Shown: positions 1-64,000 of the stretch, in pieces | Layout: each line of letters starts with the position of its first letter | Numbering within the stretch: the stretch's first letter is position 1 | Origin: Euryhalocaulis caribicus | GTDB lineage: Bacteria > Pseudomonadota > Alphaproteobacteria > Caulobacterales > Maricaulaceae | Assembly: GCF_000412185.1 (NCBI RefSeq) | Contig: NZ_ASJA01000011.1 | Coordinates: 1-64,000 of the forward strand | Direction of reading: 5' to 3' | DNA length: 64,000 bases | The notes under the pieces: generated by a model | What the model was told of the DNA's origin: nothing | Database searches by the model: none | What the model saw: only the letters and a program-made list of their open reading frames with translations | Program-made: the position numbers and the translations under genes

Positions 1-1619
1 GGCAGGCGGGCGGCGCGGCCCGTGCCCTGTTCGACGACCGATTCCAGCATGAAATTCATGTGCGCCAGCGGATCGGGCTGCACCACCCGCCCCGGGCCGG
101 AGCCGCGGCGTTCATAGAGAACCTGCCCGCCCATGGTGCGGATGCGCGTGATGCCGTGCGGGATGACGCCCATGCCGCCGTTTGCGAAGGGGGCGTAGGC
201 GGCGGCCAGCTCCATCGGCGTGACCTCCTGCGCGCCCAGCGCCAGCGAGCGGGTGGGGGCGAGGCGGGAGACGATGCCCATGCGCTGGGCGGTGCGGGCG
301 ACCTTTTCGCGGCCCAGTTCCTCGGTCAGGCGCACGGCGACGGTGTTGAGGGATTTTTCCAGGCCGGTCTTCAGCGCCACCTCGCCGTAATAGCGTTCGC
401 CATAATTGCCCGGCTCCCAGTCGCCGACGCGCACCGGGGCGTCCATGCGGGTGGTCCAGGGCGACAGGCCCGCTTCCATCGCGGTGAGATAGACGAAAGG
501 CTTGAAGGCCGAGCCGGGCTGGCGGTGCGCCATGACGGCGCGGTTGAACTGGCTGGCCGTGTAGTCGCGGCCCCCGGCCAGCGCCAGAACCTCGCCCTGC
601 GGCCCCAGCGCGATCAGCGCGCCCTGTTCGGCGCCCTTGTCGATGGCTTCCTGTTTCAGGCCTTCGCGCAGGGTGCGCCCGGCCATGCGCTGCATGGGCA
701 GGTCCATCGTGGTCTCGACGATCAGGTCGGCATTGACCTCGCCCACCAGCTGGCGGACCTCGGTATCGACCCAGTCCATGAAATATTGCGCGCTTTCCAC
801 CGCGCTGGCGCGAGAGACGACGATGGGCGCGTCGAATGCGGTTTCCCGCTGTTCCGGCGTGATCTTTCCGGCCTCGACCATGACGTCCAGCACGACGGTG
901 GCGCGGGCCTCCGCCCGGGCGACGTCGGAGGACGGATTATAGCGGGAGGGCGCTTTCAGGAGGCCCGCCAGGAGGGCGGATTCGCCCAGCGTGACCTCGC
1001 TGGCCGGTTTGGAGAAATAGCGCTGCGAGGCGGCCTCGATCCCCCAGGCGCCGCCGCCGAAATAGACGCGGTTGAGATAAAGGGCGAAGATCTCGTCCTT
1101 GGTGAATTTGCGCTCCAGCCACAACGCCAGCAGCATTTCCTGCGCCTTGCGCCGGATCGTGCGCTCATTGGTCAGGAACAGGTTCTTGGCCAGCTGCTGG
1201 GTGATGGTGGAGCCGCCCTGCACCACGTAGCCGGCGCGGAAGTTCGCATAAGCGGCGCGCGACAGGCCGATGGGGTCGATGCCCGGATGCGCATAAAAGC
1301 GCCGGTCTTCCACCGCCATCACCGCGCCGGGAAGGTGGTCGGGCAGGGAATCCAGCCGGACCGGTGGGCCATAGACCGCCCCGCGCCGGGCGATCAGCCG
1401 GCCTTCACGGTCAAGGAAGGTGACGCTGGAGGAATCCTCCACGTCCCAGAGCGCGGAGGTGTCGGGCAGGTCATGCGCGAACCAGGCGACGGTGCCCGCA
1501 CCGATAACGGCCAGCCACAGGATGGCGATGCCCGCCCAGCGCAGCCACGGCGTGCCGCGCTTGGGCGCGGCCTTCTTGCGGCTGGCGGGTTTGTTTTTCG
1601 GCTTGCGGCGAGAGGCCAT
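1..1619 (-). CDS. Class A penicillin-binding protein (PBP1A type), 3' end outside window
   Basis: Bifunctional peptidoglycan glycosyltransferase/transpeptidase anchored in the inner membrane. About 539 codons are visible and the C-terminus lies beyond the left edge. A lysine/arginine-rich cytoplasmic tail (1-24) precedes one membrane segment (about 25-47). The glycosyltransferase domain shows the AVEDRRFYAHPG motif with catalytic Glu near residue 104 and QGGSTITQQLAKN at 134-146. The transpeptidase domain shows the active-site Ser-x-x-Lys (GSAFKPF, Ser370/Lys373) and a KSLNT motif. The ATG at 1619 was chosen because the basic tail and membrane segment follow directly. It is transcribed in the same direction as divL with about 110 bp between. 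The exact PBP1 subfamily is uncertain because the C-terminus is missing. Confidence 0.95.
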   Translation of the reverse strand, partial: MASRRKPKNKPASRKKAAPKRGTPWLRWAGIAILWLAVIGAGTVAWFAHDLPDTSALWDVEDSSSVTFLDREGRLIARRGAVYGPPVRLDSLPDHLPGAVMAVEDRRFYAHPGIDPIGLSRAAYANFRAGYVVQGGSTITQQLAKNLFLTNERTIRRKAQEMLLALWLERKFTKDEIFALYLNRVYFGGGAWGIEAASQRYFSKPASEVTLGESALLAGLLKAPSRYNPSSDVARAEARATVVLDVMVEAGKITPEQRETAFDAPIVVSRASAVESAQYFMDWVDTEVRQLVGEVNADLIVETTMDLPMQRMAGRTLREGLKQEAIDKGAEQGALIALGPQGEVLALAGGRDYTASQFNRAVMAHRQPGSAFKPFVYLTAMEAGLSPWTTRMDAPVRVGDWEPGNYGERYYGEVALKTGLEKSLNTVAVRLTEELGREKVARTAQRMGIVSRLAPTRSLALGAQEVTPMELAAAYAPFANGGMGVIPHGITRIRTMGGQVLYERRGSGPGRVVQPDPLAHMNFMLESVVEQGTGRAARL

Positions 1620-1730
1620 GATTTTTCAGGTCCGGAACATACCGTTTCAGGCAAGGCCATGCCGTCATCACGGTTAAGGCGCGGCTAATTTCATTATGCC
1701 CCGCGCAGCGCGGCGCGGCTATGATGCGTG

Positions 1731-4223
1731 TTATTCGGCCGCGTTTTCGCTGAGCGCCAGTTCCGGCGGGGCGGCTTGGGCCCTGGCGTTTTCGGGCAGC
1801 CAGACCGTGACGCAGGCGCCTTTGCCCTGCTCGCTCTCGAACTCCACCCAGCCGCCATGCATGGCGGCGAATTCGCGGACCAGCGCCAGGCCAAGGCCCG
1901 CGCCGCCGCCGCGCCCGGAATTGAAGCGGTCGAACACCTTGGCCTGTTTTTCCGGCTCCAGCCCCGCGCCGGTGTCTTCCACCCAGATGCGCGCGGCGCC
2001 GTCCTCCCGCTCACAGCCCAGCGTGACTTCGCCGCCTTCGGGGGTGTGGCGGATTGCGTTATTGATGAGGTTGAACAGGATCTGCTTCACGCGCGTCTCG
2101 TCCGCGCGGATCGCGCCCAGATCCCCGCGCGCGTCCAGCGCCAGCTTGACGTGGCCTTCCAGCGCGCGGCCCTCGGCGGTTTCCAGCGCGCTTTGCAGGG
2201 TTTCCTCCAGATGCACATCGCCCAGGTCCAGCTCCAGCGCGCCGGCGTCGATGGCGGCGATGTCGAGGATGTCCTTGATCAGCTTGTCCAGCTGCTGGGA
2301 GGCGGTCTCGATAGCGCCGAGAAATTCCTGCTGGCGCTCGTTCAGCTCGCCCGAGATGTTGGATTTCAGCATCTCCGCATAGCCGGAGATGGTCGTGAGC
2401 GGGGTCTTCAGCTGATAGGAGACATGGCGCACGAAATCGGTTTTCTGGCGGTCGGCTTCCTGCAGCGCCTCGTTATGCTGGCGCAGGATCTTTTCCTCCC
2501 GCTTGATGGCGGTGATGTCGGCAAAGGCCAGCACGGTGGCGCCGTCCGGCAGGGGCTGGGACATCCAGGTAAGGGTGGAGCCGTCCGCGCGCTCCATCTC
2601 GCCCACCGAGCCGACGCGGGATTCAGGCGAGGGGTCGGTGACCCGGCCCTTGATCTCCTCCCACACCGCGTTCTTGTGAAAGAGGGGGCGGCAGATTTCG
2701 GCCACATCCTCGAACGCGGCGCTGTCGTCCAGCTGGCCGTCCTTGATGTTCCACATGCGGTCGAAGGCGGCGTTGTGCAGGCGCAGCTCCCCGGCCGAGC
2801 CGAACACCGCGACGCCCTCCATCAGATTGTCCAGCGTGGCCTTCCGCACGGTCAGCGCGGTCTTGTACTGGGCGCTGAGCACAACTTCCTGCGTGACATT
2901 GTCGAACAGCAGGATCACCCCGCCCAGCGGATGCTGCTGGCGCACCACGCGCAGGGTGCGGCCGTCGGGAAGCGGCCAAATTTCCTCCGGCGCCTCTTCC
3001 GGGAAATCCTCGTAATATTTCAGCTCGCCGGCTTTCCACTCGGCAAAATCGGCCTGTTCGGGCAGGCGGCGGGCCTCGCGCAGGCGGTCCAGAATCTCGC
3101 CGTGCGTCGGGCCGTCGTCCAGCCAGGCTTCGTCCAGGCTGAACATCTCGGAGAAGGCGCGGTTGTGAAACACCATTCGGCGGGACTTGCCGAAGATCGC
3201 CACCGCCTCAGCCATGTGGTCCAGCGTCTCGTCATGGGCGCGGACATGGCGGGACAGCGCCTCCTTGGCGTTCATCTCTCCGCTGACATCCACCGCGACG
3301 CCGGAAACGCCGCCGGAGACCGGATAGAGGCAGAGGCCGAGGACACAGCGGTCGCCCGCGATCACCGCGCGGCGTGTTTCCTCCACCGGCTCGCCCGCCT
3401 CGACCGCGGCGCGGGCGAGGTCCGCCAGGTCCGGGTGGAGCATGACGTCGTTCTTCACCGCGGAGTCGAGGCTCGGCTCCTCCACCGCGGCCAGATAGGC
3501 GGCGTTGGCCCAGAGCAGCTTGCCCGCCGCGCTCATGCGCCATGCGGGCAGCGGGGACTTGTCCAGCGTTTCAAGGAAAACCAGCGGGTCGTCGCCCAGC
3601 GTGCGCAGGGACTCCTCGCGCTTTCCGGCGGCGTCGGATTCGTCGAGGCTGCGCACGGTGGAGTCGGTCAGCCACAGCACGGCCTGCGCGCCGGCCGGAC
3701 GGCCATCGGCGTCAAGGAAGCGGCCTTCGGGGCCGGATATCGTCATGGAGAAGGCGCGGCCCGTCTCGCGCAGCTGGCGCAGGCGCTTGCGCAGCGTGAC
3801 GTGGTCGCCGGAGGCCTCGCGCGCTTCATAGTCGGCGATGCCGTCAAGAATGGAGGCGGCGGGGCTGGGTCCGGCCGTGGCGCCGGCGAAGTTCAGCAGG
3901 GCGGTCATCGCCGACGGGGAGCCGAACAGGCGCGGCTCGCCCCAGTCGGCCTCCGCGTCCACGTCTTCCTCGCTCCAGGTCAGGATGACGCCCGGATGGG
4001 CGTTGAAGACGCCCTCCGCCCGGTCCAGCCGCGCTTCCAGCATGGAGGTGCGGGTCTTCCAGCGCCTGTGCCCGGCGCGCGCGCCCTGCGTCAGCCGCCA
4101 CGCCCACAGCGCCGCCGCAACGGCGAAACACACCGCCCCGACCGTGACGATCAGCGTTGCATATTGTTGAACCGCAGGATCCACGCCTTCGATCCACCCC
4201 TTCGCGAATTGGCGAATCACCAA
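1731..4223 (-). CDS. divL: DivL-type tyrosine-bearing histidine-kinase-like protein
   Basis: An 830-residue membrane-anchored sensor protein: one N-terminal membrane segment (about 21-43), a long region with several PAS-like segments (about 60-570), a HisKA dimerisation helix (about 592-660) and an HATPase domain (about 705-812). The H-box reads HVSYQLKTPL, so Tyr603 occupies the position normally held by the phospho-acceptor His. This substitution is the hallmark of Caulobacter DivL, which uses Tyr550 and acts with DivK and CckA in asymmetric cell-cycle control. The ATP-binding part looks intact, with an N box (NLINNAIRHT), a G1 box (DTGAGL) and a G2 box (GGGAGLGLAL). The assignment rests on the tyrosine and the architecture; length is close to the Caulobacter protein (769 aa). 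Confidence 0.9.
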   Translation of the reverse strand: MVIRQFAKGWIEGVDPAVQQYATLIVTVGAVCFAVAAALWAWRLTQGARAGHRRWKTRTSMLEARLDRAEGVFNAHPGVILTWSEEDVDAEADWGEPRLFGSPSAMTALLNFAGATAGPSPAASILDGIADYEAREASGDHVTLRKRLRQLRETGRAFSMTISGPEGRFLDADGRPAGAQAVLWLTDSTVRSLDESDAAGKREESLRTLGDDPLVFLETLDKSPLPAWRMSAAGKLLWANAAYLAAVEEPSLDSAVKNDVMLHPDLADLARAAVEAGEPVEETRRAVIAGDRCVLGLCLYPVSGGVSGVAVDVSGEMNAKEALSRHVRAHDETLDHMAEAVAIFGKSRRMVFHNRAFSEMFSLDEAWLDDGPTHGEILDRLREARRLPEQADFAEWKAGELKYYEDFPEEAPEEIWPLPDGRTLRVVRQQHPLGGVILLFDNVTQEVVLSAQYKTALTVRKATLDNLMEGVAVFGSAGELRLHNAAFDRMWNIKDGQLDDSAAFEDVAEICRPLFHKNAVWEEIKGRVTDPSPESRVGSVGEMERADGSTLTWMSQPLPDGATVLAFADITAIKREEKILRQHNEALQEADRQKTDFVRHVSYQLKTPLTTISGYAEMLKSNISGELNERQQEFLGAIETASQQLDKLIKDILDIAAIDAGALELDLGDVHLEETLQSALETAEGRALEGHVKLALDARGDLGAIRADETRVKQILFNLINNAIRHTPEGGEVTLGCEREDGAARIWVEDTGAGLEPEKQAKVFDRFNSGRGGGAGLGLALVREFAAMHGGWVEFESEQGKGACVTVWLPENARAQAAPPELALSENAAE

Positions 4224-4296
4224 TGTAACGGATGGGAATCTCGCGCGCGAGGCGTTTACGTTTGGCTAACCAAAACGCGAAAACAGACGCTGCCGC

Positions 4297-4725
4297 CTAG
4301 CCGGCGATCATCACCTGGCCCAGCTTGAAATCGATGCGGACCAGGCAATCGGTCAGCCGCCCCGATTGCGGGGGCAGGAAGCGCCAGTCCTCGACCGCGC
4401 TCACCGTCACGCCGTTGAACCAGCCGGCCGGGGCCTCGCGCAGGACGGCGACATTCTCCGTCCGCCCGTCCAGCCCGACATCCAGCTCCACGATCACCCA
4501 GCCCTGCACGCCGTGTTTCCAGGCGCGGCGCGGATAGTCCGGCTTGGGCGTTTCGACGGCGGAGAGCTTGGAGCCGCCACGGCACTGGCCGGGCTCGGCA
4601 TAGGACTGGGTGCGCAGCGGGTGCGGATAGTCGCTGCGCGGCGTGAAATCGCCCCTCGGGCCGATGGGCGCGATGGCGCAGGCGGAGAGAAGGGCGCAGA
4701 TCAGGATGGAGGCGAGGCGTTTCAT
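4297..4725 (-). CDS. TonB C-terminal-domain lipoprotein
   Basis: A 142-residue predicted lipoprotein. The N-terminus is a lipoprotein signal ending in a lipobox (LLSAC, Cys16). The rest contains a TonB_C-like region with YPRRAWKHGVQGWVIVELDV and a downstream VSAVEDWRFLPP, matching the beta-strand core that in TonB contacts the TonB box of outer-membrane receptors. It lacks the membrane anchor plus proline-rich spacer of a true TonB and no ExbB/ExbD is nearby, so it is probably a periplasmic relative rather than an energy transducer. It lies between sdpI and divL on the same strand. Confidence 0.75.
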   Translation of the reverse strand: MKRLASILICALLSACAIAPIGPRGDFTPRSDYPHPLRTQSYAEPGQCRGGSKLSAVETPKPDYPRRAWKHGVQGWVIVELDVGLDGRTENVAVLREAPAGWFNGVTVSAVEDWRFLPPQSGRLTDCLVRIDFKLGQVMIAG

Positions 4726-4776
4726 GGAGCGATGTCTAGCGCGTCCGGCGGAGCGTTTGGAGAGGCTTTTCCACCT

Positions 4777-5466
4777 CTATTCCGGCTGCGGCCCCGGATT
4801 GCGGTCCGGCGCGCCCCGCCAGACGAGGAAGGAATAGACGACCGCGATGATCGCCGCGCCGACAGAGCCGCCGACAATCAGCCAGAGCGCGGTCTGCACC
4901 GGGGCGAACAGGGCCAGCGGAACCCCGATCAGGCCCACAGCGACCCACAGGCGGCCGACCAGGCGGTGGGTCTTCTGCCAGCTCAGATCGCTGGTCAGGG
5001 TCCAGGGCGTGCGCACGCCCAGAAAGAAGTTTGGCCGCGCCTTGGGCAGGACATTGCCCAGCAGCAGGAAAAGAAGCGCGGTGGCCAGCAGGATGCCCCG
5101 GATCATGACCGGGCCGCCGGACGGGTCCAGGCCGTAAAGAATGGAAAAGGTGATCGCCGCCTGCGCCAGCGTCGCCACGGCCATGCCGCCGATCCAGCTG
5201 ATCAGATAGGGCGTGGCGGAGCGTTGCAGGTTCTTTCCGCGCGGATCGATGCTCGGAAGCACGGCGCAGATGAGGCCGATGCCCAGAATGATCGGCGGGA
5301 TGATGGCGAAGGCCTCCCATTTCCCGCCATAGCGGTCGGGCTGTCCGTCGGGACCGAAATGCACGGGCAGGGGTTCGCCCGCCGGAGCGTGCATCCAGCC
5401 AAGGGCCGAAAGCGCCGTGGCGGCGGCGAAGAATATGGCGGTGAAAATCAGGCCTGTGCGGATCAT
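4777..5466 (-). CDS. SdpI-like membrane protein (DUF1648/SdpI)
   Basis: A 229-residue integral membrane protein with about six hydrophobic segments. The N-terminal half has the DUF1648 pattern in which LPVHFGPDGQPDRYGGKWEAF follows the first membrane helix. The C-terminal half has the SdpI signature FFLGVRTPWTLTSDLSWQKTHR. In Bacillus, SdpI protects cells from the SdpC toxin and titrates the repressor SdpR at the membrane; in Proteobacteria the function is unknown and no toxin gene is visible here. Its ATG overlaps the last codons of the ArsR-type gene upstream (ATGA overlap, 5463-5466), so the two are translationally coupled. Confidence 0.85.
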   Translation of the reverse strand: MIRTGLIFTAIFFAAATALSALGWMHAPAGEPLPVHFGPDGQPDRYGGKWEAFAIIPPIILGIGLICAVLPSIDPRGKNLQRSATPYLISWIGGMAVATLAQAAITFSILYGLDPSGGPVMIRGILLATALLFLLLGNVLPKARPNFFLGVRTPWTLTSDLSWQKTHRLVGRLWVAVGLIGVPLALFAPVQTALWLIVGGSVGAAIIAVVYSFLVWRGAPDRNPGPQPE

Positions 5467-5750
5467 GATGTGTCTCCGTCTTTCCCGCCGCCGGCCAGAT
5501 CCAGCAGCAGGGCGGCCGCGTCTTCCGCGACCGAGGTGTTGAGGCGGTAATGAATGGTGGTGCCCTCGCGCTCGGCCATGATCAGCCCGGCGTCCTTCAG
5601 CACGGTGAAATGGCCGGACATGGTCGGCTTGGACACGTCGAACGCCCCGGCCAGCTCCCCCGCCGTGCGCGGCCCGTCCCGCAACATGCGCAACACGGCG
5701 CGGCGAACCGGATGGGACAGCGCTTTGAAGACCGAATTCATAGCCTGCAT
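5463..5750 (-). CDS. SdpR-like ArsR/SmtB-family repressor
   Basis: A 95-residue winged-helix repressor. The recognition region reads DVSKPTMSGHFTVLKDAGLI, followed by a beta wing (EREGTTIHYRLNTS). No metal-binding cysteines are present, as expected for SdpR-type members. It is cotranscribed with the SdpI-like gene through a 4-nt overlap. A 7-bp inverted repeat begins 2 bp upstream of the first ATG and is the likely autoregulatory operator. No good ribosome-binding site precedes either possible start (5750 or 5741), so the transcript may be leaderless. Confidence 0.85.
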   Translation of the reverse strand: MQAMNSVFKALSHPVRRAVLRMLRDGPRTAGELAGAFDVSKPTMSGHFTVLKDAGLIMAEREGTTIHYRLNTSVAEDAAALLLDLAGGGKDGDTS

Positions 5751-5751
5751 T

Positions 5752-5771
5752 ATTTAGTGAAGTGACTAAAT
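5752..5771. promoter_or_regulatory. Inverted repeat, likely SdpR operator
   Basis: Perfect 7-bp inverted repeat ATTTAGT - GAAGTG - ACTAAAT immediately upstream of the ArsR-type gene start. Size, symmetry and AT-rich arms fit an ArsR-family operator, and its position would block transcription of sdpR-sdpI. Assignment is by position and symmetry only. Confidence 0.6.
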
Positions 5772-5856
5772 ATAAGCAAGCACAATCAGGGCAGCGACCG
5801 CGCCAACAGCGGACGCGGCTTTCTATTGCAGTGCAATACCCCTATATGCGCGCCCC

Positions 5857-7677
<1,821 letters not shown>

Positions 7678-7685
7678 CTTTCCTC

Positions 7686-7764
7686 CCCTCGCCCCCGAGA
7701 GGGGGAGAGGGCTTGAGGGTCCAAATCTCCTGATTTGGAAAAGCCGAAAGGGTGAGAGGGCGGT
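7686..7764. repeat. Intergenic palindromic repeat, copy A
   Basis: The gap between typA and ppa contains a GC-rich unit opening with a 26-nt block (7686-7711) that recurs at 18851-18876 with one mismatch. It ends in a GGGTGAGAGGG-like return arm near 7750-7760, so the unit can fold back on itself. Both copies lie between genes, which fits a dispersed REP-like family. Confidence 0.65.
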
Positions 7765-7790
7765 TCGCAGGACAGAGCGTTTCCTTCCAC

Positions 7791-7852
7791 GCCTCCCCTC
7801 ATCCGTCCTTCGGACACCTTCTCCCCTCCACAGGGGAGAAGGGACGCCAGAT
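7791..7852. repeat. REP-like hairpin (11-bp stem)
   Basis: A second, different palindromic unit in the typA-ppa gap. CCTTCTCCCCT (7817-7827) and AGGGGAGAAGG (7832-7842) form a perfect 11-bp stem with a 4-nt loop, preceded by a small CGTCCTTCGGACA hairpin. This layout resembles intergenic palindromes common in alphaproteobacteria. There is no following T-run, so it is not an obvious intrinsic terminator. Confidence 0.65.
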
Positions 7853-7943
7853 GTAATTCCGGAACGCGATACGCAGCGCTTCGCTTGCACCGCATTCCGA
7901 ACTGCGGTTTTTGCGCCGCGACAGAGCCAGCAAGGATAATCCC

Positions 7944-8471
7944 ATGCGCATAGACGCCATTTCCATCGGCAAGAATCCGCCGGAAGAGGTCAACGCCATC
8001 ATCGAGGTTCCGGTGGGCGGCGAGCCGGTCAAGTACGAGATGGACAAGGCGGCGGGCACCATGATGGTGGACCGCTTCCTCTACACCTCCATGCGCTATC
8101 CGGGGAATTACGGCTTTATCCCGCATACGCTGTCAGAGGACGGCGATCCGGTGGACATCCTGATCGCCAATCAGCGCGGCATCATGCCCGGCGCCGTTCT
8201 GGCCTGCCGCCCGGTCGGCGTGATGCTGATGGAGGACGAGGCGGGGATGGACGAGAAGATCATCGCCGTGCCGGCCAGTCACATCTCCCCCTATTATGAC
8301 CGCGTGAAAGAGCACACGGACCTGGCCCCCATGGTCACCCGCCAGATCGAGCACTTCTTCGAGCACTACAAGGATCTGGAAGAAGGCAAATGGGTGAAAT
8401 GCCACGGCTGGGACGACGCGGCGCGCGCCAAAGCCCTGATTGTCGAAGCGATCGAGCGGGCGAAAGGCTAG
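7944..8471 (+). CDS. ppa: Inorganic pyrophosphatase
   Basis: A 175-residue soluble family I pyrophosphatase that hydrolyses PPi to two phosphates and drives biosynthetic reactions. Signature segments are [15 protein letters not shown], the [12 protein letters not shown] stretch, the Mg-binding DGDPVDILI motif and a downstream KCHGWDD. The ATG at 7944 is preferred over an upstream in-frame start because AAGGA lies 7 nt before it and it gives the usual N-terminus. Its stop codon overlaps the stop of the convergent crp-like gene at CTAG. Confidence 0.96.
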
Positions 8472-9244
8472 GCGGGGCCGGGCCCGGCCTCCAGATAGGC
8501 CGGGTCGAAACCGCAGAACAGGCTCATCCGTTTTACGTCCAGAAAGCGCAATGTCGGCCGGTCCATCTCGATCAGGCCGGCATGGCGCAGCGACGAGATC
8601 GTGCGCGAGACATGAACCGGCGTAATGCCCAGCAGGTCACCGATATCGGGCTGGGCCAGCGGCACGGTCAGGGTCTCCCCCTCCATCGCGCCGATCCGCT
8701 TGTGAAGATGGCGCAACTCCAGCAGCAGATGCGCCAGCGCCTCCGCCGAGGAACGCCGTCCCAGGCGCGCGACGTGTTCCAGCAGGCGGTTCTCGTCCAG
8801 CATCACGCCCAGCCATAGCGCCCTGGCGACATTGGGCCGTTCGGAGACGGCCTCATGCATGGCGCGCGGGCACAGGGCGCAGGCGCGGATATCCGTGGCG
8901 CATTTGACCGCGGTGATCGTGCGGGCGCCGGGCAGGAAGGCCGCGCGGTCCACGATGTCGCCGGGCAGCAGAACCTGCACGACCTGCTGGTCCCCGTCGG
9001 TCATCGGCAGGTAGCGCAGCGCCCATCCGCTTTCTATGAAAAGCAAAGGCGGAGCGTCGCCCGGACGGATTATATCATCCTGCCGGGAATAGCTGACCGG
9101 AGACCGGTCGGCGCGCTTCAGCGCGGCGACGTCGGCGTCCGAAAGAGGCGAATAGGAAGATAAACGCCGGACGAGGACGCCGGTGTCGAATGAACTGGGC
9201 GAATTCATTCCGGTCTTGTGGGACGGCTCGCGCGATCCGCCCAT
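8468..9244 (-). CDS. Crp/Fnr-family transcriptional regulator
   Basis: A 258-residue regulator with an N-terminal cyclic-nucleotide-binding-like beta roll (about 30-150) and a C-terminal HTH_Crp domain whose recognition helix region reads [19 protein letters not shown]. The FNR-type N-terminal cysteine cluster is absent, so oxygen sensing by an Fe-S cluster is unlikely. The cAMP-pocket residues of CRP are also not evident, so the ligand is unknown. The start could be 9244 or the internal ATG at 9208. It converges on ppa with overlapping stops. Confidence 0.88.
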
Positions 9245-9449
9245 AACCTGAGTTAGCAGCGGAAATAATTTTGCGCAGTATCACCGCTTTTAGCCCGTCC
9301 AATCACTTAACATGCATCAACCGAACACATGCGTGTATAATGAATGAGTCCTTCCGGAAAATTGATCTCTGTTATCGCGGATCGCCGCAAAGGGGCGTAT
9401 GTTGAGCCTTGCCGCCAATGGCCCGCTCATTTGGGGGAGGAGGGCTTAA

Positions 9450-9626
9450 ATGCTGGTTGTTTGTGAACAATGTCACGGTCATGGCGTCGCCGCCGGCAAG
9501 GACAATATGGATTGTCCCGGGTGTGGCGGAGTCGGATTTGCGCCGCAGCGCGCATTGCGGCCGGCCAGCGCGGTCACGGTGACCCTGCCGCCCGTTAACA
9601 GTCCGGTCCCGAGACCGGCAAAATAG
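9450..9626 (+). CDS. Small zinc-ribbon (DnaJ-like CxxCxGxG) protein
   Basis: A 58-residue protein. It has CEQCHGHG and CPGCGGVG separated by about 13 residues, the paired CxxCxGxG arrangement of the DnaJ zinc-finger and related small zinc ribbons, so it probably binds one zinc ion with four cysteines. The tail is proline- and valine-rich. An unusually strong purine run (GGGGGAGGAGGG, 9433-9444) ends 5 nt before the ATG. It stands alone between the crp-like gene and yceI; function unknown. Confidence 0.7.
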   Translation: MLVVCEQCHGHGVAAGKDNMDCPGCGGVGFAPQRALRPASAVTVTLPPVNSPVPRPAK

Positions 9627-9639
9627 GCTTGGGCGGCGG

Positions 9640-10344
9640 CTAGTCCTGCTGCGCGCCGCGCGTGAACTCCGCCTCGATCTCGAACATCACCCTGTCGCTG
9701 ACGCCCATGCTGGAGCCCGGCTCCGGTACGCCAAGACTGACCCCGAAATCCGAACGCTTCAGAGCGCCATGGGCCGAGAAGCCGATGCGGGACCCGGCCG
9801 GATCCATCGCGTTCCCGGCATAGCCGCCGTTGAATTCCACATCCATCGTCACGGGTTGCGTAACGCCGTGCAGGGTCAGATCGCCCGTCAGGGTCGCCGC
9901 GGCCGGGCCGGTTTGCTCGACGCCGGTGGACTGAAACCGCATTTGCGGGAACGCGCCGGCGTCCAGCCAGTCTTCCCCGGCGATGGTGGCGTTAAAGTCC
10001 AGATCGTCGCCCGGATAATGGGTTTCCAGAGAACGCGGATCAATTTCGGCGCGGACCTGCATGGTTTCCGGGTTGTCCGGCTCGAATTGCAGAATGGCGT
10101 CCCACCCCGTGAAGCGGGCCGTGTAATCAGACAGGCCCAGATGACTGACCGTGAACACCAGGCTGGCGTGCGCCTTGTCCAGCTTGTACTCGCCCGCCGG
10201 GGCATCGCTCTGCAGCGCCGCCATGCCGGTCGTCATGCCGGGTTCGGCAGCCTCGGGAGCATTCTGAGCGAAGACGTCTTTTTCGTTGGAGCAGGCGGCC
10301 ACCAGGATCAGGCAGAGCGCGCTTTCAATTATCCTTGGAGTCAT
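9640..10344 (-). CDS. YceI-family lipoprotein
   Basis: A 234-residue predicted lipoprotein: signal peptide with lipobox LVAAC, then a YceI domain (about 50-230), a lipocalin-like beta barrel that binds isoprenoid-type amphiphiles in known members. Characteristic segments are YKLDKAHASLVFTVSHLGLS and LTGDLTLHGVTQPVTMDV. The start overlaps the end of the ArsR-type gene by 20 nt, so the pair forms an operon. Confidence 0.9.
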   Translation of the reverse strand: MTPRIIESALCLILVAACSNEKDVFAQNAPEAAEPGMTTGMAALQSDAPAGEYKLDKAHASLVFTVSHLGLSDYTARFTGWDAILQFEPDNPETMQVRAEIDPRSLETHYPGDDLDFNATIAGEDWLDAGAFPQMRFQSTGVEQTGPAAATLTGDLTLHGVTQPVTMDVEFNGGYAGNAMDPAGSRIGFSAHGALKRSDFGVSLGVPEPGSSMGVSDRVMFEIEAEFTRGAQQD

Positions 10345-10672
10345 TTTCCGCGTCTTTTGTGTTTTTCAGATAGGCGTCGAGCCGGTCGAAGCTTTCCTCC
10401 CAAAAACGCCGATAGCGGGCGAGCCAGCTATCGACATCCTTTAACGGGGCGGCCTGAAGGCGGCAGGGGCGCCATTGCGCTTCGCGGCCGCGCTCGATCA
10501 GGCCGGCGCGCTCAAGCACTTTCAGATGCTTGGAAACGGCGGGCAGGCTCATCTCGAACGGTTCGGCCAGTTCGGTAACCGAAGTCTCGCCCGTCGCAAG
10601 CCGCGCGAGAATGGCGCGGCGCGTGGGATCGGCCAGGGCCGAAAAGGTCAGGCTGAGACGGTCGTCGGTCAT
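10325..10672 (-). CDS. ArsR-family transcriptional regulator
   Basis: A 115-residue winged-helix protein with the sequence LADPTRRAILARLATG and recognition helix MSLPAVSKHLKVLERAGLI, typical of the ArsR subgroup that often accompanies START/SRPBCC or membrane genes. No metal-ligand cysteine pairs are seen. The C-terminal tail (RYRRFWEESFDRLDAYLK) is also typical of that subgroup. It heads an operon with yceI. It follows ahcY but is separated from it by a strong terminator, and it lacks the methyltransferase domain seen in some SAH-sensing ArsR proteins. Confidence 0.9.
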   Translation of the reverse strand: MTDDRLSLTFSALADPTRRAILARLATGETSVTELAEPFEMSLPAVSKHLKVLERAGLIERGREAQWRPCRLQAAPLKDVDSWLARYRRFWEESFDRLDAYLKNTKDAENDSKDN

Positions 10673-10744
10673 GTTTCCCCTTGATTGAATTGATAAATAA
10701 CCCTGTGGTTAAATATAAATCGCTGCGGTGCAGCGTCAAGCAGA

Positions 10745-10780
10745 ATAAAAAAGGGCGGCCCGTGAAGGCCGCCCTTTTCA
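10745..10780 (-). terminator. Intrinsic terminator of ahcY
   Basis: A 12-bp perfect stem (10749-10760 with 10767-10778, loop CGTGAA) rich in GC. Read on the minus strand it is followed by a run of T residues, 23 nt after the ahcY stop. This separates ahcY from the arsR-yceI operon. Confidence 0.85.
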
Positions 10781-10802
10781 AAGGCTATGGATCGCGGAGA
10801 TC

Positions 10803-12203
10803 CTAGTAGCGGTAAGCCTCGCCCTTGTAGGGGCCGTTCTTTTCGACGCCGATATATTCGGCCTGTTCGTCGGAAAGCTCGGTCAGATGGGCGTTCAGCT
10901 TGCCCAGGTGCAGCGCCGCGACTTTCTCGTCCAGATGCTTGGGCAGGACGTAAACGTCGTTCTTGTACTCATCGCCCCGGGTGAACAGTTCGATCTGGGC
11001 CAGCACCTGGTTGGTGAAGCTGGCGGACATCACGAAGCTGGGGTGGCCGGTGGCGTTGCCCAGGTTCAGCAGGCGGCCCTGCGACAGCAGCAGGATGCGC
11101 TTGCCGTCGGGCTTCTCGATCATGTCGACCTGCGGCTTGATCTCGGTCCACTTGAAGTTCTTCAGGCCTTCGACCTGAATTTCGTTATCGAAGTGGCCGA
11201 TATTGCCGACGATCGCCATGTCTTTCATCTTGCGCATGTGATCGACGGTCAGGACGTCCTTGTTGCCCGTCGCGGTGACGAAGATGTCGGCGGACTCGCA
11301 GGCCTCTTCCATGGTCACGACCTCGAAGCCGTCCATGGCGGCCTGCAGGGCGCAGATCGGGTCGATCTCGGTGACCTTCACGCGGGCGCCGGCGCCTTTC
11401 AGCGAGGCGGCGGAGCCTTTGCCGACATCGCCATAACCGGCGACGCAGGCGACCTTGCCGGCCATCATCACGTCGGTGGCGCGGCGGATGCCGTCGACCA
11501 GCGATTCCTTACAGCCATACTTGTTGTCGAACTTCGACTTGGTGACCGAGTCGTTGACGTTGATGGCCGGGAACGGCAGCTCGCCGCGCTTGGCCATCTG
11601 GTACAGGCGCAGAACGCCGGTCGTGGTTTCCTCGGAGACGCCCTGGATGTGTTTCTTCACTTCCGCGAACCAGCCCGGGGAGGATTTCAGGCGCTTGCGG
11701 ATCTGGGCCTGCAGGTATTTCTCCTCTTCGGAGCCCGGCTCGCCCAACACGCTTTCGTCTTCCTCGGCCTTGGCGCCCAGCAGGATGTACATCGTGGCGT
11801 CGCCGCCATCGTCCAGGATCATGTTGCACGGCTCGCCTTCCGGCCAGTCGAAGATCTTGTCCATGAAGTCCCAGTATTCTTCCAGAGTCTCGCCTTTATG
11901 GGCGAAAACCGGAACGCCTTCCTTGGCGACGGCCGCGGCGGCGTGGTCCTGCGTGGAGTAGATGTTGCAGGACGCCCAGCGAACCTTCGCGCCGAGCGCT
12001 TCCAGCGTCTCGATCAGCACGGCGGTCTGAATGGTCATGTGCAGGGAACCGGCGATGCGCGCGCCCTTCAGCGGCTGGCTGGAGGCGTATTCCTCGCGCG
12101 TGGCCATCAGGCCCGGCATCTCGGTTTCGGCGATTTCAATCTCCTTGCGGCCATATTCGGCCAGGGAGATGTCTTTCACAGCGTAATCGTTGGCTTGAGC
12201 CAT
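10803..12203 (-). CDS. ahcY: S-adenosyl-L-homocysteine hydrolase
   Basis: A 466-residue cytosolic NAD-dependent enzyme that splits S-adenosylhomocysteine into adenosine and homocysteine in the activated methyl cycle. Visible features are [15 protein letters not shown] in the substrate domain, [13 protein letters not shown] with the catalytic Lys/Asp region, [10 protein letters not shown] in the Rossmann fold, and the C-terminal [10 protein letters not shown] tail with the conserved Lys and Tyr. The start at 12203 gives the conventional N-terminus ([22 protein letters not shown]). Upstream sequence contains a 22-bp palindrome, probably an operator. ahcY near the HPr/EIIA/chvGI cluster is a conserved alphaproteobacterial neighbourhood. 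Confidence 0.97.
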
Positions 12204-12332
12204 GGAGCGGTTAATCCTCGTATTGGCTAAAAACTCTTTTGAAGTCCGCAGCAACAAACAAATCGGGGGAGGCCGCCGGACCAAACTCTGACGCCTTGCG
12301 ATATAGCGGCGGGGCGGCGGGGCTGCAACCGT

Positions 12333-12354
12333 CATATAAAGATATCTTTATATG
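12333..12354. promoter_or_regulatory. 22-bp perfect palindrome upstream of ahcY
   Basis: Half-site CATATAAAGAT followed directly by its exact reverse complement, centred at 12343/12344, about 130 bp upstream of the ahcY start and about 90 bp upstream of the EF-hand gene. Being AT-rich in a GC-rich background and exactly symmetric, it looks like a dimeric repressor site. Methionine-cycle genes of Proteobacteria are known targets of the SAH-responsive ArsR-type regulator SahR, which is the first candidate. Confidence 0.7.
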
Positions 12355-12443
12355 ATTGCAGGGGCGTTTGCAGTGACGGCGACGGAAATAACGCCGATAA
12401 TCGTGCAAGCTGATTGCGATTCACCAGTCCCCGGGGAGCCTTC

Positions 12444-12956
12444 ATGACACGATCTTCCGCGTTTGCCCTTGCCGTGACGGCGATAGCGCTGGCCGCCTGC
12501 GGCTCCAGTCCGCGCGAAAGCCAGAGGATCGGCCCCGACCAGCTGGAGTCCGGACGGGTGATGAAGCCGGCCGCGCTGCTGTTCGCGACGTTCGACGCCA
12601 ATTATGATTTCCAGATCACGCCGGACGAGCTGTCCGCCGGGCTGGAGCGCAGCTTCGACACGATCGATACCGATGATGACGGGACGATCGGCCTTATCGA
12701 GCATGCGCGCTGGAGCGAGCGGGTCTCGGGCAGCGAAACGGCGCGGCCCGGCCGGTTCGATTTCGACTCCAACGCCGACTCCCGCATCACGCGCGATGAA
12801 TTCAACGCCACGCTGGAAGACTTTGCTCGGCGCTATGCCGGCGCGGACGGCGTGATCCAGTTTTCGGAGCTGAGCGAGGACGCGCCGATCGGCGGCTATA
12901 TGCGGCGGATGGAAAACCGGGAGCTGACGGGCATCGACCGCCCGCCCGGCCGCTAG
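12444..12956 (+). CDS. EF-hand calcium-binding lipoprotein
   Basis: A 170-residue predicted lipoprotein: hydrophobic signal with lipobox ALAAC at about residues 15-19, followed by three EF-hand-like loops, DANYDFQITPDE, DTDDDGTIGLIE and DSNADSRITRDE. The loops keep acidic ligands at positions 1, 3, 5 and 12, so calcium binding is plausible. The ATG at 12444 was chosen because GGAG lies a few bases upstream and it places the signal peptide at the start. Divergent from ahcY; role unknown. Confidence 0.85.
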   Translation: MTRSSAFALAVTAIALAACGSSPRESQRIGPDQLESGRVMKPAALLFATFDANYDFQITPDELSAGLERSFDTIDTDDDGTIGLIEHARWSERVSGSETARPGRFDFDSNADSRITRDEFNATLEDFARRYAGADGVIQFSELSEDAPIGGYMRRMENRELTGIDRPPGR

Positions 12957-12960
12957 GCCC

Positions 12961-13236
12961 CTAGCGGTCCTCGCCGAAGCGGGCCTCGACCAGCGCGGCC
13001 AGCACCTTGACCGCGTCCGGCGCGTCGGGGCCGTCGGCGGAGATTTCGATCTCCGCGCCCGGCCCGGCCTGAAGCATCAGCAATTCCATGATGGAGTCCG
13101 CCGGCGCGGTCTCCCCGCCGCGGCGGACATGGACCGATGACTGGAACTCGGCGGCCAGTTGCACGAATTTCGCGCTGGCCCGCGCATGCAGGCCGCGCAC
13201 ATTGGTCACCTGAACGCGCTGGCTGGCTTCAGCCAT
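12961..13236 (-). CDS. HPr-like phosphocarrier protein
   Basis: A 91-residue PTS phosphocarrier. The active-site His17 lies in RGLHARAS. The regulatory serine is kept: Ser48 in DSIMELLMLQAG corresponds to Ser46 of canonical HPr, the target of HPr kinase. Its start overlaps the end of the EIIA gene by 8 nt. In alphaproteobacteria this HPr serves a regulatory nitrogen-type PTS rather than sugar uptake. The usual partner hprK is not beside it, although the target serine is intact. Confidence 0.92.
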   Translation of the reverse strand: MAEASQRVQVTNVRGLHARASAKFVQLAAEFQSSVHVRRGGETAPADSIMELLMLQAGPGAEIEISADGPDAPDAVKVLAALVEARFGEDR

Positions 13237-13636
13237 CGCCGCCGTCGAGCACCTGGGACGCCACGGCGATATAGCGCCGCCCGGCCTCCTGCGCCGACTG
13301 CGCGGCCTCGTCGATGGTCTGGGTGCGGCGGGCCTCCGACAGCTTGATCAGCATGGGCAGGTTCACGCCCGCGACCACTTCGATGCGGCCCTTGTCCAGA
13401 AGCGAGATGGACAGGTTGGACGGGGTGCCGCCGAACATGTCGGTCAGCAGGATCACGCCTTCGCCGTCATCGACGGCCTGCGCGGCGCTGCGGATATCGT
13501 CGCGGCGCTTTTCCATGTCGTCATCGGCGCCGATACATACGGCGCGGACCTTGTCCTGATCGCCCACGACATGCTCCAGCGCGGAGACAAGCTCCTCGGC
13601 CAGACGGCCATGCGAGACGACAACAAGCCCGATCAT
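13229..13636 (-). CDS. PTS EIIA component, mannose type
   Basis: A 135-residue EIIA-Man-type protein that accepts phosphate from HPr. The N-terminus MIGLVVVSHGRLAEEL carries the phosphorylatable His9. Other conserved parts are GVILLTDMFGGTPSNLSI and a following NLPMLIKL. The ATG at 13636 gives the canonical start; an upstream in-frame GTG at 13672 would add 12 non-conserved residues. It is followed by HPr with an 8-nt overlap. In related genomes hprK lies between chvG and this gene; here only about 95 bp separate them. Confidence 0.93.
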   Translation of the reverse strand: MIGLVVVSHGRLAEELVSALEHVVGDQDKVRAVCIGADDDMEKRRDDIRSAAQAVDDGEGVILLTDMFGGTPSNLSISLLDKGRIEVVAGVNLPMLIKLSEARRTQTIDEAAQSAQEAGRRYIAVASQVLDGGDG

Positions 13637-13729
13637 TTTAAACGCGTTTCCCCCAACCGTTCCGTTATTCACGTCCCCCGCGAAGAACCGGAATTGTCAT
13701 CTAAGACTCTTAAATCGGTCAGGAAAAGT

Positions 13730-15388
13730 TCAAAGCGCTGTGTGCAGCGGCAGAAGCACCGTGAATCGGGCGCCGCGCACGCCGCCTTCGCCGTCTTCCA
13801 TGTTTTCTGCGGCGATGATCCCGCCATGGCTTTCCACGATCTGGCGGGCGATGGACAGGCCAAGGCCGGAATGGGCGCCGAACACCGCGCCGGGCGGGCG
13901 CTCTGTGTAGAATCGCTCGAACACGGTCTCCAGGTTTTCCGGCGGGATGCCCGGCCCCTGGTCCTCCACCGTCACTTTCGCGGCGGGGCCGCCGTCCATG
14001 GCGGCATGGGCGTCCAGCGTCATCGTCACCTGCCCGCCCGCGGGGGAGAAGGTGCGGGCATTATCCAGCAGGTTGCGGAAAACCTGACCCAGCAGGCCCT
14101 CCAGCGCGGTGACGAAGACTGACTCCTCCTCCGCGCGGTGGAACACGATCCTGGCCTCGCCATCCTTGCGCACGGCTTCATAGAGATCGGCGATATCGGC
14201 CAGCATGGCCTGAAGGTCCACCGGCTCGCCGCGTTCGCGCGCCAGCTCCGCGTCCAGCCGGGAGGCGCGGGAGATATCGGTGATCAGCCGGTCCAGCCGC
14301 CCGACATCGCTGACCAGCACGGCCAGCAGTTTTTCGCGCGATTCCGGGTCTTTCGTATTGGGCAGGGTCTCCACCGCGCTGCGGATGGAGGTCAGGGGAT
14401 TCTTGATCTCGTGGCTGACATCGGCGGCGAAACGCTCGATCGCGTCGATGCGGTCATAGAGCGCCTCGGTCATCGCCTTCAGGGAGGTCGAGAGATCGCC
14501 GATATCGTCGCGGCGGTGCGACAGGTCCGGGATGGCGGCGCGGCGCGGCCCGGCGTGGCGCACCTGATCGGCGGCAACGGCCAGACGGCGCAGCGGCTGG
14601 GCGATGAACAGGGTCAGCAGCAGCGAGGTGAGGATGGTCACCACGATGGCGAACAGGATGAAGGGCAGCAGCGCCCGACGCTCGGCCGAAACGATGGCGT
14701 CCACGTCCGTCGCTTCCAGCGTCAGCACGCCCAGAACCGCGCGCACGCGCTGCACGGGCAGGGAGACGGAGATAACCCGTTCCCCGTCCTCATTGATGCG
14801 CTCGGCGGCCACGGCCTCGCCCCGCGCGATGGCGGTGGCGGCTTCCTCTTCCAGCGTCAGGTCGCGGGTCAGGCGGCGTTCGCGCAGCGGATCGACCGTG
14901 CTGCGCAGCGCCCCCTCGAACGCTTCCTCCAGACGTCCGGCGTCCAGGTCGAACCCGCCGCCCTCGCCAATGGGCGGGAGGTCGCGCACGCGCACGCGGT
15001 CGGAGAGCCGCCATGAATCGGCGACCAGCGCGCCCTCGGTGGTGAACAGGCGGACGCGGGCGAATTCCGGGATATAGAGCTGGGTCAGGACCTGCCGCGC
15101 CTCGTCGGTGTCCAGCTGGGCGATGGGCTCGCCCCGCGTCGCGTCCTCGATCAGCACATTGGCGATCAGCTCCCCCTGACCGCGCAGGGAGGCGACGCGC
15201 GCCTCGATCAGGCCCTCGCGCATCTCGTTCAGGACGAGGGCGCCGACGATAAGGATGATCAGGCCCGCCAGATTGAACAGCAGGATCATCCGCGTCAGCG
15301 CGGAAAAGGCGAGGGGCCGGCCCGGGCGGTGCGGCTTGCGCCGCCGCTGCGCGCGGTCAGCTATCCTTGTAACGATATCCGACGCCAT
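13730..15388 (-). CDS. chvG: Sensor histidine kinase ChvG
   Basis: A 552-residue inner-membrane sensor kinase. After a basic tail, the first membrane segment reads [21 protein letters not shown] periplasmic sensor domain, a second membrane segment near [24 protein letters not shown], HisKA ([19 protein letters not shown] with the phospho-acceptor His) and HATPase with [12 protein letters not shown] and [10 protein letters not shown] follow. ChvG/ExoS-type kinases sense acid or envelope stress and phosphorylate ChvI. The ATG at 15388 overlaps the chvI end by 32 nt and is preferred over the longer reading, which would run far into chvI. Confidence 0.92.
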
Positions 15389-16058
15389 AGAGGGTTTCGA
15401 TCGCGTCGAAGGTCTTGTCGACGGTGCGGAATTTTTTGCGGATTCGCTTGATGTGGCTATCGATGGTGCGGTCGTCGACATAGATCTGGTCATCATAGGC
15501 CGCGTCCATCAGCTGGTCCCGGCTTTTCACATATCCGGGCCGCGAGGCCAGCGCCTGCAGGATCAGGAATTCGGTGACCGTCAGGCGGATCGGTTCGCCC
15601 TCCCAGAAGCAGGCGTGGCGGTTGGGGTCCAGCGTCAGCCGCCCGTGCACGATCTTCTTCTTGTCGCCGCCGTCTTCCTCCGGCCCGTCATTGCCGGGCC
15701 GCACCCGGCGCAGAACGGCCTTGATGCGCTCGCCCAGCAGGCGTTGGGAGAACGGCTTGGTGATATAGTCGTCGGCGCCGAGATTGAGGCCGATGGCCTC
15801 GTCGAACTCGTCATCTTTGGAGGTCAGGAAGATCACTGGAACGTCGGAGTTCTGACGCAGCTTGCGCAGCAGCTCCAGCCCGTCCATGCGCGGCATCTTG
15901 ATGTCCAGGATGGCCAGATCGGGCGGCGAATCCTTCAGCGCGTCCAGCGCGGACGCGCCCTCGTGAAAACTGGCGACGTCGTATCCCTCATTCTTCAGGA
16001 AAAGGGAGACGGAGGTGAGGATGTTCTCGTCGTCGTCGACCAGGGCGATTTTCGTCAT
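15357..16058 (-). CDS. chvI: Response regulator ChvI
   Basis: A 233-residue OmpR-family regulator: receiver domain with acidic pocket DDDE near residue 8, phospho-acceptor Asp in [17 protein letters not shown], switch Thr in VIFLTSKDD and Lys in DYITKPFS; C-terminal winged helix with [17 protein letters not shown]. These segments match ChvI of rhizobia and Caulobacter. It is first in the chvI-chvG operon and acts in the cytoplasm on envelope, exopolysaccharide and acid-stress genes. Confidence 0.95.
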
Positions 16059-16169
16059 CGGTTCAAATCATCCGTTAAAGCGAGGCGGGCGGGGCGGTTT
16101 TTCACTCTTTTGCAAGCATAACCGACCTAAACAGCATGGCTGAAATATGGTCGGGAGGGCGGAAACGTC

Positions 16170-17831
16170 GTGGGGCAGCGCGAAATTCATTACGAAGTCT
16201 ATCTGATGCGGCGCCGGAAAGGCGCCTGGGCGCTGTATCAGGCCTTCGATTCGCGCGAAACCGCCATCGAGACCGCCAAAAAGCTCCACGCCCAGCATAA
16301 CGAAGGCGCGGTTCGCGTCGAGAAAGAAACCTATGACGGGGGCGACCGCGCCTTTGACGCGGTGACGGTTTTCACGCTGGGCGAGGTCGAACAATCGGTT
16401 CACGCCGGCCGCGATTCACGCACGGCCGAGCCGCCCTGCTCTCTGGCCGAGGATCTGTGGACGGTGCATTCTCGCCGCACGATCGCCCGCGTTCTGGAGG
16501 AATGGCTGGCGCGGGAAACCGTGCTGACGCTGGAGCTGATGCACCGGCCGGACCTGGCCGAGAAGCTGGAATCGGCGGGCACCACGGTGCAGCACGCCAT
16601 CCAGAAAACCGCCATCGCGCAGGCGCAGGAATATGATTCCAGCGTGCAGCATTTCGTCAAACGCCTGAACGAGCTGTCGGAAAAAGCCTTCAGCCGGGTG
16701 GTCGAGGACGGCCGGCAGGGCCGCCTGCCCAAAGTCTCCGGCGCCGGCGAAGTCGCCGCCCTGGCCGCCAGGCTGGTCAAGGCATCCAGCTATCGCCGCT
16801 GCGCCCTGATCGCCAGCGGCATCAAGGGCGCGAAGGGCTGGGCAGGAAAGCTGACCGCGCTTCTGGATATCGCCGACCAGCTGACCGAGCCGGAGGTCGC
16901 CGAGGCGCTATACCCGGATATCGACGATTTCCTGACCGAGCTTCTGAGCGTCAATGCGGCCGCGGATTCGCTGGCGCAGGACCCGGAGGATCTGGGCGAT
17001 ATTCTGGACGCGCTGGTTGATGTGATCACGACCAAGCCCGCCCATCCGGACAATCTGACCGCCGGGGCGCGGCGGCTGTCGAAATATTTCGCGGCCAAGG
17101 AATTCCCCGGCGCCCGCGCCGCGCTGGCCCGCCGCGTTCTGGACGATCTCTGCCGCCCGGTGCGCCTGAAGCCGGACGATGTGTGGGGGGAGGTGAAACT
17201 CTCCCGCGCGCTGGCCGACCGCCTGATCGCGCTGGCCGGGGCCGATTTCCCGGTGGAGCGCACGGCGGAGGCCTTCATCTATCGTTCGGGGCGCATGGTC
17301 GCGCCGGAAGTGATCGAGGAGGCGCTGGCCACCGCCGACACCGCCGTGGATGCGCTGGACCGCCTGATGCGGCTGGAAACCGCCATTGCGGGCGCGCCGA
17401 CCAAGCGCAAGCTGGCGGCCTATATTCGCGGCCGCCTCGGCTCTCACCAGACCGAGGCCGAATTCGTGCGCGGCCCCGGCAAGCCGATGGAGCGGCTGGC
17501 GCAGCTGACCGCGTTGCAGCGCAAGGCGTTCAATAGCGGCTTCTGCGATGAGGACCGCGACGAGATTACAGACCAGCTCGACCGGCTGGGCATGGGCATA
17601 CTGGAGACCAGCAAGCTGATCGCGGCGCTGGAAAAGCGCGACGCGCCGGCGCTGGAAAAGGCGGAGTCGCTGCTGCGGCTGGCCACCCGCAACGTGCTGC
17701 CGCAGGGCCGCTGTCAGGCCGAGGCCAGCGCCCGGGCGCAGGCGCTGCTGCGCGAGGCGATGAAATCGGGCCAGAGCGACCCGCAGCGCCTGACCGAAAT
17801 CCGCGACATGCTGGGCGAAATCGCCGCCTAG
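16170..17831 (+). CDS. Conserved hypothetical protein, 553 aa, mostly helical
   Basis: Not recognised as a named family. It starts at GTG with GGGAGGGCGG about 9 nt upstream. The N-terminal 60 residues (YEVYLMRRRKGAWALYQAFD, then ETAIETAKKLH) look like a small alpha-beta module for a user-defined parameter or signal. The rest is rich in Ala, Leu, Glu and Arg with regular amphipathic helices and no signal peptide or membrane segment. Its position opposite chvI makes a related cytoplasmic role possible but unproven. Its stop overlaps that of the convergent EamA gene. Confidence 0.75.
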   Translation: MGQREIHYEVYLMRRRKGAWALYQAFDSRETAIETAKKLHAQHNEGAVRVEKETYDGGDRAFDAVTVFTLGEVEQSVHAGRDSRTAEPPCSLAEDLWTVHSRRTIARVLEEWLARETVLTLELMHRPDLAEKLESAGTTVQHAIQKTAIAQAQEYDSSVQHFVKRLNELSEKAFSRVVEDGRQGRLPKVSGAGEVAALAARLVKASSYRRCALIASGIKGAKGWAGKLTALLDIADQLTEPEVAEALYPDIDDFLTELLSVNAAADSLAQDPEDLGDILDALVDVITTKPAHPDNLTAGARRLSKYFAAKEFPGARAALARRVLDDLCRPVRLKPDDVWGEVKLSRALADRLIALAGADFPVERTAEAFIYRSGRMVAPEVIEEALATADTAVDALDRLMRLETAIAGAPTKRKLAAYIRGRLGSHQTEAEFVRGPGKPMERLAQLTALQRKAFNSGFCDEDRDEITDQLDRLGMGILETSKLIAALEKRDAPALEKAESLLRLATRNVLPQGRCQAEASARAQALLREAMKSGQSDPQRLTEIRDMLGEIAA

Positions 17832-18763
17832 GCCCGCTTTCGCCGCCGCGCCCAGCTGCCGATCATACGCACGGGGCGGCCGTCAATCGCGGCCAGACCC
17901 AGCGCGATCAGCGCCAGCCCGGCCAGTTGGTTGGCCGCCATAGTCTCTTCGAGGAACAGCGCGCCCAGCAGGATCGCGGTGACCGGGACCAGCAGCGTCA
18001 CCAGCATCAGGTTCGTCGCGCCCGCGGTGGAGAGAATCCGGAAATAGAAGACATAGGCCAGCGCCGTGGAAACCAGCCCCAGCGCGGCGAGGCAGGCGAT
18101 GACGCCGGCCGACGGCAGGGGCAGGGTCCAGGGCGCGTCGAGGACAAGGACAAGCGGGATCAGGATCAGGCTGGACATGGTGACCTGCCCGGTGGCGGTG
18201 GCCATGGGCGCGACGCCCATGCGGCGGAAGCGGCGCCCGAAAATGCCCGCCAGCGCATAGGACAGCGCCGCGCCAAGACAGGCGATCTGCGCCCAGATAT
18301 CGGCGTGCAGGGCGCGCATGGCGTCGCCGCCGATCAGCGCCGCCACCCCCGCCAGCCCCAGCAGCGCACCGGCCAGACGGCGCGGCGTCAGGCGTTCGTC
18401 ATCGGTCAGGAAATGCGCCGCGGCGATGGCGAAGAGCGGCGTGGTCGCGTTGAGGATGGAGGCAAGGCCGGAGGCGATCTGCGTCTGGCCCCAGACCAGA
18501 AGACTGAACGGAATGGCGTTGTTCATCAGCCCCATCAGCGCAAACGCCGCCCAGACTTTAGGCTCCGACGGCATGCGCCGTCCGGTCAGGCGCAGAAAGA
18601 CATGCAGCGCCAGCGCCGCCAGAATCAGGCGTGTGGCGACGATGGTGAAGGGCGGCAGCTCACCCACCGCGATCTCGATAAAGAAGAACGACCCGCCCCA
18701 GACGACCGACAGCCCCAGCAACAGTCCCCATTCCAGGGCTGTCATCTCTTTCGCCTGCGCCAT
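17828..18763 (-). CDS. EamA/DMT-superfamily transporter
   Basis: A 311-residue inner-membrane protein with about ten hydrophobic helices in two EamA repeats. Typical segments are LSVVWGGSFFFIEIAVGELPP at the start, GLMNNAIPFSLLVWGQT and LASILNATTPLFA in the first repeat and the LVTLLVPVTAILLGALFL stretch in the second. Members export amino acids or other metabolites; the substrate cannot be read from sequence. Convergent with the 553-aa gene (4-nt overlap of stops). Confidence 0.92.
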   Translation of the reverse strand: MAQAKEMTALEWGLLLGLSVVWGGSFFFIEIAVGELPPFTIVATRLILAALALHVFLRLTGRRMPSEPKVWAAFALMGLMNNAIPFSLLVWGQTQIASGLASILNATTPLFAIAAAHFLTDDERLTPRRLAGALLGLAGVAALIGGDAMRALHADIWAQIACLGAALSYALAGIFGRRFRRMGVAPMATATGQVTMSSLILIPLVLVLDAPWTLPLPSAGVIACLAALGLVSTALAYVFYFRILSTAGATNLMLVTLLVPVTAILLGALFLEETMAANQLAGLALIALGLAAIDGRPVRMIGSWARRRKRA

Positions 18764-19051
18764 TGGCCGCTCCTCGCCTCAAAGCGTCTCCTTAGACGTT
18801 TCACCGAGTCGGAACAGCCCGGTTTTTGCGGTGGGGGGCGGCACAGCGCACCCTCGCTCCCGAGAGGGGGAGAGGGTTTTGAGCGCCCAATCCGGCAACG
18901 GATTGGTGTTGCGCGAAAGGGAGAGGGGGATGTTGCCGGGCTTGGCGATAATTTTTGAGACCACCCCCTCTCCCATTCAGTCATCCAAATCCTCTGCGAG
19001 TATTTGGGACTTCATTGCCCTCTACCCCCATTAAGGGGGCGAGGGTGGGAG
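18764..19051. repeat. Intergenic region with REP-like palindromes (copy B and a related arm)
   Basis: No gene is seen in this 288-bp gap. It contains the second copy of the 26-nt block also found at 7686 (here 18851-18876), a return arm near 18917-18930, then a mirror-image unit (CCCCCTCTCCC near 18963 and a CCCCC-ATTAA-GGGGG hairpin near 19024-19040). The arrangement suggests two head-to-head units of one dispersed palindromic repeat between the EamA and GNAT genes. Confidence 0.65.
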
Positions 19052-19552
19052 CTAGACCCCGAACGCGGCCGGGTAGATCAGCTTGCCTTGCGCCCTGGCG
19101 AGGGCGCCGGGCTCCAGTTCCAGCGCCATGAAGGACTCGCCGGAGAAGGGGGCGTCGAGGCCAGCGGCGAGGGAGGCGGAGAAGCCGAAGCGGGGATAGT
19201 AATCGGCGTGACCGAGGACGATGACGGCCTCCACGCCGCGCGCCCGGCATTCGCCAAGGCCGGCGGCAACCAATAGCGTGCCCGCCTTCTTGCCCTGCCA
19301 GTCCGGAACCACCGCCATCGGGGCGAGGGCGGCGAGCGACGGGGTCTCGCCCGATCCGCTCATCGTCAGGCGGGAGAACAGGATATGACCGATCGCCTCT
19401 TCCTCTTCCTCCGCGATCAGGGAGGCGACGACGTCGCCGTTTTCACGCAGCCTGTCGACCAGATCGGCCTCGTCGGGCTGCTCGAACGCGGCTTCGTTGA
19501 TGGCGCGGATGGCGGCGTGATCGGCGGGCGTCTCGGGGCGGACGGAGATCAA
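19052..19552 (-). CDS. GNAT-family N-acetyltransferase
   Basis: A 166-residue acetyltransferase of the YhbS-like group. The acetyl-CoA loop region is seen at VVPDWQGKKAGTLLVAAGL (a variant of the Q/RxxGxG/A motif), followed by VIVLGHADYYPRFGFSAS, which is typical of this subgroup. The substrate is unknown. Its ATG overlaps the polA stop (ATGA, 19549-19552), so it is translated from the polA message. Confidence 0.88.
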   Translation of the reverse strand: MISVRPETPADHAAIRAINEAAFEQPDEADLVDRLRENGDVVASLIAEEEEEAIGHILFSRLTMSGSGETPSLAALAPMAVVPDWQGKKAGTLLVAAGLGECRARGVEAVIVLGHADYYPRFGFSASLAAGLDAPFSGESFMALELEPGALARAQGKLIYPAAFGV

Positions 19553-22338
19553 TGCGCCTCGTCCCAGGTCATGCCCTTTCCGGCGTCCACGACCAGCGGC
19601 GCGTCGAGTTTGAGGACCGGCTCGGGGGCGTTGACCATGACATCTTTGGTCAGCGCGATCAGGTCGTCGGCCTGGGATTCCGGGACCTCGAAGACCAGTT
19701 CGTCATGCACCTGGAGGAGCATTTTCGCGTCCAGCTTCTTCGCCGAGATGGCGTCGGGCAGGCGGATCATGGCGCGGCGGATGACGTCGGCGGCGGTGCC
19801 CTGAATGGGGGCGTTGATGGCCTGACGCTCGGCCCCGCCGCGCTTGTTGAAGTTGGAATCCTTGATGTTCTGGATGTGAACCTTCCGCCCGAACAGGGTG
19901 GAAACGAAGCCCTGACGCCGCGCCAGATCCTTGGTCTCGTCCATGTAGCGCTGGATTCCGGGGAATTTCTCGAAATAGGCGTCGATATAATCCTGCGCCT
20001 CGCCGCGGCCGATGCCCAGATTCCGGGCCAGACCGAAGGCGGAAATGCCGTAGATGATGCCGAAATTGATCGCCTTGGCTTGCCGCCGGATCACCGGATC
20101 CATGCCCTCGACGGGCGTGCCGAACATCTCCGACGCTGTCATGGCATGGATGTCCTGACCCTCCCGGAAGGCGGTTTTCAGGGCGTCGATGCCGGCCATC
20201 TGGGCCAGAATCCGCAGCTCGATCTGCGAATAGTCGGCGGAAACCAGCACGTTTCCGTCCTCCGGCACGAAGGCTTCGCGGATTTTCCGGCCGGCTTCCG
20301 TGCGCACCGGGATGTTCTGAAGGTTCGGATCGGACGAGGAAATGCGCCCCGTCGCGGTGGAGGCGAGGTGGAAAGAGGTGTGAACCCGGCCCGTTTTCGG
20401 GTTGATCGCGGCGCCCAGCGCATCCGAATAGGTGGATTTCAGCTTGGAATATTGCCGCCATTCCAGCAGCGAGGTGGGCAATTCGTGGCCCGCCGCGGCC
20501 AGATCCTCCAGAACCTGCGCGTCCGTGGACCACGCGCCGGTCTTGGTTTTCTTTCCGCCTGGCAGGCCCAGCTCGCCAAACATGATCTCCCCGATCTGTT
20601 TGGGGGAGCCGAGATTGAACGAACGGCCCGCAATTTCGTGCGCTTTCGCCTCGTGCTCGGCCATGCGCTGGGCGAAATCGCCCGACAGGCGGGACAGCGC
20701 GTTGCGGTCCACCTTGATGCCGTGCAGCTCCATCTGCGCGATAATCGGCGGAAGCGGGCGTTCCAGCCGCTCATAGACCGCCGTGACCCCGTTGGCGGCC
20801 AGTTGCGGTTTCAGGACATGCCACAGGCGCAGGGTCACATCGGCGTCTTCGGCGGCGTACTTGGTCGCCGGTTCAAGCTGTATCTGGTCGAAACTCTTCT
20901 GGTTCTTGCCCGTGCCGCAGACTTCCTTGAACGGAATCGGCGTGTGGCCGAGATGGCGCTGGCTCAAAGCGTCCATGCCGTGCGCGAACAGGCCGCCCTC
21001 CTGCGCGTAGGAGATCAGCATGGTGTCGTCATAAGGCGTGATTTCCACGCCATAGCGACGCAGCACGGCGATGTCATAGATCAGATTCTGGCCGACTTTC
21101 AGGACGTCCGGGTCCTCCAGAAGGGGTTTCAGCGCGGCCAGCGCGTCCTCCAGCTTCAGCTGGTCGGGCGCCTTGCCCCCGCCCTCGGCCAGATCCCCGC
21201 CCAGATGCGCAAGCGGAATATAGCAGGCCTGGTTCGGGCCGACGGCCAGCGAGACGCCGCACAGGCCCGCGCCGGCGGAATCCAGCGCGTCGGTTTCGGT
21301 GTCCACGCCCATCACGCCGGCGGCGCGGCAACGGTCTATCCAGCCCTCCAGCGCGTCCATCGTGGTGACGCACTCATACTTGTCCGGCTCGAAATCGGCC
21401 GCGGCGGGGTCGTCGACCACCTCGATATCGGCGCCGTCGGCGGCGAAATCGGCCTCCGCGCGGCGGCGCAGCGTGCGGAACTCCATCAAATCCATGAAGT
21501 TCAGCAGGGCGTCCGGCTCCGGCGCTTTCACCGACAGGTCCTCCAGGGTCAGTTCCAGCTCAAGATCGGTCTTCAGGGTCGCCAGAACGTGGGAGATACG
21601 GGCCGCCTCGGCGTGCTCGATCAGGCTCTCGCGGCGCTTGGGCTGCTTGATTTCCTCGACGCGGGCCAGAAGCGTTTCCAGATCGCCATAATCGCCGATC
21701 AGCTGCGCGGCCGTTTTCACCCCGATGCCCGGCACGCCCGGAATATTGTCCGAGGTGTCGCCGATAAGAGATTGAACTTCCACGACCTTGTCAGGGCCGA
21801 CGCCGAATTTCTTGACCACCTCATCGGCGCCGATGCGGGCGTCCTTCATGGTGTCGTAGAGTCCGATATTGTCGGAGACGAGCTGCATCAGATCCTTGTC
21901 GGAACTGACGATGGTCACCTTCGCGCCCGCGGCCTCGGCCTGGCGGGCATAGGTGGCGATGATGTCGTCGGCCTCATAGCCGCCCAGCTCGATACAGGGC
22001 TGGCCGAACGCCTTCACCGCGTCCCGGATCAGCGGGAATTGCGGGACCAGGTCTTCCGGCGGGGGCGGGCGGTTGGCCTTGTAGTCGGCGTAAAGATCCT
22101 TCCGGAAGGTCTTTTCGGAGGCGTCGAAGATCACCGCGAAATGGGTCGGCGCGTCGCCCGCCTTCATCTCCCGCAGCAGCTTCATCATCATGCCCGTAAA
22201 GCCGTGCACCGCCCCGATGGGCGCGCCGTCCGACTTGCGTGTCAGGGGCGGGAGGGCGTGAAACGCGCGGAAAATATAGCCGGACCCGTCCACCAGATAG
22301 AGGTGGGAGTCCGCGGAAATCTTTGAGTCTGAAGCCAT
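19549..22338 (-). CDS. polA: DNA polymerase I
   Basis: A 929-residue polymerase for Okazaki fragment processing and repair. The 5'-3' exonuclease domain is at the N-terminus (FDASEKTFRKDLYADYKANR; GYEADDIIATYAR; SSDKDLMQLV). The 3'-5' proofreading domain is intact (VDTETDALDS; NLIYDIAVLRRYG). The polymerase domain shows motif A (SADYSQIELRILA), motif B (RRQAKAINFGIIYG) and motif C (QVHDELVFEVP). Full family length. The following GNAT gene overlaps by 4 nt. Confidence 0.98.
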   Translation of the reverse strand: MASDSKISADSHLYLVDGSGYIFRAFHALPPLTRKSDGAPIGAVHGFTGMMMKLLREMKAGDAPTHFAVIFDASEKTFRKDLYADYKANRPPPPEDLVPQFPLIRDAVKAFGQPCIELGGYEADDIIATYARQAEAAGAKVTIVSSDKDLMQLVSDNIGLYDTMKDARIGADEVVKKFGVGPDKVVEVQSLIGDTSDNIPGVPGIGVKTAAQLIGDYGDLETLLARVEEIKQPKRRESLIEHAEAARISHVLATLKTDLELELTLEDLSVKAPEPDALLNFMDLMEFRTLRRRAEADFAADGADIEVVDDPAAADFEPDKYECVTTMDALEGWIDRCRAAGVMGVDTETDALDSAGAGLCGVSLAVGPNQACYIPLAHLGGDLAEGGGKAPDQLKLEDALAALKPLLEDPDVLKVGQNLIYDIAVLRRYGVEITPYDDTMLISYAQEGGLFAHGMDALSQRHLGHTPIPFKEVCGTGKNQKSFDQIQLEPATKYAAEDADVTLRLWHVLKPQLAANGVTAVYERLERPLPPIIAQMELHGIKVDRNALSRLSGDFAQRMAEHEAKAHEIAGRSFNLGSPKQIGEIMFGELGLPGGKKTKTGAWSTDAQVLEDLAAAGHELPTSLLEWRQYSKLKSTYSDALGAAINPKTGRVHTSFHLASTATGRISSSDPNLQNIPVRTEAGRKIREAFVPEDGNVLVSADYSQIELRILAQMAGIDALKTAFREGQDIHAMTASEMFGTPVEGMDPVIRRQAKAINFGIIYGISAFGLARNLGIGRGEAQDYIDAYFEKFPGIQRYMDETKDLARRQGFVSTLFGRKVHIQNIKDSNFNKRGGAERQAINAPIQGTAADVIRRAMIRLPDAISAKKLDAKMLLQVHDELVFEVPESQADDLIALTKDVMVNAPEPVLKLDAPLVVDAGKGMTWDEAH

Positions 22339-22388
22339 GGGCGAAGGTTTAGAGCCACCAGCCCAGCGGGGAAAGATCGCGTGGTGAT

Positions 22389-22856
22389 TTAGGTGGCTTT
22401 GAAAGCCTTAAAGCCACGCCAAAGAAGCATGTAGAGAACAACGCCAGCGGCGCCTGCAAAAGCGCTGATGAAGAGGCACCCCGCCAATATGGCGGGTCTG
22501 AAGTCCGTGACCGTGAGACCTAGATGCAAGCCGGAGACAATCAGGACAGGCAGTTCCGCACTAAGGACGAAACCCAGAACTCCAATGGCGGCGCCCGCCA
22601 GCACGTAACGCCAGAGAGATCGAACGCCGGCCGCGTGGAGTTTACGAACAAGTATGGCGCTCAGGCATGCGATAGGCGCCGCGAAGATCATGAGAATGAA
22701 TGCGCCAATGATCGACGATACGACAGTCATGTAGGCATCGTAGAGTCCAAAGGGCGCGCCCAGATTCCACTGGATTATCAGTCCCAGCGCGCCAATAAGG
22801 CTGGCAGTGAAAGCGCATGCGAGAATGCGAAACGCTTCTGCCAGGAACGGGATCAC
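22389..22856 (-). CDS. Hypothetical four-helix membrane protein
   Basis: A 155-residue protein with about four hydrophobic segments and no recognised family. The GTG at 22856 was chosen because it overlaps the stop of the zinc-finger gene in a GTGA arrangement and is preceded by GGGAG; a longer reading would run into that gene. The final residues LLWRGFKAFKAT are cytoplasmic-like. Lower GC than the neighbours suggests a recent or foreign origin. Role unknown. Confidence 0.6.
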   Translation of the reverse strand: MIPFLAEAFRILACAFTASLIGALGLIIQWNLGAPFGLYDAYMTVVSSIIGAFILMIFAAPIACLSAILVRKLHAAGVRSLWRYVLAGAAIGVLGFVLSAELPVLIVSGLHLGLTVTDFRPAILAGCLFISAFAGAAGVVLYMLLWRGFKAFKAT

Positions 22857-23122
22857 GCTCCCGGGTCGGCGGGGCTGCCCTTCCGCACAAAGCGGCGGTC
22901 GCAATAGCCGCATTCGACGAAGTCTTCGTCGCCCATTTCGTACCAGACGCGGGGGTGGCCCAGCGCGCCGCCGCCGCCGTCGCAGGAGACGCGCTCGGTC
23001 TCGACCGCCACCACTTCCGGCGGGTTCATGACGTTCTCGAAGCTGTTCTCTGTCTCGGGCATGGCGTCATCCGGCGATTGCATTTCGGTGCGCGCGCATT
23101 GAAAGCGCTGGCCGCGGCCCAT
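22853..23122 (-). CDS. Zinc-finger (zf-CHCC) domain protein
   Basis: Up to 89 residues. The C-terminal half has the zf-CHCC pattern CDGGGGALGHPRVWYEM followed by VECGYCDRRF, giving Cys-His-Cys-Cys ligands as in NDUFS6-like proteins and the small proteins found beside respiratory or ABC genes in alphaproteobacteria. The N-terminal 40 residues are poorly conserved in such families, and starts at 23083, 23062 or 23029 are also possible because none has a clear ribosome-binding site. It is divergent from the ABC ATPase. Confidence 0.75.
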   Translation of the reverse strand: MGRGQRFQCARTEMQSPDDAMPETENSFENVMNPPEVVAVETERVSCDGGGGALGHPRVWYEMGDEDFVECGYCDRRFVRKGSPADPGA

Positions 23123-23169
23123 AGTTATGCGGGGCGTTTCAATCGGTCAATTTCAAGGTCCTCCATTTC

Positions 23170-24159
23170 ATGAACGAACCGCAGCCGGAATTCGCGCTTG
23201 AGGCCTATGGCCTCGAGAAAACCTATCGCGGCAACAAGAAAGCCCCGCCCAAACGGGCGCTGAAGGGCGTGGATCTGCAGATCAGGCGCGGGTCGATCTT
23301 TGGCCTGCTGGGGCCGAACGGGGCGGGAAAATCCACCTTCATCAATATTTTCGCCGGGCTGGTGAAGAAGACGGCCGGGCAGGCGATCATCTGGGGCCGC
23401 GACATTGACGTTGCGCCGCGCGATGCGCGCGCCGCGATCGGCGTGGTGCCGCAGGAAATCAACATGGACCCGTTCTTCTCGCCGTTTGAGAGTCTGGAGT
23501 TCCAGGCCGGCTATTACGGCGTGCCGAAATCCGAGCGGCGGTCGATGGAAATTCTCGACATGGTGGGGCTGGCCGACAAGCGCGACGCCTATGTGCGGCA
23601 GCTTTCGGGCGGCATGAAGCGGCGGCTGCTGGTCGCCAAGGCGCTGGTCCATTCGCCGCCCGTGCTGGTGCTGGACGAGCCGACGGCGGGCGTGGATATC
23701 GAGCTGCGCCGCCAGCTGTGGGAGAATGTCCGCCGCCTGCATGAGCAGGGCGCGACCATCGTCCTGACCACCCATTACCTCGAAGAGGCCGAGGAGCTTT
23801 GCGACGATATCGCCATCATCCATGAGGGCGAGGTCGTGGCCCACGAGCCGAAGAACCAGATCCTCAAGCGCGTCGACCGCAAGACGCTGGTCATCCAGCC
23901 GGTGGAGCCGCTGAACGCCGTGCCGGACTCGCTGGCCGGGCACGACGCGGAAATCCGCGAGGACGGGAGCCTGGCCATCACCTACCGCTTCGGCAAGCAG
24001 TCCGTGACCGAGCTGATCGAGAAGGCCAAGTCGGGCGGCCTGACAATCGAGGATCTGCGCACCGAGGAAGCCGACCTGGAAGACGTCTTCATGGCCCTGA
24101 CCTATAGCCGGGGCGAATCCAGCGACGGCGGAGACTCTTCCGAAGATTCCGCCGGCTGA
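23170..24159 (+). CDS. ABC transporter ATP-binding protein (YadG-like)
   Basis: A 329-residue ATPase. Walker A is GPNGAGKST, the Q-loop region is VVPQEINMDP, the signature is QLSGGMKRRLL, Walker B is VLVLDEPTAGVD, and the H-loop is TTHYLEEAEELCDD. The sequence is like YadG/ABC-2 exporter ATPases, which work with a YadH-type permease, but no permease gene lies beside it here. Its 3' end overlaps the 3' end of the convergent antiporter gene by 58 nt. Confidence 0.93.
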   Translation: MNEPQPEFALEAYGLEKTYRGNKKAPPKRALKGVDLQIRRGSIFGLLGPNGAGKSTFINIFAGLVKKTAGQAIIWGRDIDVAPRDARAAIGVVPQEINMDPFFSPFESLEFQAGYYGVPKSERRSMEILDMVGLADKRDAYVRQLSGGMKRRLLVAKALVHSPPVLVLDEPTAGVDIELRRQLWENVRRLHEQGATIVLTTHYLEEAEELCDDIAIIHEGEVVAHEPKNQILKRVDRKTLVIQPVEPLNAVPDSLAGHDAEIREDGSLAITYRFGKQSVTELIEKAKSGGLTIEDLRTEEADLEDVFMALTYSRGESSDGGDSSEDSAG

Positions 24160-26165
24160 TCGAAACGCGTCAGCTCGTTGGATTCGATGACCGCCTGAAC
24201 CTGCGCCACATAGGCTTCGCCGCTTTGGGCGTAGGGGCCGATATAGCGGGCCATGGCGTCGCCGCGCGGATAGACATTGGATGAGCGCACGGACTCCCGC
24301 GCTTCGCGCAGCGCCGAATATTCGGGCCGGGAATTGAGCGCCCGCATGTAATCCCAGACGGAATCGTACAGCGTCTCGAACTGCATGGGGCGTTCCTCGC
24401 CCGTTTCGGGCGTGTCCGGGCGGCGGCCGAACAGGGCGTTACGCTGAAGCACCGCGTCGGACGTGCCCCAGCCCGTGGCCAGCACGGCCTGCGCCATGGC
24501 CAGCGAGGGCGGGATGACATCGGCGCGGCGCAGCATTTCCTCTAGGTCGGAATAGGGGGTGTTGTAACGCCGGGCCAGCAGGTCGCGATGGGCCTGTTCG
24601 GAGAGGGTCAGACGGCGGCCCTCCAGCTCCGCGCTCATCCAGTTCTCGATGGCGGCGCGGTCGTCCAGAACCTGCGCATTCCCGGCGCGGATCAGCGGCT
24701 CCAGCGTTTGCAGAAACAGGCGCTTGCGGGTGTCGACGTCCTCTATCTGGTCGAAGTCCGGCGGGAAATCAGCCACCAGCTCCGCCCCGCCGGGGCCGTC
24801 GGCGGAAAGCGCGGCGCGTAATTCGTCCACGCTCGCGGGAGCGATGGTCACCGGTCCGGTCGGTTCGGCGACGCGGGCGATCCAGACCGTTGAAACCATG
24901 GCCGCGCTGGCCGCGGCCAGCCCCGCCCATGTGCGGGGAGAGCGCCAGACCGCGCGCTGGCGGCGCTCTTCCGATCCGGGGCGGTCCTCGATCACCCCGG
25001 TCAGGCGGGCGGCCAGCGGGATGGTCCAGCCCTGCACCAGCAGGGAGACGAGAACCACGGCAAAGGCGATGGAGAAATACAGGTTGGCGTTTTCCACCCC
25101 GGCCAGAACCGGAATGACGCCGAGGAAGATCGGCACCGCGCCGCGCAGCCCGGTCCAGGAAACGAAGGCGCGCTCCCTCGGCAGGAAGCGGAACGGGATC
25201 AGCGACAGGAAAACCGCAAGCGGGCGGGCGACCAGAATCAGGAAGGCGGCGATGGCCAGCGCGCCGGGCGCCACGGCGATCAGGTGGCTGGGGAAGACCA
25301 GCATGCCCAGCATCAGGAACATGCCGATCTGGGCCAGCCAAGCGAACCCGTCCAGCGCGGAGGCGACGGCGTCCGCCTCCCGCCGGTCGCCATTGCCGTA
25401 GACCACGCCCGCCAGATAGACCGCCAGAAAGCCGGAAGCGGAGAGCGACTGGGCAAAGCCGAACGCGGCGATGCCGCCGGCCAGCGCGAAGATGGGGTAC
25501 AGGCCCCGGGCCATGTTCAGGCGCTTCTGCGCGGCCAGAATCAGCCAGCCGGACGCCATGCCGATCACCGCGCCGCCCGCCGCCTGCCAGCTGACCGACA
25601 GCACCCAGCCATACCAGGTGTCCGGCGCCGTGCCCGTGAGGACGGAAACGAAGGCCAGAACCAGAAACACCGCGATGGGGTCGTTGAGGCCGGATTCGGC
25701 CTCCAGCGTCGCCGCCACGCGCGGGGCGACGCGCAAGCCCCGCCCGCCCAGCAGAGAGAAGACCGCCGCCGCATCTGTGGAGGCGACAATGGCGCCCAGC
25801 AGGCCCGCTTCCACCCAGCCGAAGCCGAACAGCCATGCGGCGAACGCGCCGGTCAGTCCGGCGGTCAGGGCGACGCCGACCGTCGCCAGCGCCCCGGCCG
25901 GCTTGGCGGCCAACCGGAAAATGCGGCGGCTGGTGCGGGCGCCGCCGTCAAACAGGATGATGGCCAGCGCCAGCCCGCCGAACAGATAGGCCAGCTCGTA
26001 ATTTTCGAAGGCGATTCCGCCCGGTCCTTCCTCCCCGGCCAGCATGCCGAGCGCCAGAAAGACCAGCAGGATGGGCGCGCCGATCCGCCCGGTCGCCGCG
26101 GCGGCGGCGATGGCGAGGACCACAAGGCCGGAGCCGAGCAGGAGAATATAGGCGGCGCTATCCAT
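24102..26165 (-). CDS. NhaP-type cation/proton antiporter fused to a Bax-like glucosaminidase domain
   Basis: A 687-residue fusion. Residues 1-400 form a CPA1/NhaP-like antiporter with about 12 helices; NDPIAVFL (161-168) carries the ND motif of the ion site and STDAAAVFSLLGGRGL lies at 129-144. A further hydrophobic helix (about 411-430) leads to a periplasmic region. Residues about 478-660 match the Bax/Mannosyl-glycoprotein endo-glucosaminidase fold (RKRLFLQTLEPLI; IPPSLAMAQAVLATGWGTSD; NALFG). In active members the segment reads LESGWG with catalytic Glu; here Ala563 replaces it, so the hydrolase is probably inactive and may only bind peptidoglycan. Whether homologues share the fusion cannot be seen here. 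Confidence 0.85.
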   Translation of the reverse strand: MDSAAYILLLGSGLVVLAIAAAAATGRIGAPILLVFLALGMLAGEEGPGGIAFENYELAYLFGGLALAIILFDGGARTSRRIFRLAAKPAGALATVGVALTAGLTGAFAAWLFGFGWVEAGLLGAIVASTDAAAVFSLLGGRGLRVAPRVAATLEAESGLNDPIAVFLVLAFVSVLTGTAPDTWYGWVLSVSWQAAGGAVIGMASGWLILAAQKRLNMARGLYPIFALAGGIAAFGFAQSLSASGFLAVYLAGVVYGNGDRREADAVASALDGFAWLAQIGMFLMLGMLVFPSHLIAVAPGALAIAAFLILVARPLAVFLSLIPFRFLPRERAFVSWTGLRGAVPIFLGVIPVLAGVENANLYFSIAFAVVLVSLLVQGWTIPLAARLTGVIEDRPGSEERRQRAVWRSPRTWAGLAAASAAMVSTVWIARVAEPTGPVTIAPASVDELRAALSADGPGGAELVADFPPDFDQIEDVDTRKRLFLQTLEPLIRAGNAQVLDDRAAIENWMSAELEGRRLTLSEQAHRDLLARRYNTPYSDLEEMLRRADVIPPSLAMAQAVLATGWGTSDAVLQRNALFGRRPDTPETGEERPMQFETLYDSVWDYMRALNSRPEYSALREARESVRSSNVYPRGDAMARYIGPYAQSGEAYVAQVQAVIESNELTRFDQPAESSEESPPSLDSPRL

Positions 26166-26225
26166 GAACCGCCTAATGTATCGCGCCCGGCGGCGGAATG
26201 AAGGCGCGGGCGGGTCTGAACTGTC

Positions 26226-26263
26226 AAAAAAGAAAGGGCGGAGCGCGTTTTGCGGCTCCGCCC
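26226..26263 (-). terminator. Intrinsic terminator of the TraB/GumN gene
   Basis: GGGCGGAGC (26236-26244) pairs with GCTCCGCCC (26255-26263), a 9-bp perfect stem with a 10-nt loop. Read on the minus strand it is followed by TTTCTTTTTT, and it lies about 30 nt after the stop of the TraB/GumN gene. Confidence 0.85.
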
Positions 26264-26292
26264 TGTGTCAGGGGTCGGGAAGGGAAAGCGGG

Positions 26293-27162
26293 CTATTGCA
26301 CCCGTTCGACGGTATAGCCCTCGGCCTGCAGCAGCGCCGGGACGCCGCCCTCGCCCACCAGGTGGCCGGCGCCGACCGTGACAAGGGCGTCTTCATCGCC
26401 CTCCATCAGCGCCTTGATGTCTTCCACCCAGGCCGCGTTGCGGCGCACGATCAGGGCTTCATAGATGGCCGGGTCGACGTCTTTCATCGAATCCACCATC
26501 AGCGTGTCCAGCGCCTCGGCGTCGCCGTTTTCCCAGGCCGCGACCATGCGGTCGAACAGGTCGGGATCGTCGCGCAGCTGCTCAAGCGTGGCCTGAAGGG
26601 CGCCCGCCTGTACTTCGTCGCTCCCGCCGGACAGGATCATGATCTGCTCCTCCGGGGTCTCCAGGAAACGCTCGCGCGCGTCCGGCGTCTCGGCGATCAG
26701 CTTCATCTCCACGCCCGATTGCGGATTGTAGCCGGCCTTCTGGATGGCCATGACGCCCAGCGTCAGATTGGCCAGCCAGGGCTTCATCGGCTGCATCTGC
26801 GCGGCGGTGAGGCCGACGCTGGGGGCGATCTCCTCCAGAAGGGCGGCCTGCTCATCGGTCAGATAGCCGTTCAGGGTCTCGCCTTCGCCGTTCAGGCCGC
26901 GCTGTTGCACCAGCGCCTGGATTTCCGCCTGCGCTTCGGCGTCCAGCGGCACTTCGTAATAGAACAGATCGGCCTCGCTCAGCGCCGTCTCCAGAATATC
27001 GGTCCGCCAGACCGAATCCTCGTTCAGAAGATGCACCGACCCGAACAGCCAGATTTCGCTGTCTGCGTCGCTGGCTTTCCAGATGGCGGGTTCGGCATGC
27101 GCCGCGCCGCCCATGATGATTGTCGCGGCCGCGCCGATCGCGCCCAAAACTGCCTTACGCAT
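26293..27162 (-). CDS. TraB/GumN-family periplasmic protein
   Basis: A 289-residue secreted protein with a signal peptide ending near AAHA. It has the two GxxH-like motifs of the TraB/GumN/TIKI family: GSVH near the N-terminus and GAGHLVG near the C-terminus, plus a conserved acidic/EVPLD segment. The family is related to metal-dependent EreA/ChaN/TIKI hydrolases but its bacterial substrate is unknown. The ATG at 27162 has GGGAG 8 nt upstream and is preferred over the ATG at 27177 that lies inside that site. Confidence 0.88.
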   Translation of the reverse strand: MRKAVLGAIGAAATIIMGGAAHAEPAIWKASDADSEIWLFGSVHLLNEDSVWRTDILETALSEADLFYYEVPLDAEAQAEIQALVQQRGLNGEGETLNGYLTDEQAALLEEIAPSVGLTAAQMQPMKPWLANLTLGVMAIQKAGYNPQSGVEMKLIAETPDARERFLETPEEQIMILSGGSDEVQAGALQATLEQLRDDPDLFDRMVAAWENGDAEALDTLMVDSMKDVDPAIYEALIVRRNAAWVEDIKALMEGDEDALVTVGAGHLVGEGGVPALLQAEGYTVERVQ

Positions 27163-27208
27163 AAAATTTACTCCCATGCTCGATATCGAGCGCTTGATCC
27201 CACTGACA

Positions 27209-27232
27209 TTATGTTATACATATACAACATAA
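27209..27232. promoter_or_regulatory. AT-rich inverted repeat between traB-like and membrane/XRE genes
   Basis: TTATGTT (27209-27215) and AACATAA (27226-27232) form a 7-bp inverted repeat with a 10-nt AT-rich centre, in the divergent promoter region. It may be the operator for the XRE regulator encoded by the second gene of the rightward operon. Inferred from position and symmetry only. Confidence 0.5.
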
Positions 27233-27290
27233 CGATGCAAGTGCCATTTTATTTGTCACGCATAGATGGCGATTTTGAGGAGCGAAACCA

Positions 27291-27794
27291 ATGACATCCA
27301 CCGGCCTCTGGCTCGCGCGGCTATTCCCCTTATTCGGGATCGCGTTTCATATCTTCGGCGCGTTCACCGCTTTCTATGCGGAGGACCGGACGGCGGGCAT
27401 GCTGATCATCGCCGGATCCTGGGCGTTCCTGATCGCTTACGGCCTGATCTTCCATTTCCGTGGCGACTTCATCCAGCGCGCCCTGAATATGGGCGTCAAA
27501 TCGCGCTGCGGCGACGAGTTTCAGCGCGACAAGGCGCGCCTGGCCTATACGGCGGGCTATATCGTGGTGCTGTTCGCGTGCAGCGCTGTGGTCGGCATGA
27601 ACTGGGACGTCTTCCTGTTTGAAGAGACGACAGACCCGGTGGAGATCGCCCAGGCCGGCTACGCCATGTTCCTGCAATTTCTGAGCGCGCTCTATATCGG
27701 CGCCTTCCTGCCGACCCTGTTCCTGGGCGTCACGATGAAACCGCTGGAGCGCGACATGGGCGAGGCGGCCGCCGGCGCGGGGCGGCAGGGATGA
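27291..27794 (+). CDS. Conserved four-helix membrane protein paired with an XRE regulator
   Basis: A 167-residue inner-membrane protein with about four helices (around residues 10-30, 38-55, 83-103 and 125-147). GAGGAG precedes the ATG by about 8 nt. The next gene, an XRE regulator, overlaps by 4 nt (ATGA). Membrane protein plus small XRE gene is a common two-gene cassette (YgzD/DUF2178-like context) of unknown function in many bacteria. Confidence 0.75.
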   Translation: MTSTGLWLARLFPLFGIAFHIFGAFTAFYAEDRTAGMLIIAGSWAFLIAYGLIFHFRGDFIQRALNMGVKSRCGDEFQRDKARLAYTAGYIVVLFACSAVVGMNWDVFLFEETTDPVEIAQAGYAMFLQFLSALYIGAFLPTLFLGVTMKPLERDMGEAAAGAGRQG

Positions 27795-28036
27795 GCGCCA
27801 CCTATAACCGCATCTCCATGATGCGCGCCGAACGCGGCCTGTCCCGCAAGGAACTGGCCGACGCGGTGGGGGTGAACTTCCAGACCATCGGCTATCTGGA
27901 GCGGGGCGATTACAACCCCTCGCTGGAGCTGGCGCTGAAGCTGGCCGAGTTTTTCGAACTGCCGGTGGAGGCGCTGTTCTCCCTGCGCCCGTTCAAACCG
28001 CTATCGGAAATGTACAGGCAGCAGGGCGGCGGCTGA
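27791..28036 (+). CDS. XRE-family HTH regulator
   Basis: An 81-residue protein that is almost entirely one HTH_3 domain: MMRAERGLSRKELADAVGVN followed by FQTIGYLERGDYNPSLELAL. Such short regulators usually repress their own operon; the inverted repeat at 27209-27232 is a candidate site. Translationally coupled to the membrane protein gene. Confidence 0.9.
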   Translation: MSATYNRISMMRAERGLSRKELADAVGVNFQTIGYLERGDYNPSLELALKLAEFFELPVEALFSLRPFKPLSEMYRQQGGG

Positions 28037-28038
28037 GG

Positions 28039-28818
28039 TCAGGCGGATTTCTCCGCAATGATATAGACGTGCGGGTCGCCCGGCTCCCAGACCGCGCCGT
28101 CGGCTTTCGCAAAAAGGCCGGTGACCGTGAGGCCGGCCTGGGCCAGCAGGCCGGCGATTTCGCGGATCGTATGGATGTATTGCACGCCGTCGCGGGTCTC
28201 GGCCGTTTCGCCGTCGCTGGCTTCGAACCGGGTCAGAACCGCGCCTTCGACCGGGTCGAAACGGTGCGCGATGCGCAGGCGCACGCCGCCTGCGGTATAA
28301 TCGCCCTCCGCCTCGAAATGCGGCCAGAAGCATTCCGCCGCCGCGGCGGTGTTCAGGCACAGCCGGCCTCCCGGCGTCAGGGCGCGCCCGATGGCGATGA
28401 GCATTCGCGCGGTGTCCTCGGGCGGCATATAGGGAAAGGAATTGCCCAGCATGAAGGCGCCGTCGAACGCGGCGGCGGGCAGGTCCGGATCGGCCAGAGA
28501 CTGTTTCAGCCAGGTCAGGTCCGCGCCTTCAGGGGCGGCCGCGCGCGCCCTGCCAAGGAAATTATCGGAAATGTCCAGCCCGGTCGCCGCGCATCCCCGC
28601 GCCGCCAGCGCCAGACACATCCGTCCGGCGCCGCAGCCAAGGTCCAGCACCCGCGCGCGCGGTGCCAGCCGGAGCTGTTTCATCAGGAATTCGGCCTCGG
28701 CGTCGGTCTGCTCCTCCGGCACCGCGCCCATCCAGAAGGCGTTCATCAGGCCGTCGAAGAAGGTCTCGTGCCAGTTCGCGGGAACCGGCCCCTCCGGGGG
28801 TTCAAGTCTGGCGGTCAT
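28039..28818 (-). CDS. Class I SAM-dependent methyltransferase
   Basis: A 259-residue enzyme. Motif I is VLDLGCGAGRMCLALAARG, followed by an acidic TGLDISDNFL; motif II-like DGAFMLGNSFPYMPPED and an LTPGGRLCLNTA loop follow. The substrate is unknown. It converges on the XRE gene and is the last chromosomal gene before the tRNA-Arg boundary. Confidence 0.88.
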   Translation of the reverse strand: MTARLEPPEGPVPANWHETFFDGLMNAFWMGAVPEEQTDAEAEFLMKQLRLAPRARVLDLGCGAGRMCLALAARGCAATGLDISDNFLGRARAAAPEGADLTWLKQSLADPDLPAAAFDGAFMLGNSFPYMPPEDTARMLIAIGRALTPGGRLCLNTAAAAECFWPHFEAEGDYTAGGVRLRIAHRFDPVEGAVLTRFEASDGETAETRDGVQYIHTIREIAGLLAQAGLTVTGLFAKADGAVWEPGDPHVYIIAEKSA

Positions 28819-28906
28819 CCAAATCGGTCCCTGCTGGCGCCCGTCAGGCGCAAAGCGGCATTGCGGCGAGCGGCGGAGCCGACTAGGTTCCGCGACGCTT
28901 CATTAG

Positions 28907-28946
28907 GCGCCTATAGCTCAGCTGGATAGAGCGCTGCCCTCCGAAG
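28907..28946 (+). pseudogene. Truncated tRNA-Arg(CCG), 5' half only
   Basis: Acceptor 5' strand GCGCCTA, TA, D arm GCTC-AGCTGGATA-GAGC, and the anticodon arm through CTGCC-CTCCGAA-G match a tRNA-Arg with anticodon CCG. At 28947 the sequence diverges (CCGGTTGTCAAGG): no 3' anticodon stem, T arm or acceptor 3' strand can be found. The break lies one base past the anticodon loop, where tRNA-targeting integrases can recombine, so this is probably half of a gene split by element insertion. Confidence 0.8.
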
Positions 28947-29083
28947 CCGGTTGTCAAGGGCTTGGGTAACTTATAGGAGGCAAAAAGAGTCCGTAGAAAC
29001 AAGGCGTTGCGAGGCCCTCGTTCTGATCTCTAAACTCGCGAAAATCTCACGTAAGCACTGCGTAAGCAGTTGCGACACGGTAA
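28947..29083. other. Junction segment with TAAGCA repeats
   Basis: A 137-bp segment between the tRNA half and the full tRNA. Near its right end three GTAAGCA-type repeats occur (about 29051, 29062 and 29080), spaced about 11 and 18 bp, which could be arm-type integrase sites. No gene is seen. Function inferred from position. Confidence 0.4.
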
Positions 29084-29160
29084 GCACCCATAGCTCAGCT
29101 GGATAGAGCGCTACCCTCCGAAGGTAGAGGTCTCAGGTTCGAATCCTGATGGGTGCGCCA
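29084..29160 (+). tRNA. tRNA-Arg (anticodon CCG)
   Basis: Complete 77-nt cloverleaf: acceptor GCACCCA/TGGGTGC, D stem GCTC/GAGC, anticodon stem CTACC/GGTAG with loop CTCCGAA (anticodon CCG, decodes CGG), T stem TCAGG/CCTGA with loop TTCGAAT, discriminator G and encoded CCA. Its first half is nearly identical to the truncated gene 177 bp upstream. Its 3' part is a plausible attachment site for the element that follows. Confidence 0.96.
29115..29160 (+). other. Candidate attL (3' half of tRNA-Arg)
   Basis: The anticodon-to-CCA part of the intact tRNA-Arg, after which GC content drops sharply and accessory genes begin. ICEs often use the tRNA 3' end as attB so that the tRNA stays functional. 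The matching attR would be an extra copy of this 46-bp stretch, outside the window. Confidence 0.4.
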
Positions 29161-29463
29161 TTTTCATATAAAAATCAATTTCTTAAGAGCTTCCCCGAGG
29201 TGAGATGCGTGCTTTGTACAAATGCCGATGGCTGAGGAGATGGGCGGGTTCCGGCAAATGTTCACACGGCGGGATTTTTGCTCCGTACGCGGCGACAAAA
29301 AGGCAAAACGTCTCTCGCTTAGCTTTCTTAGGAATCCGATCCACCTATCAATTGCCAAGATAATATAGATCAAAGCTATAGTTTGAAATAGCCCCCGCCC
29401 CATCGCTCCCGCCGATCAGCGCTCCTACTCTCGCGTCAATCTCGACGCAGAAAGGAGAGCGCC
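29161..29463. other. Gene-free, AT-richer gap after tRNA-Arg
   Basis: About 300 bp without a convincing gene. A 79-codon reading frame on the minus strand (29164-29403) has no ribosome-binding site or recognisable domain and is not reported. The right end holds the leader of the NmrA-like gene with AGAAAGGAGAG just before the ATG at 29464. Confidence 0.6.
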
Positions 29464-30327
29464 ATGATCCTCATCACCGGTGCGACCGGTACCAATGGTA
29501 GCCTCATCGCGGAGCGTTTTGCCGCCGCTGGCATACCCGCCCGCCATATGGTTCGGGACAGCGACGGCGTCGCCCTCCCGACCTATCCGGGTTCGGAACT
29601 CGTCGAAGCCGACTTCGACGATCCCGCTAGTCTGGCCGGAGCGCTAAAGGGCGTCACGGCCGCATTCTTGGTGACCCCGTCCTCCGCCGAGGCGGAGGCG
29701 CGGCAGCAGCGGTTCGTGGACGCTGCGGAAAAAGCCGGCCTGCCGCATCTGGTCAAGCTGTCGCAATTCGCCGCGGACGAGGGCTCGCCGGTCCGGTTCC
29801 TGCGCTATCACGCGGCGGTCGAGGCGCGCATCCGGGAGCGGTTGCCTTCCTGGACGTTGCTACGGCCCAATCTCTACATGCAAGGGCTGCTGGGTTTCGC
29901 GGGCATGATCGCCGAGGGAACGCTTCCGGGCGCCGCCGGGTCCGCCCGCGTCAGTCTGATCGACGTGCGCGACATCGCCGATGTCGCCGTCGCCGCGCTG
30001 ACCGAGCCGGCGAAACATCATGGACAGACCTACACGTTGACCGGTCCCGCGGCCCCGACGCATGACGAGATCGCCTCGGAGTTGTCCCGCGTGGTCGGAA
30101 CCCAGGTCAAATATACCGACATGCCGCCAGAGGCACTGGCGGAGGCCGCAAAGGCCATGGGGATGGACCTCTGGCAGGCCGACGGGCTGGCCGAGGACTA
30201 TGCGCACTATGTTCGGGGCGAGGCGGCGGAGGTGACCGGCACGGTCGCGGCGGTGACCGGACATGCCGCCCGGGATCTGCGCGCCTTCCTGACTGACCAT
30301 GGCGGGGCGTTCCGCCATGCGGCCTGA
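29464..30327 (+). CDS. NmrA-like NAD(P)-binding protein
   Basis: A 287-residue atypical SDR. The Rossmann glycine motif is ITGATGTNGSLIAERF at the N-terminus; the middle has FLVTPSSAEAEARQQRFVDAA and YHAAVEARIRE, and the active-site YxxxK is absent as in NmrA/HSCARG and QOR2-like proteins. Such proteins sense or reduce NAD(P)H-linked quinones. First cargo gene of the ICE, with a good ribosome-binding site. Its end is close to and convergent with the LysR gene. Confidence 0.88.
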   Translation: MILITGATGTNGSLIAERFAAAGIPARHMVRDSDGVALPTYPGSELVEADFDDPASLAGALKGVTAAFLVTPSSAEAEARQQRFVDAAEKAGLPHLVKLSQFAADEGSPVRFLRYHAAVEARIRERLPSWTLLRPNLYMQGLLGFAGMIAEGTLPGAAGSARVSLIDVRDIADVAVAALTEPAKHHGQTYTLTGPAAPTHDEIASELSRVVGTQVKYTDMPPEALAEAAKAMGMDLWQADGLAEDYAHYVRGEAAEVTGTVAAVTGHAARDLRAFLTDHGGAFRHAA

Positions 30328-30331
30328 GCCG

Positions 30332-31255
30332 TCATTCGGCGAGGTCGACGGCGAATTCGCGGATGCGCTCGGCGACGTGCATGACCGCCGGATCGGCCTC
30401 GGCCCGGGTGGCCCAGGCGAGATGGAGGGGGAAGCCCTCGACCGCGATCGGTGGTGGAAGATAGACGAGGTCCGCCTCCTCGAACATGCATCTTCGCGGC
30501 AACATCGCGATCAGATCGGTGGACGCCAGGATCTGCGGCACCATCAGGAAGCTCGGTACGGTCATGCCCACCCGGCGCGTCCGGCCGAGCAGCGCCAGCT
30601 TGTCGTCGAGGGGGCTGCGCCGCGCGCCGGTGGCAGACACCAGAATATGCGGATGTGCCAGCCAGCGGTCGAGGTCGAAGCCGTCGGCCGCCGGGTGATC
30701 GCGCCGCATGACCACCGAATAGGTCTCGGTGAACAGCTCCACCCGGCGGAACCCATGCCCGGCCTGCGGCAGAACCGTGATCGCCAGGTCCGCACGGTCG
30801 CGGGCCAGCGCATCGACCACGTCCTCGCTTTCGAGCCAGGTCATCAGGCAGAGGTCGATCCCCGGAGCGGTGTCCCGCAGGCGGTTCCAGATCAGAGTCA
30901 GAAGCATGAGGGCGGGAACATCGCTGGAAACGAGGCGGACGGTCCTCTTGCTGTCCCGCGCCTGGGGCGGCGTGTCCTCGATCAGACCCTTGAATTCGTG
31001 CAGCAACCGCCGGATCGGCGCCTGCAGGGCCAAACCGCGCGCCGTGGGCGTCATGCCCCGGCCGGCGCGGACGAGGAGCTGGTCGCCAAAGAGCACCCGG
31101 CACCGTTCGAGCGCCGCCGAAGCCGATGGCTGGCTGATGCCCAGCCGTTCGGCGGCGGTGACGACCTTTCGTTCTTCCAGAAGCCGGTCGAGCACCACCA
31201 GCAGGTTTAGGTCGACGTCGCGCAGATCGGTCACCGGTTTCTTCCCATCTTTCAC
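30332..31255 (-). CDS. LysR-family regulator (NodD-like subgroup)
   Basis: A 307-residue regulator. The N-terminal winged HTH reads LLEERKVVTAAERLGISQPSASAALERC, and the effector domain follows with VRLVSSDVPALMLLTLIWNRL. Divergent from the Dabb-protein gene (31288), separated by only 32 bp, so their promoters overlap and the Dabb gene is a likely target. Confidence 0.92.
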   Translation of the reverse strand: MKDGKKPVTDLRDVDLNLLVVLDRLLEERKVVTAAERLGISQPSASAALERCRVLFGDQLLVRAGRGMTPTARGLALQAPIRRLLHEFKGLIEDTPPQARDSKRTVRLVSSDVPALMLLTLIWNRLRDTAPGIDLCLMTWLESEDVVDALARDRADLAITVLPQAGHGFRRVELFTETYSVVMRRDHPAADGFDLDRWLAHPHILVSATGARRSPLDDKLALLGRTRRVGMTVPSFLMVPQILASTDLIAMLPRRCMFEEADLVYLPPPIAVEGFPLHLAWATRAEADPAVMHVAERIREFAVDLAE

Positions 31256-31287
31256 CGCCCTTCGGGCACACCATCAAGGAGAACATC

Positions 31288-31797
31288 ATGAATCCTATTC
31301 TTATGACAATTGCCCGCCGGGCGCTTCCATCCGCCCTGCTGGTCTCGGTCCTGACCGGGCCAATGGCCGTCATGGCTCAGGAGACGGGACCGACCATCTA
31401 TCATTCGGTCCGCATGGACCTGCGCGACGACGCCGACCCGGAGGCGGTTCAGGCCGTGCTCGACCTGATGGTCGAACTCGGGGAAGGGCTGGACGTCGTC
31501 CAGAGCTTCGTTGTCGGCCCCGACTTGTCCGAGGACTACGACATCGGCGCCACCTATGTGCTTGTCGGCTACGAGGCCTTTCGAACCTATATGTACGACC
31601 CCCTGCATCTCCAGATCGACCGGAACGGCCTGCCGTTGGTTCAGAACATGGTGTCCTTCGACATCACCGATGCCGAGGACAAGCAGGAAGCGCAGGCCGC
31701 CATCGCCCGAATTCACGCCGACCGGATCGAAGACGTTCCGGGGCTGAAGGAGCTTCTGGAGGAAATGGAAAGCTACGGCGGCCCCGGGACCGAGTGA
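31288..31797 (+). CDS. Secreted Dabb (stress-responsive A/B barrel) protein
   Basis: A 169-residue protein with a signal peptide ending near AVMAQ. The remainder has the Dabb pattern YHSVRMDLRDDADPEAVQAV at the first strand-helix, DVVQSFVVGPDLSEDYDIG, and YMYDPLHLQI, a small ferredoxin-like dimer fold. The family includes stress proteins and polyketide cyclases; export to the periplasm is unusual. The function is unknown. Divergently transcribed from the LysR gene. Two hairpins follow it. Confidence 0.85.
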   Translation: MNPILMTIARRALPSALLVSVLTGPMAVMAQETGPTIYHSVRMDLRDDADPEAVQAVLDLMVELGEGLDVVQSFVVGPDLSEDYDIGATYVLVGYEAFRTYMYDPLHLQIDRNGLPLVQNMVSFDITDAEDKQEAQAAIARIHADRIEDVPGLKELLEEMESYGGPGTE

Positions 31798-31807
31798 CTT
31801 AAAAATC

Positions 31808-31887
31808 GGGGCCGGGCATGTCCGCTCGGGAGATGTCCGGCCCTTGAAACCTGAGCACGAAGGCGCCGAATAGGTCCGGCGTCTTCG
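31808..31887. terminator. Two hairpins between convergent Dabb and alkene-reductase genes
   Basis: First hairpin: 31808-31819 with 31833-31843 (one mismatch). Second: CGAAGGCGCCG (31858-31868) with CGGCGTCTTCG (31877-31887), followed on the plus strand by TTCCTTTC. Being between convergent genes, they probably stop transcription from both sides. Confidence 0.55.
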
Positions 31888-31918
31888 TTCCTTTCGACGC
31901 GTCCCGACGTGCCGGCCT

Positions 31919-32998
31919 TCATCTATTCAGCGCCGGATAGTCGGTGTAGCCGTCCGGCCCGCGGCCGTAGAAAGTGGCCGGATCGGGCTTGTTGAGTTCG
32001 GCGTCCTGCTTGAGCCGTCCGACGAGGTCCGGATTGGCGAGAAAGGGCACACCATAAGCGACCGCGTCGGCATGACCGGCCTCGATCGTCCGCATGCCTT
32101 TCGCCTTGTCGAAGCCGGTGTTGACGATGAAGGGCACCGTCGTCATCGGACGGAAGGTCTCGGCGACGTTTTCGATGGCGACGCCCTTTTCCAGGTCCTT
32201 CGCATTCGGCTCCAGCATCGTCAGGCAGCCGACCTGCCGCTTGTCGAGTTCGCGCACCACATGGCCGAAAGTGGTGAGCGGATCGCTGTCGCCCATGCCG
32301 TAGAGCGAGATCGAGGGCCCGAGCCGCACGCCGACCCGCTCCATCGACCAGGCCGCCGCCATCGCGTCGACGGTCTCCAGGATCAGCCGCGCGCGGTTCT
32401 CGACCGAACCGCCCCAGTCATCTGTGCGCTTGTTGGTGATGTCCTGCAGGAACTGGTCGTGCAGATAACCATTGGCCGCGTGGAGCTCGACTCCGTCGAA
32501 CCCGGCCTCGCGGGCATTGCGGGTCCCTTGCGCAAAGTCCGCGATGATCGGCGGGATCTCGTCGGCGGCAAGTTCGCGCGGGACCGGGAAATCGACCTCG
32601 CGGTCGGGAAACTTGAACTTGCCTTCGGCCGGCAGCGGCGACGGCGCAACGGGCAATTCGCCGCCCCGCATGTCGGGATGCGAGACCCGGCCGGCATGCC
32701 AGAGCTGGCAGTAGATCCGTCCGTCGGCGGCATGGACGGCGTCGGTCACGCCGCGCCAGCCGGCGATATGCGCATCGGTCCAGATTTCGGGCCCGCCGAC
32801 AACGCCGCGCCCCTGCCGGGAAACGGCCGTGCATTCGGTGACGATCAGGCCGGCATCGGCGCGCTGCGCGTAATAGTCGGCCATGAGCTGGTTCGACGTG
32901 CCGTCCAACTCCGCCCGGGTACGCGTCATCGCGGACATCCAGATGCGGTTGGGAAGTTGCAGACCATGCAGGTCCATCGGTGTGAAAAGATCGGTCAT
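31919..32998 (-). CDS. Old yellow enzyme-family alkene reductase (NemA-like)
   Basis: A 359-residue flavoprotein with FMN-bound TIM barrel. The N-terminus (LFTPMDLHGLQLPNRIWMSAM) and substrate pair in ELHAANGYLHDQFL (His and Asn) are diagnostic; DDWGGSVENRARLILET is the conserved FMN region, and FIVNTGFDKAKG and AVAYGVPFLANPDLVGRL end the barrel. OYEs reduce alpha,beta-unsaturated carbonyls, maleimides and nitro compounds with NAD(P)H. It lies 14 nt after an SDR gene, so the two form an operon controlled by the divergent LysR gene. Confidence 0.95.
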   Translation of the reverse strand: MTDLFTPMDLHGLQLPNRIWMSAMTRTRAELDGTSNQLMADYYAQRADAGLIVTECTAVSRQGRGVVGGPEIWTDAHIAGWRGVTDAVHAADGRIYCQLWHAGRVSHPDMRGGELPVAPSPLPAEGKFKFPDREVDFPVPRELAADEIPPIIADFAQGTRNAREAGFDGVELHAANGYLHDQFLQDITNKRTDDWGGSVENRARLILETVDAMAAAWSMERVGVRLGPSISLYGMGDSDPLTTFGHVVRELDKRQVGCLTMLEPNAKDLEKGVAIENVAETFRPMTTVPFIVNTGFDKAKGMRTIEAGHADAVAYGVPFLANPDLVGRLKQDAELNKPDPATFYGRGPDGYTDYPALNR

Positions 32999-33012
32999 AT
33001 CGGAGTCTCCTG

Positions 33013-33750
33013 TCAGTCCATGTGAAGGCCGCCATCGACCACCAGCGTCTGGCCGGTGACGAAGTCGGCGTCGGGGGAGGCGAAGAAGAAGGTGGCGCCG
33101 ACGAGATCCTCGGCTTTCTCTTCGCGCTTGATGGCGCGTCTTTCGATCTGCGCCTCCTGGATTTCCCTAGGCAGCGCCTTCGCGGCGGCCGGCGTTATGG
33201 TGACGCCCGGCGCGATCAGATTGACGGTGATGCCCTCGCCGCCGAATTCGCGCGCGAGGCTGCGGGTCAGGCCGATGAGACCGGCCTTGGCAGAGACATA
33301 ATGGGTCTGGCCGGGAACACCTTCGTTGACCGAGGCCGAGCCGATGGTGACGATCCGGCCCCAGCCGCGCCCGGTCATCAGCGGCAGCACGGCGCGGCAC
33401 ATCAGGGCGGTTCCGGTGAGGTTGATGTCGACGATTTTGCGCCAGTCCTCGACGCTCATCTCGAGAAAGCCTTGGACCGGGAAGAAGCCGGCAGCATTGA
33501 CGAGTACGTCGACGCGCCCGGTGGTCTCACGCGCAAGATCGGCCACCGTGTCGCAGTCCTCCGCCTTGGCTATGTCGGCCGGCTTCACGAAAAGCCGGTC
33601 GCTCGCCATCTCGGCGGACAGCCTGTCCAGCGCATCGGCGCTCGTGTCGGTCGCGACTACGGTATCGTCATTGTCGAGGAAGCGGCGGACAAAGGGATAT
33701 CCCATCCCTCCGGCGGCGCCGGTGATCACGATTGTTCGTTCGGTTCTCAT
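33013..33750 (-). CDS. Short-chain dehydrogenase/reductase (FabG-like)
   Basis: A 245-residue classical SDR. Cofactor motif is TGAAGGMGYPFVRRF, then NAAGFFP (NAG-like), the catalytic Ser in VTIGSASVNE and YVSAKAGLIGLTRSLA (Tyr/Lys). The ATG at 33750 has GGAGAG upstream and fixes the usual start; a longer frame exists but covers the regulatory region. It forms an operon with the alkene reductase. A degraded copy of its 5' end exists at about 36366-36450. Confidence 0.92.
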   Translation of the reverse strand: MRTERTIVITGAAGGMGYPFVRRFLDNDDTVVATDTSADALDRLSAEMASDRLFVKPADIAKAEDCDTVADLARETTGRVDVLVNAAGFFPVQGFLEMSVEDWRKIVDINLTGTALMCRAVLPLMTGRGWGRIVTIGSASVNEGVPGQTHYVSAKAGLIGLTRSLAREFGGEGITVNLIAPGVTITPAAAKALPREIQEAQIERRAIKREEKAEDLVGATFFFASPDADFVTGQTLVVDGGLHMD

Positions 33751-33822
33751 AGGCTTCTCTCCTCTTCTGGTGCAACAATGGAACAATAAAGTTGCGCCGC
33801 TCCGAACGCCGGCGACGAGGGG

Positions 33823-33931
33823 TGATTCCACCACATCGTTACTGGGGTTGCGTTGTTCTGCTGAAAAGGTAATGTCCAAGCGACCAAACGGAACCATGCA
33901 CGAAACAGAAACTGTGTTCCCTCAGCGGAAC
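33823..33931. promoter_or_regulatory. Divergent lysR/SDR control region with conserved blocks
   Basis: The 189-bp gap between the SDR and LysR genes. Two blocks, 33823-33840 and 33880-33897, are kept almost unchanged in the decayed second copy of the module (36277-36294 and 36221-36238), although the DNA between them has diverged. GTTCC-CTCAGC-GGAAC (33916-33931) lies just before the LysR start. These are candidate LysR-binding and promoter elements. Confidence 0.55.
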
Positions 33932-33939
33932 AATGAGCG

Positions 33940-34863
33940 ATGATCGACCTCAATGACCTGCGCATCTTCGAGCGGGTTGCTGCGCTCGGCGGATTCTCGC
34001 GCGCGGCGGAAGCCTTGGGCATGCCGAAATCCAGCGCCAGCCGTGCGGTGGCCCGGCTCGAGGAAGCGCTCGGCGTTCGGCTGTTTCAACGGACGACACG
34101 CCAGATCAGTCTGACCTCGGCCGGAGACATCCTGTTCGAGCGCAGCCGGACAATGCTCGCGGGGCTGGAGGACGCGCTCGCACTGACCGCCGATCTGGCG
34201 GAAGCACCCCGCGGCGCGCTGGCGATCAGCGCAGGTATCGGCTTCGGCATAAACGTTCTCGCAGATCAGCTTCCCGGATTCCTGACGCGCTATCCCGACG
34301 TCCGGGTGTCCATCGACCTGACCAGCCGCAACGCCGAACTCGTCTCCGAGCGAATCGATGTTGCGATCCGCATCGGCGCGCTGTCGGATTCCAGCATGGT
34401 CGCGACACGGCTGGGCACGCTGCCACAATATCTCTGCGCGGCGCCTGCCTATATCGACGGGCATGGGCGCCCGAACGCACCAAATGATCTCGCCGAGCAC
34501 CAGGCCATCGTCATGCCGGGTCCCGGCGGCCGCCCACGGCCGTGGCAACTCACGCGCGACGGCAGAACGGAGAAGTTGGAACCGGACGCGCTTGTCGTCG
34601 TCAACGATGCTCTGACGATCTCAAAGCTCGTACTCGGAGGCGCGGGTATCGGGGCGCTCTCGGCCTATCTCTGCGGCGAAGCGATTTTGAGCGGATATCT
34701 GGAACGCCTCCTGCCCGATTGGTCCTTGCCGCCATTGCCGGTGAGCCTGCTCTTCCCTAGCGGGCGGGAAGTGTCCCCGTCTGTCCGCGCGTTCGTCGAC
34801 TACATGCGCGAGGCCAACAGGAGCGGTGCAGCATGGCTGGAGGATCCCCTGAACGGACGGTGA
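33940..34863 (+). CDS. LysR-family regulator of the SDR/alkene reductase operon
   Basis: A 307-residue regulator of the subgroup with N-terminal HTH ERVAALGGFSRAAEALGMPK followed by SSASRAVARLEEALG and effector domain containing LTSRNAELVSERIDVAIRIG, common in regulators of aldehyde/quinone-reductase genes. It is divergent from the SDR gene. The first 65 codons are about 90% identical to a fragment at 35998-36185. Confidence 0.93.
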   Translation: MIDLNDLRIFERVAALGGFSRAAEALGMPKSSASRAVARLEEALGVRLFQRTTRQISLTSAGDILFERSRTMLAGLEDALALTADLAEAPRGALAISAGIGFGINVLADQLPGFLTRYPDVRVSIDLTSRNAELVSERIDVAIRIGALSDSSMVATRLGTLPQYLCAAPAYIDGHGRPNAPNDLAEHQAIVMPGPGGRPRPWQLTRDGRTEKLEPDALVVVNDALTISKLVLGGAGIGALSAYLCGEAILSGYLERLLPDWSLPPLPVSLLFPSGREVSPSVRAFVDYMREANRSGAAWLEDPLNGR

Positions 34864-34924
34864 ATCCGAAGCGAAAAAGAACCCTTGGTGCAACTTCGGC
34901 AGTGGCCTGGAGCATTTCAACAGG

Positions 34925-35045
34925 ATTTGAGGATGTTCCGACTGAGGATCGATTGCTCAATGTCGAGCGCTCACGCAGCCCTATGGAAGCTCCCTTGATC
35001 GGCAGCAGCGATCGCATTTCGCAGTTGGCACACGTCGAAAGCCAT
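34925..35045 (-). pseudogene. LysR HTH remnant
   Basis: Reading leftward from an ATG at 35045 gives AFDVCQLRNAIAAADQGSFH, then RAA, an in-frame TGA, then ALDIEQSILSRNI, which is the N-terminal helix-turn-helix region of a LysR- or HTH-type regulator. It stops after about 35 codons. The stop codon and lack of a downstream domain show decay. Confidence 0.6.
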
Positions 35046-35073
35046 CGCTGTGACGGGGTAAGGCATTTCGATT

Positions 35074-35238
35074 TCAACCTGCGTCAAATCCGGCAGCGTT
35101 GAAGTAGTTCCAGCACTCTGCTGGGTCGTAGAGATCGCAGATCGCTCCGATAGCCTCGAAGACCTCTGTAAAGGTCCTGGCTCCGATCCGTCGAACGTGT
35201 GCTTTTAGCTTTGAGAATGTCTGTTCGATGGGGTTCAT
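35074..35238 (-). pseudogene. IS630-family transposase, C-terminal fragment
   Basis: The last 54 residues of an IS630/Tc1-type transposase: NPIEQTFSKLKAHVRRIG, then FTEVFEAIGAICDLYDPAECW and NYFNAAGF before the stop. The NPIE motif includes the final catalytic Glu. The rest of the gene is missing; at 35239 it is fused to IS110-type sequence in the opposite direction. Confidence 0.85.
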
Positions 35239-35691
35239 CGTGGCCCTTGGGATCGACCGGGGCAAGAACCTGAACAGCATTGTCGGCCTGGATGCGGAGG
35301 GACAGGTCACCCTGCGCCGGCGCGTCAGACGGGCGTCCCTGGTTGACCTTGCGGACACGCTGGCGCCCTGTACGGTCGCGATGGAAGCGTGCTGCGGGTC
35401 GCACCATACCGGTCGTCTCTTCGCCGCGAAGGGGCACACGGTTCGGCTGATGTCGCCGGGATATGTCAGGCCCTATGTCCGGGCCCAGAAGAACGACACC
35501 ACGATGCCGAGGGGATTGCGGAAGGAGCAACACGGCCGACCATGCGGTTCGTCGAGTTGAAGAGCCAGGACCGGCTCGATTTTCAGTCGCTGCACCGCGT
35601 CCGCTCGCGACTCGTCGCAGCCCGCAAGGCACTCTTGAACCAATTGCGGGCGATCCTGCTCGAACGGGACTACACGATGAATCACATCTGA
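35239..35691 (+). pseudogene. IS110-family transposase, N-terminal half with frameshift
   Basis: The start LGIDRGKNLNSIVGLD has the DEDD-type first Asp. It continues through VAMEACCGSHHTGRLFAAKG and YVRPYVRAQKND, then loses frame by -1 near 35490; the other frame continues with EGIAEGATRPTMRFVELKSQ and LLNQLRAILLERDYTMNHI. The C-terminal half with the Ser motif is absent. It is a dead remnant. Confidence 0.85.
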
Positions 35692-35769
35692 CCCTTCAAG
35701 GGAATCCCCCGCGATTCAGTTTCAGATCGAAATGCTTTGGTGGACGCAATCGGCTGTCCGCCAGCTTCG

Positions 35770-35993
35770 ATCGGAGGATTGGGCGATCTCCTGGCGCAAT
35801 GTGTCAATTCTGGCAGCGGTCCACTGCCGAGCGTCATCCCCGAAAATGAGTCGCGCTGGCGCCTCGTCCTGCGCGGCAAGCGCTACGATCCGCTCGGCGA
35901 GCATCTTCGGGTCGCCCGGCTGTTGGCCGTTGGCCTCCTCGACGAACGCGCGGTACTGCGCGATCGCCTCCGCCAGCGCCCGAACAGGATCTC
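35770..35993 (-). pseudogene. SDR C-terminal remnant
   Basis: The minus strand encodes QYRAFVEEANGQQPGDPK, MLAERIVALAAQDEAPARL and IFGDDARQWTAARIDTLRQE, which aligns with the last third of the SDR at 51616-52434 (QQNDPEALAAQIIAEAAVPD, LLFGADAHEWASAKCQQLAA). The N-terminal two-thirds are missing; it is joined out of frame to the LysR remnant. Confidence 0.75.
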
Positions 35994-36185
35994 TCCGGCT
36001 GAGGTCAGGCTGATCTGGCGTGTCGTTCTCTGAAACAGACGGACACCGAGCGCTTCCTCGAGACGGGCGACCGCACGGCTGGCGCTGGACTTCGGCATGC
36101 CCAGGGCTTCCGCCGCCCGCGAGAACCCGCCGAGCGCAGCAACCCGCTCGAAGACGCGCAGATCATTGAGGTGATCATCGCCCAT
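35994..36185 (-). pseudogene. LysR 5' fragment, duplicate of the 33940 gene
   Basis: About 64 codons (LNDLRVFERVAALGGFSRAA to RQISLTSAGEILF) nearly identical to the N-terminus of the LysR regulator at 33940. It breaks at 35994 where an SDR 3' remnant begins in another frame. Together with the conserved control blocks at 36221-36294 it shows that the lysR-SDR module was once duplicated in inverted order. Confidence 0.85.
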
Positions 36186-36365
36186 TATCCCATTTTTGGA
36201 ACGCAGTTTCCGTCCCGCGTATGGTTCCGTTTGGTCGCCTGAACGTTACCTTTCCAGCAATGCAAAGTAAACAAGCAACGATGTAGTGGAATCATCTCTC
36301 GTCGTCAAACACGCCGCGAGGTAGCTTAATTGTTCCACAAGTGCACAAGACAAGGAGACAAGCCG

Positions 36366-36450
36366 ATAAGATCCGAACGAACCGTCGTGATCACCGGCGC
36401 CGCTGGAGGGGTGAGATATCCCTTTGTCCGCCGATCCTCGACAACCGCAT
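36366..36450 (+). pseudogene. SDR 5' fragment, duplicate of the 33750 gene
   Basis: Nucleotides here follow the start of the SDR gene at 33750 (ERTVVITGAAGG, then YPFVRR), but the start codon is mutated and a frameshift follows within 28 codons. AAGGAGA, the old ribosome-binding site, is still visible upstream. Confidence 0.75.
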
Positions 36451-36499
36451 CTGCTCCCGGCTGGCCAGCTTTCCGCCTCGCTTGGGGATGCAGAATGGC

Positions 36500-36645
36500 T
36501 CGATGAGTCGGGTGTCAGTGCTGCTGAGGCTGCGCAACTCGTCGGACATGCTGGACGAGTTTCCAAACCTTACCGCCTACATTGCCCGCGGTAAAGCGCG
36601 ACCGACCTACAAGCGGGGCTTCGCAGCACAACTGGCAGTTTTCGG
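36500..36645 (+). pseudogene. Glutathione S-transferase C-terminal fragment
   Basis: The reading VSVLLRLRNSSDMLDEFPNL then [20 protein letters not shown] matches the final helices of GSTs, where NLxAYxxRGxARPAYxRAF is common. The N-terminal thioredoxin domain is missing and the frame runs into a serine-hydrolase tail. Confidence 0.7.
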
Positions 36646-36786
36646 CAACGGGGTCAGCGGCTCTTCATCGTCCCGGCTCTCGATCTCGTCGTCGTCATCA
36701 CGGCTGGCCGTTACAACCAGTCCGAGGAAAGCAAGTTGCCGGGCCAAGTTTTGAACGACTACATCTTGGACGCGCTGGAAAGGTGA
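36646..36786 (+). pseudogene. Serine hydrolase (beta-lactamase class C-like) C-terminal fragment
   Basis: After restoring one deleted base in GGCAACGGGGTCAG the frame reads [20 protein letters not shown] then [20 protein letters not shown] and ends ILDALER before TGA at 36784-36786. This is the C-terminal strand-helix of 6-aminohexanoate-dimer hydrolase/beta-lactamase-like enzymes. It directly follows the GST fragment. Confidence 0.7.
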
Positions 36787-36836
36787 TCGGGACGGAGTGA
36801 CGCAATCGGATTTCGTCAGCCCGTTAAAGTATCGCA

Positions 36837-37820
36837 ATGGCAATGAACGACTTTCCCACACCGATCAGGGATTTGCTCCCCTCTTTGCCCGATCAGTGCA
36901 AGCACATTTCGGTGCAGGATCTCCGTGTCTTCCTTGCCGTGTCCCAGGCGGGTGGTATTCGCAAGGCGAGCTACGGGCTCGGCATTGGTCAGTCGGCCGT
37001 CACCCGAAGAATTCAGAGATTGGAAGACGGACTTGGCGTATCGCTTTTCGAGCGCAGTCAAGCCGGGGTGCGGCTTACCGGTGCCGGCTGGGATTTCAGC
37101 GAGCGGGCGCGAGCTCTAGTCAACGATCTGCGGATAGCGATTTGCTCCGCACGCGTTGCCGGCGAAGGACGCAACGGGCACCTTCGCCTCGGCGTACTAG
37201 CGTCCTTGTCGCAAGGGCCAATGCGTGAATTGGTTACAAGTTTCGTTGGTCGCTATCCGCAAATTGAGTTGACCTTCTCCAGGGCGGACCGGGGCGAGTT
37301 AATGACGCAACTTAACCATCGAACGCTCGACCTGGTCTTTGCGTCAGGCACACCAAATTTGGCTGACGGCGATTCCATGCTGTTCACTGAGGAACCGGTC
37401 TTCCTGGCGGTGGCGAAATTTCACACGTTGGCTAAGAAGGCCAGTCTCCAATGGAGCGACCTGTTCGACGCGAATTTCGTGGTCAGCATTGACGAACCGG
37501 GACCTGAAGTATCCGACCACATTCTCAGACGTGTCAGTGATCTTGGACGTCAGGCGCGCATTCAACACCATGGCTTGGATCGCGAAGGGATAATGAGTCT
37601 TGTAGGCCTCGGGTTCGGCGTAAGTCCGATGTGCGAGCATTGGTGCGGGGTAAATTATCCGGACGTCACATTCGTGCCCATGAAGGTCGAAGGCGAGTGG
37701 GAATGCCTGCCATTTAGCCTGAGATGGCGTGGTGACAACGACAACCCGGCGCTCAGGCGGTTTCTGAGCCTGGCGCGCGAGATCGCGAAGGTTGGCGCAA
37801 GGTCTTCCGGGCCCTCGTGA
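36837..37820 (+). CDS. LysR-family regulator at the trb operon end
   Basis: A 327-residue regulator. The HTH is offset by about 25 extra residues: LRVFLAVSQAGGIRKASYGL then GQSAVTRRIQRLEDGLGVSL; the effector domain begins near GHLRLGVLASLSQGPMRELV. The lower GC content than the trb genes suggests separate origin. Its last 68 nt overlap the 3' end of the convergent DUF2274 gene. A target is not evident. Confidence 0.88.
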   Translation: MAMNDFPTPIRDLLPSLPDQCKHISVQDLRVFLAVSQAGGIRKASYGLGIGQSAVTRRIQRLEDGLGVSLFERSQAGVRLTGAGWDFSERARALVNDLRIAICSARVAGEGRNGHLRLGVLASLSQGPMRELVTSFVGRYPQIELTFSRADRGELMTQLNHRTLDLVFASGTPNLADGDSMLFTEEPVFLAVAKFHTLAKKASLQWSDLFDANFVVSIDEPGPEVSDHILRRVSDLGRQARIQHHGLDREGIMSLVGLGFGVSPMCEHWCGVNYPDVTFVPMKVEGEWECLPFSLRWRGDNDNPALRRFLSLAREIAKVGARSSGPS

Positions 37821-38016
37821 ACGCACGATCCGTCGCCATGAAGCGCTGCAGCATGGGTGCGATCAGTTTCGCCGGTTCGGGCGCTGCTCGTCCCGTCTCA
37901 CGCGCGATCACGGCGGCGTAGTCGAGCAGATCACGATGCACGTCCGGCGGGAGTTCCACACTCAGCTTGACGGGTTTGTCATCTGGAACGGATGAGAGCT
38001 TCAGCTTTGCGGTCAT
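37753..38016 (-). CDS. DUF2274 protein
   Basis: An 87-residue protein: KLKLSSVPDDKPVKLSVELP, then DVHRDLLDYAAVIARETGR, the DUF2274 pattern of a short ribbon-helix-helix-like protein found after trbI in alphaproteobacterial ICEs. It follows trbI by 3 nt and is probably the last gene of the trb operon. Function unknown. Confidence 0.82.
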   Translation of the reverse strand: MTAKLKLSSVPDDKPVKLSVELPPDVHRDLLDYAAVIARETGRAAPEPAKLIAPMLQRFMATDRAFTRARKTLRQPSRSRAPGSETA

Positions 38017-38019
38017 GGC

Positions 38020-39189
38020 TCAGCCTCCATAGGGTTCGAGGACGAGATCGCGGGTGACGATGACGCGCACCGGGAAGCCCGGCCGGATCGTCAGCGTCGG
38101 TGCGACCTCCAACTGGCGCTGGACAATCTGCTGGCCGGCGTCGTTGACCGTATCCTGGGCGCCGTTGCGGATGGCCTGAATCAGACGGTCGTCGTCATCC
38201 AGAGTGAGTTCGGCCCCGACCGAAAGAAGGGTCGAGAGGCCGGCGGCCTTGGCCAGGTCCCACCAGTGATAATCGACCCCGTCTTCAAGTCCGGCATAGC
38301 CTTGGGTATCGGCGCCGGGCTGGCGTTCGAGAACGATCGAACGGCCGTTGGGGAAGATCAGCCGGTTCCAGACGAGCAGCACACGCCGGTCGCCGAAGGT
38401 GACGTCGTTGCTGTACTCGCCGATGATGCGCGTGCCCTGCGGGACTAGCACCATGCTGCCGGTGGGACTGTCGTAAGTGTGCTGGGTGACCTGCGCCGTG
38501 ATCTGGCCGGGAAGGTCCGACCGGATGCCGGTAATCAGCGCTGCCGGAATGACGGACCCGGCCTGCAGCACAAAGGGTGAGGCCGGTGGCATGACGCGGT
38601 CGAGCGCCACGGTGCGTCGGTCCACCGGAGCGTTGAGGAAGGCAAGATCGTTGTTCTGTGCGGCGCCCGGCTGGTTGCCGAGACTAAGCCCTGCGATGTT
38701 GGGTGCCAATGTTTCCCGCGCAGCGCCTGGTGCGGTCTGGAAGAAGACCCGGCTGGTGCGCGCCGCTTCCTCTTCGGCAAGCCGTCGTTGTTCCTCCGGA
38801 TCGACGGTTGGTGCGTTGATCGCTGGTGGCGGGACGGGCTGTCCACGCTCCTGTGCATCGAGGATCGGACGGCCGAGATCGCCCGGAAGTGGCGGACCGA
38901 GCACCGGGCCGGTGTAGTCGCTGGGCAGGTCGTTCAATCCATCGGCGGTATTGCGGTTCTCGGTCGAATAAAGTTCGTCGCTGCCAGCGCCATTGTCGGG
39001 CGTCTGAAGCGCGTAGATCAGGGCGCCGCCGACCCCGAGCGCTCCGACCAGACCGAGGCCGGCGAGAACGCGGCGCGAGAGCCGCGTGACGCGCGGCGGG
39101 GTTCCCCGGAGGCGCATCGGGTCGGTCGTATCGTCGGTCAGCGCGTCGAGCGGCACTTCCGCTTCGCTGGTGTTGTCGATGTCACTCAT
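38020..39189 (-). CDS. trbI: TrbI (VirB10-like) conjugation protein
   Basis: A 389-residue inner-membrane-spanning component that links the inner and outer parts of the type IV secretion channel. One membrane helix (about residues 42-62), a proline-rich periplasmic stretch (PVPPPAINAPTVDP) and the VirB10 C-terminal domain (VLQAGSVIPAALITGIRSDL; IIGEYSNDVTFGDRRVLLVW; LTIRPGFPVRVIV) are present. Start overlaps the trbG stop (ATGA). Confidence 0.95.
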   Translation of the reverse strand: MSDIDNTSEAEVPLDALTDDTTDPMRLRGTPPRVTRLSRRVLAGLGLVGALGVGGALIYALQTPDNGAGSDELYSTENRNTADGLNDLPSDYTGPVLGPPLPGDLGRPILDAQERGQPVPPPAINAPTVDPEEQRRLAEEEAARTSRVFFQTAPGAARETLAPNIAGLSLGNQPGAAQNNDLAFLNAPVDRRTVALDRVMPPASPFVLQAGSVIPAALITGIRSDLPGQITAQVTQHTYDSPTGSMVLVPQGTRIIGEYSNDVTFGDRRVLLVWNRLIFPNGRSIVLERQPGADTQGYAGLEDGVDYHWWDLAKAAGLSTLLSVGAELTLDDDDRLIQAIRNGAQDTVNDAGQQIVQRQLEVAPTLTIRPGFPVRVIVTRDLVLEPYGG

Positions 39190-40163
39190 GATCCGGGCCT
39201 CCCGTCGGTGCGCACGATCCTGACGGTCTGCTGGCGATCGCCGCTGCCGAGCCGCAGTTCGGCCGCCGCGAAGATGCGGTCCACGATCAGGATGTTTCGG
39301 TAGATGCGGCTATTGACGATTTCCGGCTCGCCATCCGACCCGAGGACGAAGAGCGGCGGCATCTCGCCCTGCACGATCCCGGCGGGGAAGACGATGTAGA
39401 CCCGTCGCCCGTCATCGAAGACCGAGACCGGCCGCCAGGGCGGGCTGTCACCCTGCAATCCGTAGCGGTAGTGGCGGGCCGATGCGGCCGGGATCCTCGG
39501 TGTTGTGGGCGTGGCGCGCTGCGTGGCCGGGGGCTGTGGATAGGCCCATGCGACCGCTGGCATGTAGGGATCGTCGCGCGACCGCAACTCGATCATGTAG
39601 GTCCTGCGGTCTGTGGTGATGACGAGATTGGTCACGATGTCGGGTCTTGTCGGCTTGACGAGGATATGGACGCGCCGGGACGTTCCCGAACCGCTCTCCG
39701 TGTCGCCGATGATCCAGCGAGCGGTATCGCCAGCCGCGATCGGCCCGGCGCCGGTCAGCGCTTCGCCCGGTTCGAGCGCGATGTTGGTGATCTGGCCGGG
39801 CGCGGCATAGACCTGATAGAGCGCGCCCTCGCTCCAGGGGTAGATCTGGATGGCGTTGTAATAGCCCTCCCGGCGAGGCTCGACTCGAGCGGCCACATTG
39901 GCATTCTCGACTTGTCCCGTTGGTGTGGAAGATGCCTGTCCACCTCGCGCGACCGTCCAGGCCGGCGGCGTGTGGAGCGGCCTCGGCCGTTCATCGACCG
40001 CGGGTCGCTCGACTCTCGGCAGCGGCGGCACGCTGTTGTCATAGCTGATCTCCGGCGGGCGATAGGTGGCGCATCCGGCGAGCGCGGATGCGGAAATCAG
40101 CACAAGCGGCAACGCGGCTTTACGGAGAACCGGAAGCGCGGGTCTGCGGATAACTACGCTCAT
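39186..40163 (-). CDS. trbG: TrbG (VirB9-like) conjugation protein
   Basis: A 325-residue outer-membrane-complex protein with a lipoprotein signal (ALAGC lipobox). The conserved VirB9/TrbG body includes NAIQIYPWSEGALYQVYAAP, TNIALEPGEAL and RRVHILVKPTRPDIVTNLVI, then the C-terminal domain with VFDDGRRVYIVFPAGI. The ATG at 40163 overlaps the trbF stop and places the signal peptide correctly. Confidence 0.95.
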   Translation of the reverse strand: MSVVIRRPALPVLRKAALPLVLISASALAGCATYRPPEISYDNSVPPLPRVERPAVDERPRPLHTPPAWTVARGGQASSTPTGQVENANVAARVEPRREGYYNAIQIYPWSEGALYQVYAAPGQITNIALEPGEALTGAGPIAAGDTARWIIGDTESGSGTSRRVHILVKPTRPDIVTNLVITTDRRTYMIELRSRDDPYMPAVAWAYPQPPATQRATPTTPRIPAASARHYRYGLQGDSPPWRPVSVFDDGRRVYIVFPAGIVQGEMPPLFVLGSDGEPEIVNSRIYRNILIVDRIFAAAELRLGSGDRQQTVRIVRTDGRPGS

Positions 40164-40849
40164 TGACCCATCTCCCGCGACCAGTTGATGGCGTTGACGT
40201 AGATCCCGAGCGGGTTGGCGCGCAGCCTCTCGACGTCGCGCGGCGGCTGGATGACGATGGTCAGGATTGCGGTCCATCTCTCCGTCGCGGAAAGCTGGCC
40301 GTTCTCGTAATGCCGCTCGGTCCATGCCACGCGGAAGGAATTCGGCGAGGCACGAATGACGCTGGAGACCTCCACGGCGATCTGCTGACGCCCGACCCGT
40401 GTGAACGGGTCGTTGGCGCGGGCATAGTCGTTGAGCGCCAGCGCGCCGCGATCGGTGGTGAACTCGTAAGCGCGCAGCCAGTTCTGGCGCACGATGATCG
40501 CGTCGGCGGGGATCGCGCGCACCTGCTCGATGAAGTGCGCCAAATGGAATGCGATCTGCGGATCACTCGGCTCGAAGCTGGCCTCGGCAGGGCCGACCGC
40601 GTGCGCCTCACCGAGATTGTCGACCTCGACGACCCAGGGCACGACGGTGCCGGTCGTGGATTGCCAGACCAGGGCGCTTGCGAAGCCACCGGAGAGGATC
40701 AGGCAGCCGAACGCCATCAAACGCCAGTTGCGGGCCTGCACGCGCGCCGAGCCGATGCGCTCGTCCCAGACCTGCGCCGCTCGTTGATATGGCGTCTCCG
40801 GTTCGGGGGCTTTGCCGTAGTGGGTGGTGGATCGTTTGAAGAAGCTCAT
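40160..40849 (-). CDS. trbF: TrbF (VirB8-like) conjugation protein
   Basis: A 229-residue inner-membrane protein with one helix (about 43-63) and a periplasmic VirB8-type domain (VVPWVVEVDNLGEAHAVGPA; FRVAWTERHYENGQLSATER; NPLGIYVNAINWSREMG). It nucleates assembly of the T4SS core. Its ends overlap trbL and trbG by 4 nt each. Confidence 0.95.
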   Translation of the reverse strand: MSFFKRSTTHYGKAPEPETPYQRAAQVWDERIGSARVQARNWRLMAFGCLILSGGFASALVWQSTTGTVVPWVVEVDNLGEAHAVGPAEASFEPSDPQIAFHLAHFIEQVRAIPADAIIVRQNWLRAYEFTTDRGALALNDYARANDPFTRVGRQQIAVEVSSVIRASPNSFRVAWTERHYENGQLSATERWTAILTIVIQPPRDVERLRANPLGIYVNAINWSREMGQ

Positions 40850-42198
40850 GAGCGATTTCCCTCAGAAAGATTGACAGAACTGGCGCCGCCGTGGCTGTCG
40901 CCGGAGCGCACGGCATGCGCAGCGGCCTGGACGCCGTGGGAGAGACGCTGCGAGCGCTTCATGCGCTTCGCCCAGTCAGGCGCACCATCGGTTGGTGTGG
41001 ATGGAGCTGCGGTGGAACCCGCTGTGCTGGCTCCGCCGCCCAGTGTCCCGCCGGTGGTTTCAAAGGCCGATCGAGCGCCCGACTGAAAACTCTGTCGCAT
41101 GCTGCCCGAAGCGCTGGACGCGGCGCGCCGCAACGGCGACGTCGCGGCCTTCGCGCCTGTGCTCGCCACCGCGCCGAGACCGGAAGCAACGCCGGCAGCG
41201 CCGGACTGACCGGCCGATCCTAGGCTATAGGCAGTTGCGGCTCCACCTGCGGCCGATGCGCCGCCGCGCGCGGCGGCGGCCGTACCGGAGAGCGCCATGC
41301 CGCCGCCTCTCGCTGCGAGACCCGCGGCACCGGCACCCGCCAGGGCAGCGCCACCCACGGCAAGCCCGGTTCCGACCGCAGCACCCGCGCCGAGTTGCGG
41401 CCCTCCGGAAACGATGCCGTTGGCGATGCCCGGCCCGAAAATTCCGAGGCCAAGCAGTGACAGCGCCGCGAGCACCACGGCCATGGCCTCGTCGATTGTG
41501 GGGGTAACGCCGCCGAAGCCGGCGGTGAACTGCGAGAACAGGGTCGAGCCGATGCCGATGATGACAGCAAGGACCAGCACCTTGATGCCCGAGGAGATGA
41601 CGTTGCCGAGCACCCGCTCGGCCATGAAGGCGGTCTTGCCGAAAAGGCCGAAGGGAATGAGGACGAACCCGGCGAGTGTCGTCAGCTTGAACTCGATCAG
41701 GGTGATGAAGAGCTGGATCGAAAGGATGAAGAAGGCGAGCAGGACCAGCGCCCAGGCAAAAAGCAGGCAGGCGATCTGGATGAAGTTCTCGAAGAAGGCG
41801 ACCCAGCCCATCAAGTCTGAGATGGATTCGAGCAGGGGCCGGGCCGCATCGAGCCCGGTCTGCGCGACACGACCCGGACGCATCAGATCGGCGGCGGTGA
41901 AGCCGGTGCCGGACGCCATCAGGCCGAGGCCGGCGAAGCTCTCGAAGACGATGCGGGCGAGATTGTTCCAGTTGCCGATGATGTAGGCGAAGACGCCAAC
42001 AAAGAGGGTCTTCTTGACGAGCCGTGCGATGATGTCGTCGTCGGCGCCCCACGACCAGAAGAGCGCGGCGAGCGTCACGTCGATGACGATCAGCGTGGTG
42101 GCGATGAAGGCGACCTCGCCGCCGAGCAGACCGAAGCCGCTGTCGATATAGCTGGTGAAGACCCCCAGGAAATTGTCGATGACGCCGGTGCCGCCCAT
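40846..42198 (-). CDS. trbL: TrbL (VirB6-like) conjugation membrane protein
   Basis: A 450-residue polytopic protein with about six helices in residues 20-270 (FIATTLIVIDVTLAALFWSW, FEGF-like loop with KLTTLAGFVLIPFGLFGKTA) and a long, low-complexity Ala/Gly/Ser-rich C-terminal tail. It forms the inner-membrane channel. The start overlaps nothing but is 7 nt after trbK. Confidence 0.94.
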   Translation of the reverse strand: MGGTGVIDNFLGVFTSYIDSGFGLLGGEVAFIATTLIVIDVTLAALFWSWGADDDIIARLVKKTLFVGVFAYIIGNWNNLARIVFESFAGLGLMASGTGFTAADLMRPGRVAQTGLDAARPLLESISDLMGWVAFFENFIQIACLLFAWALVLLAFFILSIQLFITLIEFKLTTLAGFVLIPFGLFGKTAFMAERVLGNVISSGIKVLVLAVIIGIGSTLFSQFTAGFGGVTPTIDEAMAVVLAALSLLGLGIFGPGIANGIVSGGPQLGAGAAVGTGLAVGGAALAGAGAAGLAARGGGMALSGTAAAARGGASAAGGAATAYSLGSAGQSGAAGVASGLGAVASTGAKAATSPLRRAASSASGSMRQSFQSGARSAFETTGGTLGGGASTAGSTAAPSTPTDGAPDWAKRMKRSQRLSHGVQAAAHAVRSGDSHGGASSVNLSEGNRS

Positions 42199-42204
42199 GG
42201 ATCG

Positions 42205-42486
42205 CTATTCCTCGTCTCTGGATGTGGCGCCGGACGGTGCGCGGCCGAGGAAACGGTCGCGGGTCTCAGCCCAGACCGCGAGACACTCGGCGTCGCGAAC
42301 AGCGGCCTCACCGAGTTGCTGGCAGCGGCGCTGTTCCGCGCGCAGCGGGTCGGCGGAGGGCGCAAACGCTGGCGCGGGAGCCAGTCGCGCGGGTTCGTCC
42401 TCGCGCGTCAATTCGATCACTGTCGCCGTCATGGCGAAGGTGACGAAGACGATTGCCCCGATCCGCGCCAGCGTCTTCCCCTCCAT
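42205..42486 (-). CDS. trbK: TrbK-like entry-exclusion protein
   Basis: A 93-residue protein with one N-terminal membrane helix (GAIVFVTFAMTATVIEL), then Cys-containing C-terminal segment RRCQQLGEAAVRDAECLAVW, typical of the alternative TrbK family. Entry-exclusion proteins stop redundant transfer into cells that already carry the element. The ATG at 42486 is chosen because AGGAGGG lies 5 nt upstream. Confidence 0.85.
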   Translation of the reverse strand: MEGKTLARIGAIVFVTFAMTATVIELTREDEPARLAPAPAFAPSADPLRAEQRRCQQLGEAAVRDAECLAVWAETRDRFLGRAPSGATSRDEE

Positions 42487-42515
42487 CGCTCCCTCCTTTC
42501 CGGCCATTGGCCGCG

Positions 42516-43289
42516 TCAGTTGCCGCCTGTGTTGAACATCTGCGCGTTGCCAGGTTGGTAGCCGCTGCCGGGCGTCAGGAAGCGCTCGCGTTGGACGCGC
42601 CCCTGTTCGGCAGCGGCGGCGCGTTCGGCGTCGGTCAGCGCCTGGGCGCGGCCATTGGCGGCAATTACGGCCGTGAGGTCGGATAGTTGCTGTGCTTGCA
42701 ATGCGAGGAGCTGATTGCCGGCCTGGGTCGCCTGCAGCGCGCCAGTCGCGCCTTGGCTTTGGTCCACCAGCGCTTCCATCTGGGCGCGGTTGGTCTCGAT
42801 GTTGCCGACGACGCCGGCCTGGACGCGCATCGCGTCCTGCAGACCGCCAACGGTGTTTTCCCAGCGCGAGCGGGCATCGGCGACGAGCTGCTGCTCGGAA
42901 GCGCTCATGTCGATATTGGCGTATTTCTGTTGGAAGGCCTGGTCGATCTGCTGGACGTCGAAGGCGATGTTCTGGGCCTGCTGAAGCAGGGATTGCGTGC
43001 GGCCGACGGCCTGTTGAAGCTGCTGGAGCGACGAGTACGGCAGGTTGGCGAGATTGCGCGCCTGGTTGATGAGCATCTGGGCTTCGTTCTGAAGCTGTGT
43101 GATCTGATTGTTGATCTGCTCGAGCGCGCGGGCCGCCTGCAGCACGTTCTGCGCATAGTTGGTGGGATCATAGACGATCCATGCCGCCGAGGCCGGTGGC
43201 GCTAGCACCATCGGCAGGACCGCCACCGGTGCGGCGATGAGCGCGGCGGCAAATCGTGCCGCGCGCGAACGGGATTTACGTGTCTTCAT
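42516..43289 (-). CDS. trbJ: TrbJ (VirB5-like) conjugation protein
   Basis: A 257-residue secreted protein: signal peptide ending near ASAA, WIVYDPTNYAQNVLQAARAL, then long coiled-coil helices rich in Gln (LEQINNQITQLQNEAQMLIN). VirB5-like proteins sit at the pilus tip or base. Three nt downstream of trbE. Confidence 0.93.
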   Translation of the reverse strand: MKTRKSRSRAARFAAALIAAPVAVLPMVLAPPASAAWIVYDPTNYAQNVLQAARALEQINNQITQLQNEAQMLINQARNLANLPYSSLQQLQQAVGRTQSLLQQAQNIAFDVQQIDQAFQQKYANIDMSASEQQLVADARSRWENTVGGLQDAMRVQAGVVGNIETNRAQMEALVDQSQGATGALQATQAGNQLLALQAQQLSDLTAVIAANGRAQALTDAERAAAAEQGRVQRERFLTPGSGYQPGNAQMFNTGGN

Positions 43290-43291
43290 GG

Positions 43292-45742
43292 TCAGTCTCC
43301 TTCTTGGGCTGGGGGGGTGAGATTGCTGAGATCGGGAATGAGATCGGCCGCCCAGTCGACGCCGCGCTCGCGCAGCCAGGCGGCGAGGAAGTCCGTGCGG
43401 CCATGTTCGGCAAAGATGCGCGCGATAGCGGTCTGGTCGGTCTTGGCGGAGGTGGCGCAGAGCGCCAGCGCCACTTCGCTGAGGCCGAGCTCGAACAGCC
43501 GGTTGCCGCGCCGCGATTGGCAGTAATAGTCGCGCTTGGGCGTGGCCCGCGCGAGGATCTCGATCTGGCGGTCATTGAGGCCGAAGCGTCGATAGATCGC
43601 GGTGATCTGCGGCTCGATCGCGCGCTCGTTCGGGAGGAGCAACCGTGTCTGGCAGCTCTCGATGATGGCCGGCGCGATCGCCGAACCGTCGATATCGCTG
43701 AGGCTCTGCGTGGCAAAGACGACCGAGGCGTTCTTCTTCCTCAGCGTCTTCAGCCATTCGCGAAGCTGGCCGGCAAATCCCTCGTCATCGAGCGCCAGCC
43801 AGCCCTCGTCGATGATGATGAGCGTCGGTGAGCCGTCGAGCCGGTCCTCGATGCGATGGAAGAGATAGGCGAGGACCGCGGGCGCCGCGCCGGTGCCGAT
43901 CAGCCCCTCGGTCTCGAAGGCCTGCACGGTCGCTTCGCCAAGGTGCTCGGTCTCCGCATCGAGCAGCCGTCCGTAGGCGCCGCCGACGCAATAGGGCCTG
44001 AGCGCCTGTTTGAGATCGTTGGACTGGAGCAACACGGCCAAGCCGGTGATCGTGCGTTCCCCGGCAGGGGCCGACGCGAGCGAAGTGAGCGCCGTCCAGA
44101 GGCGCTCCTTCACCTCCGGTGTGATCTCGACGCCTTCGCGCGTCAGGATCGCCGCGACCCAGTCTGCCGCCCAGGCCCGCTCGGCCGCCTCTTCGAGGCG
44201 CGAAAGCGGTTGCAGCGAAACGCTCTGGTCATCGCCGTCGGTCAGGCCGCCGCCCAGATCATGCCAGTCGCCGCCCATAGCGAGAGCGGCGGCGCGGATC
44301 GAGCCGCCGAAGTCGAAGGCAAACACCTGGGCGCCGGCATAGCGGCGGAACTGCAGCGCCATCAGGGCCAGCAGGACGGACTTGCCCGCGCCGGTCGGGC
44401 CGACGACGAGCATGTGCCCGACATCGCCGACATGAAGGGAAAACCGGAACGGGGTCGAGCCCTCGGTCTTGCCGAACAGCAGCGGGGGCGCGGCAAGGTG
44501 CTCGTCCCGTTCCGGCCCCGCCCACACGGCACTGAGGGGGATCATGTGGGCGAGATTGAGCGTGGAGATCGGCGGCTGCCGGACATTGGCGTAGACATGT
44601 CCGGGCAGCGAGCCGAGCCACGCATCGACGGCGTTGATGGTCTCCGGCATTGCCGTGAAGTCGCGGCCCTGGATGACCTTCTCGACCAGACGCAGCTTCT
44701 CGTCGGCGACACGCGGATCGGCGTCCCACACCGTCACCGTCGCGGTGACATAGGCGACACCGGCATAGTCCGCACCGAGCTCCTGCAGGGCGAGATCGGC
44801 ATCGGCGGCCTTGTTCGATGCATCGGTGTCGACCAGCACCGAAGCTTCGTTGGTCATCACCTCCTTGAGGATCGCAGCGATCGACTTGCGCTTGGCGAAC
44901 CACTGGCGCCGGATGCGGGTCAGCAGCTTGGTCGCCTCGGTCTTGTCCATGAGGATGGCGCGGGTCGACCAGCGATAGGGAAAGGCGAGCCGGTTGAGCT
45001 CGTCGAGCAGACCGGGCGTGGTCGCCGTCGGGAAACCTGTGATGGTCAGGACGCGCAGATGCTCGTCGCCGAGCCGTGGTTCCAATCCGCCGGCGAGTGG
45101 TTGATCGGCGAGTAGCGCGTCCAAATACATTGGCGTCTCGGGGACGCGAACACGGTGGCGCTTCGTCGAGACGCAACCGTGCAGGTAGGTCAACGTGTCG
45201 GCGTCATCGAGCCAGCGGCATTCGGGCATGAAGGCGTCGACCAGGCGGAGCACGCGATCGGTGCGGTCGGCAAAGCCGGTCAGGATCTCATGCGGATCGA
45301 TGCCCTTGGTCTCGCGGCCTTCATAGAGCCAGCTCTCGGCGCGTGCGGCATCCTCGGCGGGCGGCAGATAGGTGAAAGTGAGAAAGTAGCTCGACTCGAA
45401 ATGCGCCCCGGCTTCCTCGAAGCTCGCCTTGCGCTCGGCATCGACCAATGCGGAGGCTGCATCAGGAAAGTGGCTGTCGGGATAGAGGTTCGAGGGGTGG
45501 CGCTGCGCTTCGACAAAGATCGCCCAGCCCGAACCGAGACGGCGGAAAGCATTGTTCAGCCTGCCGGCAACAGCAATGAGCTCTGCGGGAACTGCGGAGT
45601 CGAGGTCCGGACCCCGGAACCGCGCCGTGCGCTGAAAGCTGCCGTCCTTGTTGAGGACGGTGCCTTGGCCGACCAGCGCCACCCAGGGCAGATAGTCGGC
45701 GAGCCGGGTGTTGCGATTGCGGTATTCGGCAAGGTTCATCAT
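43292..45742 (-). CDS. trbE: TrbE (VirB4-like) conjugation ATPase
   Basis: An 816-residue cytoplasmic/inner-membrane ATPase that powers the mating channel. Walker A is VVGPTGAGKSVLLALMALQF and Walker B is LIIIDEGWLAL; N-terminal segments (LAEYRNRNTRLADYLPWVAL; VFVE-type domain) match CagE/TrbE/VirB. The ATG at 45742 has GGGGAG 9 nt upstream; an extra 7 codons are possible. Full family length. Confidence 0.96.
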   Translation of the reverse strand: MMNLAEYRNRNTRLADYLPWVALVGQGTVLNKDGSFQRTARFRGPDLDSAVPAELIAVAGRLNNAFRRLGSGWAIFVEAQRHPSNLYPDSHFPDAASALVDAERKASFEEAGAHFESSYFLTFTYLPPAEDAARAESWLYEGRETKGIDPHEILTGFADRTDRVLRLVDAFMPECRWLDDADTLTYLHGCVSTKRHRVRVPETPMYLDALLADQPLAGGLEPRLGDEHLRVLTITGFPTATTPGLLDELNRLAFPYRWSTRAILMDKTEATKLLTRIRRQWFAKRKSIAAILKEVMTNEASVLVDTDASNKAADADLALQELGADYAGVAYVTATVTVWDADPRVADEKLRLVEKVIQGRDFTAMPETINAVDAWLGSLPGHVYANVRQPPISTLNLAHMIPLSAVWAGPERDEHLAAPPLLFGKTEGSTPFRFSLHVGDVGHMLVVGPTGAGKSVLLALMALQFRRYAGAQVFAFDFGGSIRAAALAMGGDWHDLGGGLTDGDDQSVSLQPLSRLEEAAERAWAADWVAAILTREGVEITPEVKERLWTALTSLASAPAGERTITGLAVLLQSNDLKQALRPYCVGGAYGRLLDAETEHLGEATVQAFETEGLIGTGAAPAVLAYLFHRIEDRLDGSPTLIIIDEGWLALDDEGFAGQLREWLKTLRKKNASVVFATQSLSDIDGSAIAPAIIESCQTRLLLPNERAIEPQITAIYRRFGLNDRQIEILARATPKRDYYCQSRRGNRLFELGLSEVALALCATSAKTDQTAIARIFAEHGRTDFLAAWLRERGVDWAADLIPDLSNLTPPAQEGD

Positions 45743-45780
45743 GCTTGAACTCCCCGCCACCAAACAGACTGGAGCATCGA

Positions 45781-46053
45781 ATGGATGATGATCTCGAAGA
45801 CATGGACCGCGATGCCCTGATCGCGGAGGTGAAGAAACTGCGGGCCGGTATCCGGGCGCACCGGGACAATTCCGGCCACGATCTGTGCTGGCACCATCCC
45901 CAGCTCTGGGGACTGTTGCCCGAGCCGATCGATCCGAACGTTGCCGTCCCGCCCTGGCCGAAGTTCATGCGGGGCTGCGTCGCCTATCGCGAAGCGCTCG
46001 CGCGTGAGTTGGCCGATGCGCCGGTGCACGACAAGGAGTTCGACGAAGAGTGA
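45781..46053 (+). CDS. Small conserved protein antisense to the trb operon
   Basis: A 90-residue protein on the opposite strand between trbE and trbD. GGAG precedes its ATG by 6 nt. The N-terminus is an acidic helix (MDDDLEDMDRDALIAEVKKL) followed by RAGIRAHRDNSGHDLCWHHP, a Cys/His-rich stretch that could bind metal. It does not belong to the conserved trb set and its promoter must lie within trbE. Function unknown. Confidence 0.7.
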   Translation: MDDDLEDMDRDALIAEVKKLRAGIRAHRDNSGHDLCWHHPQLWGLLPEPIDPNVAVPPWPKFMRGCVAYREALARELADAPVHDKEFDEE

Positions 46054-46074
46054 TCTGATCGCTCGTGGCATCGC

Positions 46075-46356
46075 TCAGACTCCCAGATGCGCGGGAATGC
46101 GCAGATGGCGGCGACCGACCTCGACGAAGAGCGGGTCACGCTTGGCGGCCCAGACCGCCACGAGATGACCGATTGCCCAGATCGCAATGCCGACCAGCCA
46201 GAGCCGCAGGCCGAGGCCGACCGCTCCGGCGAGCGTGCCGTTCATGATGGCGATCGCGCGCGGCGCACCGCCCAGCAGGATCGGTTCGGTCAGCGCCCGG
46301 TGAACCGGCACGGAAAAGCCGAGCAGTTCTCCGCCCTGGTCGGAGGCGCCAGCCAT
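46075..46356 (-). CDS. trbD: TrbD (VirB3-like) conjugation protein
   Basis: A 93-residue inner-membrane protein with one or two helices (VGLGLRLWLVGIAIWAIGHL) and the conserved VPVHRALTEPILLGGAPRA start. Its ATG shares a base with the trbC stop. Confidence 0.92.
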   Translation of the reverse strand: MAGASDQGGELLGFSVPVHRALTEPILLGGAPRAIAIMNGTLAGAVGLGLRLWLVGIAIWAIGHLVAVWAAKRDPLFVEVGRRHLRIPAHLGV

Positions 46357-46688
46357 CAGACCAGCACCCCGCCGCCGAAGGAGAAGAAGGAGAGGAAGAA
46401 GGAACTCGCCGCGAAGGCGATCGACAGGCCGAAAACGATCTGGATCAGGCGCCGGAACCCGCCGGACGTGTCGCCGAAAGCGAGCGTCAGGCCGGTGATG
46501 ATAATGATGATTACGGCGATGATCTTGGCGACCGGACCCTCGATGGATTCGAGGATGGACTGAAGCGGCGCCTCCCAGGGCATAGAGGAGCCGGAGGCAT
46601 GCGCGGCGGGCGCCATCATTACGGCGATGACCGCCACCAATACGGCGGTCGCCAGTCTCTGGCGCGTGTTATGCAGAATCTGCTTCAT
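46356..46688 (-). CDS. trbC: TrbC (VirB2-like) pilin
   Basis: A 110-residue pilin precursor: signal peptide ending near AHAS, then two membrane helices (VAKIIAVIIIIITGLTLAFG; LIQIVFGLSIAFAASSFFLS) joined by a short loop, as in VirB2/TrbC, which is processed to a (often cyclic) pilin. Start overlaps trbB by 20 nt. Confidence 0.93.
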   Translation of the reverse strand: MKQILHNTRQRLATAVLVAVIAVMMAPAAHASGSSMPWEAPLQSILESIEGPVAKIIAVIIIIITGLTLAFGDTSGGFRRLIQIVFGLSIAFAASSFFLSFFSFGGGVLV

Positions 46689-47694
46689 GGGAGCTGTCCT
46701 TTGCGGTTGCTGTGGGAAGAGGTGCGTCCGGAGCGGCGATCGCTCCCGCGAGGCGATAATCGCCGTCGGGCGTGAGGCCCTCGACGCGGGCGAGCTCTGC
46801 GAGGCGGCGCGCGGAGCCGCGTCCCGACAGCACGGCCACGAGATCGATCGTCTCCGCGATAAGAGCGCGCGGGACGGTGACGACGGCTTCCTGAATGAGC
46901 TGTTCGAGACGGCGCAGCGCGCCGAGCGCTGTGCCGGCATGGATCGTGCCGACGCCACCGGGATGGCCGGTGCCCCAGGCCTTAAGAAGATCGAGCGCCT
47001 CGCTACCGCGGACCTCGCCGATGGGGATGCGGTCTGGCCGCAAGCGCAGGGACGAGCGGACGAGATCGGAGAGCGAAGCGACGCCGTCCTTCGTCCGCAT
47101 TGCGACGAGATTCGGCGCGGCGCATTGCAACTCGCGCGTATCCTCGATGATAACGACGCGATCGGTGGTCTTCGCGACCTCCGCCAGCAGAGCATTGGTG
47201 AGCGTGGTCTTGCCCGTGGAGGTGCCGCCGGCGACGAGGATGTTGGCGCGCGCGGTGACGCCGTCGCGCAGGGCCGATGCCTGCGTGGCCGTCATTATGC
47301 TGGCGACGACATAGTCATCGAGGGAGAACACGGCCACGGCGGGCTTGCGGATCGCGAAAGCCGGCGCCGCCACGACCGGCGGCAGAAGCCCCTCGAACCG
47401 CTCCCCCGTTCCGGGCAGCTCTGCCGAGACGCGCGGGCTCGCCGTATGGACCTCGGCACCCACATGGTGAGCGACCAGCCGGATGATGCGTTCACCGTCC
47501 TCCGGTGCCAGCCGCTCGCCCGTATCCGACAGGCCTTCGGAGAGGCGGTCGATCCAGAGGCGCCCGTCCGGGTTCAGCATCACCTCGACGACGCCCGGGT
47601 CTTCGAGAAACCCCGCGATGGCCGGACCGAGCGCGGTGCGCAGCATCCGCGCGCCTCGAGCGATCCCTTCCGAATTGTGATGTGAGGCTGCCAT
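46669..47694 (-). CDS. trbB: TrbB (VirB11-like) conjugation ATPase
   Basis: A 341-residue hexameric ATPase at the cytoplasmic face of the T4SS. Walker A is [40 protein letters not shown] and [20 protein letters not shown] are the Asp box and Walker B region, and the His box is [16 protein letters not shown]. The ATG at 47694 is preferred; a TTG upstream is in frame but unlikely. First gene of the trb operon; upstream is a cargo gene in the opposite direction. Confidence 0.96.
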
Positions 47695-47881
47695 CCGATC
47701 CCCGATTCCAACGGGGACAAACAAACGATCCCCATGCGGGGATGATTAAAAGAGCCGCATTTAGGGCTGATTCAACAAGGAATTAGCAGCGTCGTAGTGT
47801 AGCGTGCAATGACAGGGACACGGCGGTGCGGGATGCTGCTATACTCTGTAACTTCCATTCTGTTTGTCGAACGGGGATGAA

Positions 47882-48994
47882 ATGCGACTCGCCGTCTACA
47901 ATGTGGAGAACCTTTTCGACCGTGCGAAGGCGATGAACCTGGACACATGGGCCGAAGGTCGTCCGGTTCTCGAGAGGTTTGCCGCATTGAACGGCTTGCT
48001 CGGCCAAGTAGCGTACAGCGCGGCAGATAAAGGGAAGATGGCCAAGCTAATCATTGAGCTTGGAATGGAAAAGTCCGACACCGGTCCGTTCGTCCTTTTG
48101 CGCCGAAATAGAGGTGGACTGCTAAAGCGCCCGAAATCGGGTGGCGTTGAGATTACTGCTGATGGCCGCGCCGACTGGGTTGGGACTCTGGAACTGCGGG
48201 ACGAACCTATCAACGAGCACGCCATGCGCAACACTGCACGGGTCATGAGCGATCTTGAGGCAGACGTGTTGGGCGTGGTGGAAGCCGAGAGTCGACCAGT
48301 GCTTTCCGCGTTCAATCGAGAGATTCTTCCCGCGGTGGATGGTAGTCCATTTCGACACGTCATGGTCATTGACGGCAATGACGAACGGGGCATTGACGTT
48401 GGGCTGATGTGTCGTGAGGGCTTTCCAATCGGGTCCATGCGCAGCCATGTCGATGACCGCACTCCGGATGGTCAAACAATCTTCTCGCGAGACTGTCCGG
48501 AGTTCGAGGTGACGACGCCCGCGGGAGCGAGACTGGTCGTCATGGTCAATCATCTCAAGAGCAAGGGATATGGTGGGAAAGCTGCATCGGATGCCCGTCG
48601 CCGCCTGCAGGCTGAGCGGGTCGCTCAGATCTACACCAGCTTGATCGATCAAGGTGTTGAATACGTCGCTGTCGTAGGTGACTTCAATGACACGCCCGAC
48701 AGCAGTCCACTGGCTCCCCTCGTCGGAGAATCATCGCTAACTGACATCTTCGAGCATGACGCGTTCGACGATGGCGGTTACAGCGGGACTTACGGCTTGT
48801 GCAATGCTTCAAACAAGATTGACTACATGCTCCTCTCGCCCGCGCTCCTGGCAAAGGTTGAGAAGGGTGGCGTATTTCGCAAAGGCATGTGGCCGGGGTC
48901 ACGACCAAAGCGATGGGACACCTATTCGGAACTGGAACGGCCGAGAGACGCAGGCTCCGATCACGCAGCCTTATGGGCTGACCTAAATATCTGA
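47882..48994 (+). CDS. Endonuclease/exonuclease/phosphatase-family protein (cargo)
   Basis: A 370-residue EEP-fold enzyme with all metal and catalytic motifs: YNVENLF (Asn), VVEAE (Glu), VNHLKSK (His), VVGDFNDTP (Asp/Asn), NKIDYMLLS and GSDHAALWA (Asp/His). EEP proteins cleave DNA, RNA or phosphoesters; no signal peptide is seen. It lies between trbB and the CopG-like gene, opposite in direction and lower in GC, so it is a moron-type insertion in the transfer backbone. The ATG at 47882 follows GGGGAT. Substrate unknown. Confidence 0.88.
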   Translation: MRLAVYNVENLFDRAKAMNLDTWAEGRPVLERFAALNGLLGQVAYSAADKGKMAKLIIELGMEKSDTGPFVLLRRNRGGLLKRPKSGGVEITADGRADWVGTLELRDEPINEHAMRNTARVMSDLEADVLGVVEAESRPVLSAFNREILPAVDGSPFRHVMVIDGNDERGIDVGLMCREGFPIGSMRSHVDDRTPDGQTIFSRDCPEFEVTTPAGARLVVMVNHLKSKGYGGKAASDARRRLQAERVAQIYTSLIDQGVEYVAVVGDFNDTPDSSPLAPLVGESSLTDIFEHDAFDDGGYSGTYGLCNASNKIDYMLLSPALLAKVEKGGVFRKGMWPGSRPKRWDTYSELERPRDAGSDHAALWADLNI

Positions 48995-49450
48995 CTCCAT
49001 GCTCGACCTGCCGAAGGACGCCGGAGTATCGTGTCCCGGCATGTCCTCCGATATCTCCTGCCGGAGCTTCGGTCCCTTCGCTAGGCGGCGGCCAAGCGCA
49101 GTAATGAACGCCTCGTAGCGTTCTGCGGCTTTGGCACGGGCAGCCTGGGCAGCTGGTTCAGGCAGGGCCGGCGTCGTGGTCAGCCAGAACCGAATGAAGA
49201 CGGCAAGCGTCTCGACGGAAATCCCAAGATCGCGTTCCAGACGGGTCATGCGGCGATCAATCTGATCCAGCCTTTTGGCGAGGACGGCCTCACGCCTTTC
49301 GGCATCGTCCGGCGAGAGGAAGGACGCGATCGCCGCCTCAGCGATCGTCGACTGCGATTGTTCGCGACGCGCCGCAAAGTCCGCGAGCATCGTCATTATG
49401 TCCGGATCGAGATAGACGGAGATCTGTGTCTTTTTCCTGCGGCCGGGCAT
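48983..49450 (-). CDS. CopG/RHH-like conjugation accessory protein
   Basis: A 155-residue protein. The N-terminus is a ribbon-helix-helix (TQISVYLDPDIMTMLADFAA then EQSQSTIAEAAIASFLS). The C-terminal half carries a long helix (LAKRLDQIDRRMTRLERDLG). It lies 4 nt from traG, as in other Trb ICEs, and may act at oriT or as regulator. It overlaps the EEP gene 3' end by 12 nt. Confidence 0.88.
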   Translation of the reverse strand: MPGRRKKTQISVYLDPDIMTMLADFAARREQSQSTIAEAAIASFLSPDDAERREAVLAKRLDQIDRRMTRLERDLGISVETLAVFIRFWLTTTPALPEPAAQAARAKAAERYEAFITALGRRLAKGPKLRQEISEDMPGHDTPASFGRSSMESDI

Positions 49451-49453
49451 GGG

Positions 49454-51439
49454 CTAAAGATCCATTCCGTCCTTCGGGTCGAGCGAGACCTGCCGCGCCA
49501 CCCGTTGCATCGTGCGGTTCATCCGGCTGTTGCACGCGGCTTCTTCCTGATCGTCATCGAGGGGATCGATCTCGAACTCGTTTTCGATGGGCTCCTTCTT
49601 CTCAACGGGTTGGGTGCGGCTAAGCTCCGGCTGGCGCCGCCGTTCGGAATCGGTGGTGTCCTCCTCGTCGCCAGCGCTGCCAGCGCTACTGGCGTGAAGC
49701 GTCGGCTTAGGCGGCAACGGCAGCGTGCTCCATTCGTCTTTTTCGGTCTCGGCAGACTCTGCTCTGGACGGTGGGGGCAGAATCCGGTTCTGGAAACGCC
49801 GGTCCTCATAGTAGCGAACCTTCTTGGCGCGGATCGGCGATGTGCCGGCGACCATGACGATTTCGTCTGCCGGCGGAAGCTGCATGACCTCACCGGGCGT
49901 CAGAAGCGGCCGCGCGGTTTCCTGGCGTGATACCATAAGATGACCGAGCCAGGGCGAGAGCCTGTGTCCGGCATAGTTCTTCATCGCCCGCATTTCGGTT
50001 GCCGTGCCGAGCGCATCGGACACGCGCTTGGCGGTGCGTTCGTCATTGGTCGCGAAACTCACCCGTACGTGGCAATTGTCGAGGATCGAATTGTTCGGCC
50101 CGTAGGCCTTCTCGATCTGGTTCAGCGACTGCGCGATCAGGAAGCTCTTGAGCCCGTAGCCTGCCATGAAGGCGAGCGCGCTTTCGAAGAAGTCGAGGCG
50201 GCCGAGCGCGGGAAACTCGTCCAGCATCAGCAGTAGCTTGTGCCGCGTGGTCTTGGCCTGCAGGTCTTCGGTCAGACGCCGGCCGATCTGGTTGAGGATC
50301 AAACGGATGAGGGGCTTGGTGCGATTGATGTCGGAGGGCGGTACGACGAGATAGAGCGTCGCCGGGCGCTTGCCGGCGACCATATCGGCGATGCGCCAAT
50401 CGCAGCGGCGCGTCACTTTGGCGACAACGGGATCGCGGTAGAGCCCGAGAAACGACATTGCCGTGGAGAGGACACCGGAGCGCTCGTTGTCCGACTTGTT
50501 GAGGAGTTCACGGGCCGCGCTGGCGATGACCGGGTGTGGACCGGCTTCGCCCAGATGCGCTGTCTTCATCATGGCGGCGAGCGTGGATTCGATGGGGCGC
50601 TTGGGATCGGACAGGAAGGCTGCGACGCCGGCGAGCGTCTTGTCCTTCTCGGCATAGAGGACATGGAGAATGGCGCCGACCAGGAGCGCGTGGCTGGTTT
50701 TCTCCCAGTGATTGCGCTTTTCCAGCGAGCCTTCAGGATCGACGAGGATGTCGGCGATGTTCTGGACGTCGCGGACTTCCCATTCACCGCGGCGAACTTC
50801 GAGCAACGGATTGTAGGCGGAGGACTCGGGGTTGGTTGGATCGAACAGGAGCACGCGGCCGTGCCGGGCTCGAAAGCCTGCCGTGAGCTGCCAATTCTCG
50901 CCCTTGATGTCGTGGACGATGGCCGAGCCCGGCCAGGTCAGCAGCGAGGGTATAACAAGGCCGACGCCCTTACCCGAGCGGGTCGGCGCGAAGCACAGAA
51001 CATGCTCGGGGCCGTCGTGGCGTAGATAGTCTCCCTTTAGCTTGCCAAGCACCACACCGTCGGGACCGAGCAGGCCGGCGGCGTTCACCTCATCGGGTTT
51101 CGCCCAACGCGCTGATCCGTAGGTATCGACACTTTGCGCCTCGCGAGCACGCCAGACAGACATGAGGATTGCGGTTGCGATTGCGATGAAGCCGCCGGAC
51201 GCTGCGATGACGGCGCCCTCGATGAAGATCGGCGGCGCATAGGCATCGTAGAAATACCACCACCAGAAGAAGGCCGGCGGATAGTATATCGGCCAGCCCG
51301 ATATATCGAACCAAGGCGTGCCGAGTTGCGGCTGAAAGCCGAGACGCCAGGCGGTCCACTGCGTCGCCGCCCAAGTGGTGATGAGGACGATCGTGAAAAC
51401 GATGAGGATTTGTCCCCATAGGATTTTCGTACCCGACAT
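49454..51439 (-). CDS. traG: TraG/VirD4-like type IV coupling protein
   Basis: A 661-residue inner-membrane ATPase that links the relaxase-DNA complex to the Trb channel. Membrane helices lie at about residues 8-30 and 65-95. Walker A is FAPTRSGKGVGLVIPSLLTW and Walker B is LLLMLDEFPALGRLDFFESA. The acidic C-terminal tail may recognise the relaxase. Expected length. Confidence 0.96.
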   Translation of the reverse strand: MSGTKILWGQILIVFTIVLITTWAATQWTAWRLGFQPQLGTPWFDISGWPIYYPPAFFWWWYFYDAYAPPIFIEGAVIAASGGFIAIATAILMSVWRAREAQSVDTYGSARWAKPDEVNAAGLLGPDGVVLGKLKGDYLRHDGPEHVLCFAPTRSGKGVGLVIPSLLTWPGSAIVHDIKGENWQLTAGFRARHGRVLLFDPTNPESSAYNPLLEVRRGEWEVRDVQNIADILVDPEGSLEKRNHWEKTSHALLVGAILHVLYAEKDKTLAGVAAFLSDPKRPIESTLAAMMKTAHLGEAGPHPVIASAARELLNKSDNERSGVLSTAMSFLGLYRDPVVAKVTRRCDWRIADMVAGKRPATLYLVVPPSDINRTKPLIRLILNQIGRRLTEDLQAKTTRHKLLLMLDEFPALGRLDFFESALAFMAGYGLKSFLIAQSLNQIEKAYGPNNSILDNCHVRVSFATNDERTAKRVSDALGTATEMRAMKNYAGHRLSPWLGHLMVSRQETARPLLTPGEVMQLPPADEIVMVAGTSPIRAKKVRYYEDRRFQNRILPPPSRAESAETEKDEWSTLPLPPKPTLHASSAGSAGDEEDTTDSERRRQPELSRTQPVEKKEPIENEFEIDPLDDDQEEAACNSRMNRTMQRVARQVSLDPKDGMDL

Positions 51440-51615
51440 AGCTCAAGATCCATGCAAATACGGGTAGGCTGAGGGGCGCGAACGGGACCAACAAGATGGT
51501 TCCGCCGTCGGTCGCAGGAACGGCGGCTCTTGGTTAAACAACGGCGTAGTGAAGTCGGGAAGAGACCCACAAAAGGGATCGTCTGCTATGCCGACAATGC
51601 CGCGACCTCTGGCGC

Positions 51616-52434
51616 TCAGCTACGCGCTCTCGAGGCGTCGATCTCCGCTGCTAGCTGTTGGCACTTGGCGCTTGCCCATTCGTGCGCATCGGCGCCGAAC
51701 AGGAGTCGCCGCGCAGGGTCGGGAACCGCCGCTTCGGCGATGATCTGGGCCGCGAGCGCCTCGGGGTCGTTTTGCTGCGCGCCGTTCGCTTGCGTGATGA
51801 AGGTTCGGAAAGCGGCCACCGCCTCAGCATAGTCCGCAATGTCTTCCGCGCCCTGCCGAGCCGTGGACGGATCGAGAAAGTTCGTGCGCATCATCCCCGG
51901 CTCCACGATGAGAGAGCGGATACCGAGCGGTGCGATCTCTTCGGCGACGCCTTCCATCCAGCCTTCGAGCGCGAACTTGGACGCCGAGTAGACCGATCCG
52001 CCGGGGTTTGAGACGAGGCCGTTCACCGAGGAGATAGTGACCACGAGGCCCGAGCGCTGCCGGCGCATCGTCGGCAGCACCGCGCGCGCCACGTTCATCG
52101 CCCCGAAGAGGTTGATCTCGAACTGTCGGCGCACGTCCTCGTCCTGGATCGTCTCGAACCATCCGAGCTGCGCGCGACCGGCGTTGTTGACCAATATGTC
52201 GATCCGCCCGAATGCATCAATGGCCGCGTCATGCGCAGCCGACGCTGCCCGGGCATCGGTCACGTCGAGCGGCAGCACGAGCAGGCTATCATTTGGAGCG
52301 GAGAGGCGTTCTGCGAGCCCGTCTACGGTCTGGCTGGTCGCCACGACCTTGTCGCCAGCGCGCAGTGCATCGCGGGCGAGCAGATATCCCAGGCCTCTGC
52401 CGGCCCCGGTGATGAACCATACCTTCTCAGTCAC
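51616..52434 (-). CDS. Short-chain dehydrogenase/reductase (cargo)
   Basis: A 272-residue SDR: WFITGAGRGLGYLLARDALR cofactor motif, DILVNNAGRAQ, catalytic Ser in VTISSVNGLV and YSASKFALEGWMEGVAEE (Tyr/Lys). Divergent from the LysR gene at 52533, which probably controls it. The pair splits the traG-relaxase junction. A remnant of a close relative lies at 35770-35993. Confidence 0.93.
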   Translation of the reverse strand: MTEKVWFITGAGRGLGYLLARDALRAGDKVVATSQTVDGLAERLSAPNDSLLVLPLDVTDARAASAAHDAAIDAFGRIDILVNNAGRAQLGWFETIQDEDVRRQFEINLFGAMNVARAVLPTMRRQRSGLVVTISSVNGLVSNPGGSVYSASKFALEGWMEGVAEEIAPLGIRSLIVEPGMMRTNFLDPSTARQGAEDIADYAEAVAAFRTFITQANGAQQNDPEALAAQIIAEAAVPDPARRLLFGADAHEWASAKCQQLAAEIDASRARS

Positions 52435-52515
52435 TGTAACCTCCTCTTGGCTTGCCGATCTGATATTAGCTCATCGATGCTGTGCGCGATTAGTGCTTGG
52501 GAATTTATTAGATCA

Positions 52516-52530
52516 AGTAGTAGAGCTACT
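52516..52530. promoter_or_regulatory. Inverted repeat before LysR start
   Basis: AGTAG-TAGAG-CTACT immediately upstream of the LysR ATG in the 98-bp divergent region. Spacing and position fit an autoregulatory LysR half-site pair, but only symmetry supports this. Confidence 0.4.
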
Positions 52531-52532
52531 GA

Positions 52533-53441
52533 ATGGATCCTCGTAAGTTCTCCGATCTCGTCATCTTCCATCGCGTCGCCGCTGAGGGCAGTTTCACCGC
52601 CGCGGCACGCACCCTCGGAGTGACCCAGTCCGCCGTCAGCCAGACGGTGAAGCGTCTCGAGGGCGATCTGGGGATCAGGTTGTTGTCCCGCTCGACACGC
52701 AGCCTTACCCCGACCGCGGCGGGAGAGCGGCTGCTGGACACGCTCACCCCGGTGATCGCGGAGATCGATGCAGAGATCGAGGATCTGGAACAGTTGCGCG
52801 AGCAACCTGGCGGACGTCTGCGGGTGACCTGCGGCAAACACGCTGCCGATACGCTCGTCTGGCCGGCCTTCTCACGGCTGATCGCGGCGCATCCCGAGAT
52901 CGAGGGAGAACTGAGCGTGGAGAACCGGTATGTCGATATCGTCGCAGAGCGGTTCGACATCGGGATACGTCTGCGCGAGGATCTGGAGATGGACATGATC
53001 GCGGTGCCCGTGGGTCCTCCCCTGAGAGCAGTCGTCGTGGGGGCGGCGGGTTATCTGGATACCTGCGATCCACCGCGCGCGCCGCGCCAGCTCTCGGCGC
53101 ATCGCTGCATAGGTTACAGAAATGCCGGAGGCACCCTGTCGCAGTGGTCGTTCGAAAAGGATGGGCATGCGGAGACAGTGAAGGTCTCGCCGTCCGTTAT
53201 CGTCAACGATGGTGACGCACTTGTGGCGGCAGCCTTCATGGGGATGGGCTTGGCCTACATGCTTGAGGACCTCGCCGCGCCCGCCCTTAAAGATGGTCGT
53301 CTTGTTGAAGTCCTTCCCGACTGGTGTCCCCGGTTTCCAGGCTATCATGCTTTCTATTCGAGCCGACGCCAGCCGACCCGCGCCTTCTCGTTGTTTCTCG
53401 AGAGCCTAAGGCAGGAGAGCAGGGAGAGAACTTTAGAGTAG
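52533..53441 (+). CDS. LysR-family regulator (cargo)
   Basis: A 302-residue regulator: HTH RVAAEGSFTAAARTLGVTQS then AVSQTVKRLEGDLGIRLLSR, effector domain with ENRYVDIVAERFDIGIRLRE. Divergent from the SDR gene. Same subgroup as the 33940 regulator but clearly different sequence. Confidence 0.93.
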   Translation: MDPRKFSDLVIFHRVAAEGSFTAAARTLGVTQSAVSQTVKRLEGDLGIRLLSRSTRSLTPTAAGERLLDTLTPVIAEIDAEIEDLEQLREQPGGRLRVTCGKHAADTLVWPAFSRLIAAHPEIEGELSVENRYVDIVAERFDIGIRLREDLEMDMIAVPVGPPLRAVVVGAAGYLDTCDPPRAPRQLSAHRCIGYRNAGGTLSQWSFEKDGHAETVKVSPSVIVNDGDALVAAAFMGMGLAYMLEDLAAPALKDGRLVEVLPDWCPRFPGYHAFYSSRRQPTRAFSLFLESLRQESRERTLE

Positions 53442-53509
53442 GCGGCAAGGTCCCGAACGGGCGCGGTGCGCCGATTGCTCAACTGCTGGCACAGCTCGGT
53501 TTGTTGTGT

Positions 53510-55249
53510 TCACCTCCCCAACCCCCGCTTGCGGCCGAAGCTCCAGTCGACGCCGCCGTCGCCGCGCGCGACGCCGGAGATGTGGCGACCGAGATGTTTC
53601 TCCATCGACGGCGTCCAGGGCACGAGTTGGAAGCCGAGACCGTCGTCGATCATCGCGAAGCGGCCCGAGGCGAGCGTCAGACGCTGGCGATAGGCGCCGG
53701 CGACGTGTTCGCCGTTCCCGGCGTACTGGAACGGTTGCCCGGTCTTCGCCGCCAGCTTCTCGCCGACTTCGTCCACCTCGCGCCGGCGCAGCGTGTCAAT
53801 GAGATTGCGACTGAAGACGATGCGCCGACTCTGCCGCTCGGCGAAGCCTTCCCCGATTAGATGGTCCGCCCGCCGGTCGAGAGCACCGCGCACTTCGGCA
53901 CCGAAGCCGCTTTCGGAGAGCGCAGCGGGCTCGCGCGCGATGTTCTGCCGGTCGAGCCAGGTCGCCCCAGACGCGGTCACTTGGCGTTCGATGTCGAGAT
54001 CGGAACGCACCGCGAGGGCGACGCGGCGGTTCCCGCGGGAATCGTCATAGGCGCGCAGCTCGACGATCGAGCCCGGCGTGCTGTCGCCGGCGGCATTGAG
54101 ATCGGCGAGCTTGATGTGGTGACTCCGTCCATCAACGCCATCGACCACGGCATAGGCTGTGCACTTGAGCTCGTCGTCGAGGCCGCGCTCGACCAGACGC
54201 CCGACGATGGGCGCGTCGAGGCTTTCGGCCGCCAGCACGTAATGCGTCGAGGCGCGCTCGATGCCGCGATCGGTCAGGGCGCGATGCATGCGCTTGACGA
54301 TGTCGCCGCGCTCGCCGAGTTCGCGCAACGTCGCCTCGGCCCTGTCACCGATCATCCATTGACCGGGGCCAACCTGCTCGGCAATGCCCAGCGTCTCCAG
54401 CTTGCGCAGCCGCCCGACCTTCAGCGCATGGAATGCGTCGGGCTGTTCGCCCGGCTGCGGGGCGAGGTCGATGATTCCGGTGCGCCGGCCGTCGCGCACG
54501 AGTTGACGGTCGAGTTGGGTCCAGCGCTCGGTCTCGATCTGGCTTTCGAGGGTGCGGCGAATATCGAGATCGGTGCGCGGGCCTAGCTCCTGGGTGATGA
54601 GATCGCGCGCCCGGTCGCGCATGCCTTCCTTGATATAGTCGCGAGCGATGACGAGGTCCTCGCCGTCGTCGCGTTTGCCGCGCACGATCAGATGGACATG
54701 CGGGTGTTCGGTGTTCCAGTGATCGACGGCCACCCAGTCGAGTTCGGTGCCGAGATCCTTCTCCATCTGCCCGACCAGATCGTTGGTGAAGGATCTGAGG
54801 TCGGACATCTCCAGCGCGTCGTCGGGCGAGACGATGAAGCGGAAATGATGCCGGTCGTCATCGCAGCGTTCGGTGAATGCCCTGCCGTCGGCTTCTTCCT
54901 CTCCCGGCCCGAACAGGCTCGCCTTCTCCCCGTCCCGTGTGACGCCGTCGCGGCGTAGATAGTCGATATGGGTGCCCAGCGGCGCGGCGCGGGCGGAATG
55001 GCGAACCACGCGCGCCTTAATGACCGCGCCGCGCGAGCGCGCGGAGATGAGGCGATTGGCCTGGATGCTGGCGCGCTGGCCGTGGCCGAACCGCGAGCGG
55101 TTGCCGGAGGTGATGCGCCCGGATCGCGACACGCCGCCGCCCGCCTTCTTCGCGGCCGCCAGCGCCTGGGCGATGAAGGGACGCGCCTGCTGCGCACGGG
55201 TCGAGCGGATGCGACCAGGGCGAACGCGGAACTCGTGATCATCGGCCAT
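53510..55249 (-). CDS. Relaxase/mobilization nuclease (VirD2-like, DUF3363)
   Basis: A 579-residue relaxase that nicks oriT and leads the strand into the recipient. The N-terminal half carries the three-His motif region DWVAVDHWNTEHPHVHLIVR, with HxH metal ligands; SRGAVIKARVVRHSARAAPL is the conserved N-terminal part with a Tyr in HIDYLRRDGVTRDGEKA. The C-terminal half is DUF3363-like (HYVLAAESLDAPIVGRLVER; GSIVELRAYDD). The ATG at 55249 has GGAG upstream and a conserved start MADDHEFRVRPGRIRS. The candidate oriT lies about 110 bp upstream. Confidence 0.95.
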   Translation of the reverse strand: MADDHEFRVRPGRIRSTRAQQARPFIAQALAAAKKAGGGVSRSGRITSGNRSRFGHGQRASIQANRLISARSRGAVIKARVVRHSARAAPLGTHIDYLRRDGVTRDGEKASLFGPGEEEADGRAFTERCDDDRHHFRFIVSPDDALEMSDLRSFTNDLVGQMEKDLGTELDWVAVDHWNTEHPHVHLIVRGKRDDGEDLVIARDYIKEGMRDRARDLITQELGPRTDLDIRRTLESQIETERWTQLDRQLVRDGRRTGIIDLAPQPGEQPDAFHALKVGRLRKLETLGIAEQVGPGQWMIGDRAEATLRELGERGDIVKRMHRALTDRGIERASTHYVLAAESLDAPIVGRLVERGLDDELKCTAYAVVDGVDGRSHHIKLADLNAAGDSTPGSIVELRAYDDSRGNRRVALAVRSDLDIERQVTASGATWLDRQNIAREPAALSESGFGAEVRGALDRRADHLIGEGFAERQSRRIVFSRNLIDTLRRREVDEVGEKLAAKTGQPFQYAGNGEHVAGAYRQRLTLASGRFAMIDDGLGFQLVPWTPSMEKHLGRHISGVARGDGGVDWSFGRKRGLGR

Positions 55250-55362
55250 GGCATCGCTCCGCAATGTGCAGAAAAGACAGAAAATCCGTGAAGTTGAGCA
55301 CTCCGCGCACATTGCGGCGAGGCTGGGCAATGTGCGGAACGCGCCAAAAAAACCTGCAAAAA

Positions 55363-55418
55363 CAACCGACCGACCGGCACGCAAAGTGCGCCCTTTTATC
55401 CTGCCATCGGTCGGTTGT
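55363..55418. other. Candidate oriT with IncP/T-DNA-type nic site
   Basis: ACAACCGACCGA (55363-55374) and TCGGTCGGTTGT (55407-55418) form a perfect 12-bp inverted repeat. Within it lies TTTTATCCTGCC; TATCCTG (55397-55403) followed by C matches the YATCCTG/Y nick consensus of IncP plasmids and T-DNA borders, giving a predicted nick after G55403. A small GCAC-GCAAA-GTGC hairpin sits beside it. It lies just upstream of the relaxase gene. Confidence 0.75.
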
Positions 55419-55492
55419 GGTTCCTGCGACTCCCCTTCGCGCCCTACATGACACGCCAGAGCCCGAGATCCTGCGATGAGGACTGCAACGCG

Positions 55493-56260
55493 TCATGGGT
55501 CAGCCCCCGTATCATCCTGCGCAATGAAGATGGTCTTCGGGTGGGAATGATCCTCGGTATCGCGCTGCACCGGCACGGAAGCAGAGGCGCCATCCGTCTG
55601 CTTGATTATGGCGCGGTACGCGACCGTCCGGCGGTCAACCGAGCGCGGGACGAACAGCGGCGCCTCGCGCCAGTCGGGTGGCGGTGACGGCGCAGCCGGA
55701 GCGCCGGGCGATGGCACCGTTGCGCCCAGCGCCGGTGCAAGCAGATCGACATAGGCGCGTGTTTCGGCGGGCAGCGGACGCCCCGTCGCGAGGTGCTCGT
55801 CATAGCGATCCGGACCCGCATTGTATGCCGCCAGCATTGCCGGGATCGTGCCGTAACGGTCGTACATCTCGCGCAGATAAGCCGCGCCCGCCAGGATGTT
55901 GTCGCGCGGATCGAAGGGATCGGTCCCGAGCCGATGTCGAACCCGTAGATCGTCCCAGGTCGCCGGCATGACCTGCATCAACCCCCGCGCGCCGGCATGG
56001 GAAACCGCGCGTGCGTTGCCTGCACTTTCGGCACGCATGACGACGATGATCCAGCGTTCCGGAATGCCGAACCGCTGCGCCGCCTCGGCGATATGGGCGG
56101 CAATGGGATCGCGGACTTCGTGTCGCCCGGCCGGCGCTGGCTGTGCGGATGCGCTGCCGATGTCGAGGGTGGTGATGACCAGGCCGGAAAGGAGAAGGAG
56201 GACGATGCGGCCGCAGGTGCCGCACCGCCGCGATGGTGCTGACGGACCGATGAGCGGCAT
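55493..56260 (-). CDS. Lytic transglycosylase (VirB1/TrbN-like)
   Basis: A 255-residue secreted enzyme that opens peptidoglycan for the mating channel. Signal peptide (about 1-40), then an SLT domain: catalytic Glu in VVMRAESAGNARAVSHAGAR, GLMQVMPATWDDLR, DPRDNILAGAAYLREMYDRY and AAYNAGPDRYDEH. The proline-rich C-terminal region is variable. Confidence 0.93.
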   Translation of the reverse strand: MPLIGPSAPSRRCGTCGRIVLLLLSGLVITTLDIGSASAQPAPAGRHEVRDPIAAHIAEAAQRFGIPERWIIVVMRAESAGNARAVSHAGARGLMQVMPATWDDLRVRHRLGTDPFDPRDNILAGAAYLREMYDRYGTIPAMLAAYNAGPDRYDEHLATGRPLPAETRAYVDLLAPALGATVPSPGAPAAPSPPPDWREAPLFVPRSVDRRTVAYRAIIKQTDGASASVPVQRDTEDHSHPKTIFIAQDDTGADP

Positions 56261-56263
56261 CGA

Positions 56264-56599
56264 TCAGTCCTGCTCGTCGCGCTTCTTCGGGCGCGTCCAG
56301 TGCAGACCCCAGTCGCGTCCGTCCTCATCAGACTGGAACAGCCGGGCGCGCACCGGAATGGGAAAGGCGGGATCGTCGAGGACGACGGAAATGAAGGTGC
56401 CCGCGCGGTCGCCGGTATGTTTCCAGCCGGCGCCGACTTCGGGGCCGGTCTCGTCGCCGAGATGAACGCGGTAGGCGGGCGCGTTCTCGCTGTCGGCATT
56501 CTCGGCCGTGGCGAATGTAAGCTCGCAGTCGAAGGACAGCGAGCGCATGCGACCGCTGTAGCCATTTTCCGTGCGCGTGAATTGACCTATCTGGGGCAT
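56264..56599 (-). CDS. DUF736 protein, copy 1
   Basis: A 111-residue protein of a family found almost only in alphaproteobacterial ICEs and plasmids: IGQFTRTENGYSGRMRSLSF, NAPAYRVHLGD, GAGWKHTGDRAGTFISVVLD, DPAFPIPVRARLF. A predicted small beta-rich domain; role unknown. A second, diverged copy is at 61885-62205. Confidence 0.9.
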   Translation of the reverse strand: MPQIGQFTRTENGYSGRMRSLSFDCELTFATAENADSENAPAYRVHLGDETGPEVGAGWKHTGDRAGTFISVVLDDPAFPIPVRARLFQSDEDGRDWGLHWTRPKKRDEQD

Positions 56600-56647
56600 G
56601 TTGAACTCCTGTTTGGATGCGGTGGGATTGCGAGAAAGCTTGCGTCG

Positions 56648-57193
56648 TCACCGCGTCGGCGCGCGCCAGACGAAGCGGCCATCGCCGTCTTCGTCGGTGT
56701 AGAGAGGGACAGCCCGGCCGATGACGGTCGTCGCCGGAAGCGGACCGAAATACCGCCCGTCGAGGCTGTCGGGGACTTGCCAGTTCATGAGGAAGAGCTC
56801 GTCTTCGGCGACGGTGCGGCAGCCACTCCAGACCGGCAGCGGGCGGTCCAGGCGATCGCGGTCGCGCGCTTCGCCCATCACGATTCCGTCGACCGTGATG
56901 TCGCGGCCGATCCGGCATATGCGCTGTCCCGGCAGGCCGAGGACGCGCTTCAGGATCGGGACGTCGTGGCCGATGTATCCGCGCTCGACCATGAAATCGT
57001 CAAGCGGCTCAGGTGGCATGACGGCGACGAGATCGGGAACGCCGAGATGCGCCGCGGGCTCGATCCGATAAAGGCCGATCGGTGCGCTGGCCGACACGTT
57101 CCAGACGAACTTCAGCGATGTCGGAACGATGGCGGCCGCGGCGACGCCCATGGCGGTGAAGTAGGTCAGCATGACGTAGCCGAAGCGGGTCAT
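56648..57193 (-). CDS. traF: TraF-like S26-family signal peptidase
   Basis: A 181-residue protease that matures or cyclises the TrbC pilin in IncP-type systems. N-terminal membrane helix (GYVMLTYFTAMGVAAAAIVP), catalytic Ser in NVSASAPIGLYRI, general base Lys in DVPILKRVLGLPGQ, and NWQVPDSLDGRYFGPLPATT near the end. ATGA overlap with the upstream DUF2840 gene. Confidence 0.93.
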   Translation of the reverse strand: MTRFGYVMLTYFTAMGVAAAAIVPTSLKFVWNVSASAPIGLYRIEPAAHLGVPDLVAVMPPEPLDDFMVERGYIGHDVPILKRVLGLPGQRICRIGRDITVDGIVMGEARDRDRLDRPLPVWSGCRTVAEDELFLMNWQVPDSLDGRYFGPLPATTVIGRAVPLYTDEDGDGRFVWRAPTR

Positions 57194-57711
57194 TGCTCGA
57201 TCTCCCGCCGCTTGAGCCACGCCTGGTGGCGCTCCCGCGTGTAGGGACGCGGCTCGTGGCCGGCGCTCATCCGGTGCGCCACATGGCGCCAGTGATCGGG
57301 GGCGGCGTCGCAGGGATCGACGTCGGCGGCTTCCACCGCGTCGATGTGCTGGAGCACCTTCTCGACCTTGGGCCAGCCTTCGATCTTGAGCAGGATTTCC
57401 CCGCCGGGGCGCACGAAGGGCAGCGTCTGGTAGGCGCTGCCGAGCTCGACGGCGCGCACGATGTCGATGCGCGAGATGACGGTGCCGTAGTCGTTGGCCG
57501 CCCATCGCACGAATGCAAAGACGGCGCCGGGGCGGAAGGATACGATGCGCCGGCGGCGATCCACGACGCGTTCGCCGACCTCATGGCCGAAGCGGATCCA
57601 GTATTCAATCCTGCCCTCGATCCAGGTCAGTTCGACATGGGTGTGCGCGTCGGTGTTATGGGCTAACGGCATCTGGCCGCCGCCAGCGCGGGACGCCGCG
57701 GTGCCGGTCAT
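57190..57711 (-). CDS. DUF2840 protein
   Basis: A 173-residue protein with LTWIEGRIEYWIRFGHEVGE, RRIVSFRPGAVFAFVRWAAN and YGTVISRIDIVRA, the DUF2840 signature found beside traF in Trb ICEs. No catalytic residues recognised. Overlaps its neighbours by 4 nt on both sides, so it is translated together with parA and traF. Confidence 0.88.
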   Translation of the reverse strand: MTGTAASRAGGGQMPLAHNTDAHTHVELTWIEGRIEYWIRFGHEVGERVVDRRRRIVSFRPGAVFAFVRWAANDYGTVISRIDIVRAVELGSAYQTLPFVRPGGEILLKIEGWPKVEKVLQHIDAVEAADVDPCDAAPDHWRHVAHRMSAGHEPRPYTRERHQAWLKRREIEQ

Positions 57712-57959
57712 TTGGAGTCTCCTTCGTCTGTCGGGAACTCACGGGCGAGCAGGTCGCGCAGCATGTCTGCGACAGTGACGCCGCTCTGGAAGGCGGCGAT
57801 CTTGATGCGCCCGCGCAGCTCGGGCGTGATGTCGACGGTCAGGCGTGCGGTGAATCCAGAGGGCTTGCCGTCACGGGGTGCGGCATCGGCGGACCTGATC
57901 CATTGCTCGGGATCGCCCGGTCTCGTGGCAAAGGCGCGACGGTTTGGGCGGTCGCTCAT
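57708..57959 (-). CDS. ParG-like ribbon-helix-helix partition protein
   Basis: An 83-residue protein. The C-terminal half FTARLTVDITPELRGRIKIA then GVTVADMLRDLLAREF fits a ribbon-helix-helix, the centromere-binding partner of small ParA proteins. The disordered N-terminus is typical. ATGA overlap with parA supports partner function. Confidence 0.75.
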   Translation of the reverse strand: MSDRPNRRAFATRPGDPEQWIRSADAAPRDGKPSGFTARLTVDITPELRGRIKIAAFQSGVTVADMLRDLLAREFPTDEGDSK

Positions 57960-58594
57960 GGTGCGAGCCTTCCGATCTCGGCCGCAAGCGCCGCCACTTC
58001 CCGCGCGGCGATGCTGTCCGCGTCGTACTCGCAAGCGAGGCGGCCGGACTGCGCGGCCGACGCAAAGATGACGCGCTGGCCGATCGTCGCGCGGAGCGCG
58101 GGCGGGTCCTGGTCGGCGAGCGCATCACCGGTCTCGCGCGCGATGATGGTTCGTGCCGGACAGCGGTTGAGGAGGAAGCGCACGGCGAGCTGCGGCCGGA
58201 ATATCCGTGCCTCCTCGATCAGGCGCAGGATCTCCGCCGAGGCCCAGCCATCGAAGGGTGACGGCTGCACCGGAATGAGGATGACGTCGGCGGCAAGTAG
58301 CGTCGAGCGCATCAGTCCCGCGACGCGCGGCGGACCGTCTATGACAATATGATCGGCAGAGCGGGCGAGTTCAGGCGCTTCGTGGTGGAGCGTATCCCGC
58401 GCCAAGCCAATGACGCCAAAGCGTCGCGGCAGACGCTCGTGGCTGCGCCGTTCGGACCAGTCGAGCGCCGATCCCTGCGGGTCGGCATCGATCAGGGTGA
58501 CGGTGCTTCCGCCTCGCGCCCATTCGCCGGCGAGGTGCAATGCGAGCGTTGTCTTGCCGACACCGCCTTTTTGATTGACGAACGCCGCAATCAT
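57956..58594 (-). CDS. parA: ParA-family partition ATPase
   Basis: A 212-residue deviant Walker ATPase: FVNQKGGVGKTTLALHLAGE (signature Lys), LIDADPQGSALDWSERR and IVIDGPPRVAGLMRS. It probably keeps the excised, replicating form of the element segregating. Overlaps repA and the RHH gene by 4 nt each. Confidence 0.94.
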   Translation of the reverse strand: MIAAFVNQKGGVGKTTLALHLAGEWARGGSTVTLIDADPQGSALDWSERRSHERLPRRFGVIGLARDTLHHEAPELARSADHIVIDGPPRVAGLMRSTLLAADVILIPVQPSPFDGWASAEILRLIEEARIFRPQLAVRFLLNRCPARTIIARETGDALADQDPPALRATIGQRVIFASAAQSGRLACEYDADSIAAREVAALAAEIGRLAP

Positions 58595-59766
58595 GAAGCG
58601 TCTCCCGCACCAGTACGGGCCGGATCGCTCTTGGAGGCAGCGTCGTCATCGCGTTCAGTAAATGCCGTCGGGCGTCCGTGTTTCTCCTCTTTTTGGCCCG
58701 TCGGAGAGCGGTTTTCCCCAGAAGGCACGCCCCTACAAAAGTTAGATTCTTTGTTAGACTCTAAGTTAAGGGGTCGATTTTCGCTTTGTGCGGAAGAGGT
58801 TAGATGCGGTTTGGGTTCCCGATAGCACGATGGGTCGGTTCCCGATGGCACGATAGTCCGGGTTCCCGATAGCACGACGGCTTCCACAGCCTGCCCACAG
58901 GGCGTCGGCTCGAAAGCGAGCAGCGTGCGTCCGCCCGCCTCGATTTCGAGAAACAGGGAGTAGCCTGGCAGCGGCTGGCGCTGGATGATCGCGCGCAGTT
59001 CGAAGGCGAAACGCTTGAACGGCGAGAGGCTTCCGGATTTGACGTAGAGGTGCCGGAAGTCGAACCGCCAGCCGCGCTTCTGCCGGCCGCCATGCTTGCG
59101 CACGATCCGGTAGAGCCAGCGCTCGATCCCGCCCGTGAGGCCGAAATAGGCGCGGTCGATGGTGAGGACGAGCGCCTCGTCCAACACTGCCTTGTAGAAC
59201 CAGTCCGGCACGATGAGTTCGATGCCATCCGGATTGCCGAACGCATCGGCGCGTTCGGTCCATTCGTTGATCCAAGAGAAGCGGTGCATGCGCCGACCGG
59301 TCGCTGGTGCAACAGAGTTGGGCTCAATGCGGCTTCGAGGATTCGCCGGAGGTTGCCGCAAGGTGGTCGCGACCGTGGTCGATTGAAGGCGGTCGAGCGC
59401 GGCCCTCAGACGGCGATAGTCGCGCGCGCCGGTGCCACGTCCGATGAAGGTCAGGATTTCATATGGGGTGGTGGCGATCAGGCGCGACGTGCGAAAGCCG
59501 TTGTCGCGCGCCTCAACGATCTGGCTGGCCGCCCAGATCAGGATGTCCGCATCCCAGATTGTGGCCATGCCATGCTCTGGGACGGCTTCTACGCGGATGG
59601 CGATCTCGCCCGCTCGGAAGTCGATCGGCTCGACGCGGTGGGACTTGGAGAGGGAAAAGAAGGGATAGGCCATGAGGTCCTGCGCGTCGCGTGGCGCGAG
59701 ATCGCTCGGCAGAGCGCGGAACAGCTCAAGCTGCTCCCGTTCCGATCTGCGGGGCCGCGCCGTCAT
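58591..59766 (-). CDS. repA: RepA-type replication initiator (RPA family)
   Basis: A 391-residue initiator of the plasmid RepA/RPA family: LMAYPFFSLSKSHRVEPIDF, ATTPYEILTFIGRGTGARDY, DWFYKAVLDEALVLTIDRAY, FGLTGGIERWLYRIVRKHGG and FRHLYVKSGSLSPFKRFAFE. It allows the excised ICE to replicate. The C-terminal 100 residues are low-complexity; the DNA there contains three 17-bp direct repeats. Confidence 0.93.
   Translation of the reverse strand: MTARPRRSEREQLELFRALPSDLAPRDAQDLMAYPFFSLSKSHRVEPIDFRAGEIAIRVEAVPEHGMATIWDADILIWAASQIVEARDNGFRTSRLIATTPYEILTFIGRGTGARDYRRLRAALDRLQSTTVATTLRQPPANPRSRIEPNSVAPATGRRMHRFSWINEWTERADAFGNPDGIELIVPDWFYKAVLDEALVLTIDRAYFGLTGGIERWLYRIVRKHGGRQKRGWRFDFRHLYVKSGSLSPFKRFAFELRAIIQRQPLPGYSLFLEIEAGGRTLLAFEPTPCGQAVEAVVLSGTRTIVPSGTDPSCYREPKPHLTSSAQSENRPLNLESNKESNFCRGVPSGENRSPTGQKEEKHGRPTAFTERDDDAASKSDPARTGAGDAS
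58814..58877. repeat. Three 17-bp iteron-like repeats inside repA
   Basis: GGTTCCCGATAGCACGA at 58814-58830 and 58861-58877, with GGTTCCCGATGGCACGA at 58837-58853. Periods are 23 and 24 bp, so the copies face the same side of the helix at about two turns. They lie in the 3' part of repA and look like initiator-binding iterons, perhaps the element's origin. Confidence 0.75.
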
Positions 59767-59774
59767 GGAAGTAA

Positions 59775-60047
59775 TCAGCGGTTCTCGGCTGACGACGGAT
59801 CGTCATGACGTTTGGCCGGAAGGACCGTACCGACGCCGGGGTCGGAGGTGGATCGCTTGGCGCCACGTTCCGCCCAGGCCTGCAGGTCATCGACGGCATA
59901 GACGACACGGCCACCGAGTTTGCGGTAGGCGGGACCGGTTCCGTAGGTTCGGTGTTTCTCGAGGGTTCGGGCGGAAAGGCTGAGAAAACGGGCCGCCTCG
60001 GGCGTTCTCAGATAGCGCGGCGGTATACCGGCGGTGGCTGCGGACAT
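59775..60047 (-). CDS. RdfS-like excisionase (MerR/AlpA-type HTH)
   Basis: A 90-residue protein with an HTH_17 winged helix: RYLRTPEAARFLSLSARTLE then GPAYRKLGGRVVYAVDDLQA. In ICEMlSym-type elements the same kind of protein at the same site (upstream of repA/traF genes) is RdfS, the recombination directionality factor whose expression triggers excision. Only context and domain support that name. Confidence 0.85.
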   Translation of the reverse strand: MSAATAGIPPRYLRTPEAARFLSLSARTLEKHRTYGTGPAYRKLGGRVVYAVDDLQAWAERGAKRSTSDPGVGTVLPAKRHDDPSSAENR

Positions 60048-60134
60048 GATCGTGCCTCCGTGATCCTTGTTGGCGCCGCCGGATATCGGCGGAGCGTCAG
60101 GGTCACGGTGGCGGAGAATAAAGGGCGTGGGGGA

Positions 60135-60162
60135 GTGCGAAGATTCGAAAGAAAATTCGCAC
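60135..60162. promoter_or_regulatory. Inverted repeat upstream of rdfS-like gene
   Basis: GTGCGAA (60135-60141) and TTCGCAC (60156-60162) form a 7-bp inverted repeat with a 14-nt AT-rich spacer, 88 bp upstream of the rdfS-like start and just past the end of the DUF2285 frame. A candidate site for the FseA-like activator. Confidence 0.5.
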
Positions 60163-60179
60163 CCCGATGGCTGCTGGTC

Positions 60180-60734
60180 TCAGGCGGGGCGATGTCCGAG
60201 AAGAAGCCTGCGATAACCGCCCGCAACGAGATCGAGACCAGAGGCGGTGCGACGCATCACGGTGTCGCGCAAAGGAGTGGACTTCCAGGTGATGGCGTTG
60301 ACTGGAGCGGCGCCGAAGACGGCTTCGGCGATTTCCTGATAGGTGGCCCCTGCACGTCGACCGTCGATCGCGCGGAGGCTTTCGATGAGGCGTTGTCGGC
60401 GTTGCGGCGTAATTCGCGTGTCAGCCGATGCTCGGTGATGAAGGGCAGCATCGCGGAACCGAATAATCGCCTCGACTCGATCCTGCATGAACTGGTCGAT
60501 GAGGGTAACGGCCGCCACCGGTCCGTCAGGTGCTCTGCCATCGAGGCAGATTGCCACGAAGTGCTCGGTGTCGATCACAAAGTGAATATAGAGTCCTTCA
60601 TCCGATGTTCGGGCGTCGTCCGGAACGACCTTGAAGTTCACGGTTGTCATGTTTAGCCCCTGCTGAGGGGCGAAGATCAGGACGCTTGGGTCGACAGCAG
60701 GGCTCCAGAAGATGTCGGCATTTGGCGCGGACAA
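60180..60734 (-). CDS. DUF2285 domain protein (C-terminal part of FseA-like activator)
   Basis: The +1 frame of a two-frame gene. It starts with APNADIFWSPAVDPSVLIFA and contains the DUF2285 helix-turn-helix variant (RITPQRRQRLIESLRAIDGR; GATYQEIAEAVFG; RDTVMRRTASGLDLVAGGYR). DUF2285 in FseA of ICEMlSymR7A is a DNA-binding domain. The first codon here is only a TTG without a ribosome-binding site, but ATG 60650 has AGGGG 7 nt upstream and could give a shorter stand-alone protein. The open frame extends back to about 60773, so fusion to the upstream frame is possible. Confidence 0.85.
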   Translation of the reverse strand: MSAPNADIFWSPAVDPSVLIFAPQQGLNMTTVNFKVVPDDARTSDEGLYIHFVIDTEHFVAICLDGRAPDGPVAAVTLIDQFMQDRVEAIIRFRDAALHHRASADTRITPQRRQRLIESLRAIDGRRAGATYQEIAEAVFGAAPVNAITWKSTPLRDTVMRRTASGLDLVAGGYRRLLLGHRPA

Positions 60735-60933
60735 GTACGGCGCTATCGGGAAAGCGTAACCCCCAGTGCGCCGTCAGCGCTGTCGCAGAGTGATCGTCCG
60801 CGGGATCGGAGGCCGAGACTTCCTTTTCGTATTCAGGGTTGCGCCTGAGGAACTCCCAAGCGAGTTCGGAAGGATTCAGACCGTTCAGATATCGATAGTC
60901 CGTCGGGTCGCGCCAGTTCGTTTCCGCCACCAT
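60598..60933 (-). CDS. DUF6499-type N-terminal part of FseA-like activator (zero frame)
   Basis: Strong ribosome-binding site (GGGGAGGA) before the ATG. The first 60 residues (DPTDYRYLNGLNPSELAWEF, LRRNPEYEKEV, LTAHWGLRFPDS) match the DUF6499/transcriptional-regulator-like domain that in full-length homologues is followed by DUF2285. Here the matching continuation lies one base away: the zero frame goes on into unconserved residues. A +1 frameshift around 60735-60755 would give a fusion of about 250 aa. Confidence 0.85.
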   Translation of the reverse strand: MVAETNWRDPTDYRYLNGLNPSELAWEFLRRNPEYEKEVSASDPADDHSATALTAHWGLRFPDSAVLVRAKCRHLLEPCCRPKRPDLRPSAGAKHDNRELQGRSGRRPNIG

Positions 60934-61050
60934 GCCGATTTCCTCCCCGACTCTACGCGGTGGTTCGCACGTCGTTGGAAGATCGCGTTAAAATTGAAAC
61001 TTGGATAGCCGGGCAACCGGCATAAAGAGATGCGTGTTGCGCATCACCTG

Positions 61051-61314
61051 TCAGTGATAGGCGGATCGAAGGAGATCGCGGTAGCCGTTCTCAGTCATCC
61101 AGTGCGCGCGGGCGAGATGTGTCTGGTGAACGTGCTGAGCGCGATCGGGCTGCACGTTGGGATCGAGACCAAAGATGATGCGGACCGCTTCAGCCCAATG
61201 CGCGGCGTCGGCCTCCGCATCGAGCAAGCGAAGATAGGTCGCAAAATGTGCACGATCGTATTCGGTCAAGTGTTCGCTTTGCGGCGGCTCGTCCAGAAAG
61301 TCAGCTTGCCCCAT
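61051..61314 (-). CDS. QseM-like DUF2285 antiactivator
   Basis: An 87-residue protein that is a single DUF2285-like domain: DRAHFATYLRLLDAEADAAH, WAEAVRIIFGLDP and HLARAHWMTENGYRDLLRSA. In ICEMlSymR7A the small DUF2285 protein QseM binds and blocks FseA and TraR. The ATG at 61314 follows GGGGAACAG and gives a compact domain; a longer frame exists. Its position between the fseA-like gene and the XRE gene supports the name. Confidence 0.75.
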   Translation of the reverse strand: MGQADFLDEPPQSEHLTEYDRAHFATYLRLLDAEADAAHWAEAVRIIFGLDPNVQPDRAQHVHQTHLARAHWMTENGYRDLLRSAYH

Positions 61315-61439
61315 CTGTTCCCCAGTCTCTTGGCGCGAGGCCTCGGTGCGTATGGTTAACGCAATTTGCCGAAAATTGTAGAGGCGCGCTGAAAAATCGC
61401 TGCGAAAGGTGTGGCGCATTGCGCCTGACACCTCCGTTG

Positions 61440-61700
61440 TCAGGCCAGCGCTTCTGGCTTGTTAGGGTTCGTGGCATCGACAATCATCACTCCTTCGCCT
61501 CGGTCAGAGGACAGGAAGACGATGCCAGCTGCTTCCAGCGCCCGGCGAATCTGGTCGCATGTGCTCTCATGCACCTTGAGTCCGTTGACGGACTCGAGGC
61601 GCTTGAGCGCGGTCAGCGAAACCAGGGCCTTTTCAGCGAGCATCTCTTGTGTCCAACCGAGCAATGCGCGCGCGGCCCGTGCCTGTCGGGCGGTGATCAT
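61440..61700 (-). CDS. XRE-family regulator, QseC-like
   Basis: An 86-residue protein with HTH_3: RAARALLGWTQEMLAEKALV then SLTALKRLESVNGL, followed by a beta-rich tail (GIVFLSSDRGEGVMIVDAT). In ICEMlSym a small HTH protein (QseC) controls qseM. It lies 126 bp upstream of the qseM-like gene on the same strand. A 20-bp palindrome covers its start codon. Confidence 0.8.
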   Translation of the reverse strand: MITARQARAARALLGWTQEMLAEKALVSLTALKRLESVNGLKVHESTCDQIRRALEAAGIVFLSSDRGEGVMIVDATNPNKPEALA

Positions 61701-61711
61701 GCATGATCACC
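61692..61711. promoter_or_regulatory. 20-bp perfect palindrome over the XRE gene start
   Basis: GGTGATCATG followed by its exact reverse complement, overlapping the ribosome-binding site (GGAGGT) and ATG of the XRE gene. It is a likely autoregulatory operator; binding would also block translation initiation at the DNA level. Confidence 0.65.
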
Positions 61712-61884
61712 TCCTACAGACCCCGGCATTCACGCCACTAAAACGACTATAATAGTCGCCTTTGCCAGATTTGGAAGCGGAAAAACCGTTTTGAATCGGG
61801 CCATCGGCGGTTGACGGCGCATCTGATTCGGTCGGCGATAGAAGAGGTCCCGCCCGGACCTGCCGGGCGGGAATCTGTCCGGCG

Positions 61885-62205
61885 TCACTCGCCGTTGCGG
61901 CGGGTGGGGCGGGACCAGATGAGGCTGTAACCGCCGTCCTCGTCGTCGAAGAGGTTGGCATAGATCGGAGCGGTGAAGCTCGGATCGTCGAGCTTGAGGC
62001 CGAGATAGTCGCGACCCTCGTTCGACTGCTTGGACCAGGCGGCTCCGATCTCGGCGCGGCCGACCAGGACGCGGTGGCTGGGAGCGTTCTCGCTGGTCTG
62101 GTTGGTTTCGGGGACGATGCGGACGTTCTTGGCCTGCACGTTGAGGGTGACGATTTCGCCGGTGAATTCGTTGCCGGACTTCTTGAAGGTGCCGATGGTT
62201 GCCAT
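61885..62205 (-). CDS. DUF736 protein, copy 2
   Basis: A 106-residue DUF736 protein (IGTFKKSGNEFTGEIVTLNV; NAPSHRVLVGRAEIGAAWSK; DDPSFTAPIYANLFDDEDGG). It keeps the same motif order as the copy at 56264 but little identity outside motifs. Monocistronic with a long upstream leader. Confidence 0.9.
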   Translation of the reverse strand: MATIGTFKKSGNEFTGEIVTLNVQAKNVRIVPETNQTSENAPSHRVLVGRAEIGAAWSKQSNEGRDYLGLKLDDPSFTAPIYANLFDDEDGGYSLIWSRPTRRNGE

Positions 62206-62785
62206 GGTAGTTCTCCTTGATCACTGGTTTCGAGCCCGCACCACGCGGCCTCGATGGCGATCGGAGAGGCCGGAGGTGATCGACGGCGCATCGCTTGCGA
62301 CCGCAGCGTCAGCGGAGGATGGCAGCCGAAGAACTTTCTTGTTGCGCGAGGAATGGGCGCGCAGCGGCCAGGGGATGAAAGTTGGAAGGCGCCATTGCGC
62401 CATAGGCGATCGAGGCGCAGCCGGCCTTCGGCCAGATCAGCCCATTGAAGAGGCCGTTTGGAGCGGTCGGCTCACAGGGATAGTTCAAGGAGAGAATGGC
62501 AATACCGAACCCCCCGGTTTAAGTCCGGCGAAGGCACGGAAATCGTCTTTGGTCCTGCAGGCCAGTCCGCTTCATACCCAGCGATGCCACCTGATGCGGA
62601 AACAAGCCGCTCTGCGTCCGTCACCGGTCGCACGTTTCGGGGCAAATCACGCCATGGCGTCCGGGAGTGCCGGCGCTCAACCGAAATCGCCGATCCGTCC
62701 CGTACCGCGCCCCACATTGCTCACCCTTCGATATGGGCGCGGCACAAAACCTCAGCCCCTGTCCCGGCTTCACCTACCGTTGTGT
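62206..62785. other. 580-bp gap upstream of DUF736 copy 2
   Basis: No convincing gene is found on either strand; several open frames lack ribosome-binding sites and known domains. The part next to DUF736 is its leader. It may hold a long untranslated leader, a small RNA, or decayed sequence. Confidence 0.5.
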
Positions 62786-63223
62786 TCAGATGCTGGCGGC
62801 GGTCTGCCCGGCAGGTCCGGGCGGGGCCATTGAGGTCACGCGCACGAAGGCCGTGATGCCGACCGCCACCGCGCCGATTACTGAGAAGACGGTCTGCCAG
62901 GTTTCCGACGGCATGAGATGTCTGACGATCCCGTGAGTGGCGTGGAAACCCGCGATGGCCGCAGGTGCGACGAAGGCGAGCGCCACGGCGAGTTTCACCC
63001 ACATCGGTCGGGCGAACAAGATGAGGAATTGCGCAAGGCCGAACACGAGGCCCGCGCCGACAAGCCCGACAAGGACGCTGCCCGGCAGGCCGGCGCCGGT
63101 CTCATAGGCCCACATGCCTGCCGCGACGCCCCCGAGCGCGGGCAATGCGTAGATGGCGAGCGTGAACAGCAACCAGCAGAGGACCGCAATTGCGGCGATG
63201 GATCCGAGAATAGCAATAATCAT
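62786..63223 (-). CDS. Hypothetical membrane protein of the ICE
   Basis: A 145-residue protein with about four helices (IIAILGSIAAIAVLCWLLFT; PGSVLVGLVGAGLVFGLAQF; WVKLAVALAFVAPAAIAGFH; VFSVIGAVAVGITAFV). GGAGAT precedes the ATG at 63223. Similar small membrane proteins occur near the DUF736 genes of related elements. Function unknown. Confidence 0.7.
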   Translation of the reverse strand: MIIAILGSIAAIAVLCWLLFTLAIYALPALGGVAAGMWAYETGAGLPGSVLVGLVGAGLVFGLAQFLILFARPMWVKLAVALAFVAPAAIAGFHATHGIVRHLMPSETWQTVFSVIGAVAVGITAFVRVTSMAPPGPAGQTAASI

Positions 63224-63397
63224 GGTGGCATCTCCGTAAGATGAGGTTCGAACGGTCGCGCCTCCACCACCACCACGGCGCAATCAAAAGTGTATCATAC
63301 TTAGGGTTGAGCTGCGAATGGGAAGGTCCGCTCTGAGCCCACTGTGTCGGATGCTGCGGTGCTAACGAACGGCTGCTTACCAAAAGCCATCCCACGG

Positions 63398-63427
63398 TTG
63401 ACACAGACTAGACGACCGGTCTAATAT
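63398..63427 (+). promoter_or_regulatory. Promoter and NemR-like operator of the TetR gene
   Basis: TTGACA (63398-63403) and TAATAT (63422-63427) with an 18-nt spacer form a strong sigma70-type promoter. Between and over the -10 lies TAGAC-GACCG-GTCTA (63409-63423), an inverted repeat like the NemR box (TAGACC, short spacer, GGTCTA), suggesting autorepression relieved by electrophiles. Confidence 0.65.
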
Positions 63428-63434
63428 TATTTCC

Positions 63435-64000
63435 ATGAAAACCTCTGACCAAATTATTGAAGCGGGCAAGGCGGCGTTGATCAATCGAGGCTACGCCGGG
63501 ACCGGCCTGAAAGATGTCCTTGGTGCCGCGCGGGTCCCAAAGGGCTCCTTCTATCATTTCTTCGCATCCAAAGAGGCATTCGCCGCCTCGGTTTTGGAAA
63601 GCTACGATCGTCAGTTTGACGACTTCTTCGTAGACTGCTTCGAAAACCCCGACCTGTTGCCGCGCGAGCAGCTCAGGCGATTTTTCGTCGGAAGCATCGA
63701 GCGCCTCGAAGATGAGAAATTCCAAACCGGTTGCCTGATCGGGCTCATAGGCATGGAGGCCAGCATCACATCGTCGGCTCTGCGTCAGACGGCATCGAAG
63801 GTTATGAACCGATGGCAGGATCTGATCACAGACTGCCTCACTCGGGCAGAGCGCTCCGGTGAGCTGAGGTCTGACGTCTCGCCGGAAGAGCTTGCCCAGT
63901 TCATCCTGAATGGATGGGAAGGGGCGATGCTCCGAATGCGGATCGAGCAATCGGCGGAACCTCTCTCCAACTTTGCAAATCTGGTATTCGACGGGTTCTT
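63435..64000 (+). CDS. TetR/AcrR-family regulator, 3' end outside window
   Basis: About 188 residues are visible and the frame is open at the edge. The TetR HTH reads GYAGTGLKDVLGAARVPKGS then FYHFFASKEAFAASVLESYD. TGCLIGLIGME in the middle of the ligand domain carries the cysteine segment common to the NemR/AcuR subgroup, whose cysteine senses electrophiles. The operator in its promoter and the element's alkene reductase fit such a role. The last few residues are missing. Confidence 0.9.
   Translation, partial: MKTSDQIIEAGKAALINRGYAGTGLKDVLGAARVPKGSFYHFFASKEAFAASVLESYDRQFDDFFVDCFENPDLLPREQLRRFFVGSIERLEDEKFQTGCLIGLIGMEASITSSALRQTASKVMNRWQDLITDCLTRAERSGELRSDVSPEELAQFILNGWEGAMLRMRIEQSAEPLSNFANLVFDGF

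Follow-up and report, generated by a model that had tools for sequence, protein, structure and literature searches.

The segment at positions 55362-55418 of the window, the 64,000-nucleotide stretch of Euryhalocaulis caribicus contig NZ_ASJA01000011.1 that was analysed, is very probably the origin of transfer (oriT) of a conjugative element of the RlxS/DUF3363 type. From sequence comparison across about 90 related elements we propose that a CopG/ribbon-helix-helix (RHH)-like protein encoded after traG, here called RHH2, acts as accessory factor and repressor at four copies of a short site, S1 to S4, and we put the probability of this whole model at about 0.8. ICEMlSymR7A already provides an example of an oriT upstream of rlxS, and staphylococcal plasmids provide examples of RHH accessory factors whose specificity turns on one residue. 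What is added here is a predicted accessory factor, four predicted operators and a candidate specificity residue.

The original prediction described a candidate oriT formed by a perfect 12-bp inverted repeat around a TATCCTG-type nick site. A repeat search confirmed the repeat, although it begins at 55362 and not at 55363, one base away from the start first given. The left arm, ACAACCGACCGA, occupies 55362-55373 (+) and the right arm, TCGGTCGGTTGT, 55407-55418 (+), with a spacer of 33 nt. The nick motif is also present inside the repeat, closer to the right arm, as TATCCTGC at 55397-55404 (+); here TATCCTG^C, which is kept in relatives, matches the consensus YATCCTG^Y (the caret marks the nick). 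From the P-type consensus, the nick is predicted between 55403 and 55404 of the + strand. The alignment also places an A-tract beside the left arm (55358-55362, +), a T-tract on the - strand and a possible terminator tail, of which columns A3-A5 and A7 are at least 90% conserved. The repeat does lie just upstream of the relaxase gene, whose start at 55249 (-) is 113 bp from the nearer arm. The nick motif alone carries little weight, since YATCCTGY has 13 matches in the window against 6.0 expected. Three perfect 12-mer repeats with a spacer of up to 40 occur in the window, and only that at 55362-55418 contains the nick motif. Across 300 dinucleotide shuffles, 0.65 repeats per window were obtained and the motif fell in the loop seven times in total, about 0.02 per window, in agreement with the claim that the combination is rare by chance. 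Because the site precedes a relaxase gene and is kept in relatives, an origin by chance is untenable.

Among the matches listed, we examined 80 loci from diverse alphaproteobacteria that encode relatives of the window relaxase (74-93% identity). Alignment of these related elements, again among the matches listed, retains the nick core in 79 of the 80, where GGC[AG][GA]GATAAA (opposite strand) stands 156-157 bp before the relaxase start codon. Invariant columns in an alignment of 73 sequences include TTTATC..GCC. The segment is directly upstream of the relaxase gene in a traF/msi107/rlxS-type cluster, an order conserved in related loci, and, as in an RlxS-type (MOBP) oriT, a P-type nick sequence adjoining a hairpin is conserved among relatives. 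The oriT assignment was thereby supported in every comparison made: the conserved core, the fixed distance and an equivalent at R7A-type loci. Naturally occurring variants of the core among relatives are TATCCTG, TATCTCG, TATCCCG and TATCTTG. Thus, the IncP-type consensus first invoked is matched at 55397-55404, but the nick is better described as P-type than as strictly IncP. The IncP (RP4) oriT has the nick consensus YATCCTG^Y, flanking repeats and the accessory proteins TraJ and TraK; the likeness seen here is that of the nick consensus, and the nick core varies in the window's family.

The window genome holds a single strong match to the oriT, and searches of 385 and 199 genomes gave only two clear matches without a nearby relaxase. 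These two, L189 (G436:C42:33646-33699; nick core TTTATCTGGCC) and L188 (G174:C49:4100-4152), keep the hairpin and a TTTTATC core and are probably decayed remnants. Orphan oriT copies acting as mimics were set aside on these grounds, and the pPDL2/pLB1 sphingomonad oriT was discarded as a comparator as it belongs to a different system.

The relaxase (53510-55249, -; 579 aa) comprises a MobA/VirD2-like domain and DUF3363, is RlxS-like and keeps the histidine motif HWNTEHPHVH. It scores 589 bits against NCBIfam RlxS (NF041267), whose curated cut-off is 850, and is by that model a relative and not a member. Upstream, the - strand encodes a lytic transglycosylase in an msi107-like position (55493-56260, -), DUF736, a TraF peptidase, DUF2840, a small RHH-like protein, ParA, replication initiator A and an AlpA/RdfS-like helix-turn-helix protein. 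The last of these (HTH_17, 59775-60047) heads the operon and corresponds in position to rdfS, the excisionase gene of R7A. Downstream of the relaxase are traG, encoding the coupling protein (49454-51439, -), RHH2 and the trb genes. Relaxase, traG and RHH2 probably form one operon, since the relaxase-traG gap is below 100 bp in 61 of 71 relatives and RHH2 directly follows traG in all 71. Our scan detected no sigma-70-like promoter at the relaxase gene. In the window, relaxase and traG are separated at 51616-53441 by genes for an SDR oxidoreductase and a divergent LysR-type regulator, and SDR and LysR genes likewise follow the relaxase on a Mesorhizobium ciceri plasmid (L132); this gap appears to be an insertion hot spot. 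Between trbB and RHH2 (47864-48994) the opposite strand encodes a member of the endonuclease/exonuclease/phosphatase family, probably cargo.

Read along the nicked + strand, the oriT would consist of an outer arm, the inner hairpin S1 (55380-55390), CTTTTATCCTG^CC and the other outer arm. The 12-bp repeat had been taken as the key feature; it is present in the window but variable in relatives, where the arms pair over 4-13 bp. An extended outer stem was rejected as an essential part, some relatives retaining only ACCG/CGGT. The inner hairpin is near-universal among relatives and more constant than the outer arms, and the pair flanking it changes from GC to CG, a compensatory change, in 15 of 73 sequences. 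Comparison of the sequences thus points to the nick and the inner hairpin, not the perfect repeat, as the functional core. The outer arms pair better within their own element than when swapped (8.47 vs at most 7.99; 0 of 5000 permutations as high), in a test that corrects only in part for shared descent. Shuffled sequences fold less stably than the + strand does (z -4.9). RNAalifold did not recover the outer stem from the full alignment, because two lineages are one base out of register there.

The hairpin S1 (CGCAAAGTGCG, 55380-55390, +), located 5' of the nick, is the first copy of an 11-bp quasi-palindrome. Three further copies of its sequence extend across the relaxase leader and ribosome-binding site. 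S2 (GGCAATGTGCG, 55326-55336, +) was recognized as a recurrence of the hairpin sequence, and S3 (CGCAATGTGCG, 55306-55316, -) has the opposite orientation, its centre 20 bp from that of S2. S4 (CGCAATGTGCA, 55260-55270, +) lies at the ribosome-binding site of the relaxase gene and stops about 10 bp short of its ATG. The window contains only seven near-matches to the site: four within 131 bp and three scattered outside this cluster. All four sites occur at fixed offsets, in the orientations +, +, -, +, in 77 distinct upstream regions. Depending on the lineage, the site on the relaxase strand is CGCACATTGCG, CGCACGGTGCG or CGCGA(T/G)GTGCG, and the four copies change jointly between lineages and agree within one element. 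S1 differs from the other three sites of its own element by 1.27 mismatches, against a mean of 2.19 and a lowest value of 1.90 in 5000 permutations, which again leave part of the shared descent in place. Some members of the third lineage (CGCGA class) have a degenerate S3, and in L058 and L059 S1 has drifted to another type with S2-S4 unchanged. A distant relative, L158 (G092:C2), carries by eye four copies of an unrelated sequence, CCGGGACC, in the same layout; its RHH strand also differs (KVQTKVF).

RHH2 (48983-49450, -; 155 aa) has a glutamine at residue 9, within MPGRRKKTQISVYL. The window protein scores 14.9 bits against Pfam RHH_1, under the cut-off of 20.5, and RHH_1 matches 42 of 62 members of the RHH2 family at E up to 0.1. 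An AlphaFold model of moderate confidence (pTM 0.33) has an extended N-terminal segment followed by helices 16-29 and 33-45, an arrangement that, with the same moderate confidence, resembles ribbon-helix-helix proteins. None of the model's fold matches is significant, although many of the best ones are to chains such as CopG-DNA, Arc and NikA.

Among 11 co-located proteins, RHH2 correlates best with site divergence (r 0.715), and its partial r given TraG and relaxase is 0.49, a value that none of 2000 permutations reached. Weaker correlations (r 0.25-0.40) led us to reject as binders the other RHH-like protein (57711-58034), DUF736, HTH, ParA, TraF, RPA and DUF2840. Site types were tabulated from the DNA before RHH2 was inspected, and the three-way class labels were fixed at the column-association step. 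Residue 9 of RHH2 is the sole column, out of 2787 from the 11 proteins, that fully predicts site class: glutamine (19) or proline (3) occurs with CGCAA, lysine (21) with CGCAC and arginine (27) with CGCGA. The next-best columns by MI/H are its two neighbours in the same predicted β-strand. Glutamine-adenine and lysine- or arginine-guanine contacts are known side-chain preferences, which the pairing of residues and bases in these classes fits. The sites in the oriT vary with residues of the RHH2 β-strand, as is the case for an RHH accessory factor.

On the relaxase+TraG tree, site class and residue 9 each change four times, and the residue predicts the class in every row. Three first-class elements with proline at residue 9 (L045, L046 and L054) are placed inside the second class on this tree. 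The association rests on few independent events, only four switches, and near-copies inflate the count. Eighteen further elements agree with the residue-9 rule, including one whose relaxase is only 53% identical; of these, L165 was read by eye, the identical L190 was omitted, and L133 and L134 are clear at the first site only. Five more distant elements (L135, L136, L153, L155 and L156) have arginine in the strand with different sites, and residue 9 is therefore not the whole code. Where the RHH2 strand of more distant elements is different (RLN), the sites differ too.

From the conservation, the fixed spacing, the joint change of the sites and the residue-9 association, all of which were computed, we infer binding, nicking, repression and assistance to the relaxase. 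This enzyme would bind the oriT region, cut after G55403 and, like P-type relaxases, stay on the 5' end at C55404. With the 5' end at 55404 leading, the relaxase, traG and trb genes would be the last to enter the recipient. An RHH2 dimer probably binds S1-S4 through its N-terminal β-strand. At S1, in the oriT hairpin, it may help to load the relaxase, and we lean towards RHH2 being a required accessory factor. Repression from S2-S4 of the relaxase operon, which in most relatives would also encode traG and RHH2 itself, is a reasonably likely further role.

If the oriT is real, the relaxase itself could bind the four repeats and repress its own gene, with RHH2 acting elsewhere. Relaxases do bind hairpins adjoining nic, and the middle of the relaxase (residues 210-400) tracks site divergence nearly as well as RHH2 does (r 0.707). 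However, no relaxase column fully predicts site class (best MI/H 0.68 vs 1.00 in RHH2), the partial correlation of the relaxase is below that of RHH2 (0.32 vs 0.42), and S1-S4 resemble double-stranded dyads, of which three stand well away from the nick; this reading is unlikely. It is more doubtful still that some unrelated regulator, with its gene elsewhere, uses S1-S4 as operators and that RHH2 is associated with them through linkage and shared descent only. The genes of one element do have a common history, and the tree contains only four class switches. Against this, TraG, although encoded between relaxase and RHH2, retains almost no association after correction (partial r 0.07), and the best three of the 2787 columns by MI/H all fall in the predicted DNA-contacting strand of RHH2.

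The outer repeat and the T-run on the - strand could also be read as mainly an intrinsic terminator of the traF-transglycosylase operon upstream, with the nick-like motif in its loop incidental. A T-tract directly follows the arm in most relatives, arm mismatches on the - strand are more often G:T than A:C (7 vs 2), and the segment has a strong predicted RNA fold (z -5.3). The best-conserved bases are nevertheless those of the unpaired nick core, for which a terminator has no need, the outer arms pair over just 4-6 bp in many relatives, and a terminator scan gave only a weak five-pair terminator-like site at the segment, against 0.5 expected. We regard this explanation as highly improbable; the outer repeat may still serve as a terminator in a second role, beside the oriT and RHH2 sites that we favour.

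The oriT of ICEMlSymR7A lies upstream of rlxS, between msi107 and rlxS, and is functional in mobilisation (Verdonk 2019, cited in PMC11963761); the order rdfS-traF-msi107-oriT-rlxS is that of the window. R7A-type rlxS loci, compared here in place of the R7A oriT itself, carry TTTATCTTG^CC behind a hairpin distinct from that of the window, at the equivalent place upstream of rlxS, whereas those examined are without the outer repeat and the four-site array. A further difference is that the window relaxase is a shorter relative and scores under the NCBIfam RlxS cut-off. The R7A-type loci L112, L113, L115, L116 and L119 share a conserved TGTCTGCACA about 25-40 bp downstream of the oriT hairpin, a motif absent from the window's clade. 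The mobilisation-proven oriT of ICEKKS102Tn4677 (Tn4371 family) likewise combines a conserved core with an inverted repeat in the intergenic region that precedes the relaxase gene, and an accessory factor has been suggested; this element is betaproteobacterial, however, and the proposed factor, TraR, is of the LysR type and not of the ribbon-helix-helix type (PMC11448139).

The closest parallels for RHH2 come from known RHH proteins. SmpO of the pWBG749 family is an RHH accessory factor in which residue 7 of the β-strand switches oriT specificity and whose sites differ between subtypes, much as is predicted for RHH2. It belongs to staphylococcal plasmids with another relaxase; its gene lies between oriT and the relaxase gene, and it has two binding sites, whereas RHH2 has four predicted sites and its gene follows traG (PMC8136818). 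MobC of RA3 (IncU), to which RHH2 is likened by description, is an RHH auxiliary protein that works with a MobP relaxase; it stimulates transfer and represses the relaxase operon, but has a single operator, located in the promoter of the mobC-nic operon to which it belongs (PMC4175270). In Bradyrhizobium sp. SUTN9-2, deletion of copG1, which like RHH2 is downstream of traG and a DUF3363 virD2, raises traG1 and trbE1 expression; in the available part of that paper, CopG1 is studied as a symbiosis regulator, with no link to oriT or a binding site (PMC11201211).

RlxS/DUF3363 elements are widespread in alphaproteobacteria and include symbiosis islands. Our literature search gave nothing on their relaxosome other than the relaxase, and no paper joining DUF3363 with oriT in the library searched. 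If the model is right, a conserved gene annotated only as "CopG family regulator" would encode a relaxosome accessory factor and operon repressor, the sites and the specificity residue would be directly testable, and oriT sharing between elements would be predictable. On balance, we slightly favour the view that residue 9 (Q, K or R) sets an oriT recognition code across this large alphaproteobacterial family, in which a four-copy site is both accessory site and operator and each residue switch drew all four sites along. The single-residue oriT switch known in staphylococci would then have arisen in an unrelated family too, and the recognition code would define compatibility groups, deciding which elements mobilise one another.

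Follow-up and report, generated by a model that had tools for sequence, protein, structure and literature searches.

In Euryhalocaulis caribicus (contig NZ_ASJA01000011.1), the minus strand of the window, meaning the whole 64,000-nucleotide stretch analyzed, carries at positions 60180-60933 a gene that is very probably fseA, a +1-frameshift-made activator of the excision and transfer of a Trb-type ICE. The evidence consists of the gene anatomy, the position of the slip, selection in two frames, a conserved box and gene order, and the boundaries of the ICE, all of which are observed. Excision activators of this type are already known and the locus, judged from its sequence, is apparently an intact further case. 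The FseA system itself being known, what is added here is the locus and a refinement of the slip site to UUU_Y. The gene and its immediate surroundings are organized as follows.

61440-61700, minus strand: HTH_3 regulator (PF01381, E 2e-5) in the qseC position, a candidate by place only, with synteny in many relatives
61051-61314, minus strand: predicted qseM-like, DUF2285-only antiactivator of 87 aa (PF10074, E 5e-6)
60941-60948, minus strand: strong Shine-Dalgarno sequence of fseA, GGGGAGGA, 5' of the ORF1 ATG
60598-60933, minus strand: frame-0 ORF of fseA (ORF1, msi172-like), 111 aa, with DUF6499 (PF20109, Pfam E 1.6e-19)
60180-60773 from stop to stop, minus strand: +1-frame ORF of fseA (ORF2, msi171-like), with DUF2285/RovC_DNA-bd (PF10074, E 1.7e-27)
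60760-60765, minus strand: UGGGGG, Shine-Dalgarno-like, coding for Trp-Gly 6 nt 5' of UUU; putative stimulator, from the Gly-codon bias
60750-60753, minus strand: slip site UUU_C, placed by homologue comparison, with the P-site UUU at 60753-60751 and the skipped C at 60750
60135-60162, minus strand: putative FseA box, GTGCGA-N16-TCGCAC, 28 bp, located 87 bp 5' of the rdfS-like ATG
59775-60047, minus strand: rdfS-like excisionase, HTH_17 (PF12728, E 5.7e-10)
58591-59766, minus strand: replication initiator protein A (PF10134, E 4.2e-82)

On the minus strand, the two ORFs have codon first bases of 0 mod 3 and 2 mod 3, respectively, hence an offset of +1. The ORF coordinates and the Pfam matches agree in this respect with the first-pass annotation, where DUF6499 and DUF2285 were described in two frames offset by +1 and overlapping at 60598-60773. 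The fusion uses residues 1-61 of ORF1, whose last 50 codons form a tail without selection, and enters ORF2 at 60749. The fused product (P0001) is a DUF6499-DUF2285 protein of 250 aa, displaying at residues 25-32 the AWEFLRRN motif of the FseA DUF6499 domain. The same annotation allowed a strong ribosome-binding site for the first ORF only. The strong site is present before ORF1 and the upstream TTG of ORF2 has no ribosome-binding signal; the restriction is nevertheless slightly too strong because an AGGGG precedes the internal ATG of ORF2 at 60650, from which some separate DUF2285 product could be made.

The protein continues directly in the +1 frame after WGLRF in the homologue alignments, and the junction in the window reads TGG GGG TTA CGC TTT C CC GAT, the C after TTT being skipped and +1 reading starting at 60749. 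Two junctions had been proposed in the first-pass annotation. The one at TTTCCCGATAGC is correct (TTT followed by the skipped C, 60753-60750), while the alternative, a following CTTGTC, is ruled out by homology and by the +1 residues PIAP, which put the join at TTT. The complete WGL/UGGGGG-adjacent +1 site, TGGGGGTTACGCTTTC at 60765-60750, has an arrangement matched in the homologues and in the R7A-type gene. The sequence evidence places the slip at a single UUU codon. TTT serves as slip codon in 114 of 115 distinct split loci, as compared to 187 of the 731 other Phe codons in these genes. The base that follows is C in 106 loci and T in 9, never another, and the next codon is variable (CCC 65, CGC 33, others). 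The Gly codon of the slip site is GGG in 94 of these 115 loci, against 243 of the 1752 Gly codons found elsewhere in the genes, and the Leu that follows is mostly encoded by TTG or TTA. Fisher values calculated on such codon biases overstate their significance as the loci share kinship, but the conservation of the synonymous sites is still plain. A +1-frame stop lies between TGG and TTT in 5 loci and a frame-0 stop occurs no more than 4 codons past TTT in 23 loci; the shift can therefore only take place within the codons surrounding TTT. A single tRNA-Phe reads UUU and is able to re-pair one base forward, on either UUC or UUU. A stimulatory RNA structure was searched for around and after the slip site, where no fold clearly beats shuffled sequences (z from -1.3 to +1.4). 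One split locus, L136, is the only one with its TTT one codon late (TGG GGC CTT TGC ACC TTT CGC), at a longer spacing to the G run.

The split is widely conserved, to an extent well beyond chance. Out of 165 homologous loci, 123 display a +1 split and one (L146) is scored +2, although its own slip site reads +1; no -1 split is found among the rest. A genome scan, run with two search patterns of which one was able to match unbroken genes only, returned 74 +1 loci and 6 one-frame loci out of 80. Less biased samples of PF20109 contain 49 +1 loci, 31 in one frame, 4 undetermined and the one scored +2 (L146). In a tree built from 105 high-scoring members, the smallest supported sets around the window gene (6 and 10 rows) consist of split genes only, and the one-frame members require at least 4 state changes. 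Comparison with L033-L037 and L039 gives omega values of 0.03-0.3 in frame 0 up to TTT and of 0.15-0.24 in the +1 frame past it, while the overlap yields 0.5-2.0 when read in frame 0 and 0.12-0.31 when read in +1. The selected frame therefore switches at the slip: both parts of fseA are under purifying selection and the switch falls exactly at TTT.

These data bear on the simplest competing explanation, according to which a regulator normally encoded in a single frame was disrupted by a recent one-base indel or by a sequencing error. An indel would leave precisely such a gene in two frames, a homologue with a second frame change is known (pBAL398.2), and so is one natural in-frame homologue (L043). 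However, homologue alignment finds the split kept and the join at the same TTT codon; 123 loci share both offset and codon, every near relative among them, and L146, with its +1 slip site, is the only one scored otherwise. The purifying selection acting on both parts, with its frame switch at TTT, further opposes this explanation. An unbroken frame in sister strains, which would have pointed to damage in the window, is not found, as every one of the nearest relatives (L033-L042) has its split at this same codon. Decay had been left open in the first-pass annotation. It is now excluded by omega values that stay at about 0.03-0.3 before and after the join, and decay and sequencing error are both excluded because the closest relatives, 73-93% identical, all split alike; the probability left to this explanation is practically negligible. 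It would be very unlikely that DUF6499 and DUF2285 are instead separately translated proteins acting in trans, as might be suggested by the AGGGG before the ATG at 60650 and by the Azorhizobium homologues described with their own starts and stops (PMC9601964). The +1 residues immediately after the slip are conserved 5' of any such start (Pro in 106 of 112), the Trp of FW.P is invariant in alignment A2, 36 of 112 split loci lack any ATG, GTG or TTG in the +1 frame ahead of this Trp, and the published FseA is a single polypeptide (PMC10359603). Transcriptional slippage, in which one mRNA base would be lost, for example in GGGGG, could also yield the fusion: a run of five G lies just 5' of the join and the deletion of one G would equally join the frames. 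In the 5 loci where a +1 stop separates the G run from TTT, however, the shift must take place downstream of the run. Moreover, TTTCGC sites have no run longer than three, and W-G-L-x-F is retained in in-frame homologues, making such slippage extremely unlikely as the source of the protein.

Two of the homologues mentioned above deserve a separate description. In Hoeflea alexandrii (L043, 2640-2760), fseA occupies a single unbroken frame with the slip-site sequence largely retained; relative to its split sister L044, 64% identical, it displays a one-base deletion just past the site, which would mean either that the gate was lost naturally or that the assembly is wrong at this point. The Rhodopseudomonas plasmid pBAL398.2 (L171, NZ_CP133113) was considered as an unsplit case and rejected, as its gene is split and then changes frame again downstream; the second change may mean that this copy is truly broken or that it contains a sequencing error. 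Plasmid pBAL398.1 carries a split fseA copy without the second frame change seen on pBAL398.2. No close DNA relatives were found on plasmids.

The order qseM-like, fseA, rdfS is kept in most relatives, the HTH gene being present in many. The qseM-like gene adjoins fseA upstream in most of them, and in the nearest loci (L033-L037) a 97-99% identical rdfS-like gene lies 3' of fseA. The qseM-like protein carries a net charge of -7, whereas the last 100 residues of FseA sum to +8; such a short, acidic, DUF2285-only protein fits the profile of QseM. The FseA boxes described in the literature consist of inverted hexamers with a spacing of 15 or 16 bp beside the rdfS promoter, the hexamer nearer the start being located at 62-67 in the numbering of that paper (PMC10359603). 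An inverted repeat with at most 1 mismatch is found 85-89 bp 5' of rdfS in 68 of 91 homologous loci, against 0-21 loci for the other 5-nt bins. The hexamers vary by clade (GTGCGA, TGTCGA, TGACGT, TGCGAA) at a fixed distance to rdfS (L033-L112), and this variation may follow that of the DUF2285 recognition helix.

The element itself is delimited by the following features.

29084-29160, plus strand: tRNA-Arg(CCG), the integration site, identified by the 25-bp repeat
38020-51439, minus strand: trb operon and TraG coupling protein (TrbI, TrbG/CagX, TrbL, TrbE, TrbB-like ATPase, TraG; Pfam matches)
53510-55384, minus strand: RlxS-type relaxase (PF11843; NCBIfam relax_RlxS, E 2.1e-176, below its curated cut-off)
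Contig 91313-92671, outside the window: tyrosine integrase, about 200 bp from the distal repeat

A 25-bp segment of the tRNA-Arg gene (29126-29150) is repeated exactly at contig positions 92874-92898, the next-longest repeat between the two searched zones being of 17, and the distal copy resembles the whole tRNA 3' end, CCA included, with few mismatches. On account of these direct repeats and of the integrase beside the distal copy, the element is a Trb-type ICE of about 63.8 kb inserted in tRNA-Arg, with fseA inside. The interpretation first given from the sequence, an FseA-type gene in a Trb ICE, is backed by an rdfS-like target, the box, a qseM-like gene, Trb genes, an integrase and att repeats. 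Inside the ICE backbone lie apparent cargo genes, of the SDR and LysR types in the interval from traG to rlxS (window 51616-53441) and of the GCV_T and MFS types at contig 63910-66757. The nearest fseA relatives, about 90% identical, sit in several other host families, and this spread suggests recent transfer. They comprise the split genes of Martelella, Nitratireductor, Tepidamorphus, Parvibaculum, Rhodobium and Cucumibacter (L033-L038), which are 89-93% identical over the best segment and share the slip site; most have HTH, qseM-like and rdfS neighbors as in the window, although their host families differ.

The reference system is FseA of ICEMlSymR7A (msi172-msi171, Mesorhizobium japonicum; PMC10359603, PMC5882170), to which the window protein is 25% identical. 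Both genes consist of a +1-split DUF6499-DUF2285 pair with UGGGGG and then UUU_C at the same place, and at such a level of identity this common site has persisted through a deep divergence. Also common to both are an FseA box 5' of rdfS whose inverted hexamers are separated by 16 bp, a QseM-type antiactivator (predicted in the window) and a Trb/RlxS ICE. Unlike in ICEMlSymR7A, the window fseA is directly placed between the qseM-like gene and rdfS, on one strand, no TraR/TraI was found in the genome and the element resides in tRNA-Arg. A second fseA of Mesorhizobium loti CJ3sym and M. norvegicum (L186, L185) served as positive control. Its slip site is TGG GGG CTC CTG TTT CGC, and its fusion by the TTT rule produces a 266-aa protein having AWEFLRRN at 31-38, E33, F34, R36, R37, D210, W235 and R247-R248, in accordance with the published FseA numbering wherever compared (PMC10359603). 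According to the literature, about 61% of 4709 FseA homologues depend on a +1 shift, which occurs at a conserved site, and WGL is encoded by UGGGGG; UUU_Y is a refinement of this published site.

Slippage, its low frequency, DNA binding and antiactivation are proposed here by analogy with FseA and QseM of ICEMlSymR7A, for which box binding, rdfS activation and binding of QseM to DUF6499 are described (PMC10359603, PMC5882170). Ribosomes would translate DUF6499 in frame 0 and the majority would stop in that frame, releasing an inactive 111-aa product. At UGG GGG UUA CGC UUU CCC, the peptidyl-tRNA-Phe would occasionally slip from UUU to UUC, the remainder being read in +1 to give the 250-aa protein; UGGGGG, six bases 5', probably promotes the slip by pairing with 16S rRNA, as in RF2. 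The rare fusion would then bind the 28-bp inverted repeat 5' of rdfS and turn on rdfS and the downstream transfer genes, while the qseM-like protein encoded just upstream would bind DUF6499 and hold the fusion in check.

The transcriptional input may differ. In ICEMlSymR7A, fseA is driven by TraR (PMC10359603). A LuxR-type AHL-binding domain (Autoind_bind, TraR) was not found in this genome in a search whose positive control matched; an AHL synthase (Autoind_synth, LuxI) was not found in the genome either, an absence which is weaker because its control failed to match. With neither TraR nor LuxI found in the genome, the R7A transcriptional input is absent. Most relatives whose genomes were searched carry LuxR-type genes somewhere, and the absence of TraR therefore applies to this genome alone. 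TraR-dependent transcription is a trait of the R7A element and not a defining one of the FseA family.

Related recoding and regulatory systems are known. RF2 (prfB) also relies on a P-site +1 slip with a Shine-Dalgarno-like stimulator just upstream (PMC5009743). Its CUU_U precedes an in-frame UGA and is autoregulatory, whereas the UUU_Y of the window fseA type precedes a sense codon, mostly CCC or CGC. The spacer is of 3 nt in RF2 as compared to 6 nt in the window fseA. PA-X, an unrelated eukaryotic virus gene, likewise undergoes its +1 slip in a UUU_CG sequence, UCC_UUU_CGU (PMC3498833); this resemblance is convergent, without homology. RovC of Yersinia (PDB 6xz5), a regulator of type VI secretion genes according to PDB and Pfam names and the literature, is distantly homologous in the DUF2285 part (phmmer E 0.0025).

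Genes of this type are usually annotated as two proteins or missed, and ICE activators are consequently overlooked. The slip site provides a testable rule for their recognition: a UGGGG-type Trp-Gly, six bases, UUU, then C or T, with UUU kept in all but one of the distinct split genes. The Hoeflea gene, in frame and sister to a split one, constitutes a ready test of gate loss. It is conceivable, if rather doubtful, that in an element devoid of quorum sensing the translational gate and the adjacent qseM-like gene would be the main control, fseA acting as a growth-state sensor that licenses excision. If this were true, a shortage of Pro- or Arg-tRNA would increase slippage at UUU before CCC or CGC.
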